Positions 1 through 36,271 of a stretch of DNA of 36,271 bases are shown here, one piece after another. Position numbers and translations under genes: made by a program. The notes under the pieces were generated by a model. That model had not been told where the DNA came from, made no database searches, and worked only from the letters and a program-made list of their open reading frames with translations. Origin of the DNA: a virus; IMG/VR virus record IMGVR_UViG_3300025889_000395, positions 1-36,271 of that record; one strand, 5' to 3'. How positions within the stretch are numbered: position 1 is the first letter of the stretch; the number at the start of each line of letters is the position of its first letter.

Positions 1-3
1 AAA

Positions 4-324
4 GTGGGTATGTGCGACACCACTTGTGGTGGTTTGTATTACGAAAACTCCTCTAATCAAGTTTATGCTAATGTTTATATTTCTTACGATACTGCATGGA
101 GTCCTATTACTGTAGGAATTGAGCGTGTTTCGCTTTTGTTTCCAAACCTTATCTTTACTACGTTTTATGAAGAGCATGGTATGGGGTTTGCCGGCGTTCA
201 TCAGGTTGCTGATGGTGAAGTGATTAGAGATGATTGTTCGGATTTGATTCCTGCTTCTGATGATTACAGTTTCATCATGGATGGCATGGATGAACAGTAT
301 GTTGATACTATTGTGAACAAGTGA
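4..324 (+). CDS. Hypothetical acidic protein, 5' end uncertain
   Basis: An open frame runs from the window edge to a TGA at 322-324. A GTG at 4 and an ATG at 10 are both possible starts, and the frame is open at base 1, so the real start may lie upstream. The product (up to 106 aa) is acidic, with no motif I recognise. The next gene starts 8 bases downstream, so it is probably co-transcribed with the following small genes. Confidence 0.6.
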   Translation: MGMCDTTCGGLYYENSSNQVYANVYISYDTAWSPITVGIERVSLLFPNLIFTTFYEEHGMGFAGVHQVADGEVIRDDCSDLIPASDDYSFIMDGMDEQYVDTIVNK

Positions 325-331
325 GGTTGAA

Positions 332-727
332 ATGAACAATTTTGAAGAAGATATGATGAAGTCTTACAATGAGTCTAGGACTAGGATTCCTGATGGGGTT
401 CTTGATACAACTCCATTTGTTACTATTCTTAAAAGCCTATCAGAAGTGATTACATCAAGTGAGTATAAAGAAAACGAATCTCTGTTGCTTTTGAGAGCTA
501 TCTCATTGTGTGTTAAGAACTACTCTACAGATACTCCTGAATTTGATATTGATTCTGAAGAGGCGATGGGGGTTTTGACTGCTCTGTGCTTTATTGCCAC
601 TTCGATTCTAAAAGTTGGAGAGGCTGCTAATGATGATTTTGCAAACCTTTACAATCACTATCTAATCAATAGTTTTCTTCCAGAAATCACAGCGAATAGC
701 GCAGCGGTGCCATATTGGGATGAGTGA
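332..727 (+). CDS. Hypothetical protein, 131 aa
   Basis: A GAGG Shine-Dalgarno (SD) sequence sits about 7 bases before ATG 332. The acidic N-terminus is followed by a mostly helical-looking sequence with hydrophobic stretches in the second half. No known family was recognised. Its 3' end overlaps the start of the WhiB-like gene by 8 bases, which suggests translational coupling. Confidence 0.7.
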   Translation: MNNFEEDMMKSYNESRTRIPDGVLDTTPFVTILKSLSEVITSSEYKENESLLLLRAISLCVKNYSTDTPEFDIDSEEAMGVLTALCFIATSILKVGEAANDDFANLYNHYLINSFLPEITANSAAVPYWDE

Positions 728-1013
728 TAATAACGATTGGGCAGCGGAAGCATCATGCAAAGGTATGATAGATTTGTTTTATCCCGATGAGGATGACGCT
801 GAGTACCGAAAGAAAATTTTCAAAGCTAAATCGCTTTGTACTAATTGTCCAGTAAAAGTATCTTGTTTGACTCACGCTGTTATCCGTGGTGAATCACATG
901 GTGTATGGGGTGGTATGACTTTCAGACAGATTTCTAGGCTTAGGAATCAGATAGGGGTCAGAAATGAAGATTATGTCAGTAAATACATTGAGCAGAAAGT
1001 TTTTAATGTTTGA
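720..1013 (+). CDS. whiB: WhiB-family iron-sulfur transcriptional regulator
   Basis: The 97-aa protein has the four cysteines of a WhiB [4Fe-4S] cluster (C13, C40, C43, C49, in the pattern C-x26-C-x2-C-x5-C) followed by the GVWGG turn at 61-65 and a basic tail. WhiB proteins are essentially confined to actinobacteria and their phages; they bind the primary sigma factor and reprogram promoters. In mycobacteriophage TM4 a WhiB protein down-regulates host whiB2 and blocks septation, so a host-takeover role is plausible here (inference). The start overlaps the preceding gene and the SD is weak, so translation is probably coupled. Confidence 0.95.
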   Translation: MSDNNDWAAEASCKGMIDLFYPDEDDAEYRKKIFKAKSLCTNCPVKVSCLTHAVIRGESHGVWGGMTFRQISRLRNQIGVRNEDYVSKYIEQKVFNV

Positions 1014-1338
1014 TCATAGCGATTTTGATGATATTGTTGGTAGCATTTCGAATGCTGAATCTGTTCCTGATGGAGACTTTTCATCCTTCAAAGATATATT
1101 TGAGCAGTTCGCAAATAATCTAGTTATGTCTGATTTTGAATCAAATGAGGGGAGGGCTAGATTTATGATGACAAGTTTGAATACTATGTTTGGCAATAAC
1201 TATCAATTGGATGTAGATAGGGTTTCTGATGTCATCATGAGTATGGCAACTCATCTTAGTATTGCTGTTTCTTTTATCGGTGATAAAGAAAGCTATCGTT
1301 CTTATCTTATGGATAATCCGTTGGATGGTTTGAATTGA
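964..1338 (+). CDS. Hypothetical protein, 124 aa
   Basis: This gene overlaps the end of the WhiB-like gene. I prefer ATG 964 because AGGGG lies 5 bases before it. An in-frame ATG at 1006, which would overlap WhiB by only 8 bases, is the alternative and would give 110 aa. The protein is acidic with several Phe/Met-rich helices and no recognised domain. Its stop overlaps the ATG of the next small gene. Confidence 0.7.
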   Translation: MKIMSVNTLSRKFLMFDHSDFDDIVGSISNAESVPDGDFSSFKDIFEQFANNLVMSDFESNEGRARFMMTSLNTMFGNNYQLDVDRVSDVIMSMATHLSIAVSFIGDKESYRSYLMDNPLDGLN

Positions 1339-1466
1339 TGAGTGATGATAATGAATTAATGTTTGAATCGTTTATAACTCCTGCTGAAGTTCGTAAACGA
1401 CTGAATATAACTGTCTCTACAGTCCCTGTTAGAGTAAAGGATGAAGATGTCGAAGAAGACACCTAG
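1338..1466 (+). CDS. Small helix-turn-helix-like protein, 42 aa
   Basis: ATG 1338 shares bases with the preceding TGA. The 42-aa product contains FITPAEVRKRLNITVSTVP, which closely resembles the LTPAEVAKRLGVSRSTV recognition helix of MerR/excisionase-type DNA-binding domains. Nothing else is present beyond an acidic tail, so it would be a minimal DNA-binding domain or a recent truncation of a larger one. It could act as an excisionase-like or transcription co-factor (inference). It overlaps the next gene by 20 bases. Confidence 0.6.
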   Translation: MSDDNELMFESFITPAEVRKRLNITVSTVPVRVKDEDVEEDT

Positions 1467-1647
1467 TTATGTTATCAAGTATTTCTTCGCTAGAGGGTAT
1501 GCTGATCGGGTTCAGAATATTGAATCAGAGGCACCTTGTAGTGAAGTGAATGATTATTATATCGAAATTACCGGTGTAAATGTTGTTGATCAATACAATG
1601 AAGGCTATGCAGCCGCTGAGAAAGATAGGGTGAATGGAATTGTCTGA
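1447..1647 (+). CDS. Hypothetical protein, 66 aa
   Basis: An AAAGG SD at 1436-1440 is placed correctly for ATG 1447, while the ATG at 1441 abuts it; hence the start chosen. The product is a small soluble protein with a basic N-terminus and no recognised motif. Its end overlaps the next gene by 14 bases. Confidence 0.65.
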   Translation: MSKKTPSYVIKYFFARGYADRVQNIESEAPCSEVNDYYIEITGVNVVDQYNEGYAAAEKDRVNGIV

Positions 1648-1996
1648 GCAAACTTGTTCCCAAAGAATCAATGACCATCTTGCTGGTCGTGAAGAGTTTC
1701 TTGATTCTCTTTACGATGCTATTGATAACAATACAGAGCATGATGAGATTTCAGATCCGGCAGACTTCTTGAATTGCGAATTTGCTTTGGATCTTGAAAA
1801 GATGATGGTTGCGAAGATCCTTTTGTCAACTGGTGGTCCTGGTGATTGGATTGAAGCATTCTATGATGAAGAGTGTGTTTATCGTGTTGAGTACCATTTC
1901 AATGATTGGTTTGATCACGCTAAAGTCACTGTGTCAGAAGATAGTTCTCTTTGGCGTTATGCCGAAGAGATGGTCGAAATTCTCCGTTATAGCTGA
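1634..1996 (+). CDS. Hypothetical acidic protein, 120 aa
   Basis: The start overlaps the previous gene and follows AGGG closely. The sequence has a central GGPGDWIEAFYDEE segment and a VEYHFNDWFDHA segment, giving an aromatic, acidic alpha/beta profile. The layout (a helical N-terminus, a residue tract with FALDLEKM, then beta strands) is like small conserved phage proteins, but I cannot assign a family. Confidence 0.7.
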   Translation: MELSEQTCSQRINDHLAGREEFLDSLYDAIDNNTEHDEISDPADFLNCEFALDLEKMMVAKILLSTGGPGDWIEAFYDEECVYRVEYHFNDWFDHAKVTVSEDSSLWRYAEEMVEILRYS

Positions 1997-2010
1997 AAGA
2001 AAGCAGAACA

Positions 2011-2706
2011 ATGTCAGAATTTAATTTCAATGCAAGCTTTGATCTTACAGAGCTAATCAATGTTCTAAATCAGGAATACGATTTCACTCGTATCACTGAT
2101 GAAGTCCTTGATGAAATCGACTACGATCAGATCAAGAGTGATGTTCTTTCGGATATTGATTACGATCAAATCAAGAATGATGTGATTGAAGATATCGATA
2201 CCGATGAGATTGCTAACATTGTAAAGTCTGAGATCGATTATGATTCCATCATTGATGATGTGAAGTCGAATCTTGATTACGGTGATATTTGGTATGAGAT
2301 TGAGGGTTATGCTACAGGTGCCTTTTCTGATGCCACTATGACAGAAATTGAATCATTGCTGGATTCGTATGTTCCTGGCAATGGATGTCGTACCGGCAAT
2401 CTTTTCACTTCTGCTGTCAATGAGGCTATCAGGTTCCTTTTGAAGGATGATCTTGAACTGTTTAGTTTGATTGGCAATGCTGAAGTTGAAGAAGATGAAA
2501 CTGTTGAGGAATTTGCTCCTCCTGCGGTTCCTGAAATTCCTACTGAGTTGGTCAATCTTTACACTCGTCCTGATGTTCTAACAATTGTTGACGAGGTTGC
2601 TCGTAGAGTTAGTGATCGTACTGGTTCTGCAACTCAGTATGAGTTGCGTGTTATGATGCAAGATGCAGTTATTGCAATTCTCAATGAGAGGGGTAACAAT
2701 GCCTAA
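2011..2706 (+). CDS. Acidic protein with internal IDYD-type repeats, 231 aa
   Basis: Residues about 25-95 are built from degenerate repeats of 12-14 aa, such as IDYDQIKSDVLSD, IDYDQIKNDVIED, IDTDEIANIVKSE, IDYDSIIDDVKSN and LDYGDIWYEIEG. These would form regularly spaced amphipathic helices or a solenoid. The middle carries a glycine turn (PGNGCRTGN), then a long acidic linker and a helical C-terminus. No domain was recognised; a scaffold or partner-binding role is possible. It overlaps the next gene by 8 bases, so the two products may act together. Confidence 0.75.
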   Translation: MSEFNFNASFDLTELINVLNQEYDFTRITDEVLDEIDYDQIKSDVLSDIDYDQIKNDVIEDIDTDEIANIVKSEIDYDSIIDDVKSNLDYGDIWYEIEGYATGAFSDATMTEIESLLDSYVPGNGCRTGNLFTSAVNEAIRFLLKDDLELFSLIGNAEVEEDETVEEFAPPAVPEIPTELVNLYTRPDVLTIVDEVARRVSDRTGSATQYELRVMMQDAVIAILNERGNNA

Positions 2707-4351
2707 GTATATCCGTATCAGAAACGTCTTCAATGACGATCAGATTATCTCCAGAATTTCTCTGGAAAAGCTTGGCCTTTCAACTAAGCGTGACAATCCT
2801 GATACCATTGGCAAGTTTGGTAGCGGTATCAAGTTTGCTCCCATTGCTGCCTTGCGTAATGGATGGGAGTGGTGGTTCATGGGCAACGATAATCGTGGTC
2901 TTTACAATATGCAGTATGTCGTTCGTGATGAAGACGGCATTGATTGCATTTGGTATGACTATGGCGATGAGTTGAAGCCTTCGTCTTTTACTGTTGGTGC
3001 TGGTGAACTTTCTTGGACTGATCCTTTCCAGATTATTCGTGAGCCTATCGCTAATGCTATGGATGCGGCTAATGAGATCGGCGGCTTCTGGGATATTGAG
3101 GTTGTTGATTCGGTAGGTTGTGCTGTTGCGAATGAGTTCAATATCTATATTTCTGCCGCACCTCAATTGATGGATATTGTCAATAACATCGGCAAGTATT
3201 TCTCAACAAATCGTGAGAGGCTTTACTCTAGCGCTTCTGGACGGAATGAAGTTCTTGCTAAGATTGATGACAATCTTAGGATTTATTCTCATGATGTTCT
3301 TGTGTATGTAAGCGATGATAAGAAGTCTTTGTTCGACTACTCGTTGAACGCTATCGCATTGAATGAGGAAAGAACTATCAAGTCGGAGTGGGAGATGTGT
3401 ATGCGTATCGCTAACTCTCTTGCTTCTCTTCCAGAGAATCTTGTCAAGAAGGTAATCAATGCCTTTACTAGCGCTAACGATTATTTTGAGTTCCATGAAA
3501 ATATTTTGACTTATATCCCCGGTAATGAATCGGGTTGGTCATCGGATTGGAATTCAATTTTTAAGCAGATTCATGGCAAGAATGCTATCATCGTTGACCC
3601 ATCAACTGGAGATAATGTTTTCAATGCTCTGAAGATGAGAAGTCTCAAACCTGTTGTTGCGGCCTCAGACAATATCTTCAAGTTTGCTTGCAAAGCTAAT
3701 GTCGATAACTATCTCGCTGCTCTTGGTGAGGATCATCAGTATGATATCTCTAATGATCTAAGCCAGTATCCTAATCTGACTGAGGCTTTGTCTATTGCTA
3801 GACTTGCTGAGCCGGACCTGAATCAATATGCCGACAATATTGGTGTCGTTTTTGGTGATGCCGCTGATTGCGTTAAAGGTATGGTTGTCGGTTTGAATAC
3901 CGATAAAGCCAGGATTCTCATCTCAGATGAGCATTTGCAAAATGCTTCTGTGTCGGATCTTGTTGCTACTCTCATTCATGAGTACGATCATATTTCGACA
4001 GGTATCGGTGACGGTTATGGCGATGGTCCTGCGTTCAGGGATCTTGCTGATTCTCGTATCGGTAGAATGATTGTGAAAAATTACAAGTCTTCACCGTTCA
4101 CAATCGTCAACGGTATGCTAGGCTTCATGATTGCTGATGCGAATCTGATCGGAAATGATATTGATGGTGAGGTTGAGTATTCGTCTGTCTTTGATAGTTT
4201 GATCGTGAAGATCGGTGATTACAAGATTCTTGTCCAGGCCGAAGATGCTAATGACTTTTCATCTAGTGAGAAGTTGGAAGCTGCCTTCCAGGGTGAAGGT
4301 TTTGTTGGCTATCATGGCCTCGGCTATGTCAAATCTTTTCAGATTGTTTGA
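2699..4351 (+). CDS. Large protein with GHKL-ATPase-like and HExxH motifs, 550 aa
   Basis: ATG 2699 follows GAGAGGGG and overlaps the previous stop, so it is preferred over upstream starts. An N-terminal GKFGSG (38-43) resembles the ATP-lid of GHKL ATPases (gyrase/Hsp90/MutL type), and EPIANAMDAAN gives E115-xxx-N119-xx-D122, the spacing of a GHKL N-box. The order is reversed relative to canonical GHKL proteins, so the fold may be permuted or unrelated. Near the C-terminus LIHEYDH (HExxH at 427-431) matches a zinc-protease motif, followed by a GDGYGDGPAFRDLAD segment. A metallopeptidase fused to an ATP-binding module is possible. No family is assigned; activity is inferred from motifs only. 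Confidence 0.8.
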   Translation: MPKYIRIRNVFNDDQIISRISLEKLGLSTKRDNPDTIGKFGSGIKFAPIAALRNGWEWWFMGNDNRGLYNMQYVVRDEDGIDCIWYDYGDELKPSSFTVGAGELSWTDPFQIIREPIANAMDAANEIGGFWDIEVVDSVGCAVANEFNIYISAAPQLMDIVNNIGKYFSTNRERLYSSASGRNEVLAKIDDNLRIYSHDVLVYVSDDKKSLFDYSLNAIALNEERTIKSEWEMCMRIANSLASLPENLVKKVINAFTSANDYFEFHENILTYIPGNESGWSSDWNSIFKQIHGKNAIIVDPSTGDNVFNALKMRSLKPVVAASDNIFKFACKANVDNYLAALGEDHQYDISNDLSQYPNLTEALSIARLAEPDLNQYADNIGVVFGDAADCVKGMVVGLNTDKARILISDEHLQNASVSDLVATLIHEYDHISTGIGDGYGDGPAFRDLADSRIGRMIVKNYKSSPFTIVNGMLGFMIADANLIGNDIDGEVEYSSVFDSLIVKIGDYKILVQAEDANDFSSSEKLEAAFQGEGFVGYHGLGYVKSFQIV

Positions 4352-4362
4352 TTGGGGTTGGT

Positions 4363-4494
4363 ATGTATATTTGGGAATTCAAACTCGTTAGATTTCTTGT
4401 CATCTTGTTTTGTATCATGTCTGCTCTAGCTGCCGCGCCTATTCTTATTCTTGGCGTTCTTGGTTTGCTAGGATTTATTTTCATTGGAGCGTAA
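4363..4494 (+). CDS. Small membrane protein, 43 aa
   Basis: GGGG at 4353-4357 precedes ATG 4363. After a short polar start (MYIWEFKLVR) nearly all residues to the end are hydrophobic (residues 11-41, with a Pro-containing break at 26), enough for one long or two short membrane helices. The stop is directly followed by the next ATG. Small phage inner-membrane proteins can be toxins, holin modulators or exclusion factors; nothing here decides which. Confidence 0.65.
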   Translation: MYIWEFKLVRFLVILFCIMSALAAAPILILGVLGLLGFIFIGA

Positions 4495-4869
4495 ATGCCT
4501 AAATTTTCCAACTACTATGTCGTTGAATTCAGATATCCTGTTGAAGTCCATGATGCTGATGGTGTAGGCCAGGCTGTTTCAAAAGGTATTAGAATGTGTG
4601 AAAGGGTCTGGGGCTTTAGACCTGATAGCTGGCACGCTAGAATCTTTGAATATACGACTGGTGAAGCTATTCCTGGGCTATCTCGGGAGTTTTTCTATAA
4701 TCCAAACTCTCATTCGTATAGGGAGATTGTGAAAAATATTGGGTATCATCAAGATATGGTTAATAAAGGACTAACTCCTGATGATGTCTATGACTATGAC
4801 AAGATTATTTCTAAAGCTTCGCTTGATGAGGAGGATGTTCCAATTGAACTTGAGAATGAAAGTGACTGA
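4495..4869 (+). CDS. Hypothetical protein, 124 aa
   Basis: It starts immediately after the stop of the membrane miniprotein. A beta-rich N-terminal half (YYVVEFRYPVEV, with conserved-looking RVWGFRPDSWHARIFEYTTG) precedes a Tyr/Asp-rich helical second half. No family was recognised. It overlaps the KTSR-domain gene by 14 bases. Confidence 0.7.
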   Translation: MPKFSNYYVVEFRYPVEVHDADGVGQAVSKGIRMCERVWGFRPDSWHARIFEYTTGEAIPGLSREFFYNPNSHSYREIVKNIGYHQDMVNKGLTPDDVYDYDKIISKASLDEEDVPIELENESD

Positions 4870-5113
4870 GATTGACTCTACATCCATTTCCGCCCTTGAA
4901 TGGGTGAAGATGGGTGTCGATGTTATCGAAGATATCAATAAGGTAACTGGTTTTCTTCGTGCTACATTTACCAATGGGACGCGTTATATTTATAAAGATG
5001 TCCCACTGGTAACTGCTCTGGCAGTTTTGAATCCTAGCGGATCTAGCTATTCCGTTGGGTCTAACTTCAATGAGCATATTCGGTCAGCTAACTATGAATT
5101 CACTAAGGAATGA
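4856..5113 (+). CDS. KTSR-domain protein, 85 aa
   Basis: The sequence STSISALEWVKMG (about 8-20), then FTNGTRYIYKDVP and NPSGSSYSVGSNFNEHIR, follows the KTSR domain pattern: strand, (K/T)-S-x, 'F.NG..Y.Y..VP', and a C-terminal N-x-H-I-R. KTSR domains are short, found in phage and bacterial proteins, and thought to bind nucleic acid. ATG 4856 is used because the domain begins there. The stop overlaps the start of the HNH gene (ATGA). Confidence 0.8.
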   Translation: MKVTEIDSTSISALEWVKMGVDVIEDINKVTGFLRATFTNGTRYIYKDVPLVTALAVLNPSGSSYSVGSNFNEHIRSANYEFTKE

Positions 5114-5550
5114 GTGCAAAAAGAACTTGCGCTGGTTGTCAGAATAAATTCCCTCATCGCAACACTTCTAAATATAGAAATAAAAGCTGGTGCGGGTCAT
5201 CTGTTTGTCGTGAAATTATTGATGACAAAGTAAAACATAACAATTATAAGCGCAAGGAGAAGAAGATAAATAATGGCACATGGCGACTTGGTCTTGATAA
5301 AGACCATAGGATTTCGATCCTATCTCGCGATAATTACAAGTGTGCTAGATGTTATCGTGTTTCGGAAGACTTTGGAGTGATGCAGGTACATCATATTGTC
5401 CCAGTTTCTGAAGGTGGGACTGATGAGAATAAAAATCTCATAACCTTGTGTAGTATGTGTCATACTAGAGTACATCAAATTGGATGGGAGGTTTATGTCA
5501 CACCGTTTACAAAAAATGCTGAAAACGTGGAGAAAAACCACGAAGCCTAA
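5110..5550 (+). CDS. HNH endonuclease, 146 aa
   Basis: The C-terminal half is a classic HNH nuclease: CARC (C78, C81), MQVHHIVPVSEGG (catalytic H95 with H94), NLITLCSMCHTRVH (N109, C114, C117, H118, H122). The paired cysteines bind structural zinc, and the His-Asn-His site binds a divalent metal for DNA cleavage. The N-terminus adds a second likely zinc site (C7, C10, C28, C33) with basic residues. It may be a homing nuclease, or act in packaging or host DNA breakdown; HNH genes near packaging genes often aid terminase, but this one lies among small early-type genes. Confidence 0.93.
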   Translation: MSAKRTCAGCQNKFPHRNTSKYRNKSWCGSSVCREIIDDKVKHNNYKRKEKKINNGTWRLGLDKDHRISILSRDNYKCARCYRVSEDFGVMQVHHIVPVSEGGTDENKNLITLCSMCHTRVHQIGWEVYVTPFTKNAENVEKNHEA

Positions 5551-5746
5551 TGATGATAAGTCTTTAGCTTATGTTTCTAGCTGGGTTGAGCATCTGAGCC
5601 GCGAGTTGAAAAGACATCGCGGTGACGAAGAATTCGTTATGGATCTGCTTGACGCTGCTGCTATCTATTTTTCAGATAGCTTTTCTGACAAAGAAAAGAC
5701 GGACGCATTTATTTATGCGCTAGGATTGCTGTCTAGAAAGAGATAG
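5495..5746 (+). CDS. Hypothetical basic helical protein, 83 aa
   Basis: The ATG at 5495 follows GGGAGG and is better supported than the upstream ATG at 5480. The gene overlaps the HNH gene by 56 bases. The N-terminus is strongly basic (MSHRLQKMLKTWRKTTK), then helical with an acidic patch and an all-alpha C-terminal half. No family was recognised. Confidence 0.7.
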   Translation: MSHRLQKMLKTWRKTTKPNDDKSLAYVSSWVEHLSRELKRHRGDEEFVMDLLDAAAIYFSDSFSDKEKTDAFIYALGLLSRKR

Positions 5747-5753
5747 CTGGTCC

Positions 5754-5827
5754 GCCCCAATATCCCAATCGGCAGAGGAAGACGGCTTAAAACCGTTTAA
5801 GTGTGGGTTCGAATCCCACTTGGGGCA
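5754..5827 (+). tRNA. tRNA-Leu(UAA) with short variable loop
   Basis: The acceptor arms GCCCCAA and TTGGGGC pair fully. The anticodon stem GACGG/CCGTT holds the 7-base loop CTTAAAA (anticodon UAA, codon UUA), and the T arm GTGGG-TTCGAAT-CCCAC is perfect. The D stem (TCCC) is imperfect. The discriminator A is followed by CTA, so CCA is added after transcription. The variable region is only about 5 nt, unlike normal class II tRNA-Leu. UUA is very rare in GC-rich actinobacteria but frequent in these genes. Confidence 0.9.
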
Positions 5828-5829
5828 CT

Positions 5830-6054
5830 ATGAAGAAAAAAATTGCACCTAGATGGGTATTAATGGAAATACTTGATCTTTTGAGCGATGGAGTAAATAT
5901 CTATAGCTGGGAAGATACTTGTGATTATCTTCAGAGACAAAATCGATTTACTATGCTAGACTGGATAAGAGATTACAGGCAACTATACACTTATAGTGTT
6001 ATGTCGAAACAGTTCGAAAAAGTAGATTTCTATTATGGACGAGAAGAGTGGTGA
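5830..6054 (+). CDS. Hypothetical aromatic protein, 74 aa
   Basis: ATG 5830 lies two bases after the tRNA discriminator and gives the basic start MKKKIAPRW. The open frame extends further upstream through the tRNA, but that would be translated tRNA sequence, so the shorter start is used. The protein is rich in Tyr/Trp, probably all-helical, and of unknown role. No SD is visible because the tRNA occupies the upstream region, so translation may depend on a leaderless or processed transcript. Confidence 0.6.
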   Translation: MKKKIAPRWVLMEILDLLSDGVNIYSWEDTCDYLQRQNRFTMLDWIRDYRQLYTYSVMSKQFEKVDFYYGREEW

Positions 6055-6388
6055 TCTTTTTACAGATTTAGTCTTGGAGCTTTTGACTGCTTATCTGCTT
6101 TCTAATTCTAACGAAAGCAGAAATTTAACGATGAAAGTAATGGACTCTGTAAGGAGTGATGATAAGTTTCTCGAAAGTGGCTTTTTGGAAGGTATGGTTT
6201 TCTCTTCGATTTTACACCTGTCAATGATGATAAATTATATCTCGTTAGTGACAGGTAAGTCGAATGAGGAAGTACTGAAAAGATATGCTCTTGTCTACCA
6301 AATGACTAAAGAAACCATTGCTAAGATGCCGCAAGTGCATCCCGAATTCGTTGCTAAGATAGCTGAAGAATTCGGTGGCTTATATTAA
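6035..6388 (+). CDS. Hypothetical helical protein, 117 aa
   Basis: It overlaps the preceding gene by 20 bases. It appears all-helical, with an acidic N-terminus, a hydrophobic middle (GMVFSSILHLSMMINYISLV, possibly membrane-associated or a buried helix) and an amphipathic C-terminus. The family was not recognised. The second tRNA gene begins 10 bases after its stop. Confidence 0.65.
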   Translation: MDEKSGDLFTDLVLELLTAYLLSNSNESRNLTMKVMDSVRSDDKFLESGFLEGMVFSSILHLSMMINYISLVTGKSNEEVLKRYALVYQMTKETIAKMPQVHPEFVAKIAEEFGGLY

Positions 6389-6397
6389 TAAATATAT

Positions 6398-6471
6398 GCC
6401 GGGTGGTCCGAACGGTTTGACGGAAGTTGCCTTATAAGCAATTTGAACAGGTTCAATTCCTGTACCCGGTA
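6398..6471 (+). tRNA. tRNA-Ile(UAU)
   Basis: Acceptor GCCGGGT pairs with ACCCGGT (one G-U), the D stem is TCCG/CGGA, the anticodon stem GTTGC/GCAAT holds the loop CTTATAA (anticodon UAU, codon AUA), and the T arm is ACAGG-TTCAATT-CCTGT. Discriminator A, no encoded CCA. AUA is another codon that is rare in GC-rich hosts, so with the tRNA-Leu it supplements translation of AT-rich phage genes. Confidence 0.92.
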
Positions 6472-6489
6472 CTTTCATAGGAGGTTTAC

Positions 6490-7041
6490 ATGAAAACACT
6501 AATTATTTGGGCTATACTTACTCTGACAACAGTTGGATTTGCTTTAACCAAGGAACAAGGTGAAAATACAAGAAACACACAGGCAACAACAACTACAACT
6601 TCGCAAGTTGATATTTTTGTTGATAACACTATTCCTGATTACGTAGCTGTAATCGAAACTACAACTACCACGACTACAACAACTACGACTACTACTACGA
6701 CAACGACTACAACATTGCCTGAAGGTGAGTGTTCGGAATGGTATTCTGTCGCTGTTGAGGCTGGTTGGGAAATTGATCAACTGAATAAAGTTGGTCGTAT
6801 TATGTGGCGTGAGTCTCGTTGTGCTGCTGATGCTGCTAATAAGCATTATTCCTTTGGTCTTATGCAGATTGAATGGTCTGCTCACAAGTCCTGGTTGAAG
6901 TCGGAGTTTGGTATCACTCAGCAAAGTGAGTTATATGATCCTTACGTGAATCTTCTTGTTTCTAAGTGGTTGTTTGATTGGGCAGATAATGCTTATGGTT
7001 GCGGATGGCAACCGTGGTATATGAGTGGCGATTGGTGCTAA
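6490..7041 (+). CDS. Secreted lysozyme-like (transglycosylase-type) protein with poly-Thr linker
   Basis: An AGGAGG SD stands before ATG 6490. Residues 1-20 form a signal peptide-like segment (short positive start, hydrophobic core), then a Thr-rich linker with 19 consecutive threonines (57-75), then a lysozyme/SLT-like domain from about 80 to the end. In that domain IMWRESRC (E108) corresponds to the catalytic glutamate of goose-type lysozymes and transglycosylases, followed by SFGLMQIEW, the 'GLMQI' motif of the fold. C81, C111, C171 and C183 could form disulfides outside the cytoplasm. It would cut peptidoglycan glycan strands from outside the membrane. Its place far from the lysin suggests another role, for example local wall remodelling. 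Confidence 0.85.
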   Translation: MKTLIIWAILTLTTVGFALTKEQGENTRNTQATTTTTSQVDIFVDNTIPDYVAVIETTTTTTTTTTTTTTTTTTTLPEGECSEWYSVAVEAGWEIDQLNKVGRIMWRESRCAADAANKHYSFGLMQIEWSAHKSWLKSEFGITQQSELYDPYVNLLVSKWLFDWADNAYGCGWQPWYMSGDWC

Positions 7042-7060
7042 CTAAACAGAAAGATATGAT

Positions 7061-7333
7061 ATGACCATTGAATTGGAAAACGACAATACTATTGATTATA
7101 GTCATAACAAATACACTTGGGATGTTTATCCCGGTGTGGTTTTTTCGTTTGTAGATCATCCTGAAGAAACAGTTTATGGTCCGGATGGTGAATTCCGTAG
7201 GGCTGAGAAATGTACCGATATGGCTATTATTCGTATGATTGGGGATATCGAAGAATTCATTGTTTACCTTGATGAGCTTGAAATTTATGAAGGTAATGTT
7301 TGCACTTGCGGTCAGGTAGGTTGTCAATGGTAA
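7061..7333 (+). CDS. Hypothetical acidic protein with C-terminal cysteine cluster, 90 aa
   Basis: It starts at ATG 7061 (a second ATG 5 bases earlier is out of frame). It is rich in Asp/Glu, with beta-like stretches (VYPGVVFSFVDHPEETVYGPDGEF) and a C-terminal CTCGQVGCQW that could bind a metal. It overlaps the next gene by 7 bases. No known family. Confidence 0.65.
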   Translation: MTIELENDNTIDYSHNKYTWDVYPGVVFSFVDHPEETVYGPDGEFRRAEKCTDMAIIRMIGDIEEFIVYLDELEIYEGNVCTCGQVGCQW

Positions 7334-7686
7334 ATTACAAATATCCAGTTTGGGCTATCAAGAGAGATGTTCGTGACGTTGAGATGCCTGTAAATGAAAG
7401 CGGTTACCCAGGTTATGATCATGCTATTTGGTATTGGTGGGATCTTAAAACTACCACTTTGAATACTTATGATGGTGTGACTTGGGATGCCGCTGATTTC
7501 ATTATTCGTTCCAAGAATAAGACTTTGATGGAGTCTCCTTATGTAAAAATTGAATGGGAGAGGCTTTCAGAAGACACTTGGAGAAAATATTGCATCACTG
7601 GTGGCTCTAAAACTGTTGTGGCTACTTTGACTAAGCGTGGTCGTATTGAGAATCCTGAGTCTACTTATAGATGGTATAAGGAGTAA
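7327..7686 (+). CDS. Hypothetical Trp-rich protein, 119 aa
   Basis: AGG about 6 bases upstream supports ATG 7327. The product is rich in tryptophan and aromatic residues (HAIWYWWDLKTTT, VTWDAADF, EWERLSEDTWRKY, YRWYKE) and looks like a compact beta protein. No family was recognised. The next start lies only 3 bases after its stop. Confidence 0.65.
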   Translation: MVNYKYPVWAIKRDVRDVEMPVNESGYPGYDHAIWYWWDLKTTTLNTYDGVTWDAADFIIRSKNKTLMESPYVKIEWERLSEDTWRKYCITGGSKTVVATLTKRGRIENPESTYRWYKE

Positions 7687-7688
7687 TT

Positions 7689-7850
7689 GTGTCTAAGAAG
7701 TTGTATCTTGATGGATCTCCTGACACTTTCACTATGCGTGAGTTTCTTGAAATGAGAGACGCTGATAGTGTTGAGTCTATGAGAGGTGATGATTATGATG
7801 TATGGAGTTTCTTGAAAAAGAAGGAGAAAGATAATGGGACCGAAGAATAG
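7689..7850 (+). CDS. Hypothetical protein, 53 aa, GTG start
   Basis: AAGGAG at 7679-7684 precedes GTG 7689 with good spacing. It encodes a short charged protein (lysine-rich start, acidic middle, lysine-rich end) with no recognised motif. Its end overlaps the next gene by 17 bases, so they are likely translated in tandem. Confidence 0.6.
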   Translation: MSKKLYLDGSPDTFTMREFLEMRDADSVESMRGDDYDVWSFLKKKEKDNGTEE

Positions 7851-8037
7851 AAATGCTAAACTTGCTAGTGATGGCAAGCCACAGAAGCAAGTTATTGGAA
7901 CCCACGTTAGATATATTGGTATGGGTGATAAGTGGTATACTTGTTCTGTTTGTGATCGCCGTTTCTTGCGTGGTTTCTTTTGGGAATCCGAAGGGAAGAG
8001 CGGCTGTACCCAAAGGTGTCTCAAGAAGCAACTCTAA
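7834..8037 (+). CDS. Small zinc-finger-like protein, 67 aa
   Basis: An AAGGAG SD precedes ATG 7834. CSVC (about 42-45) and CTQRC (about 58-62) form a four-cysteine pattern suited to one zinc ion, with basic flanks (MGPKNRNAKLASDGKPQKQ and the KKQL end) that suggest nucleic acid binding. Rival frames here lack a comparable SD. Function is not established. Confidence 0.65.
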   Translation: MGPKNRNAKLASDGKPQKQVIGTHVRYIGMGDKWYTCSVCDRRFLRGFFWESEGKSGCTQRCLKKQL

Positions 8038-8055
8038 TTACATGTGGGAGTGATA

Positions 8056-8334
8056 ATGGAAGATATCAAATTCTTTACATTGGCTGAAGATGAAAGCGGT
8101 TTCCCAACTCCAGAAGATCTGATTGATAAGTTTATCTCTCTCCATAATGAGATGGGGATTGATGATGCTGACATGCTTGATCAGTCAATAGATTCGCTTA
8201 TGGTTAATACCGCTCTAGCATTTGATGCTCAGTATGTTAAGGTTGAAAATAAAACCTATGTGTTCTTCCCTCATGATATACCTATAGATGAAGCTGTTGT
8301 TGTCTATAAAAATCAAAACAGAATAGAGTTTTAG
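8056..8334 (+). CDS. Hypothetical acidic protein, 92 aa
   Basis: GGGAG at 8046-8050 favours ATG 8056 over the GTG at 8044. It is acidic, with a helical middle (DLIDKFISLHNEMGIDDADMLDQSIDSLMVNTALAF) and a beta-rich C-terminus (YVKVENKTYVFFPHDIPIDEAVVVY). The family is unknown. It is the last gene before the strong terminator at 8341. Confidence 0.65.
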   Translation: MEDIKFFTLAEDESGFPTPEDLIDKFISLHNEMGIDDADMLDQSIDSLMVNTALAFDAQYVKVENKTYVFFPHDIPIDEAVVVYKNQNRIEF

Positions 8335-8340
8335 AAATAA

Positions 8341-8372
8341 ACGGGGGGTGCGAAATATTTCGCACCCCCCGT
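8341..8372 (+). terminator. Rho-independent terminator, perfect 32-base palindrome
   Basis: The 32-base segment is a perfect inverted repeat (arms ACGGGGGGTGCGAAA with TTTCGCACCCCCCGT) followed by a T-rich run. It ends the operon of small genes upstream. Its centre contains GTGCGAAA and TTTCGCAC back to back, the same 8-mer as the promoters of the cassette array at 11-18 kb. Confidence 0.85.
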
Positions 8373-8417
8373 ACCTTTTGTTTTTATTCGTTAGTTTGTT
8401 TCTGTATGGAGCTTATT

Positions 8418-8516
8418 GTGGCTAAATTGAAGTGTGAAGAGTGCGGTCGTGTTTTTGACCTTTCTAATGAAGAAGAGGCAGAGGAGTGGTATTACGGTCA
8501 TGATTGCGAAGGGTGA
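8418..8516 (+). CDS. Zinc-ribbon miniprotein, 32 aa, GTG start
   Basis: GGAG at 8408-8411 is correctly spaced for GTG 8418; an in-frame ATG at 8406 lacks an SD. The product has CEECG (Cys-x2-Cys) and a C-terminal HDCEG, enough ligands for a single zinc ion, in the manner of small zinc-ribbon proteins common in phage genomes. Role unknown. Confidence 0.55.
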   Translation: MAKLKCEECGRVFDLSNEEEAEEWYYGHDCEG

Positions 8517-8586
8517 GATAATCGCTCTGGTTCTGGCGATTTCTGCTGTTGTGTATGGTTACATTGTTCTTTTTGATATTAAGTGA
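8500..8586 (+). CDS. Single-helix membrane miniprotein, 28 aa
   Basis: This short frame starts within the previous gene. It encodes MIAKGEII followed by a 16-residue hydrophobic helix and the end FDIK. The SD is weak, so translation probably depends on coupling. Its reality rests on the membrane helix and the tight overlaps with neighbours. Confidence 0.4.
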   Translation: MIAKGEIIALVLAISAVVYGYIVLFDIK

Positions 8587-8594
8587 GGTTTACT

Positions 8595-8765
8595 ATGGTT
8601 GATGAATGCCTTATCCATCGAACGAATCTTGAGTATCTACATATCTGTATTCAGGATCTAGAGCAGGCTGGTATCGAACTTCCTTTAGGGGAGTATGATG
8701 ACCTGTATAACATTATTGAAGAGGTGCGTGAGTATTTCTTTGATGTTGCCGAAGGGAAGAAATGA
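8595..8765 (+). CDS. Hypothetical protein, 56 aa
   Basis: GTGAGG about 6 bases upstream sets the start at ATG 8595 rather than the ATG at 8583. The product is a small all-helical acidic protein (DECLIHRTNLEYLHICIQD, then EYDDLYNIIEEVREYFFD). No domain was recognised. Stop and next ATG overlap (ATGA). Confidence 0.6.
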   Translation: MVDECLIHRTNLEYLHICIQDLEQAGIELPLGEYDDLYNIIEEVREYFFDVAEGKK

Positions 8766-8857
8766 CTGTTTATAAAAAAATAATTATTGGTATTTCTGTT
8801 TTGGCTGTCATTTCTTGTTATGTCGGTCTCTATTATATCGTCACCCTTAGTTATTAA
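8762..8857 (+). CDS. Single-helix membrane miniprotein, 31 aa
   Basis: GAAGGGAAG precedes ATG 8762. MTVYKK is followed by a hydrophobic stretch to the end (IIIGISVLAVISCYVGLYYIVTL), one transmembrane helix. It is one of several membrane miniproteins in this operon and may be a small toxin or membrane effector; function unknown. Confidence 0.55.
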   Translation: MTVYKKIIIGISVLAVISCYVGLYYIVTLSY

Positions 8858-8866
8858 AAGGTTGTT

Positions 8867-9100
8867 ATGAATAACTATCCACCCGGTGTTTCTGGATTGG
8901 AACCAGAAATTGAAGGACCGCTTCGTGAAGAAGAAGTTGTTGTCGATTTCGTTTGTAAAAACTGTGTCGATGATGGTAGAGAACGTTGGGGTTTTCTTCA
9001 GTTGTATCGTGACAAGTATTGGATTGTCTTTTGGGATTGTCCATCTTGTGGTACTGAGTATGTCAAAGATGGTTATGATGAAAATGGATGGAGTAAGTGA
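8867..9100 (+). CDS. Zinc-ribbon protein with YPPGVSG motif, 77 aa
   Basis: The N-terminus MNNYPPGVSGLEPEIEG matches the YPPGVTG-NEPEI signature that recurs in small proteins of many actinobacteriophages. It is followed by two cysteine pairs, CKNC (about 30-33) and CPSC (about 58-61), that would bind one zinc ion, and a beta hairpin between them. Biochemical function is unknown. This family is a useful marker of an actinophage. Confidence 0.75.
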   Translation: MNNYPPGVSGLEPEIEGPLREEEVVVDFVCKNCVDDGRERWGFLQLYRDKYWIVFWDCPSCGTEYVKDGYDENGWSK

Positions 9101-9261
9101 TGTACATTGTTATGACCGGTAATCCGTTTGATGGTTACGAATTTTTTGGTCCTTTCGATGATGTTGATGATGCTTGTTTTTGGGCTGATCGGAATGCTTC
9201 ATGGGAATGGTATTCGGTGAAGATTGCTCCTGTTAATGAAGTGAAGGATGGTGATGTCTGA
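9100..9261 (+). CDS. Conserved small actinophage-type protein, 53 aa
   Basis: The start overlaps the preceding stop. The sequence YIVMTGNPFDGYEFFGPFDDVDDACFWADRN resembles the short actinophage family with 'V.GNP.DG....GPF...E.A...A' (from memory, not searched): a strand, a turn and a helix. The C-terminus gives another strand (SWEWYSVKIAPV). Function is unknown. The stop overlaps the next ATG. Confidence 0.65.
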   Translation: MYIVMTGNPFDGYEFFGPFDDVDDACFWADRNASWEWYSVKIAPVNEVKDGDV

Positions 9262-9617
9262 TGGGTGCTGATTTTATTTGGGCTAGAGCTGATATAAGCG
9301 AAGGGTTGGATGTTTGGGTTGAAAGACTTGAGCATCTTCCTGATGCTGAAGTTTTTTCAGCACTACTTTATCATCATGATTGGGATCATTATGATGGCAA
9401 TATTTATGCTGCTCGGTCTGAGATTATGTCTGCTATTGATGTTTGCTTTGACAGAAGCAGGAGGGATGTTGGTAGGGCATGGTTTGGTGATAATTGTGAG
9501 TATCTTATTACTGGCGGTTTGAGTTGGGGAGATGATCCAACTGAAGCTTTTGCTTCTGTCACATTATTCAGCGACTTTCAGTATTGGTATCGTTTCAGTA
9601 TTGGTATCGTGAAGTAA
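9261..9617 (+). CDS. Hypothetical protein with LSWGD-PTEAF motif, 118 aa
   Basis: The protein reads MGADFIWARADIS, then a helix, then DNCEYLITGGLSWGDDPTEAFASVTLFSDF, a pattern I associate with small actinophage proteins of unknown function. The last residues are altered by a 17-base tandem duplication (9576-9609): without it the frame would stay open into the following gene. The stop at 9615-9617 may therefore be a recent product of that duplication. Confidence 0.7.
   Translation: MGADFIWARADISEGLDVWVERLEHLPDAEVFSALLYHHDWDHYDGNIYAARSEIMSAIDVCFDRSRRDVGRAWFGDNCEYLITGGLSWGDDPTEAFASVTLFSDFQYWYRFSIGIVK
9576..9609 (+). repeat. 17-base perfect tandem duplication
   Basis: Bases 9576-9592 and 9593-9609 are identical (TTTCAGTATTGGTATCG). 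Because 17 is not a multiple of three, the second copy shifts the reading frame at the end of the upstream gene. Confidence 0.95.
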
Positions 9618-9631
9618 GAGGGGCTTCTTTT

Positions 9632-9883
9632 ATGACTAATGAAGAAAGAGAAAGAATGGAGTATGGTCAAATGATGATTAGTTTGCATACTACCATTCCT
9701 GAGTGGATGCCTGAAAAGCTTGACGGTGATCGTGTTATTGGTTGGCGTTTGATGACTGAGGCGGTGAATGGTGTAGCTAAGCCGGTTGGTTATCAGATCG
9801 TCTCAAATGGCGGGATCTATGAATCAAACATGGATGGCCTAATCTATAGAGCTACTAACTTGAATATGATTGGAGAAAACTGA
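9632..9883 (+). CDS. Hypothetical protein, 83 aa
   Basis: GAGGGG at 9618-9623 precedes ATG 9632. The N-terminus MTNEERERMEYGQ is helical and charged. The rest is beta-like (GWRLMTEAVNGVAKPVGYQIVSNGGIYE), resembling a small single-domain fold. No family recognised. The stop overlaps the next ATG. Confidence 0.65.
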   Translation: MTNEERERMEYGQMMISLHTTIPEWMPEKLDGDRVIGWRLMTEAVNGVAKPVGYQIVSNGGIYESNMDGLIYRATNLNMIGEN

Positions 9884-10098
9884 TGGAAAAGAAACTGCCG
9901 GAATTTATTTATGCTGTAAAGACTATCGCTTATGATGTGCAAGACATCGTAGACGATATTAGAAAGGCGGATCCTGATAAGGAAGAAATCGGGATCGAAG
10001 ATGTCATTGATGTAATCGATATGCGTCTAGAAGATGACGATGACCACAAGGGCAATATGTTTACCTTGGTAGACGGAAATGGCTACGAATACGACTGA
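9883..10098 (+). CDS. Hypothetical very acidic protein, 71 aa
   Basis: This is the last gene of the left + strand operon. It is dominated by Asp/Glu (DVQDIVDDIRKADPDKEE, then MRLEDDDDHKG) and could mimic DNA in charge, as some phage inhibitors do, but nothing proves this. After it comes a 1.1-kb stretch with no gene. Confidence 0.65.
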   Translation: MEKKLPEFIYAVKTIAYDVQDIVDDIRKADPDKEEIGIEDVIDVIDMRLEDDDDHKGNMFTLVDGNGYEYD

Positions 10099-10354
10099 CA
10101 AATTTGCCGGGGTGAGATAAATAACTATCATATATATATCTACCCAGAGAAAGAAACAACAAACAGCAAACCAACACACCAGATAAACCAGAAACAACCC
10201 CCGAAAAAAGAAAAACCAGATAAACAATCCTAACAAAAAGAAAAAAAGATCCTAACAAAACCCCTAAAAGATGTTGCGATCATTCAATAAACATGCAAGT
10301 AATCGTATGTTTATGCACAATTACGTGGGTTTTTTCCTGGTTTTCGTGGATTTT

Positions 10355-10413
10355 ATGCATAATTACTGTATATTTATGCATATTTATGCATTGCGATGCA
10401 TAATTACTGTATA
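10355..10413 (+). repeat. Iteron-like direct repeats, possible origin
   Basis: The 18-mer ATGCATAATTACTGTATA occurs at 10355-10372 and 10396-10413. Between them TATTTATGCA is repeated in tandem (10371-10390), and a degenerate relative occurs near 10305-10320. AT-rich iterons of this kind are typical of replication initiator or regulator binding sites. No initiator gene is adjacent, so the role is a guess. Confidence 0.6.
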
Positions 10414-10473
10414 ATCCTATGAAAAGACTAGGAAATATTCCAAGGGTGGGGTGGGTGTCTACTACTATCTCCT

Positions 10474-10589
10474 ATGTATCCCCTATATAGGAAATAAGAC
10501 ATCTCACCCCGCCTTTTGGATTATCTGGGTTCTTTCAGCTGGTTATGTGTGTCTCCTCTATATAGGAAATACAACACCTTATCCCGCCT
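10474..10589 (+). repeat. Two about 44-base direct repeats with CCTATATAGG-type core
   Basis: Segments at 10474-10516 and 10545-10589 are very similar (both read TATGT-TC-CCT, then CTATATAGGAAATA, then CCCGCCTT). The core CTATATAG is palindromic, as expected for a dimeric protein site. The start-to-start distance is about 71 bases. Confidence 0.7.
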
Positions 10590-10626
10590 TGTTTCTCCAG
10601 AATAAATGTTGACTACTTTGGTCGTC

Positions 10627-10657
10627 TTTTAGGCCCTGTAAATTCGGGGCCTAAAAA
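10627..10657. repeat. Inverted repeat
   Basis: TTTTAGGCCC and GGGCCTAAAA form a hairpin with a 10-base loop. It is not a normal terminator on either strand, because the downstream side is A-rich rather than T-rich. Confidence 0.55.
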
Positions 10658-10685
10658 AATTTGTCTATAGTCAGAAATGGAAATA

Positions 10686-11101
10686 AATATGAGAAGAGAA
10701 TGAGATATTCCCCTGTTAATGTCTTGTTTCAAAACATCAAAATCAATAACTATGTTTTCCCCTATAAAGAAATAGAACCGTCGATTAGTCCTATCTGATC
10801 TACTATATAAGATGGAGAGAAAGCTCTTATATAAGATGATGATAAACCCGGCTTGAAAAGTGCCTAAAAAAACCGGGGAGAAACCGCCTATATTACTCCC
10901 TTGTAATCTCCTGCTTATCCACGATATAAAACCCGATGGAATAACCAAACAGAACCCCGCCTAACTATCCAGCTACCAGAAAAAATCCCACCCGGTTGGG
11001 TGGACCAACTTTTCACCAAATTTAATACGTCATACGAACAGAAAAAACGGGTCCGAATAAAACCCAAATCCCAAACCAAATAGACAATATGAGAAGAGAA
11101 T
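10686..11101 (+). repeat. 16-base direct repeat pair, 400 bases apart
   Basis: AATATGAGAAGAGAAT occurs at 10686-10701 and at 11086-11101. It may be a protein site within the gene-free region. ATATAAGATG is also repeated near 10806 and 10829. Confidence 0.6.
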
Positions 11102-11201
11102 CAACTAGTCCTAATTAATATTGGAAACCAAAATCGGATGTCACAAAACAAATATCAATACGAAAATCTATTCAACCTGTCAAGTGGCAAAATCAAAACA
11201 A

Positions 11202-11244
11202 ATGGGTGTTCAAAGAAAAACTTCGTTTTTCTTTGAACACCCAT
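11202..11244 (-). terminator. Strong terminator at the left end of the cassette array
   Basis: Two perfect 19-base arms (11202-11220 and 11226-11244) enclose the loop CTTCG. On the - strand the stem is followed by a T-rich stretch (TTGTTTTGATTTTG), so it should stop transcripts from the array. The symmetric stem may also act on + transcripts. Confidence 0.85.
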
Positions 11245-11294
11245 CATGCTTGGGTTTCGGTGATGGGTGCGAGTGTTGATACGTGAATGGAAAT

Positions 11295-11370
11295 ACATAT
11301 GAAAGATTGAGTAGAGCCTACCCTAACATGACTGGCGTTCCAAGCCGCGAAGCGGCGCAGTGAACGCCAG
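11295..11370 (-). repeat. Cassette-junction remnant: box-A-like motif and second-type hairpin
   Basis: After the terminator of the leftmost cassette there is a 39-base hairpin (11332-11370, arms CTGGCGTTC/GAACGCCAG with inner GCCGC/GCGGC). A CCTACCCTA element follows (11318-11326), then a weak copy of the conserved box (ACATATGAAA, 11295-11304). This matches the order of a normal junction but leads to no gene, so a further cassette was probably lost here. Confidence 0.6.
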
Positions 11371-11373
11371 CAA

Positions 11374-11401
11374 GGCCCGCACCCCCCAGGGGGTGCGGGC
11401 C
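11374..11401 (-). terminator. Terminator of cassette 1
   Basis: GC-rich hairpin with arms GGCCCGCACCCCC/GGGGTGCGGGCC directly after the stop of cassette 1. There is no real T-run; a second hairpin follows, like the tandem or U-less terminators of actinobacteria. Confidence 0.8.
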
Positions 11402-11407
11402 GTACTG

Positions 11408-11752
11408 TCAGGCCTGGCGGGCTGCGTACAGCTCGCCGTCGCTCGTCGTGACCGCCGTCAGGGCGACCCCGCTCGCCTTGGCGAGCGTGGCGACCCGCTG
11501 ACGGTAGCGGCTCGTCCAGGCGTTCAGCAGGGCGGCCTCGTCGCCCTGGTAGCGGGTCAGGCGCTCGGCCCGGTACTGGGCGAACTCGTCGCCGTTCAGA
11601 TCGAACTCGGGGATCAGCATGGCTTCCCCGATTTCGAGCGCCTGGGCGTCGCTGATGTCCAAGGCGGACACCGTCGACTTGCGGCCACGCTTGGCGACCT
11701 TGGGCTGGATACTGGCAAGGCTCACGACCTTGCGAGTGGGCTTGCTGGACAT
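11408..11752 (-). CDS. Cassette 1: small basic protein, paralogue of cassette 2, 114 aa
   Basis: ATG at 11752 follows a GGAGG SD. The protein has the near-identical N-terminal block RKVVSLASIQPKVAKRGRKSTV, with an AT-hook-like RGRK (22-25), then an acidic alpha region (ALEIGEAMLIPEFDLNGDEF), an Arg-rich helix (LLNAWTSRYRQRVATLAKASG) and the C-terminus TAVTTSDGELYAARQA. About 78% of residues match cassette 2 by my own count, with no length change, so the pair arose by duplication. Nucleic acid binding is plausible from RGRK and the Arg-rich helix, but the family is not recognised. Own promoter at 11805-11836. Confidence 0.85.
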   Translation of the reverse strand: MSSKPTRKVVSLASIQPKVAKRGRKSTVSALDISDAQALEIGEAMLIPEFDLNGDEFAQYRAERLTRYQGDEAALLNAWTSRYRQRVATLAKASGVALTAVTTSDGELYAARQA

Positions 11753-11772
11753 CACTACCTCCGTAGTGTCGT

Positions 11773-11795
11773 GACAGGAACCGGGTGTCCCTGTC
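11773..11795 (-). other. 5' mRNA stem-loop of cassette 1
   Basis: On the - strand GACAGG and CCTGTC pair around an A-CACCCGG-type loop. It begins within about 10 bases of the predicted transcription start, upstream of the SD. Confidence 0.65.
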
Positions 11796-11804
11796 GCTAG
11801 GTAC

Positions 11805-11836
11805 AAGGTAACACATGTGTCCGGATACATGCGAAA
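11805..11836 (-). promoter_or_regulatory. Promoter of cassette 1
   Basis: On the - strand TTTCGCAT (11836-11829), 18 bases, then -10 TACCTT (11810-11805). Confidence 0.75.
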
Positions 11837-11862
11837 CCTGGCAAATGGCCTACCCTATCGGA

Positions 11863-11901
11863 GTGGTGTACGGAATTTCGCTACGCGATTCCGTACACCA
11901 C
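11863..11901 (-). repeat. Junction inverted repeat upstream of promoter 1
   Basis: 14-base perfect arms GTGGTGTACGGAAT/ATTCCGTACACCAC enclose TTCGCTACGCG. Box A (ATATGTGTGAAA on +, 11920-11931) follows. Confidence 0.85.
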
Positions 11902-11957
11902 CGTGAGTAGAGATTGAGAATATGTGTGAAAGTCGAAGGCTGTAACGTCTAGAAGGA

Positions 11958-11996
11958 CTGGTGTTCCAAGCCGCGAAGCGGCGCAGTGAACACCAG
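11958..11996 (-). repeat. Second-type hairpin after cassette 2 terminator
   Basis: Arms CTGGTGTTC/GAACACCAG with inner GCCGC/GCGGC. It has the same architecture as 11332-11370 with a compensated C-G to T-A pair. Confidence 0.8.
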
Positions 11997-11999
11997 AAA

Positions 12000-12027
12000 G
12001 GGCCGCACCCCGTTCGGGGTGCGGCCC
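12000..12027 (-). terminator. Terminator of cassette 2
   Basis: Hairpin arms GGGCCGCACCCCG/CGGGGTGCGGCCC. Only a short T3 run follows on the - strand. Confidence 0.8.
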
Positions 12028-12033
12028 GGTCTG

Positions 12034-12378
12034 TCAGGACTGCCGTGCGGCGTACATCTCGCCGTCGCTGGTGGTGACGGCGGTGAGGTTCACACCGCTG
12101 GCCTTGGCCAGAGCGGCCACACGCTGGCGGTGACGGCTGGTCCAGGCGTTGGTGAGGGCGGCGGCATCGTAGTTGTACCGGATGATCCGCTCCTCATGGT
12201 AGGCGTAGAAGTCCTCGCCGTTGAGGTCGTACTCCGGAATGAGCATCGCCTCACCGATCTCCAGAGCCTGCGCATCTGCGATGTCGAGGTCGGTGACGGT
12301 GGACTTGCGGCCTCGCTTGGCAACCTTGGGTTGCAGGCTGGCCAGGCTGACGACCTTGCGGTCAGGGTTGGTGGACAT
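12034..12378 (-). CDS. Cassette 2: small basic protein, paralogue of cassette 1, 114 aa
   Basis: ATG at 12378 follows an AAAGGG SD. Conserved with cassette 1: the RKVVSLAS-QPKVAKRGRKSTV block, DAQALEIGEAMLIPE-DLNG, NAWTSR-RQRVA-LAKASGV, and LTAVTTSDGE-YAARQ. Divergence clusters at residues 55-76 (EDFYAYHEERIIRYNYDAAALT here), so that region may set partner specificity, while the N- and C-terminal blocks are under constraint. Function unknown; expression is from its own promoter at 12428-12459. Confidence 0.85.
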   Translation of the reverse strand: MSTNPDRKVVSLASLQPKVAKRGRKSTVTDLDIADAQALEIGEAMLIPEYDLNGEDFYAYHEERIIRYNYDAAALTNAWTSRHRQRVAALAKASGVNLTAVTTSDGEMYAARQS

Positions 12379-12397
12379 GGTATCCCTTTCGGGTTGG

Positions 12398-12418
12398 GCA
12401 GGGACCGGATGTCCCTGC
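12398..12418 (-). other. 5' mRNA stem-loop of cassette 2
   Basis: GCAGGGAC and GTCCCTGC on the - strand pair around loop ATCCG, near the predicted mRNA 5' end. Confidence 0.65.
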
Positions 12419-12427
12419 TCTGAGTAC

Positions 12428-12459
12428 AGACTACACCAAGGGACAGAATATGCACGAAA
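12428..12459 (-). promoter_or_regulatory. Promoter of cassette 2
   Basis: TTTCGTGC, 18 bases, TAGTCT. The box differs from consensus at two positions (GTG for CAC pattern). Confidence 0.75.
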
Positions 12460-12485
12460 CTTGGACTCTGGCCTACCCTGTCGAA

Positions 12486-12524
12486 GTGGTGTGCGGAATT
12501 TCGCTACGCGATTCCGCACACCAC
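12486..12524 (-). repeat. Junction inverted repeat upstream of promoter 2
   Basis: Arms GTGGTGTGCGGAAT/ATTCCGCACACCAC enclose TTCGCTACGCG. Compared with 11863-11901, a T-A pair is replaced by C-G on both arms (covariation). Degenerate box A at 12543-12554. Confidence 0.85.
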
Positions 12525-12580
12525 CGTGAGCAGAGAGTGGAAGCGTGTGTGAAAGTTGCGGTGTCTACTATCTAGGTGGA

Positions 12581-12619
12581 CTGGTGTTCCACAGCGCGAA
12601 GCGATGTGCTGAACACCAG
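12581..12619 (-). repeat. Second-type hairpin after cassette 3 terminator
   Basis: Arms CTGGTGTTC/GAACACCAG; the inner part is less regular than in the two copies to the left. Confidence 0.75.
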
Positions 12620-12622
12620 CGA

Positions 12623-12650
12623 AGGCCGCACCCCCGAAGGGGTGCGGCCT
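12623..12650 (-). terminator. Terminator of cassette 3
   Basis: Hairpin arms AGGCCGCACCCC/GGGGTGCGGCCT around CGAA. Confidence 0.8.
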
Positions 12651-12664
12651 GTCGCCGGGGGAGG

Positions 12665-13003
12665 TCAGTCGCCCGTCACGCCGTATTCCAGGAAGAGGTC
12701 ACACGCCGTGAAGAGGTCCAGCTCTTCCTGGCTGCCGCTGTCCGGACCCGGGAGGTCCCAGCCGTCAGCGATCCGGAGCCACTCATCCCAGACCCAGAAC
12801 GCAGCCTTGACGGCCTCCGGGGGGACGGTGTCCCCGTCGTGCAGGAAGGCGAGTTGCTCGGCCTGGCTGACAGCGTCGACGGAGTCGGCGAAGATCGCCA
12901 GACCCGGGGCGCTGAGCTTGCCGGTGTCGGCCAGCAGTCGGTTCAGGAACGCTCCGACCGTCACCATGCAACGGCAGAGCAGTTCGTATTCGTACTTCGG
13001 CAT
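12665..13003 (-). CDS. Cassette 3: acidic helical protein, 112 aa
   Basis: ATG at 13003 has GGGAGG at 8 bases; a GTG two codons earlier is too close to the SD. The product is mostly helical (MPKYEYELLCRCMVTVGAFLNRLLADTGK), with a central HDGDTVPPEAVKAAFWVWDEWLRIADGW segment and an acidic C-terminus (LDLFTACDLFLEYGVTGD). No recognised family. Promoter at 13062-13093; no clean 5' stem-loop of the common type is seen, only a GGTCACCGTGAC element. Confidence 0.8.
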   Translation of the reverse strand: MPKYEYELLCRCMVTVGAFLNRLLADTGKLSAPGLAIFADSVDAVSQAEQLAFLHDGDTVPPEAVKAAFWVWDEWLRIADGWDLPGPDSGSQEELDLFTACDLFLEYGVTGD

Positions 13004-13061
13004 TTCCACTACCTCCCATTAGTTGCGTCACGGTGACCCCATGTCCCCGTCGACATCTGTC

Positions 13062-13093
13062 ACGTTATCGCATGGGACCGAATATGTGCGAAA
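13062..13093 (-). promoter_or_regulatory. Promoter of cassette 3
   Basis: TTTCGCAC, 18 bases, TAACGT on the - strand. Confidence 0.8.
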
Positions 13094-13118
13094 CTTCGTG
13101 ACAGATGCGCCTACATCG

Positions 13119-13157
13119 CTGGAGTACGAATTTTCGCTTCGCGAATTCGTACTCCAG
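13119..13157 (-). repeat. Junction inverted repeat upstream of promoter 3
   Basis: 14-base arms CTGGAGTACGAATT/AATTCGTACTCCAG around TTCGCTTCGCG. Box A variant at 13176-13187. Confidence 0.85.
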
Positions 13158-13213
13158 TCTGCCTTGTGAGCAGAGATGTGTGTGAAATTTGTATTGGCAT
13201 ATGTGTAGAGTGA

Positions 13214-13252
13214 CTGGCGTTCCACGACGCGAAGCGGCGTGCTGAACGCCAG
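13214..13252 (-). repeat. Second-type hairpin after cassette 4 terminator
   Basis: Arms CTGGCGTTC/GAACGCCAG with loop containing GACGCGAAGCGGCG. This is the rightmost copy of this hairpin type; cassettes 5-13 lack it. Confidence 0.8.
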
Positions 13253-13255
13253 CAA

Positions 13256-13283
13256 GGGCCGCACCCCCTGGAGGGTGCGGCCC
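13256..13283 (-). terminator. Terminator of cassette 4
   Basis: Hairpin arms GGGCCGCACCC/GGGTGCGGCCC. Confidence 0.8.
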
Positions 13284-13299
13284 GGTGCCGGGAGGGAAA

Positions 13300-13599
13300 C
13301 TAGCCGCCGTAGCGGACGACGCAGCCGTGGCAGTAGCACCGATCGTCCAACGTGTCGACGTACGCCGGTTCGCCGCAGTCACGGCACGGCAAGTACTTGT
13401 CGACCCCCTCCAGGGTCGATTCGGCGTAGACGACCGCCGACATGATGACCTGGCGAATCCCGTCCAGATTCCTGATTCGGGATTCTCCGAACGTCTCATC
13501 GTCGGCCATACCGGCATTGTCATATGCCTCCAGCAAGGCACGAACCGTGTCCCTGATGAGCAGGCAGTACCGCATGTGCTCTTGAAGTACCTGTTCCAT
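13300..13599 (-). CDS. Cassette 4: helical protein with C-terminal zinc site, 99 aa
   Basis: ATG at 13599 follows GGAGGG. The N-terminal three quarters are helical (MEQVLQEHMRYCLLIRDTVRALLEAYDN and IRQVIMSAVVYAESTLEGVDKY). The end carries CRDCGEPAYVDTLDDRCYCHGC, four cysteines plus His/Cys in a CxxC...CxCHxC pattern, a zinc ribbon or knuckle. Zinc proteins of this size often bind RNA polymerase or nucleic acid; whether this one does is unknown. Own promoter at 13652-13683. Confidence 0.85.
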   Translation of the reverse strand: MEQVLQEHMRYCLLIRDTVRALLEAYDNAGMADDETFGESRIRNLDGIRQVIMSAVVYAESTLEGVDKYLPCRDCGEPAYVDTLDDRCYCHGCVVRYGG

Positions 13600-13621
13600 C
13601 ACTACCCTCCAGTAGCTAGTG

Positions 13622-13642
13622 GCCAGGACCGGATGTCCTGGC
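13622..13642 (-). other. 5' mRNA stem-loop of cassette 4
   Basis: GCCAGGAC and GTCCTGGC on the - strand pair around ATCCG. Confidence 0.7.
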
Positions 13643-13651
13643 GACAATGTC

Positions 13652-13683
13652 ATCGTATCACCAGGGACCGAATATGTGCGAAA
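13652..13683 (-). promoter_or_regulatory. Promoter of cassette 4
   Basis: TTTCGCAC, 18 bases, TACGAT on the - strand. Confidence 0.8.
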
Positions 13684-13709
13684 CCCGATGGAATATGTGG
13701 CCTACGTTG

Positions 13710-13749
13710 CGGGCGTACGGAATTTCGCTGCGCGCTCTCCGTACGCCCG
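13710..13749 (-). repeat. Junction inverted repeat upstream of promoter 4
   Basis: 12-base arms CGGGCGTACGGA/TCCGTACGCCCG around a loop with TTCGCTGCGCG. Box A variant ATGTGTACGAAA at 13767-13778. Confidence 0.85.
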
Positions 13750-13826
13750 TCTTGGGCGGGAGAAAGATGTGTACGAAAGTTGGAATGGTAACAGAAGTAA
13801 TGTGTCGGGTGTTGGGCACGAAAAAA

Positions 13827-13850
13827 GCCCGGGGGCCGAAGCCCCCGGGC
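13827..13850 (-). terminator. Terminator of cassette 5, with T-run
   Basis: Arms GCCCGGGGGC/GCCCCCGGGC with a TTCG tetraloop on the - strand, followed by six T. A textbook rho-independent terminator. Confidence 0.92.
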
Positions 13851-13859
13851 GATTCCCGG

Positions 13860-14114
13860 TCAGTAGCGCCGGTCGAACTGGTAGTACCAGTCTTCCGGTT
13901 CGCCATCGGTCGGCGGGGTCACGTCGAACGTGATTCCACCCTGGTCCACGTCGTTGTATTCGACGTGCACTTCGACCGTTTCGCCGTCGAACGTGACAAC
14001 GACATCGATCATGTCGGTGACGTTCGTTTCGGCGATGTCGTCGGAGTCCTCGCCTTCCCAGATCCAACGGATCTGTGCGGGTGAGAGTCGAACACGTCGG
14101 TTCGCATCTGTCAT
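13860..14114 (-). CDS. Cassette 5: acidic beta-rich protein, 84 aa
   Basis: ATG at 14114 follows GGGAGG. After a basic start (MTDANRRVRLS) the protein is very acidic, with alternating strands (MIDVVVTFDGETVEVHVEYNDVDQGGITFDVTP) and an aromatic end (EDWYYQFDRRY). It is probably a small beta-sandwich or barrel. No family recognised; a charge-mimic inhibitor is conceivable. Confidence 0.85.
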   Translation of the reverse strand: MTDANRRVRLSPAQIRWIWEGEDSDDIAETNVTDMIDVVVTFDGETVEVHVEYNDVDQGGITFDVTPPTDGEPEDWYYQFDRRY

Positions 14115-14136
14115 GGCATCCCTCCCAGGGATTGGA

Positions 14137-14155
14137 GCAGAACCGGATGTCCTGC
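14137..14155 (-). other. 5' mRNA stem-loop of cassette 5
   Basis: GCAGGAC on the - strand pairs with GTTCTGC around ATCCG (one G-U). Confidence 0.65.
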
Positions 14156-14165
14156 CGTTGAGTAA

Positions 14166-14197
14166 ACCTTATCACGTGTGACAGAATACGTGCGAAA
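14166..14197 (-). promoter_or_regulatory. Promoter of cassette 5
   Basis: TTTCGCAC, 18 bases, TAAGGT on the - strand, matching the array consensus exactly. Confidence 0.85.
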
Positions 14198-14223
14198 CTG
14201 GCCAGATGGCTTGCCCTATCGGC

Positions 14224-14262
14224 CTGGCGTGCAAGATGTCGCTTCGCTTACTCGCCCGCCAG
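14224..14262 (-). repeat. Junction inverted repeat upstream of promoter 5
   Basis: Outer arms CTGGCG/CGCCAG and a loop with CGCTTCGC; the inner stem is imperfect. Box A at 14281-14292 (ATATGTGTGAAA on +). Confidence 0.75.
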
Positions 14263-14327
14263 TCGGTCGGTGGAAGAGAGATATGTGTGAAAGTTGGAAG
14301 GGCAATGGAGGTAATGTGCCTGGAGGT

Positions 14328-14355
14328 TTCCCCCGGGGCCGAAGCCCCGGGGGAA
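14328..14355 (-). terminator. Terminator of cassette 6
   Basis: 12-base arms TTCCCCCGGGGC/GCCCCGGGGGAA with a TTCG-type tetraloop; no long T-run. Confidence 0.85.
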
Positions 14356-14359
14356 CCGG

Positions 14360-14545
14360 TCAGGCATTGACGATCTGCGCCCGGGCGATCGTCGTGACCA
14401 ACTCTTCGGCCTTGCCCATGTCGGGGAAGAAGAAGTTGACCGTGTCGGTGCCGACACGGATCTGGACCGTCACGAACGTCGTGAAGTCCCGGATCTCGGC
14501 CGACACACGATCGTCGGCCGCATGGATGTTCGTCTGACTGGACAT
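14360..14545 (-). CDS. Cassette 6: small alpha/beta protein, 61 aa
   Basis: ATG at 14545 follows GGGAGG. The end of the protein (VTVQIRVGTDTVNFFFPDMGKAEELVTTIARAQ) is a strand-strand-helix unit similar in layout to cassette 7 (FVLKLIIGSSDVTIHGSDETIRKIIAAVASL), so the two may be distant paralogues. Family and function unknown. Confidence 0.85.
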   Translation of the reverse strand: MSSQTNIHAADDRVSAEIRDFTTFVTVQIRVGTDTVNFFFPDMGKAEELVTTIARAQIVNA

Positions 14546-14565
14546 TGTTCCCTCCCAGGAACTGG

Positions 14566-14588
14566 GGCAGGAACCGGATGTTCCTGCC
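14566..14588 (-). other. 5' mRNA stem-loop of cassette 6
   Basis: GGCAGGAAC and GTTCCTGCC on the - strand pair around ATCCG. The stem starts within a few bases of the predicted start site near 14591. Confidence 0.75.
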
Positions 14589-14597
14589 GTTGAGTAA

Positions 14598-14629
14598 ACC
14601 TTATCACGTGTGACAGAATACGTGCGAAA
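14598..14629 (-). promoter_or_regulatory. Promoter of cassette 6
   Basis: TTTCGCAC, 18 bases, TAAGGT. The spacer is the same as in promoter 5, so duplication is recent. Confidence 0.85.
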
Positions 14630-14653
14630 CCTACCAGATGGCTTCACCTATTG

Positions 14654-14696
14654 GACTGGCGTGCAAGATGTCGCTTCGCTTACTCGCCCGCCAGTC
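14654..14696 (-). repeat. Junction inverted repeat upstream of promoter 6
   Basis: 8-base outer arms GACTGGCG/CGCCAGTC, loop with CGCTTCGC. Box A at 14713-14724. Confidence 0.75.
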
Positions 14697-14772
14697 GGCG
14701 GGTGAAAGAAAGATATGTGTGAAAGTTGGAAGGGTAATGGAGGTAATGTGTTTGGTGTTGGGCACGAAAAAA

Positions 14773-14796
14773 GCCCGGGAGCCGAAGCCCCCGGGC
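14773..14796 (-). terminator. Terminator of cassette 7, with T-run
   Basis: Arms GCCCGGG-A-GC/GC-C-CCCGGGC, one mismatch, then six T on the - strand. Confidence 0.9.
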
Positions 14797-14803
14797 CTTC
14801 CCG

Positions 14804-14995
14804 TCACAGCGAGGCGACCGCTGCGATGATCTTTCGGATCGTCTCGTCGGAGCCGTGGATCGTCACGTCGGACGATCCGATGATGAGCTTCAGGACGAAC
14901 TGCCCCTCGAAACCCGGGATGGGTCGGACTTCCGTCTTGACGATGTGCTCGTCGTCACAGAACATCGTGACGAGACTCACAGGATTGTGACTCAT
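14804..14995 (-). CDS. Cassette 7: small alpha/beta protein, 63 aa
   Basis: ATG at 14995 follows GGAGGG. The product looks like a compact beta-beta-alpha protein (TEVRPIPGFEGQFVLKLIIGSSDVTIHG, then SDETIRKIIAAVASL). Its C-terminal pattern matches cassette 6. It is unrelated by eye to any enzyme family; role unknown. Confidence 0.85.
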   Translation of the reverse strand: MSHNPVSLVTMFCDDEHIVKTEVRPIPGFEGQFVLKLIIGSSDVTIHGSDETIRKIIAAVASL

Positions 14996-15017
14996 TGTTC
15001 CCTCCAGGGAAGCAGTG

Positions 15018-15037
15018 CAGGGAGCGGATTCTCCCTG
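15018..15037 (-). other. 5' mRNA stem-loop of cassette 7
   Basis: CAGGGAG and CTCCCTG on the - strand pair around AATCCG. Confidence 0.7.
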
Positions 15038-15046
15038 ACAGGAATC

Positions 15047-15078
15047 AATCTACACCATGAGAACAGATACGTGCGAAA
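15047..15078 (-). promoter_or_regulatory. Promoter of cassette 7
   Basis: TTTCGCAC, 18 bases, TAGATT on the - strand. Confidence 0.82.
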
Positions 15079-15104
15079 CCTACAGGATCGCGTACCCTGT
15101 CGGA

Positions 15105-15143
15105 CTGGCGTGCAAGCTACACGCTTCGCTGCTTGCCCGCCAG
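15105..15143 (-). repeat. Junction inverted repeat upstream of promoter 7
   Basis: CTGGCG-T-GCAAGC and GCTTGC-C-CGCCAG pair with one internal mismatch, loop TACACGCTTCGCT. Box A at 15162-15173. Confidence 0.82.
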
Positions 15144-15221
15144 TCGGTCGGTGGAAGAGAGATATGTGTGAAAGTTGGGTTGGGGATGAAGGTAATGTGA
15201 TTGTGGTAAGGCACGAAAAAA

Positions 15222-15245
15222 GCCCGGGGGCCGAAGCCCCCGGGC
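15222..15245 (-). terminator. Terminator of cassette 8, with T-run
   Basis: Arms GCCCGGGGGC/GCCCCCGGGC, TTCG tetraloop, six T on the - strand; the stem equals that of cassette 5. Confidence 0.92.
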
Positions 15246-15254
15246 GATTCCCGG

Positions 15255-15488
15255 TCAGTAGTTCCTGGCCGTCAGGTATCGGGCACCTTCCAGGTCGGTC
15301 CCGATCGGGAACCGGACTTCGTGGTCGGTGGCCGTTTCCTGCCAGTACCGGATCGTGACGATCGCCTCGCCGTCGACGATCCGGATCGAAACGTCGATGT
15401 CCTCTTCGACGGTGGTGATGTCGAAGTCGTCGTCGTCGGGATGCCAGGTCAGTCGGATCGTTCCGACTGACAGGTCGATGTCTTGCAT
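15255..15488 (-). CDS. Cassette 8: acidic beta-rich protein, 77 aa
   Basis: ATG at 15488 follows GGAGGGG. The N-terminal half is rich in Asp (HPDDDDFDITTVEEDIDVSIRIVDGEAIVTIRYW), alternating as beta strands, followed by a short C-terminal part ending RYLTARNY. General layout resembles cassette 5. No family recognised. Confidence 0.85.
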   Translation of the reverse strand: MQDIDLSVGTIRLTWHPDDDDFDITTVEEDIDVSIRIVDGEAIVTIRYWQETATDHEVRFPIGTDLEGARYLTARNY

Positions 15489-15511
15489 TGCGTCCCCTCC
15501 TGGGAGTCGTG

Positions 15512-15531
15512 CAGGGAGTGGATTCCCCCTG
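15512..15531 (-). other. 5' mRNA stem-loop of cassette 8
   Basis: CAGGGGG and CTCCCTG pair (with G-U/near matches) around AATCCA on the - strand. Confidence 0.6.
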
Positions 15532-15540
15532 ACAAAGACC

Positions 15541-15572
15541 ACCTTAGCAGGTGGGACAGAATACGTGCGAAA
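15541..15572 (-). promoter_or_regulatory. Promoter of cassette 8
   Basis: TTTCGCAC, 18 bases, TAAGGT on the - strand. Confidence 0.85.
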
Positions 15573-15598
15573 CCTACAGGATCGCGTACCCTGTTGGA

Positions 15599-15637
15599 CT
15601 GGCGTGCAAGCTACACGCTTCGCTGCTTGCCCGCCAG
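15599..15637 (-). repeat. Junction inverted repeat upstream of promoter 8
   Basis: Identical in sequence to the copy at 15105-15143. Box A at 15656-15667. Confidence 0.82.
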
Positions 15638-15704
15638 TCGGCGGGTGGAAGAGAGATATGTGTGAAAGTTGAGTTGGGATAAGTCGTAATGTGTCTGGTG
15701 TTGT

Positions 15705-15728
15705 GCCCCGGGGCCGAAGCCCCGGGGC
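15705..15728 (-). terminator. Terminator of cassette 9
   Basis: Arms GCCCCGGGGC/GCCCCGGGGC with a TTCG tetraloop; no T-run. Confidence 0.85.
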
Positions 15729-15735
15729 CACACCG

Positions 15736-15942
15736 TCACGCCTCCATCGTGGTCTTGGCCATGGTGAAGATGGTTCCCCACTCGTCAACCTTGACGAGGC
15801 AGATGATGCCGGAGTACCCAGAGATGGCGGCGGCGTTCACCGCCGCCCCGTAGGCCATGATGGCCTCCCTTTCCTCCGTCGTGCCGACGAAGTGGGCAGT
15901 GTTGCCCACTCCGTTGTGGAACCGGTGCTGGATTGCGTACAT
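15736..15942 (-). CDS. Cassette 9: small alpha/beta protein, 68 aa
   Basis: ATG at 15942 follows GGAGG. The sequence begins MYAIQHRFHNGVGNTAHFVGTTEEREAIMAYGAAVNAAAISGYSGIICLVKVDEWGTIFTM: a strand, an Ala-rich helix and two strands. The beginning MY-IQ resembles cassette 13 (MYVIQ). Function unknown. Confidence 0.85.
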   Translation of the reverse strand: MYAIQHRFHNGVGNTAHFVGTTEEREAIMAYGAAVNAAAISGYSGIICLVKVDEWGTIFTMAKTTMEA

Positions 15943-15961
15943 GATCCTCCAATCATGCTTG

Positions 15962-15980
15962 CGGCGAGCCTCTCCCGCCG
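15962..15980 (-). other. 5' mRNA stem-loop of cassette 9
   Basis: CGGCG and CGCCG pair in the - strand leader; the sequence is unrelated to the CAGGGA stems, but the position is the same. Confidence 0.6.
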
Positions 15981-15989
15981 ACAGATGTA

Positions 15990-16021
15990 ACCTTAGCACA
16001 TGAGACAGAATGCGTGCGAAA
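15990..16021 (-). promoter_or_regulatory. Promoter of cassette 9
   Basis: TTTCGCAC, 18 bases, TAAGGT on the - strand. Confidence 0.85.
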
Positions 16022-16047
16022 CTTGCAGGCTCGCGTACCCTGTCAGA

Positions 16048-16084
16048 CTGGCGTGCGATTTTGTTGCACCGCACCGCACGCCAG
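16048..16084 (-). repeat. Junction inverted repeat upstream of promoter 9
   Basis: 10-base arms CTGGCGTGCG/CGCACGCCAG. The loop lacks the usual CGCTTCGC core. Box A at 16103-16114. Confidence 0.82.
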
Positions 16085-16149
16085 TCGGTCGGTGTGTGAG
16101 AGATATGTGTGAAAGTTGTAGGGATGATGAGAGTAATGTGTTTGGTGGT

Positions 16150-16176
16150 GGCCCCGGGGCATGTCGCCCCGGGGCC
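16150..16176 (-). terminator. Terminator after microORF A
   Basis: 11-base perfect arms GGCCCCGGGGC/GCCCCGGGGCC, 5-base loop, directly after the microORF stop. Confidence 0.85.
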
Positions 16177-16182
16177 GGTGTG

Positions 16183-16218
16183 TCACCCGATCAATGCTCG
16201 GAGTATGATTCCTAGCAT
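16183..16218 (-). CDS. MicroORF A, 11 aa (MLGIILRALIG)
   Basis: On the - strand AAAGGAGGTGAC, nearly the full anti-SD complement, stands directly before ATG 16218. The frame is only 11 codons then TGA and gives a hydrophobic peptide with one Arg. It lies between two hairpins (16241-16266 and 16150-16176) with no promoter of its own, so it must be read from the promoter of cassette 10. It could be a membrane peptide, a leader peptide or a ribosome trap. Support comes from a near-twin at 17254-17289 with the same arrangement. Confidence 0.7.
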   Translation of the reverse strand: MLGIILRALIG

Positions 16219-16240
16219 GTCACCTCCTTTCGGTAGTGGC

Positions 16241-16266
16241 GACCCCGGGGTCACGACCCCGGGGTC
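16241..16266 (-). terminator. Hairpin between cassette 10 gene and microORF A
   Basis: GACCCCGGGGTC is repeated around CAC/ACG and can fold fully; no T-run. As the microORF lies beyond it, it may be a partial terminator, attenuator or processing site. Confidence 0.7.
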
Positions 16267-16272
16267 ACACGG

Positions 16273-16446
16273 TCACCGACCGCCGAACTGCTCGTTCAGT
16301 TCGTCGGTGTAGGCCCACTCCCACTCCCGGCACTTGCGGCACTTCCAGTTCGGGTTCTTGATGTAGGAACCCTTGCCCGTAGCCCGGGCGGACTCCGTTG
16401 CGATGATGTCGAACCGGCCTTCATGGTTCAGAACGATGTGGAACAT
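16273..16446 (-). CDS. Cassette 10: small protein with CxxC, 57 aa
   Basis: ATG at 16446 follows GGGAGGGG. MFHIVLNHEGRFDIIATESARATGKGSYIK is followed by the Trp-rich NPNWKCRKCREWEWAYTDELNEQFGGR. CRKC plus His/Cys elsewhere could bind metal, but only two cysteines are present, so a dimer or no metal is possible. A microORF follows in the same transcript. Function unknown. Confidence 0.82.
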   Translation of the reverse strand: MFHIVLNHEGRFDIIATESARATGKGSYIKNPNWKCRKCREWEWAYTDELNEQFGGR

Positions 16447-16467
16447 GTCCCCTCCCAGGGAGTCGTG

Positions 16468-16486
16468 CAGGGAGCGAATCCCCCTG
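16468..16486 (-). other. 5' mRNA stem-loop of cassette 10
   Basis: CAGGGGG and CTCCCTG (one mismatch or G-U) around ATTCG on the - strand. Confidence 0.6.
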
Positions 16487-16495
16487 ACAGACACA

Positions 16496-16527
16496 ACCCT
16501 AGCACGTCGGTGAGAATACGTGCGAAA
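16496..16527 (-). promoter_or_regulatory. Promoter of cassette 10
   Basis: TTTCGCAC, 18 bases, TAGGGT on the - strand. Confidence 0.82.
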
Positions 16528-16551
16528 CCTGGCAGTCAACCCTACCTGATC

Positions 16552-16594
16552 GACGGGCGTGCGATGTATCGCTTCGCCTCATCGCACGCCCGTC
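16552..16594 (-). repeat. Junction inverted repeat upstream of promoter 10
   Basis: 15-base perfect arms GACGGGCGTGCGATG/CATCGCACGCCCGTC around TATCGCTTCGCCT. Box A at 16611-16622. Confidence 0.88.
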
Positions 16595-16659
16595 TTGGGG
16601 CGTGTGAAGGATATGTGTGAAAGTCGGAGTGGTGATGGAGGTAATGTGCCTGGTGTTGT

Positions 16660-16683
16660 GCCCCGGGGCCGAAGCCCCGGGGC
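16660..16683 (-). terminator. Terminator of cassette 11
   Basis: Arms GCCCCGGGGC/GCCCCGGGGC, TTCG tetraloop, no T-run. Confidence 0.85.
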
Positions 16684-16689
16684 ACCCGG

Positions 16690-17013
16690 TCAGTAGCCCC
16701 CGGCGGTGATGATGTCGACCCTCTGCAGGGCCTCCATCACGGCCGGATCGGTCGGCGCCGGAATCCCGACCTCCACGGCCAGGTCGATCGCCCTGGCCAG
16801 CATCCCGGCATACTGACTGGCCACGTCGAACCAGTCAAGGTGGTCACCTGGACGCTCGCCCTGGACGAACGGGTCGAGCGCCGACATTGCGACCAGAGCG
16901 GCCTCGTAGCTGCTCTGGAAGGTCGGCCGAACCTCGTGGTCGGAATGGTCGATCAGGTGACCGATGATGGTCACAATCTGATCTAGGAGATGGAAACAGG
17001 TCAAGGTGTGCAT
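16690..17013 (-). CDS. Cassette 11: helical protein, 107 aa
   Basis: ATG at 17013 follows GGGAGGG. The protein is mostly helical: LTCFHLLDQIVTIIGHLIDHSDHE, FQSSYEAALVAMSALDPF, DVASQYAGMLARAIDLAVEVG and DPAVMEALQRVDIITAGGY. His and Asp are frequent near the N-terminus. No family recognised. Its promoter deviates from the rule by one base of spacing. Confidence 0.85.
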   Translation of the reverse strand: MHTLTCFHLLDQIVTIIGHLIDHSDHEVRPTFQSSYEAALVAMSALDPFVQGERPGDHLDWFDVASQYAGMLARAIDLAVEVGIPAPTDPAVMEALQRVDIITAGGY

Positions 17014-17034
17014 GATACCCTCCCAGGTCGCACC

Positions 17035-17053
17035 GTCGGGGACGTTCCCCGAC
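17035..17053 (-). other. 5' mRNA stem-loop of cassette 11
   Basis: GTCGGGG and CCCCGAC pair in the - strand leader around AACGT. Confidence 0.65.
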
Positions 17054-17059
17054 ACGACC

Positions 17060-17092
17060 CATATACACATATGGCTTGAGATACGTGCGAAA
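17060..17092 (-). promoter_or_regulatory. Promoter of cassette 11, divergent -10
   Basis: TTTCGCAC is intact, but the -10 is TATATG at 19 bases or GTATAT at 18. The only cassette promoter off the TANNNT rule, so it may be weaker. Confidence 0.6.
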
Positions 17093-17118
17093 CCTGACAT
17101 GTTGGCACACCGTAAAGG

Positions 17119-17157
17119 CTGGTGTGCAAGCTGCACGCTTCGCTGCTTGCCCACCAG
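17119..17157 (-). repeat. Junction inverted repeat upstream of promoter 11
   Basis: CTGGTG-T-GCAAGC/GCTTGC-C-CACCAG, loop TGCACGCTTCGCT. Relative to 15105-15143 a C-G pair has become T-A on both arms. Box A at 17176-17187. Confidence 0.85.
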
Positions 17158-17222
17158 CCGGTCGGTGTGTGAGAGATATGTGTGAAAGTGGTAGGGTTGA
17201 ATGATGTAATGTGTTTGGTGTT

Positions 17223-17248
17223 GGCCCCGGGTCCGAAGACCCGGGGCC
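17223..17248 (-). terminator. Terminator after microORF B
   Basis: Arms GGCCCCGGGTC/GACCCGGGGCC around CGAA, directly after the microORF stop. Confidence 0.85.
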
Positions 17249-17253
17249 GGTCA

Positions 17254-17289
17254 TCACATGAACAGTGCTCTGAGTATGATGCCGATCAT
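17254..17289 (-). CDS. MicroORF B, 11 aa (MIGIILRALFM)
   Basis: AAAGGAGGTGAAC precedes ATG 17289 on the - strand. The 11-codon frame matches microORF A in length and in the block GIILRAL; the rest differs, including synonymous and conservative codon changes (CGA/AGA for Arg, TTG/CTG for Leu), which suggests that the peptide rather than just the DNA is kept. Flanked by hairpins 17315-17340 and 17223-17248; transcript comes from the promoter of cassette 12. Confidence 0.72.
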   Translation of the reverse strand: MIGIILRALFM

Positions 17290-17314
17290 GTTCACCTCCT
17301 TTCGGTCGGTGGGT

Positions 17315-17340
17315 GACCCCGGGGCGGATGCCCCGGGGTC
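17315..17340 (-). terminator. Hairpin between cassette 12 gene and microORF B
   Basis: GACCCCGGGGC/GCCCCGGGGTC around GGAT, no T-run. Same place as 16241-16266 in the other microORF module. Confidence 0.7.
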
Positions 17341-17385
17341 GGTTGGGGGATTCTGTTGCCACGCTCCCCGCAAGCGCCGATCCTC

Positions 17386-17544
17386 TCAGTCGTGCCGGTA
17401 GATCCAGGCCAAGTCGCTCTGGATGGCGATGTCATCATCGCTGTCCCGATCGACCTTGCTGCCTGCCCAGTCCTGCCAGCAGATGTCCTGCTGGCGTCGG
17501 ACGAGGTCCTGCTCGTCCCGGCGCTGGCGCTCCTGTCGTGTCAT
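17386..17544 (-). CDS. Cassette 12: small charged protein, 52 aa
   Basis: ATG at 17544 follows GGAAGGAGGTGAG, a very strong SD. The start is Arg/Gln-rich (MTRQERQRRDEQDLVRRQQD), then a Trp-containing middle (ICWQDWAGSK), an acidic stretch (VDRDSDDDIA) and the end YRHD. Likely helical. No family recognised. Unlike the other cassettes the leader is very short, without the common 5' stem-loop. Confidence 0.75.
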   Translation of the reverse strand: MTRQERQRRDEQDLVRRQQDICWQDWAGSKVDRDSDDDIAIQSDLAWIYRHD

Positions 17545-17567
17545 GTCTCACCTCCTTCCATGCCTTC

Positions 17568-17599
17568 AATCTAGCACGTCGTCCCGAATACGTGCGAAA
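17568..17599 (-). promoter_or_regulatory. Promoter of cassette 12
   Basis: TTTCGCAC, 18 bases, TAGATT on the - strand. Confidence 0.82.
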
Positions 17600-17625
17600 C
17601 ATGCCAGACAGACACATCACAAGAG

Positions 17626-17664
17626 CTGGTGTGCAAGCTGCACGCTTCGCTGCTTGCCCACCAG
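17626..17664 (-). repeat. Junction inverted repeat upstream of promoter 12
   Basis: Same sequence as 17119-17157. Box A variant ATATATACGAAA at 17683-17694. Confidence 0.82.
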
Positions 17665-17731
17665 TCGGATCACAAGAGAAAGATATATACGAAAGTTGGG
17701 TTGGGAGTACAAGTAATGTGTCTGGTGTTGT

Positions 17732-17755
17732 GCCCCGGGGCCGAAGCCCCGGGGC
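17732..17755 (-). terminator. Terminator of cassette 13
   Basis: Arms GCCCCGGGGC/GCCCCGGGGC, TTCG tetraloop, no T-run. Confidence 0.85.
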
Positions 17756-17761
17756 ACCCGG

Positions 17762-17974
17762 TCACCCGATGACCAGGGTGCGCATCGGGCGCACCGTGGC
17801 CATCTCATCGATGAAGACGAGCTTCAACTCGCCGTGGAACCTGTCCGAACCGATCGCCTGCTGGATGTAGTGGCTGGCGATTTCGGCGAGCTTTTCGTAG
17901 GCTTGCCTGTCTCCCTCCACATTGATGTTGACTCCGTACTCCGAAGCGTCGGTGATGATCTGGATGACGTACAT
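17762..17974 (-). CDS. Cassette 13: small alpha/beta protein, 70 aa
   Basis: ATG at 17974 follows GGGAGGG. MYVIQIITDASEYGVNINVEG (two strands), DRQAYEKLAEIASHYIQQAIGS (helix), then FHGELKLVFIDEMATVRPMRTLVIG (strands): a compact alpha/beta fold. No family recognised. First gene of the array in transcription order. Confidence 0.85.
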   Translation of the reverse strand: MYVIQIITDASEYGVNINVEGDRQAYEKLAEIASHYIQQAIGSDRFHGELKLVFIDEMATVRPMRTLVIG

Positions 17975-17994
17975 GTTCCCTCCCAGGGAGCCTG

Positions 17995-18013
17995 CAGGGA
18001 GCGAATCTCCCTG
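17995..18013 (-). other. 5' mRNA stem-loop of cassette 13
   Basis: CAGGGAG and CTCCCTG on the - strand pair around ATTCG. Confidence 0.7.
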
Positions 18014-18022
18014 ACAGATGTA

Positions 18023-18054
18023 ACCTTACCACGTTGTCCAGAATACGTGCGAAA
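18023..18054 (-). promoter_or_regulatory. Promoter of cassette 13
   Basis: TTTCGCAC, 18 bases, TAAGGT on the - strand. Confidence 0.85.
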
Positions 18055-18077
18055 CCTGCCAGTCCATGCACCCACAA

Positions 18078-18122
18078 TCGCGGGCGTACGAGTTGCACGC
18101 TTCGCTTCTCGTACGCCCGCGA
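18078..18122 (-). repeat. Junction inverted repeat at the right end of the array
   Basis: 15-base perfect arms TCGCGGGCGTACGAG/CTCGTACGCCCGCGA, loop TTGCACGCTTCGCTT. No box A follows on its right; the array's repeat structure ends here. Confidence 0.88.
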
Positions 18123-18378
18123 GACAAGTCTGGGATTGACCGTGGGTGACAGAGGATGCGCGCCGCGGAAGAATTCACTGGTTGCCTTCTTCGGCTGTGT
18201 ATTCAATTTTTGTGGGGGTTGGTTTGGGGGGTTGGGGGTGGGGTTGGGGGTGGGGTTTTGTATGGTTGGGGGTGGCGTGGGATTGGGCTGGTTTGTGGGG
18301 GGTTGTGTGTGGGGTTGTGTTGGGGTTTGTGTTGGGTTGTGTGGGTTTTTTTGTGGGGGGTGGGGTGTTTGTCGGGGT
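18123..18378. other. Gene-free G/T-rich spacer with G-quadruplex motif
   Basis: From about 18207 to 18378 the + strand is almost only G and T, with very few C or A. G-runs of 4-6 follow each other at 18226-18255 with 1-2 base loops, a strong intramolecular quadruplex motif. Several long frames run through it on both strands but have low-complexity products and no SD. The same strand skew continues into the 3' end of the methyltransferase gene. Confidence 0.75.
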
Positions 18379-18915
18379 TTATGGTTTTATTTGGTATACG
18401 CCGATTGTGGGGGTTGTGTGGTGGGTTATGGTTGTGTTGGGGGTTAGGGTTGTCAGCATTTCTATCATTTCTTGGTGTGTCCAGTCGTCTTTGATGTGGT
18501 TTTGGTAGGGGTTTGTGTGGTCGTGTTGTGGCCAGTGTGTGATTGGTATGCTGATGAATAGGGTTTGTGTGTGGGGGAGGAGTTTTTGTATGACTTGTTC
18601 GGCTTCTGGCCGGGTCATGTGTTCTAGTATGTCTCCACAGTATGTTATGGTGTATTCCTGGCCGGGTTCCCATTTTCTCACGTCTTCGTTGATGATAACA
18701 TCATATTTTTCGTAGAGTCGATATTGTTTGATGTATGGTTCCCATACTTCAATGCCTGTCCATCTGCCTCTATGAATTTTCCGGGTTATAATTTCCCAGT
18801 ACGTTCCTTTTCCACATCCTACATCTAAAAATTCTGTTTGTTGATGATATTGTTCAACATGTTTTTTTGTTTGTTCAATTATCCATTGTTTTCCTTCGTG
18901 TGATGAGTTAGGCAT
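18379..18915 (-). CDS. Class I SAM-dependent methyltransferase, 178 aa
   Basis: FLDVGCGKGTYW (29-40) is the SAM-binding motif I; TGIEVWEP (53-60) fits motif II with its acidic ribose-binding residue; and YTITYCGDILEHMTRPEA (88-105) fits the later strand and catalytic-loop region. Size matches small Rossmann-fold methyltransferases. The substrate is not evident: nucleobase, sugar or small molecule. I start at ATG 18915; a longer frame to a TTG at 19023 would add a CxxC-repeat tail that overlaps the upstream gene. The last 30 codons are C/A-rich, part of a skewed region that goes on downstream. Confidence 0.85.
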   Translation of the reverse strand: MPNSSHEGKQWIIEQTKKHVEQYHQQTEFLDVGCGKGTYWEIITRKIHRGRWTGIEVWEPYIKQYRLYEKYDVIINEDVRKWEPGQEYTITYCGDILEHMTRPEAEQVIQKLLPHTQTLFISIPITHWPQHDHTNPYQNHIKDDWTHQEMIEMLTTLTPNTTITHHTTPTIGVYQIKP

Positions 18916-19546
18916 TGTTCCATGTTGTTCCTGCTGTTTGCATCGGTCGCATCTGTGGTGTTGGTTGCATCGGTCGCATTGTTCGCATTGATCGCATTGG
19001 TAGTAAAAATTTACGGTTGCCAAGCTGGTCTTTGGTGAGCCACATTGTTGCGATTGCGCTGTATCCGATGATGTCTACGAGTGTATCGTTAAGACTTTCT
19101 TGTGGTACTGCGTTGATGTTTATCGCTGTGTTGAAGCTATCGGTTTTTTGTGTCATGTTTTCTAGTCTGGCGATCTTGTCGTTGACCCGAATGAGCAACC
19201 CGATGATCCCAAATTCTGAGATGTTCTTTGGACCATAATCCTTTTGTTTCATGGTGAGGATATCAAGCATGTTTTGTGCTGTGAATCTGGTCCCGGTTGA
19301 GTTTAACAGTCTAAGGCTATGTGAGGCTAGGAATTGCCAAAACCCGGCTTGTGATGCCATCTTCGACATGTGACTGTAGTCGTATTCTCTGTTTTCGTCG
19401 GTTTTCAGGGTACTACCGATCTTCAGCCGCATATATCGGATGAGTTGATCTGGTTCCTCTAGACCTGAAATAACGGCCCTGTCGAACAGGGCGCTGATTG
19501 CTTCTTCTGCTGCGTCTTCCCATGTTTCACTTGTAGATTGATTCAT
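18908..19546 (-). CDS. Nmad1 (DUF1599)-like nucleotide-modification-associated protein, 212 aa
   Basis: AAGGA precedes ATG 19546. The core MLDILTMKQKDYGPKNISEFGIIGLLIRVNDKIARLENM (about 92-130) and NDTLVDIIGYSAIATMWL follow the pattern of nucleotide modification associated domain 1: a 'K..DYG..N' motif, 'RV.DK..RL.N', then 'D...D..GYA.IA', which is MazG-like in helical layout. Such proteins occur in phages with modified bases or nucleotide metabolism genes and may process nucleotides. The C-terminus is a Met/Arg low-complexity tail (MRSMRTMRPMQPTPQMRPMQ) made by DNA repeats. Confidence 0.72.
   Translation of the reverse strand: MNQSTSETWEDAAEEAISALFDRAVISGLEEPDQLIRYMRLKIGSTLKTDENREYDYSHMSKMASQAGFWQFLASHSLRLLNSTGTRFTAQNMLDILTMKQKDYGPKNISEFGIIGLLIRVNDKIARLENMTQKTDSFNTAININAVPQESLNDTLVDIIGYSAIATMWLTKDQLGNRKFLLPMRSMRTMRPMQPTPQMRPMQTAGTTWNNA
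18930..19000 (-). repeat. Short-unit repeats, GCATCGGTC / GCATTG type, in gene overlap region
   Basis: On the + strand units such as GCATCGGTCGCAT, GCATTGTTC and GCATTGATC follow one another. They code for Met/Arg/Pro repeats in the Nmad1-like frame, and Cys-x2-Cys repeats in the extended methyltransferase frame. Confidence 0.75.
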
Positions 19547-19880
19547 TTTCCATTTCCTTAATTAGAGTTGATTTGATAAAAGCTCTGATTGCTGCATCGA
19601 TCAGTTCTTTAGATACTGAAGGGTCTAGTGAGGCGATCATGTCGCCTTGTTCATCTACAATATCTATTTGATCGTATACTAATGTTTTTCTGTTGCTTTC
19701 TAGGCCTTTAATTAGATATTTGAGTTCTATATTGTCTTCCCGCAAATCTTTTAGTTCATTAACTACATCCATAAAAGTTGCGACATCAATAACAATTTGA
19801 TCTTTTGCAACAAAAAGATCATCTTCTGTTTGAGCTTCCATAAGCTCTAAAAGATGATCTTCTATGTAGTCACTTTCCAT
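19527..19880 (-). CDS. Hypothetical coiled-coil-like protein, 117 aa
   Basis: ATG 19880 is used; it overlaps the preceding gene by 11 bases. The sequence is acidic and helical (SDYIEDHLLELMEAQTEDDLF, then TFMDVVNELKDLREDNIELKYLIKGLESNRKTL with heptad-like leucines), then a beta segment and a final helix (SKELIDAAIRAFIKSTLIKEME). Probably a dimeric coiled coil. No family recognised. Confidence 0.7.
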   Translation of the reverse strand: MESDYIEDHLLELMEAQTEDDLFVAKDQIVIDVATFMDVVNELKDLREDNIELKYLIKGLESNRKTLVYDQIDIVDEQGDMIASLDPSVSKELIDAAIRAFIKSTLIKEMENESIYK

Positions 19881-20307
19881 TCTTTTCTTCCATCCTCTTC
19901 TTGTATGCGTCAATGATCATATATTGACCCCGGCCTTCCTTCTTGAGCCAACCCGGCTGGTCTTTAATAAATTTGTAGATAGTAGGAAGACTCACACCGC
20001 AAAGATCAGCAATGTCTTTAGTCCCCATGATTTCCCCATCATGCTCTTTCAGAACATCGATAACAGAAAGCTTCTTTGCTGGCCTCTTCTTTTCAATGAC
20101 AGCTTCTTCTTCTGGAAGACCGAAGAAGTTCCACCAATACCTGGCATCGTCTACCGATATCTGATAGAAACCACAAATATCTTTAAAGTTCTTGTCATCG
20201 AATAGCCCTGTTGCAATACATAGGCCAGCCCTAGCTTTTTCTGAGCTAATCTTTTTATGATCCTTTACCATCCGGCAAAGGCGCTCTTTTTCCTGAAAAC
20301 TTATCAT
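19870..20307 (-). CDS. HTH DNA-binding protein, 145 aa
   Basis: The C-terminal half has a helix-turn-helix: KLSVIDVLKEHDGEIMGTKDIADLCGVSLPTIYKFIKDQPGWLKKEGRGQYMIID (about 79-133), with helix 2 (TKDIADLCGV), turn and recognition helix (SLPTIYKFI), and a wing (GRGQYMIID). The N-terminal half is helical with a YWWNFFGLPEEEA segment and could be another helical DNA-binding or dimer domain. A candidate regulator of the left operons or of replication. It overlaps the 3' end of the upstream gene by 53 bases. Confidence 0.75.
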   Translation of the reverse strand: MISFQEKERLCRMVKDHKKISSEKARAGLCIATGLFDDKNFKDICGFYQISVDDARYWWNFFGLPEEEAVIEKKRPAKKLSVIDVLKEHDGEIMGTKDIADLCGVSLPTIYKFIKDQPGWLKKEGRGQYMIIDAYKKRMEEKNGK

Positions 20308-20566
20308 AATTAAATTTTCCCTTGGATAGAAGTCTTCTCTTTACAACACAGTTTTTTAGGACGGCGGTTCCGCCAGAGCATACGTCTGTGCCGAAGTCAA
20401 AATTAGATGCGACATAATAATAGTCATCATCTTCGTTAACGAGATACCCGACTGCCGAAAGGATTCGAACGCCTGGCATTTCGGTGACATCATACCACAG
20501 ATCCCCGATGGAGTAGTGGTCCTTCCAAAATAATTCGACAACGGGGTAAAAGATTTCTTTAGTCAT
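20255..20566 (-). CDS. Hypothetical protein, 103 aa
   Basis: ATG 20566 lacks a normal SD, the upstream bases being CCCCTCTTTATT, so expression may be leaderless or coupled. The protein is aromatic and beta-rich (WKDHYSIGDLWYDVTEMPGVRILSAVGYLVNEDDDYYYVASNFDF), then a Cys/Gly turn and a basic tail. No family recognised. Confidence 0.65.
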   Translation of the reverse strand: MTKEIFYPVVELFWKDHYSIGDLWYDVTEMPGVRILSAVGYLVNEDDDYYYVASNFDFGTDVCSGGTAVLKNCVVKRRLLSKGKFNYDKFSGKRAPLPDGKGS

Positions 20567-20574
20567 AATAAAGA

Positions 20575-20630
20575 GGGGAACCCCCTCGCTATAAATAATC
20601 TTTCGAAATATCTACAGCCGGGGGTTCCCC
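20575..20630 (-). repeat. Inverted repeat GGGGAACCCCC/GGGGGTTCCCC, 34-base spacing
   Basis: 11-base perfect complementary arms at 20575-20585 and 20620-20630 flank an AT-rich interval. It fits a transcription terminator with a large loop or, more likely, paired operators at the promoter of the gene that starts at 20566. Confidence 0.6.
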
Positions 20631-20653
20631 ATAAGCTTATTATACCAGTAAAA

Positions 20654-20971
20654 TTAGCTATCTTTGTCTAAATGCCATTCAATATGATTGCCGAGCCTGT
20701 CATCAATTTTTTCGACTCTATCATCAACTCTTTCAACTTTTCTCTCAACAGCAGTTACTGCTTTCAGTATAGACTTTCGGTCATAATCCGCATCAGCTTC
20801 GAATCTTTCTAGAATCTTGTGAGTTTCTTCAGCGACTGATTTGTTCACTTGATGCTGTACTGTATTTTCTTCACGAAGCTTTTTTACTTCTTTTTTTGGA
20901 AGTAATGCTATGACAACAAGACCTGTTGCTGAGATAAGAGCTACTATTATTGATGTCCAATCAATAAGCAC
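20654..20971 (-). CDS. Membrane-anchored coiled-coil protein (holin-like or DUF2746-like), 105 aa
   Basis: Residues about 6-24 (TSIIVALISATGLVVIALL) form one transmembrane helix, then a basic KKEVKKLREE and a long coiled coil to the end (ILERFEADADYDRKSILKAVTAVERKVERVDDRVEKIDDRLGNHIEWH). This layout, with a short outside tail, a helix and a cytoplasmic coil, resembles DUF2746 proteins of actinophages, some of which sit in lysis cassettes. A holin or spanin-like role is possible, but the lysin lies 14 kb away. Confidence 0.65.
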   Translation of the reverse strand: MLIDWTSIIVALISATGLVVIALLPKKEVKKLREENTVQHQVNKSVAEETHKILERFEADADYDRKSILKAVTAVERKVERVDDRVEKIDDRLGNHIEWHLDKDS

Positions 20972-20977
20972 TTCTTA

Positions 20978-21538
20978 TCAACCAAAAATCTGATTGACAA
21001 TATCCTCTACTGACTTTTCAAAGTCTCCGTATTCTGCGACGTGGTCATTGAGGATACTGATCAAATCTGCTTTCTTTACTGGGTCTAGTGGTACTGTTGT
21101 TGGAGCTGGGGCACTGGATGTTCCTTCTCCTGTTGTTGCCCCTCCTGCACCGCCAGCGCTAGGTGCTGGCTTTTGTTCGGGGTTAAGAGGAACTTGAATC
21201 ATAGCTTTTTCAAGTTCTTCTGACTGCTGCTTGTGCCATTCTGCAGCATCTTGATGCTGCTTGGCCATGTTTTCGTTCCATGACTTCATTTGGTCATGAT
21301 GCGCTTTCATGACCTGAACATTGTCATATGACAAATTAATGATCATTTTTATCTCCTTTTTATTATCGCGATACTTTTCAGTCCAGCCGCCAGCTCTGGC
21401 AGCTCTTTCTTGCTGAATAGCTTTATCTCTTGCTGCTTTTCTGGAGGCAGAATCTCCGGATGTGTATGTATAACACTTACCGGAATCTCCAAACCTATAT
21501 CCTGGCTTCCCACCCTCTGAGCACGGTCCAACTGGCAT
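20978..21538 (-). CDS. Phage protein with KPGY-GDSGKCYTY motif, 186 aa
   Basis: N-terminus MPVGPCSEGGKPGYRFGDSGKCYTYTSGDSASRKAARDKAIQQERA matches a short module frequent in phage proteins of unknown function (pattern 'KPGyk.G..GkCYtY..g'). A long helical region follows (KAHHDQMKSWNENMAKQHQDAAEWHKQQSEELEKAM), then a Pro/Ala/Gly/Thr-rich linker (about 125-155) and a helical C-terminal part. Possibly a virion or maturation factor; role unknown. Confidence 0.7.
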   Translation of the reverse strand: MPVGPCSEGGKPGYRFGDSGKCYTYTSGDSASRKAARDKAIQQERAARAGGWTEKYRDNKKEIKMIINLSYDNVQVMKAHHDQMKSWNENMAKQHQDAAEWHKQQSEELEKAMIQVPLNPEQKPAPSAGGAGGATTGEGTSSAPAPTTVPLDPVKKADLISILNDHVAEYGDFEKSVEDIVNQIFG

Positions 21539-21559
21539 AGTGTATATTATACTATCAGA

Positions 21560-21847
21560 TTATCGATAATAAGCATACAAGTCTTCACGGCTCCATCTCC
21601 TAACCGGAATGGACACGTTGTTGAATTCTTTGAATGCATCATCGCATGAGTAATAGATTTTTGCATATCCAAGTCTTGATCCTTCATCATAGGACTTACA
21701 AGATGGATTTGGATCTAAATATAGTGCTTTAAATATATATTGATCTTTTTGATTGTGAATAGCATTCACAAGCTTCATATCGTGTCCGCAAAACGGACAA
21801 CTCTTTTTGGGATATGGGAATTTGTCTATAATTTTGCCTAGAATCAT
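21560..21847 (-). CDS. Hypothetical zinc-ribbon protein, 95 aa
   Basis: The N-terminus has YPKKSCPFCGHDMKL (C17, C20), and NPSCKSYD and YYSCDDAF supply two further cysteines, the spacing of a Cys4 zinc ribbon. Stop of the preceding gene and this ATG overlap by 4 bases (ATGA). Possibly a small nucleic-acid-binding protein. Confidence 0.7.
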   Translation of the reverse strand: MILGKIIDKFPYPKKSCPFCGHDMKLVNAIHNQKDQYIFKALYLDPNPSCKSYDEGSRLGYAKIYYSCDDAFKEFNNVSIPVRRWSREDLYAYYR

Positions 21848-22149
21848 TCTGAGTCATCATCCTCATCGTCCACATCAAACTCAAAAAACATCCCTTCAGG
21901 GAGATTATCTGGATCTATCATTTTTGGACTTATTAAAAAGTTTATCATCTGATCGACTTGCTTTGAAACTATCTCAAGACCGTCCATCAATGAGTTGAGT
22001 TCATCAAGAGTAATAATATAATCTTCACTTGAGGTGTTGATTACACATGCTGGTACATAGGAATCTTCAAAAGGAATTGATTTGATTACAATTGTTATTG
22101 TTGGGAATGAATCAATTTCTTCATCACTGGAATAAGGGACTATTCTCAT
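21844..22149 (-). CDS. Hypothetical acidic protein, 101 aa
   Basis: AAAGGA lies 10 bases before ATG 22149; a TTG at 22158 is too close to it. Beta strands at the N-terminus (SFPTITIVIKSIPFED...VPACVINTSSEDYIITLDEL) precede a helix (LNSLMDGLEIVSKQVDQMINFLI) and a very acidic tail (FEFDVDDEDDDSE). No family recognised. Confidence 0.65.
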   Translation of the reverse strand: MRIVPYSSDEEIDSFPTITIVIKSIPFEDSYVPACVINTSSEDYIITLDELNSLMDGLEIVSKQVDQMINFLISPKMIDPDNLPEGMFFEFDVDDEDDDSE

Positions 22150-22519
22150 CGTAATCAAATCCTTTCTCGCTCAAAACAAAATTTTCAAAGTATCTAACAA
22201 TTGTTTCTTTGTATATTTTTAGCAACCATTCTTTATCTCTATTAGATCTTTTGCCAAAAAAGAATGTAAGAATGTATTCTTCTTTATCAAGTTTCAGAAT
22301 ATCATCAAGCTTAAGCTCTTTATAAGGCCTAATACCGGCCCTTTTGAAATTAATTTTTGTATATCTATAGATATGCTCCGGATATTTGATGATATGTATC
22401 CGACTTTTTGTCAAAGTGGCAATAAATTTAACAATATACTCATACGGAATGTAGTCATCTGCAAGAATTACTACATTTTTGTCTTCTAGGAGCCTGCCAA
22501 TATCTTGCTCATTGCTCAT
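22124..22519 (-). CDS. Hypothetical protein, 131 aa
   Basis: It overlaps thyX by 4 bases and the next gene by 26. A Rossmann-like beginning (NVVILADDYIPYEYIVKFIATLTKSRIHIIKYP) precedes a basic middle (YTKINFKRAGIRPYKELKLDDILK) and a helical end. Being coupled to thyX, it may serve nucleotide metabolism, but no family was recognised. Confidence 0.65.
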   Translation of the reverse strand: MSNEQDIGRLLEDKNVVILADDYIPYEYIVKFIATLTKSRIHIIKYPEHIYRYTKINFKRAGIRPYKELKLDDILKLDKEEYILTFFFGKRSNRDKEWLLKIYKETIVRYFENFVLSEKGFDYDENSPLFQ

Positions 22520-23205
22520 AAAGCCTCTCTACCGTTGTCTCTAAACAATTTTAGCGCAACAGGAGCAATGGATTCAGCAAATTCTTCAATAGCTTTAGCA
22601 AATTCTCGAATTTCTAGCTGAGCATGAGAGTCATTCCTAAGCGATAGGAAATTTAGAAGACTTCTTAGATTAACTGTCCATACAAATTCTGTGTATTGAC
22701 CAACAGGAAGAACTGATCTGGCAATTTCTTTTGCGACACCTGCATCTAAAAGGTCATAATATGCAGATTCTGCCACAGAATAAACATCACTCATCAAACC
22801 TTGAATAAATGATACTGTTGTTTGATCGGTAATTGGTTCAAAAGAGTAATTTCCTGGCTTACCTACTTGTTTACGCATTGAATCATATTCTGGAATATAA
22901 AACTCTAGCTCATCTGGTACATAATATCTCATACTCATCTCGTTAAAAGATGACCATCTATGTCTAAACCACTCTCTCGCCACAAAAATTGGGCATTTTA
23001 CATAAAACTTGTATGTAACATGCTCAAATGGAGTGGCGTGCTTATTCTTCATCAAAAAATTGATGAGTCCTTCAGCGCGCTCATCCATTTCGGACTGGTA
23101 GCTAGAAAAGCTAACTCTTGCAGCATTAACAATATCTAAATCTCCACCCATTGCATCAATTAAATCAACTTTTCCATGATCTAGAACTTTAATCCCTAAT
23201 GTCAT
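22516..23205 (-). CDS. thyX: Flavin-dependent thymidylate synthase ThyX
   Basis: The signature RHR-x7-S is present as RHRWSSFNEMSMRY (R81, H82, R83, S91), with the FEHVTYKFYVKCPIFVAREWFRHR strand before it and the QLEIREFAKAIEEF helix near the end. Length (229 aa) is normal. ThyX methylates dUMP to dTMP using FAD, NADPH and methylene-tetrahydrofolate; it is a homotetramer. With the RNR it gives the phage its own thymidine supply. No SD is seen before ATG 23205; TAGACT lies 8 bases upstream, so the mRNA may be leaderless. Confidence 0.95.
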   Translation of the reverse strand: MTLGIKVLDHGKVDLIDAMGGDLDIVNAARVSFSSYQSEMDERAEGLINFLMKNKHATPFEHVTYKFYVKCPIFVAREWFRHRWSSFNEMSMRYYVPDELEFYIPEYDSMRKQVGKPGNYSFEPITDQTTVSFIQGLMSDVYSVAESAYYDLLDAGVAKEIARSVLPVGQYTEFVWTVNLRSLLNFLSLRNDSHAQLEIREFAKAIEEFAESIAPVALKLFRDNGREAL

Positions 23206-23359
23206 GGGAAGCAGTCTACACGGGATTTCGCTGAAGATCGTCAGATCAAAAGATTTTTTCAGGGGATTTGCATCTTTTTCTTTTTAGTCGTGTATACTTC
23301 GCAAGCGAAGCGCGCGATAAGCTTATAGACGTGTAACTGTTTAGGGGTTAAAATATAAT
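23206..23359. promoter_or_regulatory. Divergent intergenic region between thyX and right-hand genes
   Basis: Both flanking genes start here. For the - strand, TAGACT lies close to the thyX ATG. For the + strand, TATAAT (23354-23359) abuts ATG 23360, and AGGGG lies upstream. A small hairpin (CTTCGCAAGCGAAG, 23298-23311) and an AAGCTT palindrome sit in the middle. A T-rich stretch at 23272-23287 is also present. It is the switch point between the leftward and rightward transcription blocks. Confidence 0.6.
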
Positions 23360-23584
23360 ATGAAAGTAATTGCAATAGTAGAATCTGACGACTACAGCGG
23401 AGCAGCAATAGTAGATCCTTCATTCATTACTGTCGTCCAAGTTGATGACACATATTTTGCTGCATCAAGATGCCTATTTAGCGAAAGAGGTGTCACATGC
23501 GAAATATCTGAATCTGATGCTCTTGCGCTTGTTAGTCGCGGTGTAGAATTAATTTCTACAGATTCGCTAACAGGTAACCAATGA
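23360..23584 (+). CDS. Hypothetical protein, 74 aa
   Basis: ATG 23360 directly follows TATAAT; AGGGG is 12 bases upstream. The product is beta-rich (MKVIAIVESDDYSGAAIVDPSFITVVQVDDTYFAASRCLF) with an Ala/Leu helix. It overlaps the glycosyltransferase start by 4 bases, suggesting a linked job. No family recognised. Confidence 0.65.
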   Translation: MKVIAIVESDDYSGAAIVDPSFITVVQVDDTYFAASRCLFSERGVTCEISESDALALVSRGVELISTDSLTGNQ

Positions 23585-24588
23585 AAAAAATAAGCTGGTT
23601 TACTCCTCAATCAAACGATTTATCAGGCGAGCAGTGGTATTCGCCTGGATATCAGAATGCTGCAATAGCAAACATAAAAGAACTAAATGCAATGCACGTC
23701 GCGGTTTATTACAATAAACCGGAAATTCCATATCATATTAATTTCTGCCAGCCCGTGTACTATCAGCATAATAATGACTATGTAGTTGGCTACACACCGT
23801 GGGAAAGTACTGTTGTGCCTAGTAGCTGGCTATATAATATGTCTTTATGTGATGAAATATGGACTACATCTAACTTCGTAAAAGATGTGTTTTCTAACTA
23901 CAACGTGAACAATAACATTCACGTTATTCATCATGGTGCGTCTCCAGAGTTTACTATTCTAGATAGAGAAATTACAGACAAGTTTAATTTTTTGCATGTT
24001 GGTGGTGAGTCTCTTAGAAAGAATTCTCAGATGGTTGTTGATGCATTCTTGGATTTATTCGATGGCAATAAAGATTATAGACTTATTCTAAAATATAATA
24101 ATAAGAGCAATGCAAAAGTAAGAATGAATAATGAACTTGTAGATGCCAGTAAGCATCCACAGATTGTATGTTTAGAACATTCTTTAAATACTCAAGATCT
24201 TATTGAACTTTATCATAAATCACATTGTATGATTTATCCGACTAAAGGTGAAGGGTTTGGTATGATACCCTTTGAAGCTATAGCTACAGGTATGCCAACT
24301 ATTGTGACTAATGCAACAGGTACAGCAGATTTTGCTGAAATGTCATTTGCATTAAATGCTGAGATGGCGGAAGCAAAAGAGCAATCTGAATATTATGGGG
24401 TAGATACCGGCCTGTGGGCTTACCCAAGCTATGATCATCTCCTTGAACTTATGCGTCAGGTGGTAGATGATTATGATGCGGCAAAAAGAAAAACGATCCA
24501 GTCCGCAAAAATCATTCACGATTCGTGGAGATGGACGGATTCCGCTGCTAAGATCTATGATCGGTATCAAGATTTTGTCGGCTTCTAG
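23581..24588 (+). CDS. Glycosyltransferase family 4 (GT-B fold)
   Basis: The C-terminal domain has TKGEGFGMIPFEAIATGMP (222-240), the E-x7-E motif (E224, E232) of retaining GT4 enzymes that holds the sugar nucleotide, preceded by FLHVGGESLRKN and followed by TNATGTADF. HHGASPEF (117-124) is the usual linker before the second Rossmann domain. The substrate is not evident; it may glycosylate DNA bases, virion proteins or a host wall polymer. The upstream MPVGYTPWES-like segment (WES, 74-76) also occurs in such enzymes. Length of 335 aa is typical. Confidence 0.88.
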   Translation: MKKISWFTPQSNDLSGEQWYSPGYQNAAIANIKELNAMHVAVYYNKPEIPYHINFCQPVYYQHNNDYVVGYTPWESTVVPSSWLYNMSLCDEIWTTSNFVKDVFSNYNVNNNIHVIHHGASPEFTILDREITDKFNFLHVGGESLRKNSQMVVDAFLDLFDGNKDYRLILKYNNKSNAKVRMNNELVDASKHPQIVCLEHSLNTQDLIELYHKSHCMIYPTKGEGFGMIPFEAIATGMPTIVTNATGTADFAEMSFALNAEMAEAKEQSEYYGVDTGLWAYPSYDHLLELMRQVVDDYDAAKRKTIQSAKIIHDSWRWTDSAAKIYDRYQDFVGF

Positions 24589-24640
24589 TTTTTACTAATA
24601 GTCAATAATTATCCTAGTCAATTTTTAGTGTTGAAAGTTT

Positions 24641-24669
24641 TTGATACTGTTATGATTGAAGTCTATTAT
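24641..24669 (+). promoter_or_regulatory. Sigma70/SigA-type promoter for RNR
   Basis: TTGATA, 17 bases, TATTAT, then AGGAGG and the GTG start of the RNR gene 15 bases beyond the -10. A near-consensus housekeeping promoter. Confidence 0.7.
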
Positions 24670-24683
24670 TTTTAGGAGGCAGA

Positions 24684-26612
24684 GTGGAAAATATTATAAC
24701 ACCAGAATTTGTATCAAAGTATGTTGATAAGACACCGCCGTGGGGCTTTAACGGGATGGGTGAAATCGTTTATCGAAGGACTTATGCAAGAGACATTGAA
24801 TCGCTAGGTCGAAAAGAGTATTGGTTTGAAACAATTGCTAGGGCTATTAATGGAGCACAAGAAATTGGTGCTAACTATACAAAGGACGAAGCAGAAAGAC
24901 TTTTTGATTATATCTTTAATTTAAAGGGTATTTTTGCCGGTCGCGCACTTTGGCAGTTAGGAACGCCACTTGTCAAGCAGATGAGTGGCGTTTCTCTTGT
25001 CAACTGCTGGATGACAACAATCTCTAAAGTCGAAGATTTTAAGTTTTTGATGGACCATCTAATGGTTGGTGGTGGTGTCGGTTTCTCTGTTGAAAGAGCG
25101 GTAGTCCATGATTTTCCAAAAGTTAAGTCTATTGATAGCATCAAGCATCTAAGGGCTAATGATGCAGATTTTATTGTTCCAGATAGCCGTCAGGGGTGGT
25201 CTGCTCTACTTGGAAAGGTGCTTGAAAGCTATTTTTATACTGGAGAGTCGTTTACTTATAGCACTATTTTGATTCGTGGTTACGGCGCACCTCTCAAGAC
25301 TTTCGGTGGAACAGCGTCCGGTCCTGAGATTTTGATTGAAGGCATTGCTGACATTTGCAAAATCCTTGATGCTCGTTCTGGCAAAAAGATTCGCTCCGTT
25401 GATGCTCTTGATATCTGCAATATTATTGGCAAAATTGTTGTTGCCGGGTCTGCTCGTCGTTCGGCCCAGATTGCTATTGGTGATCCTGATGATTTTTTGT
25501 ATCTGCGAGCGAAGAACTGGGGTAAGGGTGATATTCCATCATGGCGTGGTAATTCAAACAACTCTATCTTTGCTGATTCTTATGATGAAATTATTGATGA
25601 GTTCTGGAAGGGCTATGATGGAACCGGTGAACCATATGGTCTGATTAACCGTGAACTTATTCGCAAGACCGGCCGTCTTGGGGAGCGCGTTAATGATAGC
25701 AAAGTTATTGGAACAAACCCTTGTGGTGAAATTGGGCTTGAAGATGGAGAACCTTGCAATCTTGCTGAAATCTTTCTTCCAAATATTCAAAGCAAGGAGG
25801 AGTTGATTGATATTAGTAGATTGCTTTACAAGACTCAAAAGGCAATTACTACTCTCAGCTATCCTTATAAAAAGTCTCAAGATGTAATTTCTCGCAATCG
25901 CCGTCTTGGTCAGGGTATTACTGGCTGGCTTCAGTGTACTGAAGATCAGTTATCGTGGGTTTCTGATTGCTATGAAGACCTTCGCAAGTTTGATATTGAG
26001 TGGTCGAAAGAAATTGGTGTTAATTCGTCTATCAAGTTGACAACTGTAAAACCTTCAGGTACTTTGAGTTTGCTTGCTGGGGTTACTCCTGGAATCCATC
26101 CAGCGTATTCTCAGTATTATATTCGCAGAGTTCGAATGGGAAGCAATGATCCTCTTGTTAATTATTGCCGGGACCGCGGATTCGATGTCCAGTATGATAT
26201 AGGCCTAGATGGTAAGGAAAATCACACAATTTGCGTGGTTTCGTTTCCATGCGAAACTCCTGAAAATGCCGTTCTTGCAAAGAACATGACTGCCATTGAG
26301 CAGCTTGAGTGGGTTGTGAAAGCTCAGTCTGTTTGGGCTGACAATAATGTTTCTGTAACTGTTTATTATCGTAAAGAGGAGCTTCCTAAAATTCAGGAAT
26401 GGATGAAAAAGAACTATAAAAACAAAGTCAAGTCTGTTTCGTTTTTGCTTCATAGCGATCACGGTTTTGCGCTTGCTCCATATGAAGAGATTGATAAGTT
26501 TGAATACGATAAGATGAAATCAAAGATTAAAGAGGTTGCTTTTATTGATCAAATTAATGAGTACTCAATTGAAGATTTGGAATGTGAAGGTGGAGCATGT
26601 CCGATTCGGTAA
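24684..26612 (+). CDS. nrdJ: Class II (adenosylcobalamin-dependent) ribonucleotide reductase
   Basis: GTG start with AGGAGG at 4 bases. Active-site pieces are C108 in VNCWM, the NPCGEI box (C347, E349) with C358 in EPCNLAEI, and the C-terminal C634/C639 pair (CEGGACPIR) that re-reduces the active site. The layout fits monomeric class II ribonucleoside-triphosphate reductase (Lactobacillus leichmannii type), though 642 aa is shorter than usual by about 100. It makes deoxynucleotides with a B12 radical, independent of oxygen and of a second subunit; host or imported B12 is needed. SATG-like motif TVKPSGTLSLLAG (about 455-467) also present. Confidence 0.93.
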   Translation: MENIITPEFVSKYVDKTPPWGFNGMGEIVYRRTYARDIESLGRKEYWFETIARAINGAQEIGANYTKDEAERLFDYIFNLKGIFAGRALWQLGTPLVKQMSGVSLVNCWMTTISKVEDFKFLMDHLMVGGGVGFSVERAVVHDFPKVKSIDSIKHLRANDADFIVPDSRQGWSALLGKVLESYFYTGESFTYSTILIRGYGAPLKTFGGTASGPEILIEGIADICKILDARSGKKIRSVDALDICNIIGKIVVAGSARRSAQIAIGDPDDFLYLRAKNWGKGDIPSWRGNSNNSIFADSYDEIIDEFWKGYDGTGEPYGLINRELIRKTGRLGERVNDSKVIGTNPCGEIGLEDGEPCNLAEIFLPNIQSKEELIDISRLLYKTQKAITTLSYPYKKSQDVISRNRRLGQGITGWLQCTEDQLSWVSDCYEDLRKFDIEWSKEIGVNSSIKLTTVKPSGTLSLLAGVTPGIHPAYSQYYIRRVRMGSNDPLVNYCRDRGFDVQYDIGLDGKENHTICVVSFPCETPENAVLAKNMTAIEQLEWVVKAQSVWADNNVSVTVYYRKEELPKIQEWMKKNYKNKVKSVSFLLHSDHGFALAPYEEIDKFEYDKMKSKIKEVAFIDQINEYSIEDLECEGGACPIR

Positions 26613-26767
26613 ACTCTAATATAAATAAATACTCCCTTGTCATATCTAAATGCTGTGAAGAGTTCCCAATTATTTCAAAGTACACTATTGGATATACGCA
26701 AACTTGCCCCACTTGCGGCGAAGATGTGGAAATCTTTTATCAAAAGTACAATATACCGAATACCTAG
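26597..26767 (+). CDS. Small zinc-ribbon protein overlapping RNR, 56 aa
   Basis: GGTGGAG before ATG 26597 is embedded in the end of the RNR gene. CC (19-20) and CPTC (37-40) could bind one zinc. The gene overlaps RNR by 16 bases, so a linked role, such as a reductant or assembly factor for RNR, is possible but unproven. Confidence 0.6.
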   Translation: MSDSVNSNINKYSLVISKCCEEFPIISKYTIGYTQTCPTCGEDVEIFYQKYNIPNT

Positions 26768-26780
26768 ATTAAAGATCAAC

Positions 26781-26814
26781 GAGAAAACCGCACCTATTTG
26801 GTGCGGTTTTTCTC
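26781..26814 (+). terminator. Rho-independent terminator after the RNR operon
   Basis: ACCGCACC/GGTGCGGT stem with flanking AAAA/TTTT and 5-base loop, followed by TTTTTCTC. Confidence 0.88.
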
Positions 26815-26858
26815 ATTTCTATGTGCTTTTTGGACAAAAGTAATGTAGTATATCTTGG

Positions 26859-27203
26859 ATGATTGATAATTACGTGAAGAATAAGCAACTATATGTTCCT
26901 GAAAGGACTTTTGGTGTCTGTATTTGGATCATGCCAAACGGAAAGCCATTATCTGATGGCGACGGGGTTCTTTGCGCCGAAGGTTTAGTTGGAGATAAGA
27001 ATGTTGAAAAGCAAGTTGCTCAAGCTGCTAAGTATTGGACAGGTAGTGATGAGGGGTACACAACATGGGTCGGAGGGGCTAGAAAGGTTTCAGCCTCAGA
27101 GCGAGATGATCAAGTTGAGCGCCTTAATGAAGGTTTAAATCCAGATCCTTATGAGGATGTTATTGAAGAAGCGGTTCGTAAAGAACTTAATAGGAGAAAG
27201 TGA
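26859..27203 (+). CDS. Hypothetical protein before portal, 114 aa
   Basis: TTGGAC (26830) and TATATC/TATCTT (about 26850) lie just upstream of ATG 26859, with no SD, so this may be a leaderless mRNA start. The sequence has FGVCIWIMPNGKPLSDGDGVLCAEGLVGDKNVEKQVAQAAKYWTG and a charged helical end (DPYEDVIEEAVRKELNRRK). I do not recognise the family; its place before the portal suggests a packaging or virion role. It overlaps the portal start by 1 base. Confidence 0.7.
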   Translation: MIDNYVKNKQLYVPERTFGVCIWIMPNGKPLSDGDGVLCAEGLVGDKNVEKQVAQAAKYWTGSDEGYTTWVGGARKVSASERDDQVERLNEGLNPDPYEDVIEEAVRKELNRRK

Positions 27204-28822
27204 TGAGAGGGCAAGTAAGTCATGTTGATGAGTCTGATGTCGAAGAATTAATTCTTGACGATGTAGATTATTATCAGTCCATTACAAAAATTGAAAAAAC
27301 TGATCCATTTAAGAGTGTTAAGTTTTCATCTCTTTCAGCCAAGATGAAAAGAAAAGCCTCGCGGCTCTCTAAGAGGTATGAGGGGGTTGATGGAGCTGAA
27401 TCTAAGTATATTGATCCAGAGAATCTGGATGGGTATTCTCTTTACGATATTGTTTCGCCTCCATATGATTTAATAACTCTTGCTGAGCTTTATGATTCAA
27501 GTGCAATTCATAATGCTGCTATTAATGCTAGAGTTATGAATACTGTTGGCCTTGGTTATTCTTTCCCTGAGACTTTGAAGTCTAAGAGGCGTCTTGAAAA
27601 GGCACAGGGAGATTCAGAGAGGCTGAGTCGGGTAAGAAAAAATATTCAAGATGTACGTCAAGCGTTAGAAGAGAAATTTGAAAACTTCAATGAAGAAGAG
27701 ACTTTTATTGAGACTATAACAAAAGTATGGCTTGATGTTTTAACCACTGGTAATGGCTATATTGAAATTGGTAGAACTAATTCTGGAGAGATTGGCTATA
27801 TAGGACATGTTCCATCCACTTTGATGAGAGTTCGTAGAAAAAGGGATGGATATGTGCAAATCGCAAAGAGTAATAAAATTCAGGCAGTTTTTTTTAGGAA
27901 CTTTCAAGATTTAGAGACTGATGATCCTATTAATTCAGATCCTTCTCCAAACGAAATAATCCATTTTAAGACTTATTCACCAAATAGTACATATTATGGA
28001 ATCCCATCAAGCGTTTCTGCGGCTGCGGCAATTGTCGGAGATAAGTTTGCAAAAGAATACAATATTGATTATTTCGAAAATAAAGCTATTCCAAGATATG
28101 CAATTATTATTAAAGGAGCGAAGCTCAGTGCCAGGTCTAAGCAGGAGCTGGTCAACTACTTCCGTCAGGAGGTCAAGGGTAGAAATCACGGTACGTTGAT
28201 TGTTCCGCTTCCAGCTTCTCTGGGTGGAGACACGGATATCAAATTTGAAAAACTTGAGGCTGGCATCCAGGACGCTTCTTTTGATAAGTATCGTAAATCA
28301 AACAGGGATGAGATTCTTGTAGCTAACCGTGTTCCAGCACCAAAAGTGGGTGTTTATGATAATGCAAACCTTGCTGTTTCTAGGGACGCCGATAAAACTT
28401 TTAAAACTCAAGTTATCGGCCCAGATCAGTCAGTTATCGAAAAGAAACTAAATAGATTAATTTCTGAATTTACTGATCTTGTAACAATCAAATTTAATCG
28501 TATTGATCTTGTTGATGAAGATATTCAATCAAGAATTCATGATAGATATCTTCGTACTGAAGTAATTACACCTAATGAAGTTCGTAATGAGTTGGGTATG
28601 CCTGAGCGTATTGATGGTGATGAGCCTTTGCCATACCCAACAAAGATAAAAAGAGAACAAGGGGCTTCTAAAGGCCCAGGTGCTCCTGAAGGAAATACCA
28701 ACAATATAGCTGATGTTCCAAGAAGGGCATATTCTGATACGCCATCCGGTTCTTCTGATCCTCGCACAAGCGGCGATCAGGCTGAGCGAGGGCAAAATCA
28801 AGACAATGGAGGAAACGAATAA
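27203..28822 (+). CDS. Phage portal protein, 539 aa
   Basis: AGGAG 6 bases before ATG 27203 sets the start; the GTG 3 bases earlier is too close. The features of a tailed-phage portal are present: N-terminal acidic segment, SKRYEGVDGAESKYIDPENLDGYSLYDIVSPPYDLITLAELYDSSAIHNAAINARVMNTVGLGY, the wing/stem region with GNGYIEIGRTNSGEIGYIGHVPSTLMRV, IIHFKTYSPNSTYYGIPSSVSAAAAIVGDKFAKEYNIDYFENKAIP, and the late helix region GIQDASFDKYRKSNRDEILVANRVP. The C-terminus (about 490-539) is Pro/Gly/Ser-rich and disordered. It forms the dodecameric DNA entry gate at one capsid vertex. Confidence 0.88.
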   Translation: MRGQVSHVDESDVEELILDDVDYYQSITKIEKTDPFKSVKFSSLSAKMKRKASRLSKRYEGVDGAESKYIDPENLDGYSLYDIVSPPYDLITLAELYDSSAIHNAAINARVMNTVGLGYSFPETLKSKRRLEKAQGDSERLSRVRKNIQDVRQALEEKFENFNEEETFIETITKVWLDVLTTGNGYIEIGRTNSGEIGYIGHVPSTLMRVRRKRDGYVQIAKSNKIQAVFFRNFQDLETDDPINSDPSPNEIIHFKTYSPNSTYYGIPSSVSAAAAIVGDKFAKEYNIDYFENKAIPRYAIIIKGAKLSARSKQELVNYFRQEVKGRNHGTLIVPLPASLGGDTDIKFEKLEAGIQDASFDKYRKSNRDEILVANRVPAPKVGVYDNANLAVSRDADKTFKTQVIGPDQSVIEKKLNRLISEFTDLVTIKFNRIDLVDEDIQSRIHDRYLRTEVITPNEVRNELGMPERIDGDEPLPYPTKIKREQGASKGPGAPEGNTNNIADVPRRAYSDTPSGSSDPRTSGDQAERGQNQDNGGNE

Positions 28823-29085
28823 TGAGTGAAGGACATATTGTCTATTCAAATGTAAATCTATCTGACACTGACGGTGTTCAGACAATTAATCATCACACTT
28901 ATGCTATTTATTTAGTTAATCGTGATGCGAATAATTGGGTTGAAGTTAAGCTGAATGGAAAACATTCAGTAGTTTTGCCGGACTCTCAAGGTCATGTGCA
29001 TAACTATTTAGAAGTTTATGGTGACTATAACACTATTGAAGTCTTAACTGCGGGCGCAAGTATTGGCGTTTTTGCTGTTGGATGA
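28822..29085 (+). CDS. Small virion-type beta protein, 87 aa
   Basis: The start shares bases with the portal stop (TAATG). MSEGHIVYSNVNLSDTDGVQTINHHTYAIYLVNRDANNWVEVKLNGKHSVVLPDSQGHVHNYLEVYGDYNTIEVLTAGASIGVFAVG is fully beta-like, resembling small decoration or adaptor proteins. No family recognised. Confidence 0.7.
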   Translation: MSEGHIVYSNVNLSDTDGVQTINHHTYAIYLVNRDANNWVEVKLNGKHSVVLPDSQGHVHNYLEVYGDYNTIEVLTAGASIGVFAVG

Positions 29086-29105
29086 CATTATTATAAGAGG
29101 TTTAA

Positions 29106-29438
29106 ATGGCTGCTGAAAGAAATATATCAATTTATCAAGGTGATACATATATCCATGATGTTACAATAGCTAATTCAAGCAATGCGGCTATTGATATCAG
29201 TGGCAGGTCTTATTCTGGGCAAATCCGTCTTTATGCCGGTGACTCAAATGTTGTTGCGAATTTTACAACAGAAGTCGTTTCTGGCCCCGATGGACAGATG
29301 AGGTTTAGTCTTTCACCAGCTCAGACAGCCAATATCCCTGGAGGCGTTTATGTTTATGATCTTCAGGAAACAAATGGGTCGGTTATTTTGACAATCCTGT
29401 CAGGTTCTGTGACAGTAACACCAGAGGTAACCAGGTGA
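29106..29438 (+). CDS. Virion beta-sandwich protein, 110 aa
   Basis: Residues 5-110 (NISIYQGDTYIHDVTIANSSNAAIDISGRSYSGQIRLYAG...GPDGQMRFSLSPAQTANIPGGVYVYDLQETNGSVILTILSGSVTVTPEVTR) follow the pattern of BppU-N/Ig-like baseplate or fibre domains: 'YQGDT', strands, and a 'L...QT..i..G.Y.YD' turn. Likely a baseplate or fibre-linked domain. It overlaps the next GTG by 4 bases. Confidence 0.72.
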   Translation: MAAERNISIYQGDTYIHDVTIANSSNAAIDISGRSYSGQIRLYAGDSNVVANFTTEVVSGPDGQMRFSLSPAQTANIPGGVYVYDLQETNGSVILTILSGSVTVTPEVTR

Positions 29439-29863
29439 GCGCTGATTTAACTACTGTTAGAATAACTGAATTTGACTCCACTAATCTCTCAATAGGTGGA
29501 TCTGATAGTACAACTTTATCAATATCCTCTGGTGATGCAAGTTCTGTTTTTATAAGAGAGAACGAGTCAACAAGTATTTCTTTTACTGGGTATGAGGTTT
29601 CATCTGTATCAATTTCGAATCTTGAAACAACAGCTGTTTCAATAACGCCAGCAGAATCTACTGCTGTTTCATTTTTTAATGCTGAAGCAACAGTGCTGCA
29701 AGCAGTTGCTGCTACTTTAAATATTGGAGCTGGTATTTCATTTTCTAATGAGCTACCGCTTGAGTTATCAAATACAGGATCGTCTGGAACAAGCCTATTA
29801 GCTTCTAGATCGGATCATAGACATCCATCAACTGGGATGTTTTTAAATGGAGGAAATTTTTAA
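29435..29863 (+). CDS. Fibre-like repeat protein, 142 aa
   Basis: GTG start overlaps the previous stop. Residues about 5-85 are degenerate Ser/Thr-rich strand repeats of 10-12 aa (STNLSIGGSDSTTLSISSGDASSVFI, SVSISNLETTAVSITPAESTAVSFF), suggesting a triple beta-helix. The end LLASRSDHRHPSTGMFLNGGNF is a motif of phage tail-fibre proteins. Confidence 0.75.
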   Translation: MSADLTTVRITEFDSTNLSIGGSDSTTLSISSGDASSVFIRENESTSISFTGYEVSSVSISNLETTAVSITPAESTAVSFFNAEATVLQAVAATLNIGAGISFSNELPLELSNTGSSGTSLLASRSDHRHPSTGMFLNGGNF

Positions 29864-31663
29864 ATGTCTAATACAATTAGAATCAAAAGAAGAGCTACTG
29901 GGCTAGCAGGTGCCCCTAGTACGCTTAAGAATGCTGAGCTAGCATTTAACGAAGTCGATGAGGTCTTGTATTATGGTACTGGTGCCGATGTAAATGGTGA
30001 TGCTAATACCATTATCTCAATTGGTGGCCCTGGCGCTTTTGTAAACCTTTCTGGAACTCAGACTATTTCTGGTGGAAAGACTTTTTCTGGAACAGTCGCT
30101 CTAGGATCTTCTGCTACCGCTTCAACTAAAAGCGCTAATGATAATTCAACTAGCGTCGCTACTACTGCGTATGTTGATGCTGCCATTGGTGGTGTGGGTG
30201 GCACTCTTACTGTTGCTGCAGACAGCGGAAGTCCTGACGGTGTTGTTGTCGGGACAGATACTCTTACATTTGCTGGAGATACTGGCATAACAACAACTGT
30301 TTCTAGTAATCAAATATCTATTGATCTTGATGATACAGCTGTGAGTCCGGCTAGTTATGGGTCGTCTTCCTCCGTTGCGACCTTTACAGTCGATCAGCAA
30401 GGACGTTTGACTGCTGCTGGATCTGCCTCCATCTCTATTGCTTCCACTGCTGTATCTGACTTCACAGAGGCTGTGCAAGATGTTGCTGGTGCTCAGATTG
30501 CAACTAATGGCGTTCATACTGGTATTTCTGCTTCTTACGATGACGCTGGCGATGGGGCTATTGATCTTGCTCTGACTACTACTGGTGTGACAGGAGCAAC
30601 TTATGGTGATGCAAATTCTGTTGGTCAATTCACTGTTGACTCTTATGGTCGCCTTACTGCGGCATCAAATGTGGATATTTCAATCACATCAAGTCAAGTA
30701 AGTGATCTTGGTACTAACACTGTTACATCTTTAACCGGAACAACTAATGAAGTTCAAGTTTCTGCCTCCAATGGCGCTGTGACAGTTGGGCTTCCTGACA
30801 GTGTCACTATCGCATCTAATCTTACTGTTGGTGGAAATTTGACTGTCAATGGTGACACAACTACTGTTAATACATCAACTCTATCTGTTGAAGATCCACT
30901 AATAATTCTTGCAAGTGGAAATGGTACAAGTGATTCTGTAGATATTGGTTTCTATGGCTTATATGATACGTCTGGAAGTCAAGATCTTTACGCCGGGCTA
31001 TTTAGGGATGCCTCAGATGGCAAGTTCAGACTATTCAAGGATTTGCAATCCGCTCCTGATACAACTGTCAATACTGCTGGCACTGGTTACTCAGTTGCTT
31101 CTCTTGTCGCGAACCTTGAGGGCAATGTCACTGGCAATGCATCAACAGCCACGACTCTTGAAACAGCAAGAAACATTAACGGGGTATCGTTTGATGGCTC
31201 TGCGGATATAACAGTTACGGCTGCTGCTGGTACATTGACTGGGACGACATTGAATTCTAGTGTTGTTACATCTTCTTTAACAACTCTGGGAACTATTGGA
31301 ACTGGTGTCTGGCAGGGTACAGCGGTGGGTATCGCATACGGCGGTACTGGGGCAACCACTGCATCCGCAGCCAGAACCAATCTTGGTTTGGCTATTGGTA
31401 CAAACGTGCAGGCTTACGATGTCGAACTTGCAGCTATAGCTGGTTTGACATCTGCAGCTGATCGTTTGCCTTATTTTACTGGAAGCGGTACTGCTGGATT
31501 AGCAACGTTTACAGCATTTGGTCGCACACTGGTTGATGATGCTGATGCCGGTACAGCTAGAACAACTCTAGGTCTTGGAAGCATTTCTACTCAGAATTCC
31601 AATAATGTGAGCATTACTGGTGGTAGCATTGATGGTGTAACTTTTGATGGCGGTACTTTCTAA
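29864..31663 (+). CDS. Large tail-fibre protein, 599 aa
   Basis: The N-terminus SNTIRIKRRATGLAGAPSTLKNAELAFNEVDEVLYYGTGADVNGDANTIISIGG is a common module at the head of tail-fibre and virion-attachment proteins. Then come repeated strand units: VGQFTVDSYGRLTAASNVDISI, VATFTVDQQGRLTAAGSASISI, TTAYVDAAI, and GNVTGNASTATTLETARNINGVSFDGSADITV. These are the elongated fibre repeats of trimeric receptor-binding proteins. The end repeats SITGGSIDGVTFDGGTF. It probably contacts the host surface. Confidence 0.85.
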   Translation: MSNTIRIKRRATGLAGAPSTLKNAELAFNEVDEVLYYGTGADVNGDANTIISIGGPGAFVNLSGTQTISGGKTFSGTVALGSSATASTKSANDNSTSVATTAYVDAAIGGVGGTLTVAADSGSPDGVVVGTDTLTFAGDTGITTTVSSNQISIDLDDTAVSPASYGSSSSVATFTVDQQGRLTAAGSASISIASTAVSDFTEAVQDVAGAQIATNGVHTGISASYDDAGDGAIDLALTTTGVTGATYGDANSVGQFTVDSYGRLTAASNVDISITSSQVSDLGTNTVTSLTGTTNEVQVSASNGAVTVGLPDSVTIASNLTVGGNLTVNGDTTTVNTSTLSVEDPLIILASGNGTSDSVDIGFYGLYDTSGSQDLYAGLFRDASDGKFRLFKDLQSAPDTTVNTAGTGYSVASLVANLEGNVTGNASTATTLETARNINGVSFDGSADITVTAAAGTLTGTTLNSSVVTSSLTTLGTIGTGVWQGTAVGIAYGGTGATTASAARTNLGLAIGTNVQAYDVELAAIAGLTSAADRLPYFTGSGTAGLATFTAFGRTLVDDADAGTARTTLGLGSISTQNSNNVSITGGSIDGVTFDGGTF

Positions 31664-31674
31664 GGAGAGTTTAA

Positions 31675-32523
31675 GTGGCCAACACTATTAAGATCAAAAA
31701 TTCAGGTACTGCTTCTAATGTCCCTTCGTCGCTTGAATTTGGTGAGCTTGCTATTAATTATGCTGACGGTAAGCTTTTCTATAAGAATGGCGGTGGGGCT
31801 GTTGTGGAATTCTCTTCTGGAGGCGGGTCTTCAGTGTCTGTTTCAGACACAGCGCCATCGTCCCCATCCTCTGGAGATTTATGGTACGACTCATCAACGC
31901 AGGTGATGTACATATACTATAATGATGGTTCGTCTAGCCAGTGGGTAGAAGTTGTTGCAGGAGCTGGAGGCGGTGCTGTTAGCTATCTTACGGCAAATCT
32001 TAGTGGTGGCTATTCTATCCCTGGGGTTTTTCTTACTCAAGAAGCAAGCAATCAAAGTATTGCAGCAAACACTGCATACTATCAACCGTTTATAGTTGGT
32101 GAAGAAATAACAGTTTCGTCTATAAGGCTGTATGTTCAGACCGCTTCAGGTACGTCTGGAGCAAAACTCCGGTTGTCGATTTACGAGTCTGACGCAGATT
32201 GGGTGCCTGGTGATCTTGTATTAGATGCTGGGGAAGTAGCTTGTGACTCTACTGGGAGTAAGAGTATTTCTATTTCTCAGACTCTTTCTCCAGGCTACTA
32301 CTTTATGCGTGTCCATGGTGATGGCTCTGCGTCAAGGCCACTACTATATACTTGGAGAGGGTTTCCTATTTCTGGTGCGTGGACTGGTCCTGATGTACAA
32401 TATTATTACGAATATAAATCTAGTAAGACGTATGGTACTGCTGAAGACCCTGCTTCGCCTTCTCCTTCGGTATCTGGTACTAGTAGCGCTCCTTTCTTAT
32501 ATTTCACTAGGATGGTTTACTAA
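31675..32523 (+). CDS. Tail-fibre/receptor-binding protein, 282 aa
   Basis: GTG start after AAGGAGAG. The N-terminus MANTIKIKNSGTASNVPSSLEFGELAINYADGKLFYKNGGGAVVEFSSG is a shorter form of the same head module as the preceding gene. DTAPSSPSSGDLWYDSSTQVMYIYYNDGSSSQWVEV is the usual linker to a C-terminal lectin-like domain (from about 115, rich in aromatic strands). That domain is a candidate receptor-binding tip. Confidence 0.82.
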   Translation: MANTIKIKNSGTASNVPSSLEFGELAINYADGKLFYKNGGGAVVEFSSGGGSSVSVSDTAPSSPSSGDLWYDSSTQVMYIYYNDGSSSQWVEVVAGAGGGAVSYLTANLSGGYSIPGVFLTQEASNQSIAANTAYYQPFIVGEEITVSSIRLYVQTASGTSGAKLRLSIYESDADWVPGDLVLDAGEVACDSTGSKSISISQTLSPGYYFMRVHGDGSASRPLLYTWRGFPISGAWTGPDVQYYYEYKSSKTYGTAEDPASPSPSVSGTSSAPFLYFTRMVY

Positions 32524-32747
32524 TGAGACAAGACGTTAATGAAGTTTGGGATTCTGAGGGTAATTTGCTGTCTTCAGAGGTTGTTGATGTCCCTCATATC
32601 CCTTTATCTGGGCTTCCTTTAATTGGAGCTTTGAATGCTGCTTTGGGTTTGTGGTCTTTAGAAGATGCAGCTAATTTAACCGGGGTGTCTCAGCAAGAAC
32701 TTATTGATGAAGTTCTAGCTTGGGAGGAGGTACAGAATGGCAGTTAA
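32523..32747 (+). CDS. Hypothetical protein within fibre block, 74 aa
   Basis: The start overlaps the stop of the preceding fibre gene. A short polar start is followed by a hydrophobic helix (LSGLPLIGALNAALGLWSLEDAANLTG) and an HTH-like SQQELIDEVLAWEE end. It may be a small fibre chaperone or adaptor; no family recognised. It overlaps the next gene by 11 bases. Confidence 0.65.
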   Translation: MRQDVNEVWDSEGNLLSSEVVDVPHIPLSGLPLIGALNAALGLWSLEDAANLTGVSQQELIDEVLAWEEVQNGS

Positions 32748-33459
32748 TTTTCCAGATTCTCCGTCTTTGAATGATGTTTTCACATCCAGCGGCAAAACGT
32801 GGGTATGGAATGGGACGGCTTGGAGCGCGGCAAGTGTTGATCATGGTTCTTTATCTGGTCTTTCAGATGATGATCATACCCAATACCTTTTGGTTGATGG
32901 GACTAGAACCGCCACTTCTCTAAACGTTTCTGGGAGTCTTACAGTTGATACAAATACTTTGTTTGTAGATTCCGTCAACAATAAGGTAGCTATCAACGCC
33001 TCTTCTGTTTACGGTACGGCCAACTTTGAAGTTTCGTCTTCTTCAGGTAATGCAGCTGCCATGATTGACGCTCCATCTGGCGGTTACGCGATTCAATACT
33101 TTGGAGAGAATGGTATTTCATCTTGGCACTACGAGTCTCTACCAAGCGCTGCTGGTAAACACTTTCACTTTGTCGAAACCGGTATTGCTGCCAGATTGGC
33201 ATTGGAAGCTGGTGGAAATGTCGGTATTGGGACAACTAGTCCATCGGCAAAGCTTGATGTTGTTGGCAATGCTGAGATTAACGGAAACATCACTGTTACG
33301 GGCACGGTTGACGGTCGCGACATTGCTGCTGACGGTGCCATAATTGATGCTGCTATCACAAGTTCCGATGTTGATGATATTGTTGAAATAAGTCAAGCAT
33401 CTTATGATGCGTTGGGATCGGGTCGCCCCGCTGGGCGGCTATACTTGATTACGAGCTAA
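32737..33459 (+). CDS. Tail-fibre protein with GIGTTSP-type repeat, 240 aa
   Basis: MAVNFPDSPSLNDVFTSSGKTWVWNGTAWSAA is a head module; HGSLSGLSDDDHTQYLLVDGTRTATSLNVSGSL is a well-known fibre motif (GLsDDDHtqYll.dGtR). GNVGIGTTSPSAKLDVVGNAEINGNITVTGTVDGRDI marks the peptidase-S74-type fibre stem, but no S74 chaperone domain follows. It is probably a host-recognition fibre or its partner. Confidence 0.85.
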   Translation: MAVNFPDSPSLNDVFTSSGKTWVWNGTAWSAASVDHGSLSGLSDDDHTQYLLVDGTRTATSLNVSGSLTVDTNTLFVDSVNNKVAINASSVYGTANFEVSSSSGNAAAMIDAPSGGYAIQYFGENGISSWHYESLPSAAGKHFHFVETGIAARLALEAGGNVGIGTTSPSAKLDVVGNAEINGNITVTGTVDGRDIAADGAIIDAAITSSDVDDIVEISQASYDALGSGRPAGRLYLITS

Positions 33460-33462
33460 GCT

Positions 33463-33822
33463 ATGACTACACCAACAGAAGATCCGACAACGTGGGTAAC
33501 TGCGCAATATGATGATGTGTGGGAGTATGAGAACACTGACGGGCTTCGGTGGCGTATCACGGGCACCTGCAACGCCTGCGGGGCGTGCGAGATGCCGCCC
33601 GCTGCGATTGACGGCGAACCCGTCACGTTCACCAACCTTCGCATCTATCTGGATGGGACGAGCGACGAGTGGACACGCACCGTTCGCTGGTACGACGAAC
33701 CCGGCCAACCGGGCGCGTGCATCGAAGAGGGCTACGATCAGCGGCGTGACATTCCACTGACGCCCGACGGCCTGCCGAACCCGGCGCAGGGATGCCTTCT
33801 CGCTGGTGAGTGGCTGCCGTGA
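33463..33822 (+). CDS. GC-rich Cys-containing protein of foreign origin, 119 aa
   Basis: From about 33535 base composition changes sharply to GC-rich, with G/C third positions. The protein has CNACGAC (about 36-42), C87 and C111 and a beta-rich centre (TFTNLRIYLDGTSDEWTRTVRWYDEPG). No family recognised. Its GTGA overlap with the next gene shows they moved together. Confidence 0.72.
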   Translation: MTTPTEDPTTWVTAQYDDVWEYENTDGLRWRITGTCNACGACEMPPAAIDGEPVTFTNLRIYLDGTSDEWTRTVRWYDEPGQPGACIEEGYDQRRDIPLTPDGLPNPAQGCLLAGEWLP

Positions 33823-34547
33823 CTACGTTCTACTGGCGGTCGATCACGCCCGACGACGGGCCTGGCAATACGACGCAATCGATTGCGTTGCCGTGGGGTA
33901 CTGATGTAACCGGGAACCAGTTGACGTCTCGGGCGACTGTGTACGGGTCGCTCTCCGAGACGATCAACCCGACGTCGTCATTCAACAGCCTCGTTCGGGT
34001 GACGGCGGCGCAAACCGCCCGCCAGTCCGGCCTGTTCGCCGTCTGGGTGTCTGAGCCGCTTGCAGCGCAGACCGTTTCAGCGCAGACGTGGACGATGTTC
34101 GTCGGCAACCAGCAGAGCAACTCCCGCGCCGACGCTTACACGGCAGCGTCGCTCTACATCTGGCGGTCGGGTGCGGTCGCCTCGTACATCTTCGACGCCG
34201 CTCAACAGTTGGGGTCCGAGTGGACGACAACGACCAGCGTTGAATCGTTCACGGCAAGCCTCGGGTCGTTCACGCTGCAAGCAAGCGACCGGCTGGTGCT
34301 GGAGGTGTGGTACACGTCCGCGCAAGTGAAGGCGCAGTCGTATCAGAACACCCTGCTCTGGGGTGGCAACGACGACACAACGACAGGTAATGGTAATGGT
34401 AGCCCAGCCAGCTATATTAGTCTTCCTCAAACTTTAAATTTTCTAGGAGATTCCAATATAGCACTTGGAGATCTTACTGTTACAAAAGCTTATTTGGGAG
34501 ACTTGGCTGTTTCCGCAGCGTATCTTGGTGATGTTAAAGTTCTTTAA
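33819..34547 (+). CDS. Chimeric virion protein: GC-rich body, AT-rich tail, 242 aa
   Basis: GTG 33819 overlaps the preceding stop (GTGA). Residues 1-190 are a beta-rich body (FYWRSITPDDGPGNTTQSIALPWGTDVTG... SLYIWRSGAVASYIFDAAQQLGSEWTT) typical of phage structural proteins. Near 34385 the DNA turns AT-rich and the last 50 residues become LGDSNIALGDLTVTKAYLGDLAVSAAYLGDVKVL, a repeat ('YLGD..V...YLGD..V') of virion proteins. The gene therefore looks like a recombination product. Confidence 0.78.
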   Translation: MTTFYWRSITPDDGPGNTTQSIALPWGTDVTGNQLTSRATVYGSLSETINPTSSFNSLVRVTAAQTARQSGLFAVWVSEPLAAQTVSAQTWTMFVGNQQSNSRADAYTAASLYIWRSGAVASYIFDAAQQLGSEWTTTTSVESFTASLGSFTLQASDRLVLEVWYTSAQVKAQSYQNTLLWGGNDDTTTGNGNGSPASYISLPQTLNFLGDSNIALGDLTVTKAYLGDLAVSAAYLGDVKVL

Positions 34548-34549
34548 TG

Positions 34550-34577
34550 TTGATCTATTTAAGGAATAGTGTATAAT
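34550..34577 (+). promoter_or_regulatory. Promoter of the lysin gene, giving a leaderless mRNA
   Basis: TTGATC, 16 bases, TATAAT, and 6 bases later the ATG 34584. Transcription would begin at or next to the start codon. Confidence 0.7.
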
Positions 34578-34583
34578 ATATTT

Positions 34584-35426
34584 ATGAGTGGAGTTTTATA
34601 CCCGACAAGATATGGATCTCGTCTTGTTACTATAGACGAGCTTTTTGCTGAGCATCATCTTGACAAGATGCATCCAGAATTTGCAAGACGTTTAAAGAAA
34701 TGGCTTGTTGATCAAAATGGAAATGTTGGCATTGGCGGATCTTGGAGAGATACTGGTGCTCAACCAGATAAGCCAGGCTTTGCCCCTGAAGGTAAAAGTT
34801 TTCATCAATATCAAAAGTTTGCTTCCGGATTGATTAAATTTTCTGCTGTCGATCTTGTTGTGAGAAATCCTGGGAAGGTGCATCGTGCTCCTAAGTGGTC
34901 AGAAGTTCCTGTTCAGTATTCAGATTGGTCAAAAAAGTATGGTGTTCATGCAAATGTTTCAACTGAAAGTTGGCATATGCAGCCGATTGAGATCGACGGA
35001 CATCTGGGCTGGATGAGGGCTGGGTGCCCCGATCCAGTCTCTAATTATCCAATTCCAGGTAGTGAAGTATATATACAACATGGAATGCTAATACCAAAAG
35101 GAGAAGACTTAGAAATGATAGTAAATAAACCGCATAGAGCTTATGATTCAAGAAGCGGCTCTGTGCATAAAGCTGGTGAGACTAGAAAGATTAAAGTGGC
35201 GAATGCGAAAGCTGCCTTTATTAATATTGTTGCCGTTAATCCAGATGGATCTGGTTACCTGACTGCATGGGGGGATGGTAATCGTCCCGACTCTTCACAT
35301 ATGAACTACACTAAAGGTGTGACCATTGCTAATGGTGTCTGGGTTCCGGTTATGAGTGATGGATCAATTAATGTTTATACCCACAAATCATGCCATGTCG
35401 TTATTGATGTGCTGGCCACAGCTTAA
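34584..35426 (+). CDS. Endolysin: M15-type D,D-peptidase with actinobacterial surface domain
   Basis: ATG 34584 is preferred over GTG 34569, which overlaps the -10. The N-terminal part has the VanY/M15 pattern: GGSWRDTGAQPDKPGFAPEGKSFHQYQ (H74), SAVDLVVRNPGKVHRAPKWSEVPVQ (D90), and STESWHMQPIEID (E128, H131): a zinc peptidase that cuts peptidoglycan cross-bridges or stems. From about 168 a domain of 110 residues with AYDSRSG, TRKIKVANAKAAFINIVAVNPDGSGYLTAWGDGNRPDSSHMNYTKGVTIANGVWVPV, and VVIDVLATA matches a repeat common in actinobacterial surface and secreted proteins; it likely binds the wall or a surface polymer. No signal peptide is present, so a holin or similar is needed. Confidence 0.85.
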   Translation: MSGVLYPTRYGSRLVTIDELFAEHHLDKMHPEFARRLKKWLVDQNGNVGIGGSWRDTGAQPDKPGFAPEGKSFHQYQKFASGLIKFSAVDLVVRNPGKVHRAPKWSEVPVQYSDWSKKYGVHANVSTESWHMQPIEIDGHLGWMRAGCPDPVSNYPIPGSEVYIQHGMLIPKGEDLEMIVNKPHRAYDSRSGSVHKAGETRKIKVANAKAAFINIVAVNPDGSGYLTAWGDGNRPDSSHMNYTKGVTIANGVWVPVMSDGSINVYTHKSCHVVIDVLATA

Positions 35427-35454
35427 TCTAGTTTAGATAGATAAATTTTACTTT

Positions 35455-35482
35455 TTAAACAATATTTGTGGTATCCTATATT
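35455..35482 (+). promoter_or_regulatory. Possible promoter of the prohead protease gene
   Basis: TTAAAC (35455-35460), 16 bases, TATATT (35477-35482), then ATG 35487 within 5 bases. Another near-leaderless start, less certain than that of the lysin. Confidence 0.5.
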
Positions 35483-35486
35483 CACT

Positions 35487-36271
35487 ATGGAAGATTTAAA
35501 TCTTAGCTTCCCGATTGATATGATCAAGAAGGAGCAACGTATTGTTGTTGGCATTGCAACTGCTGACAATGTTGATAAAGCTGGAGATTTGATTGACTTT
35601 GAGGCTTCTGTTGAAGCTTTCAAAAACTGGACTGGCAATATCCGCGAGATGCACGCACCAATCGCTGTTGGCAAAGCTATTAGCTATAAGCCAATTAAAA
35701 TAAAAGGCGATGATGGTGTTGAATACAATGCAATGCAAGTTGAGGCTTATGTCTCAAAAGGTGCTCAAGATACTTGGGAAAAAGTTCTTGATGGTACATT
35801 GAGATCATTTTCTGTTGGTGGTCGGATTCTTCAAAAGGAAGAAGATACGACAAAGATGTTCCGCGGTAAGCCTGTTTCTATTATCAAGAAATACGAGCTT
35901 GGAGAGTTGAGTTTGGTAGACAATCCAGCTAATCCTGCGGCCGTTATTGATATTGTAAAGTTTGATCAGTCAGATCATCTTGATTATATTCTTAAGATCG
36001 ATTGTAATGATATCGATTTAACTATTCCTGAGTCTGTTCGTAAGATGGCAGAAGTAGGTCTGCGGCAGAGGCGTGAGCATGGTCGTGGTGGAACAAGTGT
36101 TGGTATGGGGTCGGCTAGAAGGCTTGCCCGCGGCGGATCTGTTTCTCCAGAATTTGTTAGAAAAGTAGCTAGATACTTTCCTAGACATGCTGTTGATCTT
36201 AAAGCTGAAGGGGCAAATCCTGGTGATGATGGTTATCCATCTAATGGGAGAATTGTATGGAATCTTTGGGG
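35487..36271 (+). CDS. Prohead protease (XkdF-like), 3' end beyond the window
   Basis: ATG 35487 gives MEDLNLSFPIDMIKKEQRIVVGIATADNVDKAGDLIDFEASVEAFKNWTGNIREMHAPIAVGKAISY. The H of 'REMHAP' (about 57) and the later GRILQKEEDT..., KKYELGELSLVDNPANPAAV match XkdF/HK97-type prohead serine proteases, which cut the capsid scaffold in assembly. The frame goes on with GLRQRREHGRGGTSVGMGSARRLARGGSVSPEFVRKVARYFPRHAVDLKAEGANPGDDGYPSNGRI, a 'GRGGT..G..RA..L..G...S...I.....Y..RH.VDk' domain common in phage structural genes, so two parts are fused. Still open at the window end (261 codons visible). Confidence 0.85.
   Translation, partial: MEDLNLSFPIDMIKKEQRIVVGIATADNVDKAGDLIDFEASVEAFKNWTGNIREMHAPIAVGKAISYKPIKIKGDDGVEYNAMQVEAYVSKGAQDTWEKVLDGTLRSFSVGGRILQKEEDTTKMFRGKPVSIIKKYELGELSLVDNPANPAAVIDIVKFDQSDHLDYILKIDCNDIDLTIPESVRKMAEVGLRQRREHGRGGTSVGMGSARRLARGGSVSPEFVRKVARYFPRHAVDLKAEGANPGDDGYPSNGRIVWNLW

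Follow-up and report, generated by a model that had tools for sequence, protein, structure and literature searches.

Hairpin and promoter-motif modules in a row of thirteen small phage genes, with inverted hairpin copies at its distal end

Described systems and the array

Promoter early stem-loops (PeSLs; Arbiol 2010, Comeau 2014) are reported to allow homology-based gene shuffling. In T4-type phages, promoter plus stem-loop cassettes of this kind are reported to lie amid small variable genes (PMC4503421; reference in PMC4177764). The SPO1 host takeover module, as far as the accessible text of its description goes, lies in the terminal region and has many small genes with strong promoters and ribosome binding sites (PMC6873191). 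Jay2Jay and similar Streptomyces BE1 phages have a direct terminal repeat with a block of small genes beside ThyX (PMC5764925).

In the window, by which we mean the whole analysed stretch of 36,271 bases, thirteen small genes stand in a row at about 11200–18210. Every gene is on the minus strand, as are all features given below. The block adjoins ThyX, its small genes have their own motif-predicted promoters, and its placement matches the BE1 terminal repeat. The relatives of the portal protein, at 45% identity, are Stanwilliamsviridae phages, and judged by sequence the carrier of the array is an uncultivated relative of the Stanwilliamsviridae (Streptomyces BE-cluster phages). Streptomyces is a soil bacterium, and Stanwilliamsviridae-type relatives are large phages.

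A cassette opens with an inverted repeat that can form a hairpin (H). About 23 nt further on comes a predicted promoter, made up of a -35-like motif and an extended -10, and then a 5′UTR hairpin, a Shine-Dalgarno sequence, one small gene and a terminator. At the array head the H13 and promoter module (18023–18122), with a box-B-like element upstream (18193–18211, by eye), precedes gene 13 (70 aa, 17762–17974). It is followed by the H12 module (17568–17667) and gene 12 (52 aa, 17386–17544), and by the H11 module (17061–17160), in which TAnnnT is absent from the usual place, and gene 11 (107 aa, 16690–17013). Then come the H10 module (16496–16595) with gene 10 (57 aa, 16273–16446), H9 (15990–16087) with gene 9 (68 aa, 15736–15942), H8 (15541–15640) with gene 8 (77 aa, 15255–15488), and H7 (15047–15146) with gene 7 (63 aa, 14804–14995). 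The H6 module (14598–14697), where the J6 junction core differs by 8% from that of J5, belongs to gene 6 (61 aa, 14360–14545), and H5 (14166–14265) to gene 5 (84 aa, 13860–14114).

Within the set of thirteen, paralogy is detectable only between genes 1 and 2. The gene 1 family is common to all four arrays discussed below, in the distal position, and two of the relatives were reached by scanning for it. No Pfam or PHROG family matched this family. Searches with the fold model of gene 1 (pLDDT 79.5) gave nothing below E 1 in the PDB; among viral proteins they gave a single match, at 6e-4, to one that is uncharacterised.

The paired-box search for near-identical arrays led to a single contig, IMGVR_UViG_3300006802_000076, from what is to 99.9% the same phage, and so did the gene 11 search; neither yielded a pair of close relatives differing by a single cassette. 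The promoter-pattern search gave three further contigs, none with an H match, and the H-pattern search for further arrays gave none. Contig G001 stops within the array, where a 52-bp repeat is shared; this break reflects the limits of assembly and is no true end. A published account of the H and promoter module was not found, most subscription papers lying outside the reach of the search.

The hairpin, its spacing and the promoter motif

In all 41 junctions measured, from four phages, H and the promoter motif are 22–24 nt apart (mean 23.1, sd 0.52). These comprise 13 junctions of the window, 10 of G002, 8 of G013 and 10 of G019, each measured to its own phage's motif; the motifs were picked after inspection of the sequences. 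Two more G019 junctions, taken by eye, also have a spacing of 23. In a further phage, G015, the distance is 28 nt from the stem end in all six hairpins with a nearby TTTAGT motif. The promoter sequences differ between the window phage and its three relatives, and the spacers are 0.22–0.33 identical between phages versus 0.24–0.27 for shuffled spacers. The distance to the extended -10, which lies about 50 nt downstream of H, does not vary inside any one phage; 12 of the 13 window cassettes have this element. The plain sigma-70 scan showed no excess (4 found, 2.7 expected). The promoter activity of the modules is predicted from motifs.

The stem of H covaries strongly. Across 40 sequences (39 distinct), 88% of stem cells are paired, double changes number 78 versus 24 ± 6 after shuffling, and the covariation score is 0.395 versus at most 0.115 for slid structures, though related copies could also produce such covariation. 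Stem columns 5, 6 and 9 are paired in 39 of 39 distinct copies, with two to three pair types. The tested H and H′ hairpins of the window fold with z-scores of -3.3 to -6.5, and the outer half-site of H is conserved across phages. In G019, two of the 12 H and one of the two H′ hairpins escaped the H model and were taken by eye. The model matched none of five isolate stretches (two from Blueeyedbeauty, one each from Jay2Jay, DekoNeimoidia and Circinus).

Boxes A and B form a direct repeat, at a distance of 93–95 bp in each of the 12 junctions, and in many junctions the AT-rich box B stands just upstream of H. No -10-like element that would make box B a second promoter was seen by eye. Lsr2 (PF11774) was absent from the six records searched and was detected in one control.

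Junction classes and the distal end

The pattern CTGGYGTTC-N12..24-GAACRCCAG occurs exactly four times in the window, and never in 100 dinucleotide shuffles. The four copies are the extra hairpins (H′) of the distal cassettes, each directly after a GGCCGCACCC-type terminator, as the initial annotation had described. Cassette 4 comprises the H4 module (13652–13752), gene 4 (99 aa, 13300–13599, two CxxC motifs by eye), a terminator that is the last of the GGCCGCACCC type (13257–13282) and H′ (13214–13252). Cassette 3 has the H3 module at 13062–13160, gene 3 (112 aa) at 12665–13003, the terminator at 12624–12649 and H′ at 12581–12619. In cassette 2 the H2 module (12428–12527) is followed by gene 2 (114 aa, 78% identity to gene 1, 12034–12378), the terminator (12000–12027) and H′ (11958–11996), and in cassette 1 the H1 module (11805–11904) by gene 1 (114 aa, 11408–11752), a GGCCGCACCC-type terminator (11374–11401) and H′ (11332–11370). 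Cassettes 5–13 have no extra hairpin and use CCCCGGGGC-type terminators, again as annotated. That these terminators often carry a T-run was a generous wording, since only three of the nine (genes 5, 7 and 8) have one.

We regard H′ as an inverted, promoterless copy of the hairpin that heads the cassettes. The reverse complement of H fits it better in 47 of 52 comparisons in the window and in 16 of 16 in G013. In G002 the figure of 14 of 30 does not decide the orientation, because the loop is nearly symmetric. In all four phages H′ is confined to the distal end; the three relatives have it in the last 3 of 10, 2 of 8 and 2 of 12 cassettes only. The H hairpins taken alone also split best as four versus the rest, and the class border falls inside junction 4, between its box B (for which the best cut is after J2–J3) and the H4 module.

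At the distal end, the order in all four arrays with that end available is terminator, inverted hairpin and terminal hairpin, with no gene. In the window the terminator and the extra hairpin of the left-end junction are both intact; a promoter, a gene and an H of the usual kind are absent from this junction. The terminal hairpin hp3 (11201–11245), with neither gene nor promoter after it, is a perfect stem of 20–21 bp (21 pairs, no mismatch; RNA z-score -8.9) with a terminator-like tail. It scores 26.2 bits (E 8e-4) against the H model, from whose building set it was absent. The terminal hairpin folds in all four arrays; the model detects the window and G002 copies and missed those of G013 and G019.

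The left end had been read as a degraded, gene-less junction from which a cassette was lost. It is gene-less, but the degradation applies to box B only (J0, 11293–11304, a 12-mer with two mismatches to ATAYGTGYGAAA), given the intact terminator and extra hairpin. The three relatives, like the window, end without a gene. In the left flank (window 9900–11330), the best trace of an array gene among 350 proteins, a mechanically listed ORF at E 0.001, was taken as chance, and the best match to array DNA had E 0.03. We see no sign of a lost cassette, because all four arrays close with terminator, extra hairpin and terminal hairpin. By this comparison, arrays of this type normally finish without a gene, as the left end does here.

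Junction similarity depends on position, as the initial annotation had supposed. Distance matrices, in place of a tree, were computed for the B–H–A core of 12 junctions. Junction distance correlates with array position (Mantel r = 0.64, p = 5e-5; 2e-4 in a rerun). Shuffling inside the classes only gave p = 0.010, and the neighbour test p = 0.0007. J5–J12 alone gave r = 0.34 (p = 0.048), and H alone in cassettes 5–13 gave r = 0.18 (p = 0.17). Neighbours are also alike in the relatives: r = 0.49, p = 0.0006 in G002; r = 0.37, p = 0.017 in G019 (10 of its 12 cassettes); and r = 0.35, p = 0.058 in G013. The likeness of adjacent junctions is upheld, and neighbour similarity together with the class border within J4 fits local exchange. 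As no genes other than 1 and 2 can be recognised as paralogues, the junctions seem to have been copied largely without their genes, unless the genes diverged fast.

The supposed two phases of growth were not supported as history. Very improbable to us is a scheme of two growth phases by neighbour copying plus a cassette lost at the left end, even though it accounts for the position-dependent similarity and the two junction classes. In the three relatives, too, the H′-bearing class is confined to the distal part and the array closes without a gene, and the left flank has no convincing gene remnant. The two sub-families are, on this comparison, an old positional layout shared between phages.

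A proposed regulatory module and its alternatives

The anatomy, the spacing, the covariation, the inversion of H′ in two phages and the conserved end are established at the sequence level. From them we consider it fairly probable that H and the promoter form a single cis-regulatory module of early genes, reused by local copying, with inverted copies capping the distal cassettes. The row would comprise thirteen single-gene transcription units, probably of early (host-takeover) genes. H would be an upstream control element at the DNA level whose helical position relative to the promoter is fixed, and one signal would thereby govern every cassette. We think that H is read folded, as hairpin or cruciform, by a putative factor. 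The module would also serve as the shared sequence for local cassette copying and exchange, which would make neighbouring junctions alike. In the last four cassettes the inverted promoterless H′ follows the terminator and the terminal hairpin closes the row; both may act as end caps or boundary elements. A more specific form is unlikely: a DNA hairpin in its folded, cruciform state, kept at an almost constant helical distance some 23 bp ahead of ordinary promoters, might switch the gene bank together, for instance by supercoiling or the single-strand state of incoming DNA, with inverted promoterless copies closing the distal end.

The nearly fixed distance to the promoter and the conserved outer half-site would also suit an ordinary double-stranded operator, on which a dimeric repressor or activator binds half-sites CTGGYGTNC and the hairpin is incidental. 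We hold this to be unlikely. The half-sites change together at columns 5, 6 and 9 and the inner stem positions covary, which counts against an operator because independent recognition would allow asymmetric copies. The argument is weakened by the relatedness of the copies and by palindrome correction, quasi-palindrome correction being another source of covariation. The same covariation, the strong folding and the box B just upstream of H in many junctions would agree with H acting as RNA, as a site for RNase III or other processing or as an insulating structure, in read-through or box-B-started transcripts. Such a role needs no fixed promoter distance, yet the distance is nearly fixed in every measured junction, and no Rfam family reaches its gathering score; we think it decidedly unlikely.

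A mobile-cassette reading, in which H and H′ are the termini used by a site-specific recombinase of an integron-like or inverted-repeat-bounded system, has a very small chance in our judgement. It would suit the distal genes, each of which has H on one side and an inverted H′ on the other, and the class border, with box B on one side and H on the other, but most cassettes have no H′, and boxes A and B are direct repeats. As candidates, a tyrosine integrase system (PF00589; 0 of 6 records, 14 of 14 controls positive) and a resolvase system (PF00239; 0 of 6 records, controls positive) were rejected. Phage N4 has hairpin promoters read by its virion RNA polymerase. In the array H stands in front of each gene with little variation in distance, but its stems of at least 12 pairs are longer than those of the N4 type and an extended -10 follows downstream; a hairpin promoter of this kind is extremely unlikely. 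The single-subunit polymerase family PF00940 matched none of the six records, though no control matched either.

Under the favoured module reading, four phages with one layout and the same hairpin–promoter distance, in which promoter sequence, loop and genes differ, make a natural experiment. A promoter-coupled hairpin is directly testable in a reporter by moving, breaking and restoring the stem. The rule of H, about 23 nt, promoter, small gene and terminator can serve as a finder for unannotated phage gene rows, which may hold new inhibitors of actinobacteria.

The attC site of integrons has inverse core boxes. The array has direct repeats, box A and box B, in their place, and its records show no tyrosine integrase (0 of 6). 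With the Jay2Jay-type phages it shares a small minus-strand gene block right beside ThyX, its terminal-repeat placement being by position only; the H model, in contrast, matches none of the five stretches from the four isolates. The array resembles the SPO1 module in the number of its small genes, probably early ones, that have strong promoters (predicted ones here) and ribosome binding sites. The SPO1 genes are grouped in operons, whereas the array, known here from sequence alone, consists of single-gene units; the accessible text on SPO1 does not describe a repeated hairpin module (PMC6873191). The closest known concept is the PeSLs of T4-type phages, with which the array shares a composite of terminator, stem-loop and promoter between small genes, here as thirteen junction modules with promoters by motif only. 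It differs from them in that the promoter follows H with almost constant spacing, that H is distinct from the terminator, that inverted promoterless hairpin copies stand at the distal end, and that the phage is not T4-type, its portal relatives being Stanwilliamsviridae.

Array composition and relatives

The window record is 36,271 bases long and carries 13 small genes on the minus strand, nt 11408 to 17974. The array (nt 11200–18130) has 60% G+C, versus about 41% elsewhere in the window, and 84% G+C at the third codon position; the rise may come from the host or from the origin of the genes. Among the 13 array proteins, a relationship is detectable only between those of genes 1 and 2. The array adjoins the ThyX gene, as does the minus-strand small-gene block of phage Jay2Jay, and the portal protein exhibits 45% identity to Streptomyces phages of the family Stanwilliamsviridae. 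In BE1 phages the direct terminal repeats are about 11 kb (PMC5764925). Neither the array nor the 12-kb right-hand part of the window has a DNA match in the phage collection. The 94.5-kb contig G001 represents the same phage (99.9%); one of its ends falls within the array, where a 52-bp repeat breaks it, and the other overlaps window nt 1–10669. At the right-hand edge of the array (nt 18201–18450) the plus strand is nearly all G or T (129 G and 102 T of 250).

Each junction, read in gene direction, runs from the stop codon through a G+C-rich terminator, an extra hairpin H′ (cassettes 1–4 only), box B (ACTTTCACACATAT), the heading hairpin H, box A (GTTTCGCACRTATTC, a −35-like motif), an extended −10, a small 5′UTR hairpin recognised by eye and a Shine-Dalgarno site to the next gene. 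Boxes A and B lie 93–95 bp apart, start to start, in 12 of 12 junctions. Most cassettes have the 5′UTR hairpin, of CAGGGACATCCGGTCCCTG type (nt 11753–18000), ahead of the Shine-Dalgarno site; judged by eye, the switch in its loop type seems to come after cassette 6 rather than after cassette 4. Two 11-codon minus-strand frames with strong Shine-Dalgarno sites, MLGIILRALIG (nt 16183–16218) and MIGIILRALFM (nt 17254–17289), are each flanked by a pair of terminators, the first frame downstream of gene 10 and the second of gene 12; among the loci compared they occur only in this phage and G001.

Relatives were gathered via ThyX, and 80 of 109 loci were kept; in more than a dozen a G+C rise at the array's place is visible by eye. 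Three arrays have a complete distal end: G002 (L104) with 10 H, G013 (L106) with 8, and G019 (L113) with 12 promoters, whose H were found by model in 10 cases and by eye in 2. H-like hairpins also occur in G015 and G012. Each phage has its own promoter motif: TTTCGCAC in the window, TTTTAGTGCA in G002, TTTAGTGC in G013 and TTTTAGTACC in G019. The G013 array includes a WhiB-like regulator gene (L106:5482–5718; phrog_12112, E 3e-10). At the corresponding place, L025, L038, L077 and L115 (G004, G005, G003 and G012) harbor palindrome-rich arrays whose motifs vary by phage (TAACGTTA, CCTAACCTAAC, TGTAACATTACA), as though every phage used an operator of its own.

Spacing and structure of the hairpins

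Across four phages, H ends 22–24 nt before the promoter motif, taken as each phage's own, in 41 of 41 junctions (mean 23.1 nt, sd 0.52); two further G019 junctions agree, and realignment on the shared TTTAGT/TTTCG start gives 22–25 nt. In G015 all six hairpins with a nearby TTTAGT, the only ones counted, lie 28 nt from it by the stem end (25 beyond the 3-nt flank). Between phages, the identity of the spacer sequences is close to the shuffled level. A distance kept without its sequence points to a link between H and promoter at the DNA level, not to RNA processing.

When the 31 H and the 9 reverse-complemented H′ of three phages are aligned, a stem of 12 pairs with strong covariation emerges: 88% of its cells are paired, double changes number 78 (24 ± 6 in shuffles) and the covariation score is 0.395, against at most 0.115 for slid controls. 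H′ is H reversed: reverse-complementing it improves the alignment to H in 47 of 52 window comparisons and in 16 of 16 from G013; the nearly symmetric loop of G002 leaves the orientation there ambiguous (14 of 30). No promoter motif was seen on the other strand beside the nine H′ inspected (four in the window, three in G002, two in G013).

Distal end and order of the junctions

H′ is limited to the last cassettes: 4/13 in the window, 3/10 in G002, 2/8 in G013 and 2/12 in G019 (one by model, the other by eye and folding). Its confinement to cassettes 1–4, noted in the initial annotation, holds, with exactly four copies and 0 in 100 shuffles. The last genes of the four arrays are all members of one family, and each is followed by its terminator, H′ and a terminal hairpin, with no further gene. 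The H model, built without the terminal hairpin, matches it at 26.2 bits (E 8e-4) in the window and at 22.7 bits in G002; folding z-scores are −8.9 (window), −7.7 (G002), −6.8 (G013) and −3.4 (G019). It lies 83 nt from H′ in G002, where a next H would be at 82 nt; the corresponding distances are 82 versus 50 nt in the window and 78 versus 51 in G013. The left end had been read as the site of a lost cassette. Since three relatives likewise end without a gene, and window nt 9900–11330 holds no convincing array-gene remnant, it is instead the usual end of such arrays. Past the array end in G015, a gene similar by eye to the gene 1 family (L116:5118–5432, minus strand) is oriented opposite to the array, with its own H-like hairpin upstream.

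Two junction sub-families and growth in two phases had also been proposed; the two phases are not supported as a history, since three relatives share the distal-only placement of H′. Distance matrices, used instead of a tree, bear out a relation to position: among the 12 complete junctions (J1–J12), distance rises with separation (Mantel r=0.64, p=5e-5; repeat run p=2e-4). Shuffling only within the two classes gives p=0.010, and the neighbour test p=0.0007. Restricting the test to J5–J12 weakens the effect (r=0.34, p=0.048); with H alone in cassettes 5–13 (r=0.18, p=0.17), only the neighbour test falls below 0.05 (p=0.027). The cores of J5 and J6 differ by 8%, those of J7 and J8 by 13%. The best class cut sets four against the rest for H and falls after J2 or J3 for box B; the two classes therefore meet within J4, at a point between box B and H, and the unit that switches class comprises H, promoter, gene, terminator and extra hairpin.

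A putative hairpin-promoter module

We propose that H and promoter form a single regulatory module at the head of every gene, in which H would act on the promoter from a fixed helical position and be read in folded form by a factor. That the promoters are active, that the genes are expressed early and that a factor takes part is all inferred. Local copying of modules along the array would account for the similarity of neighbouring junctions. H′ and the terminal hairpin resemble end caps. Six records were searched for an integrase or resolvase, with no hit.

That both H arms change together is an argument for H being read while folded. Palindrome correction, however, can also change both arms together, and the H copies are related to one another; because both weaken the argument, a duplex operator stays the main rival to folded-form reading of H.

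A literature search found no account of such a hairpin-promoter module. To our knowledge, and as far as the parts of their descriptions consulted go, neither the promoter early stem-loops (PeSLs) nor the SPO1 host takeover module places a hairpin at constant spacing ahead of every promoter, or carries inverted hairpin copies without promoters at one end. From the same partial descriptions, the window array resembles the SPO1 module in content, and the closest concept to it is the PeSL-type cassettes of T4-type phages.
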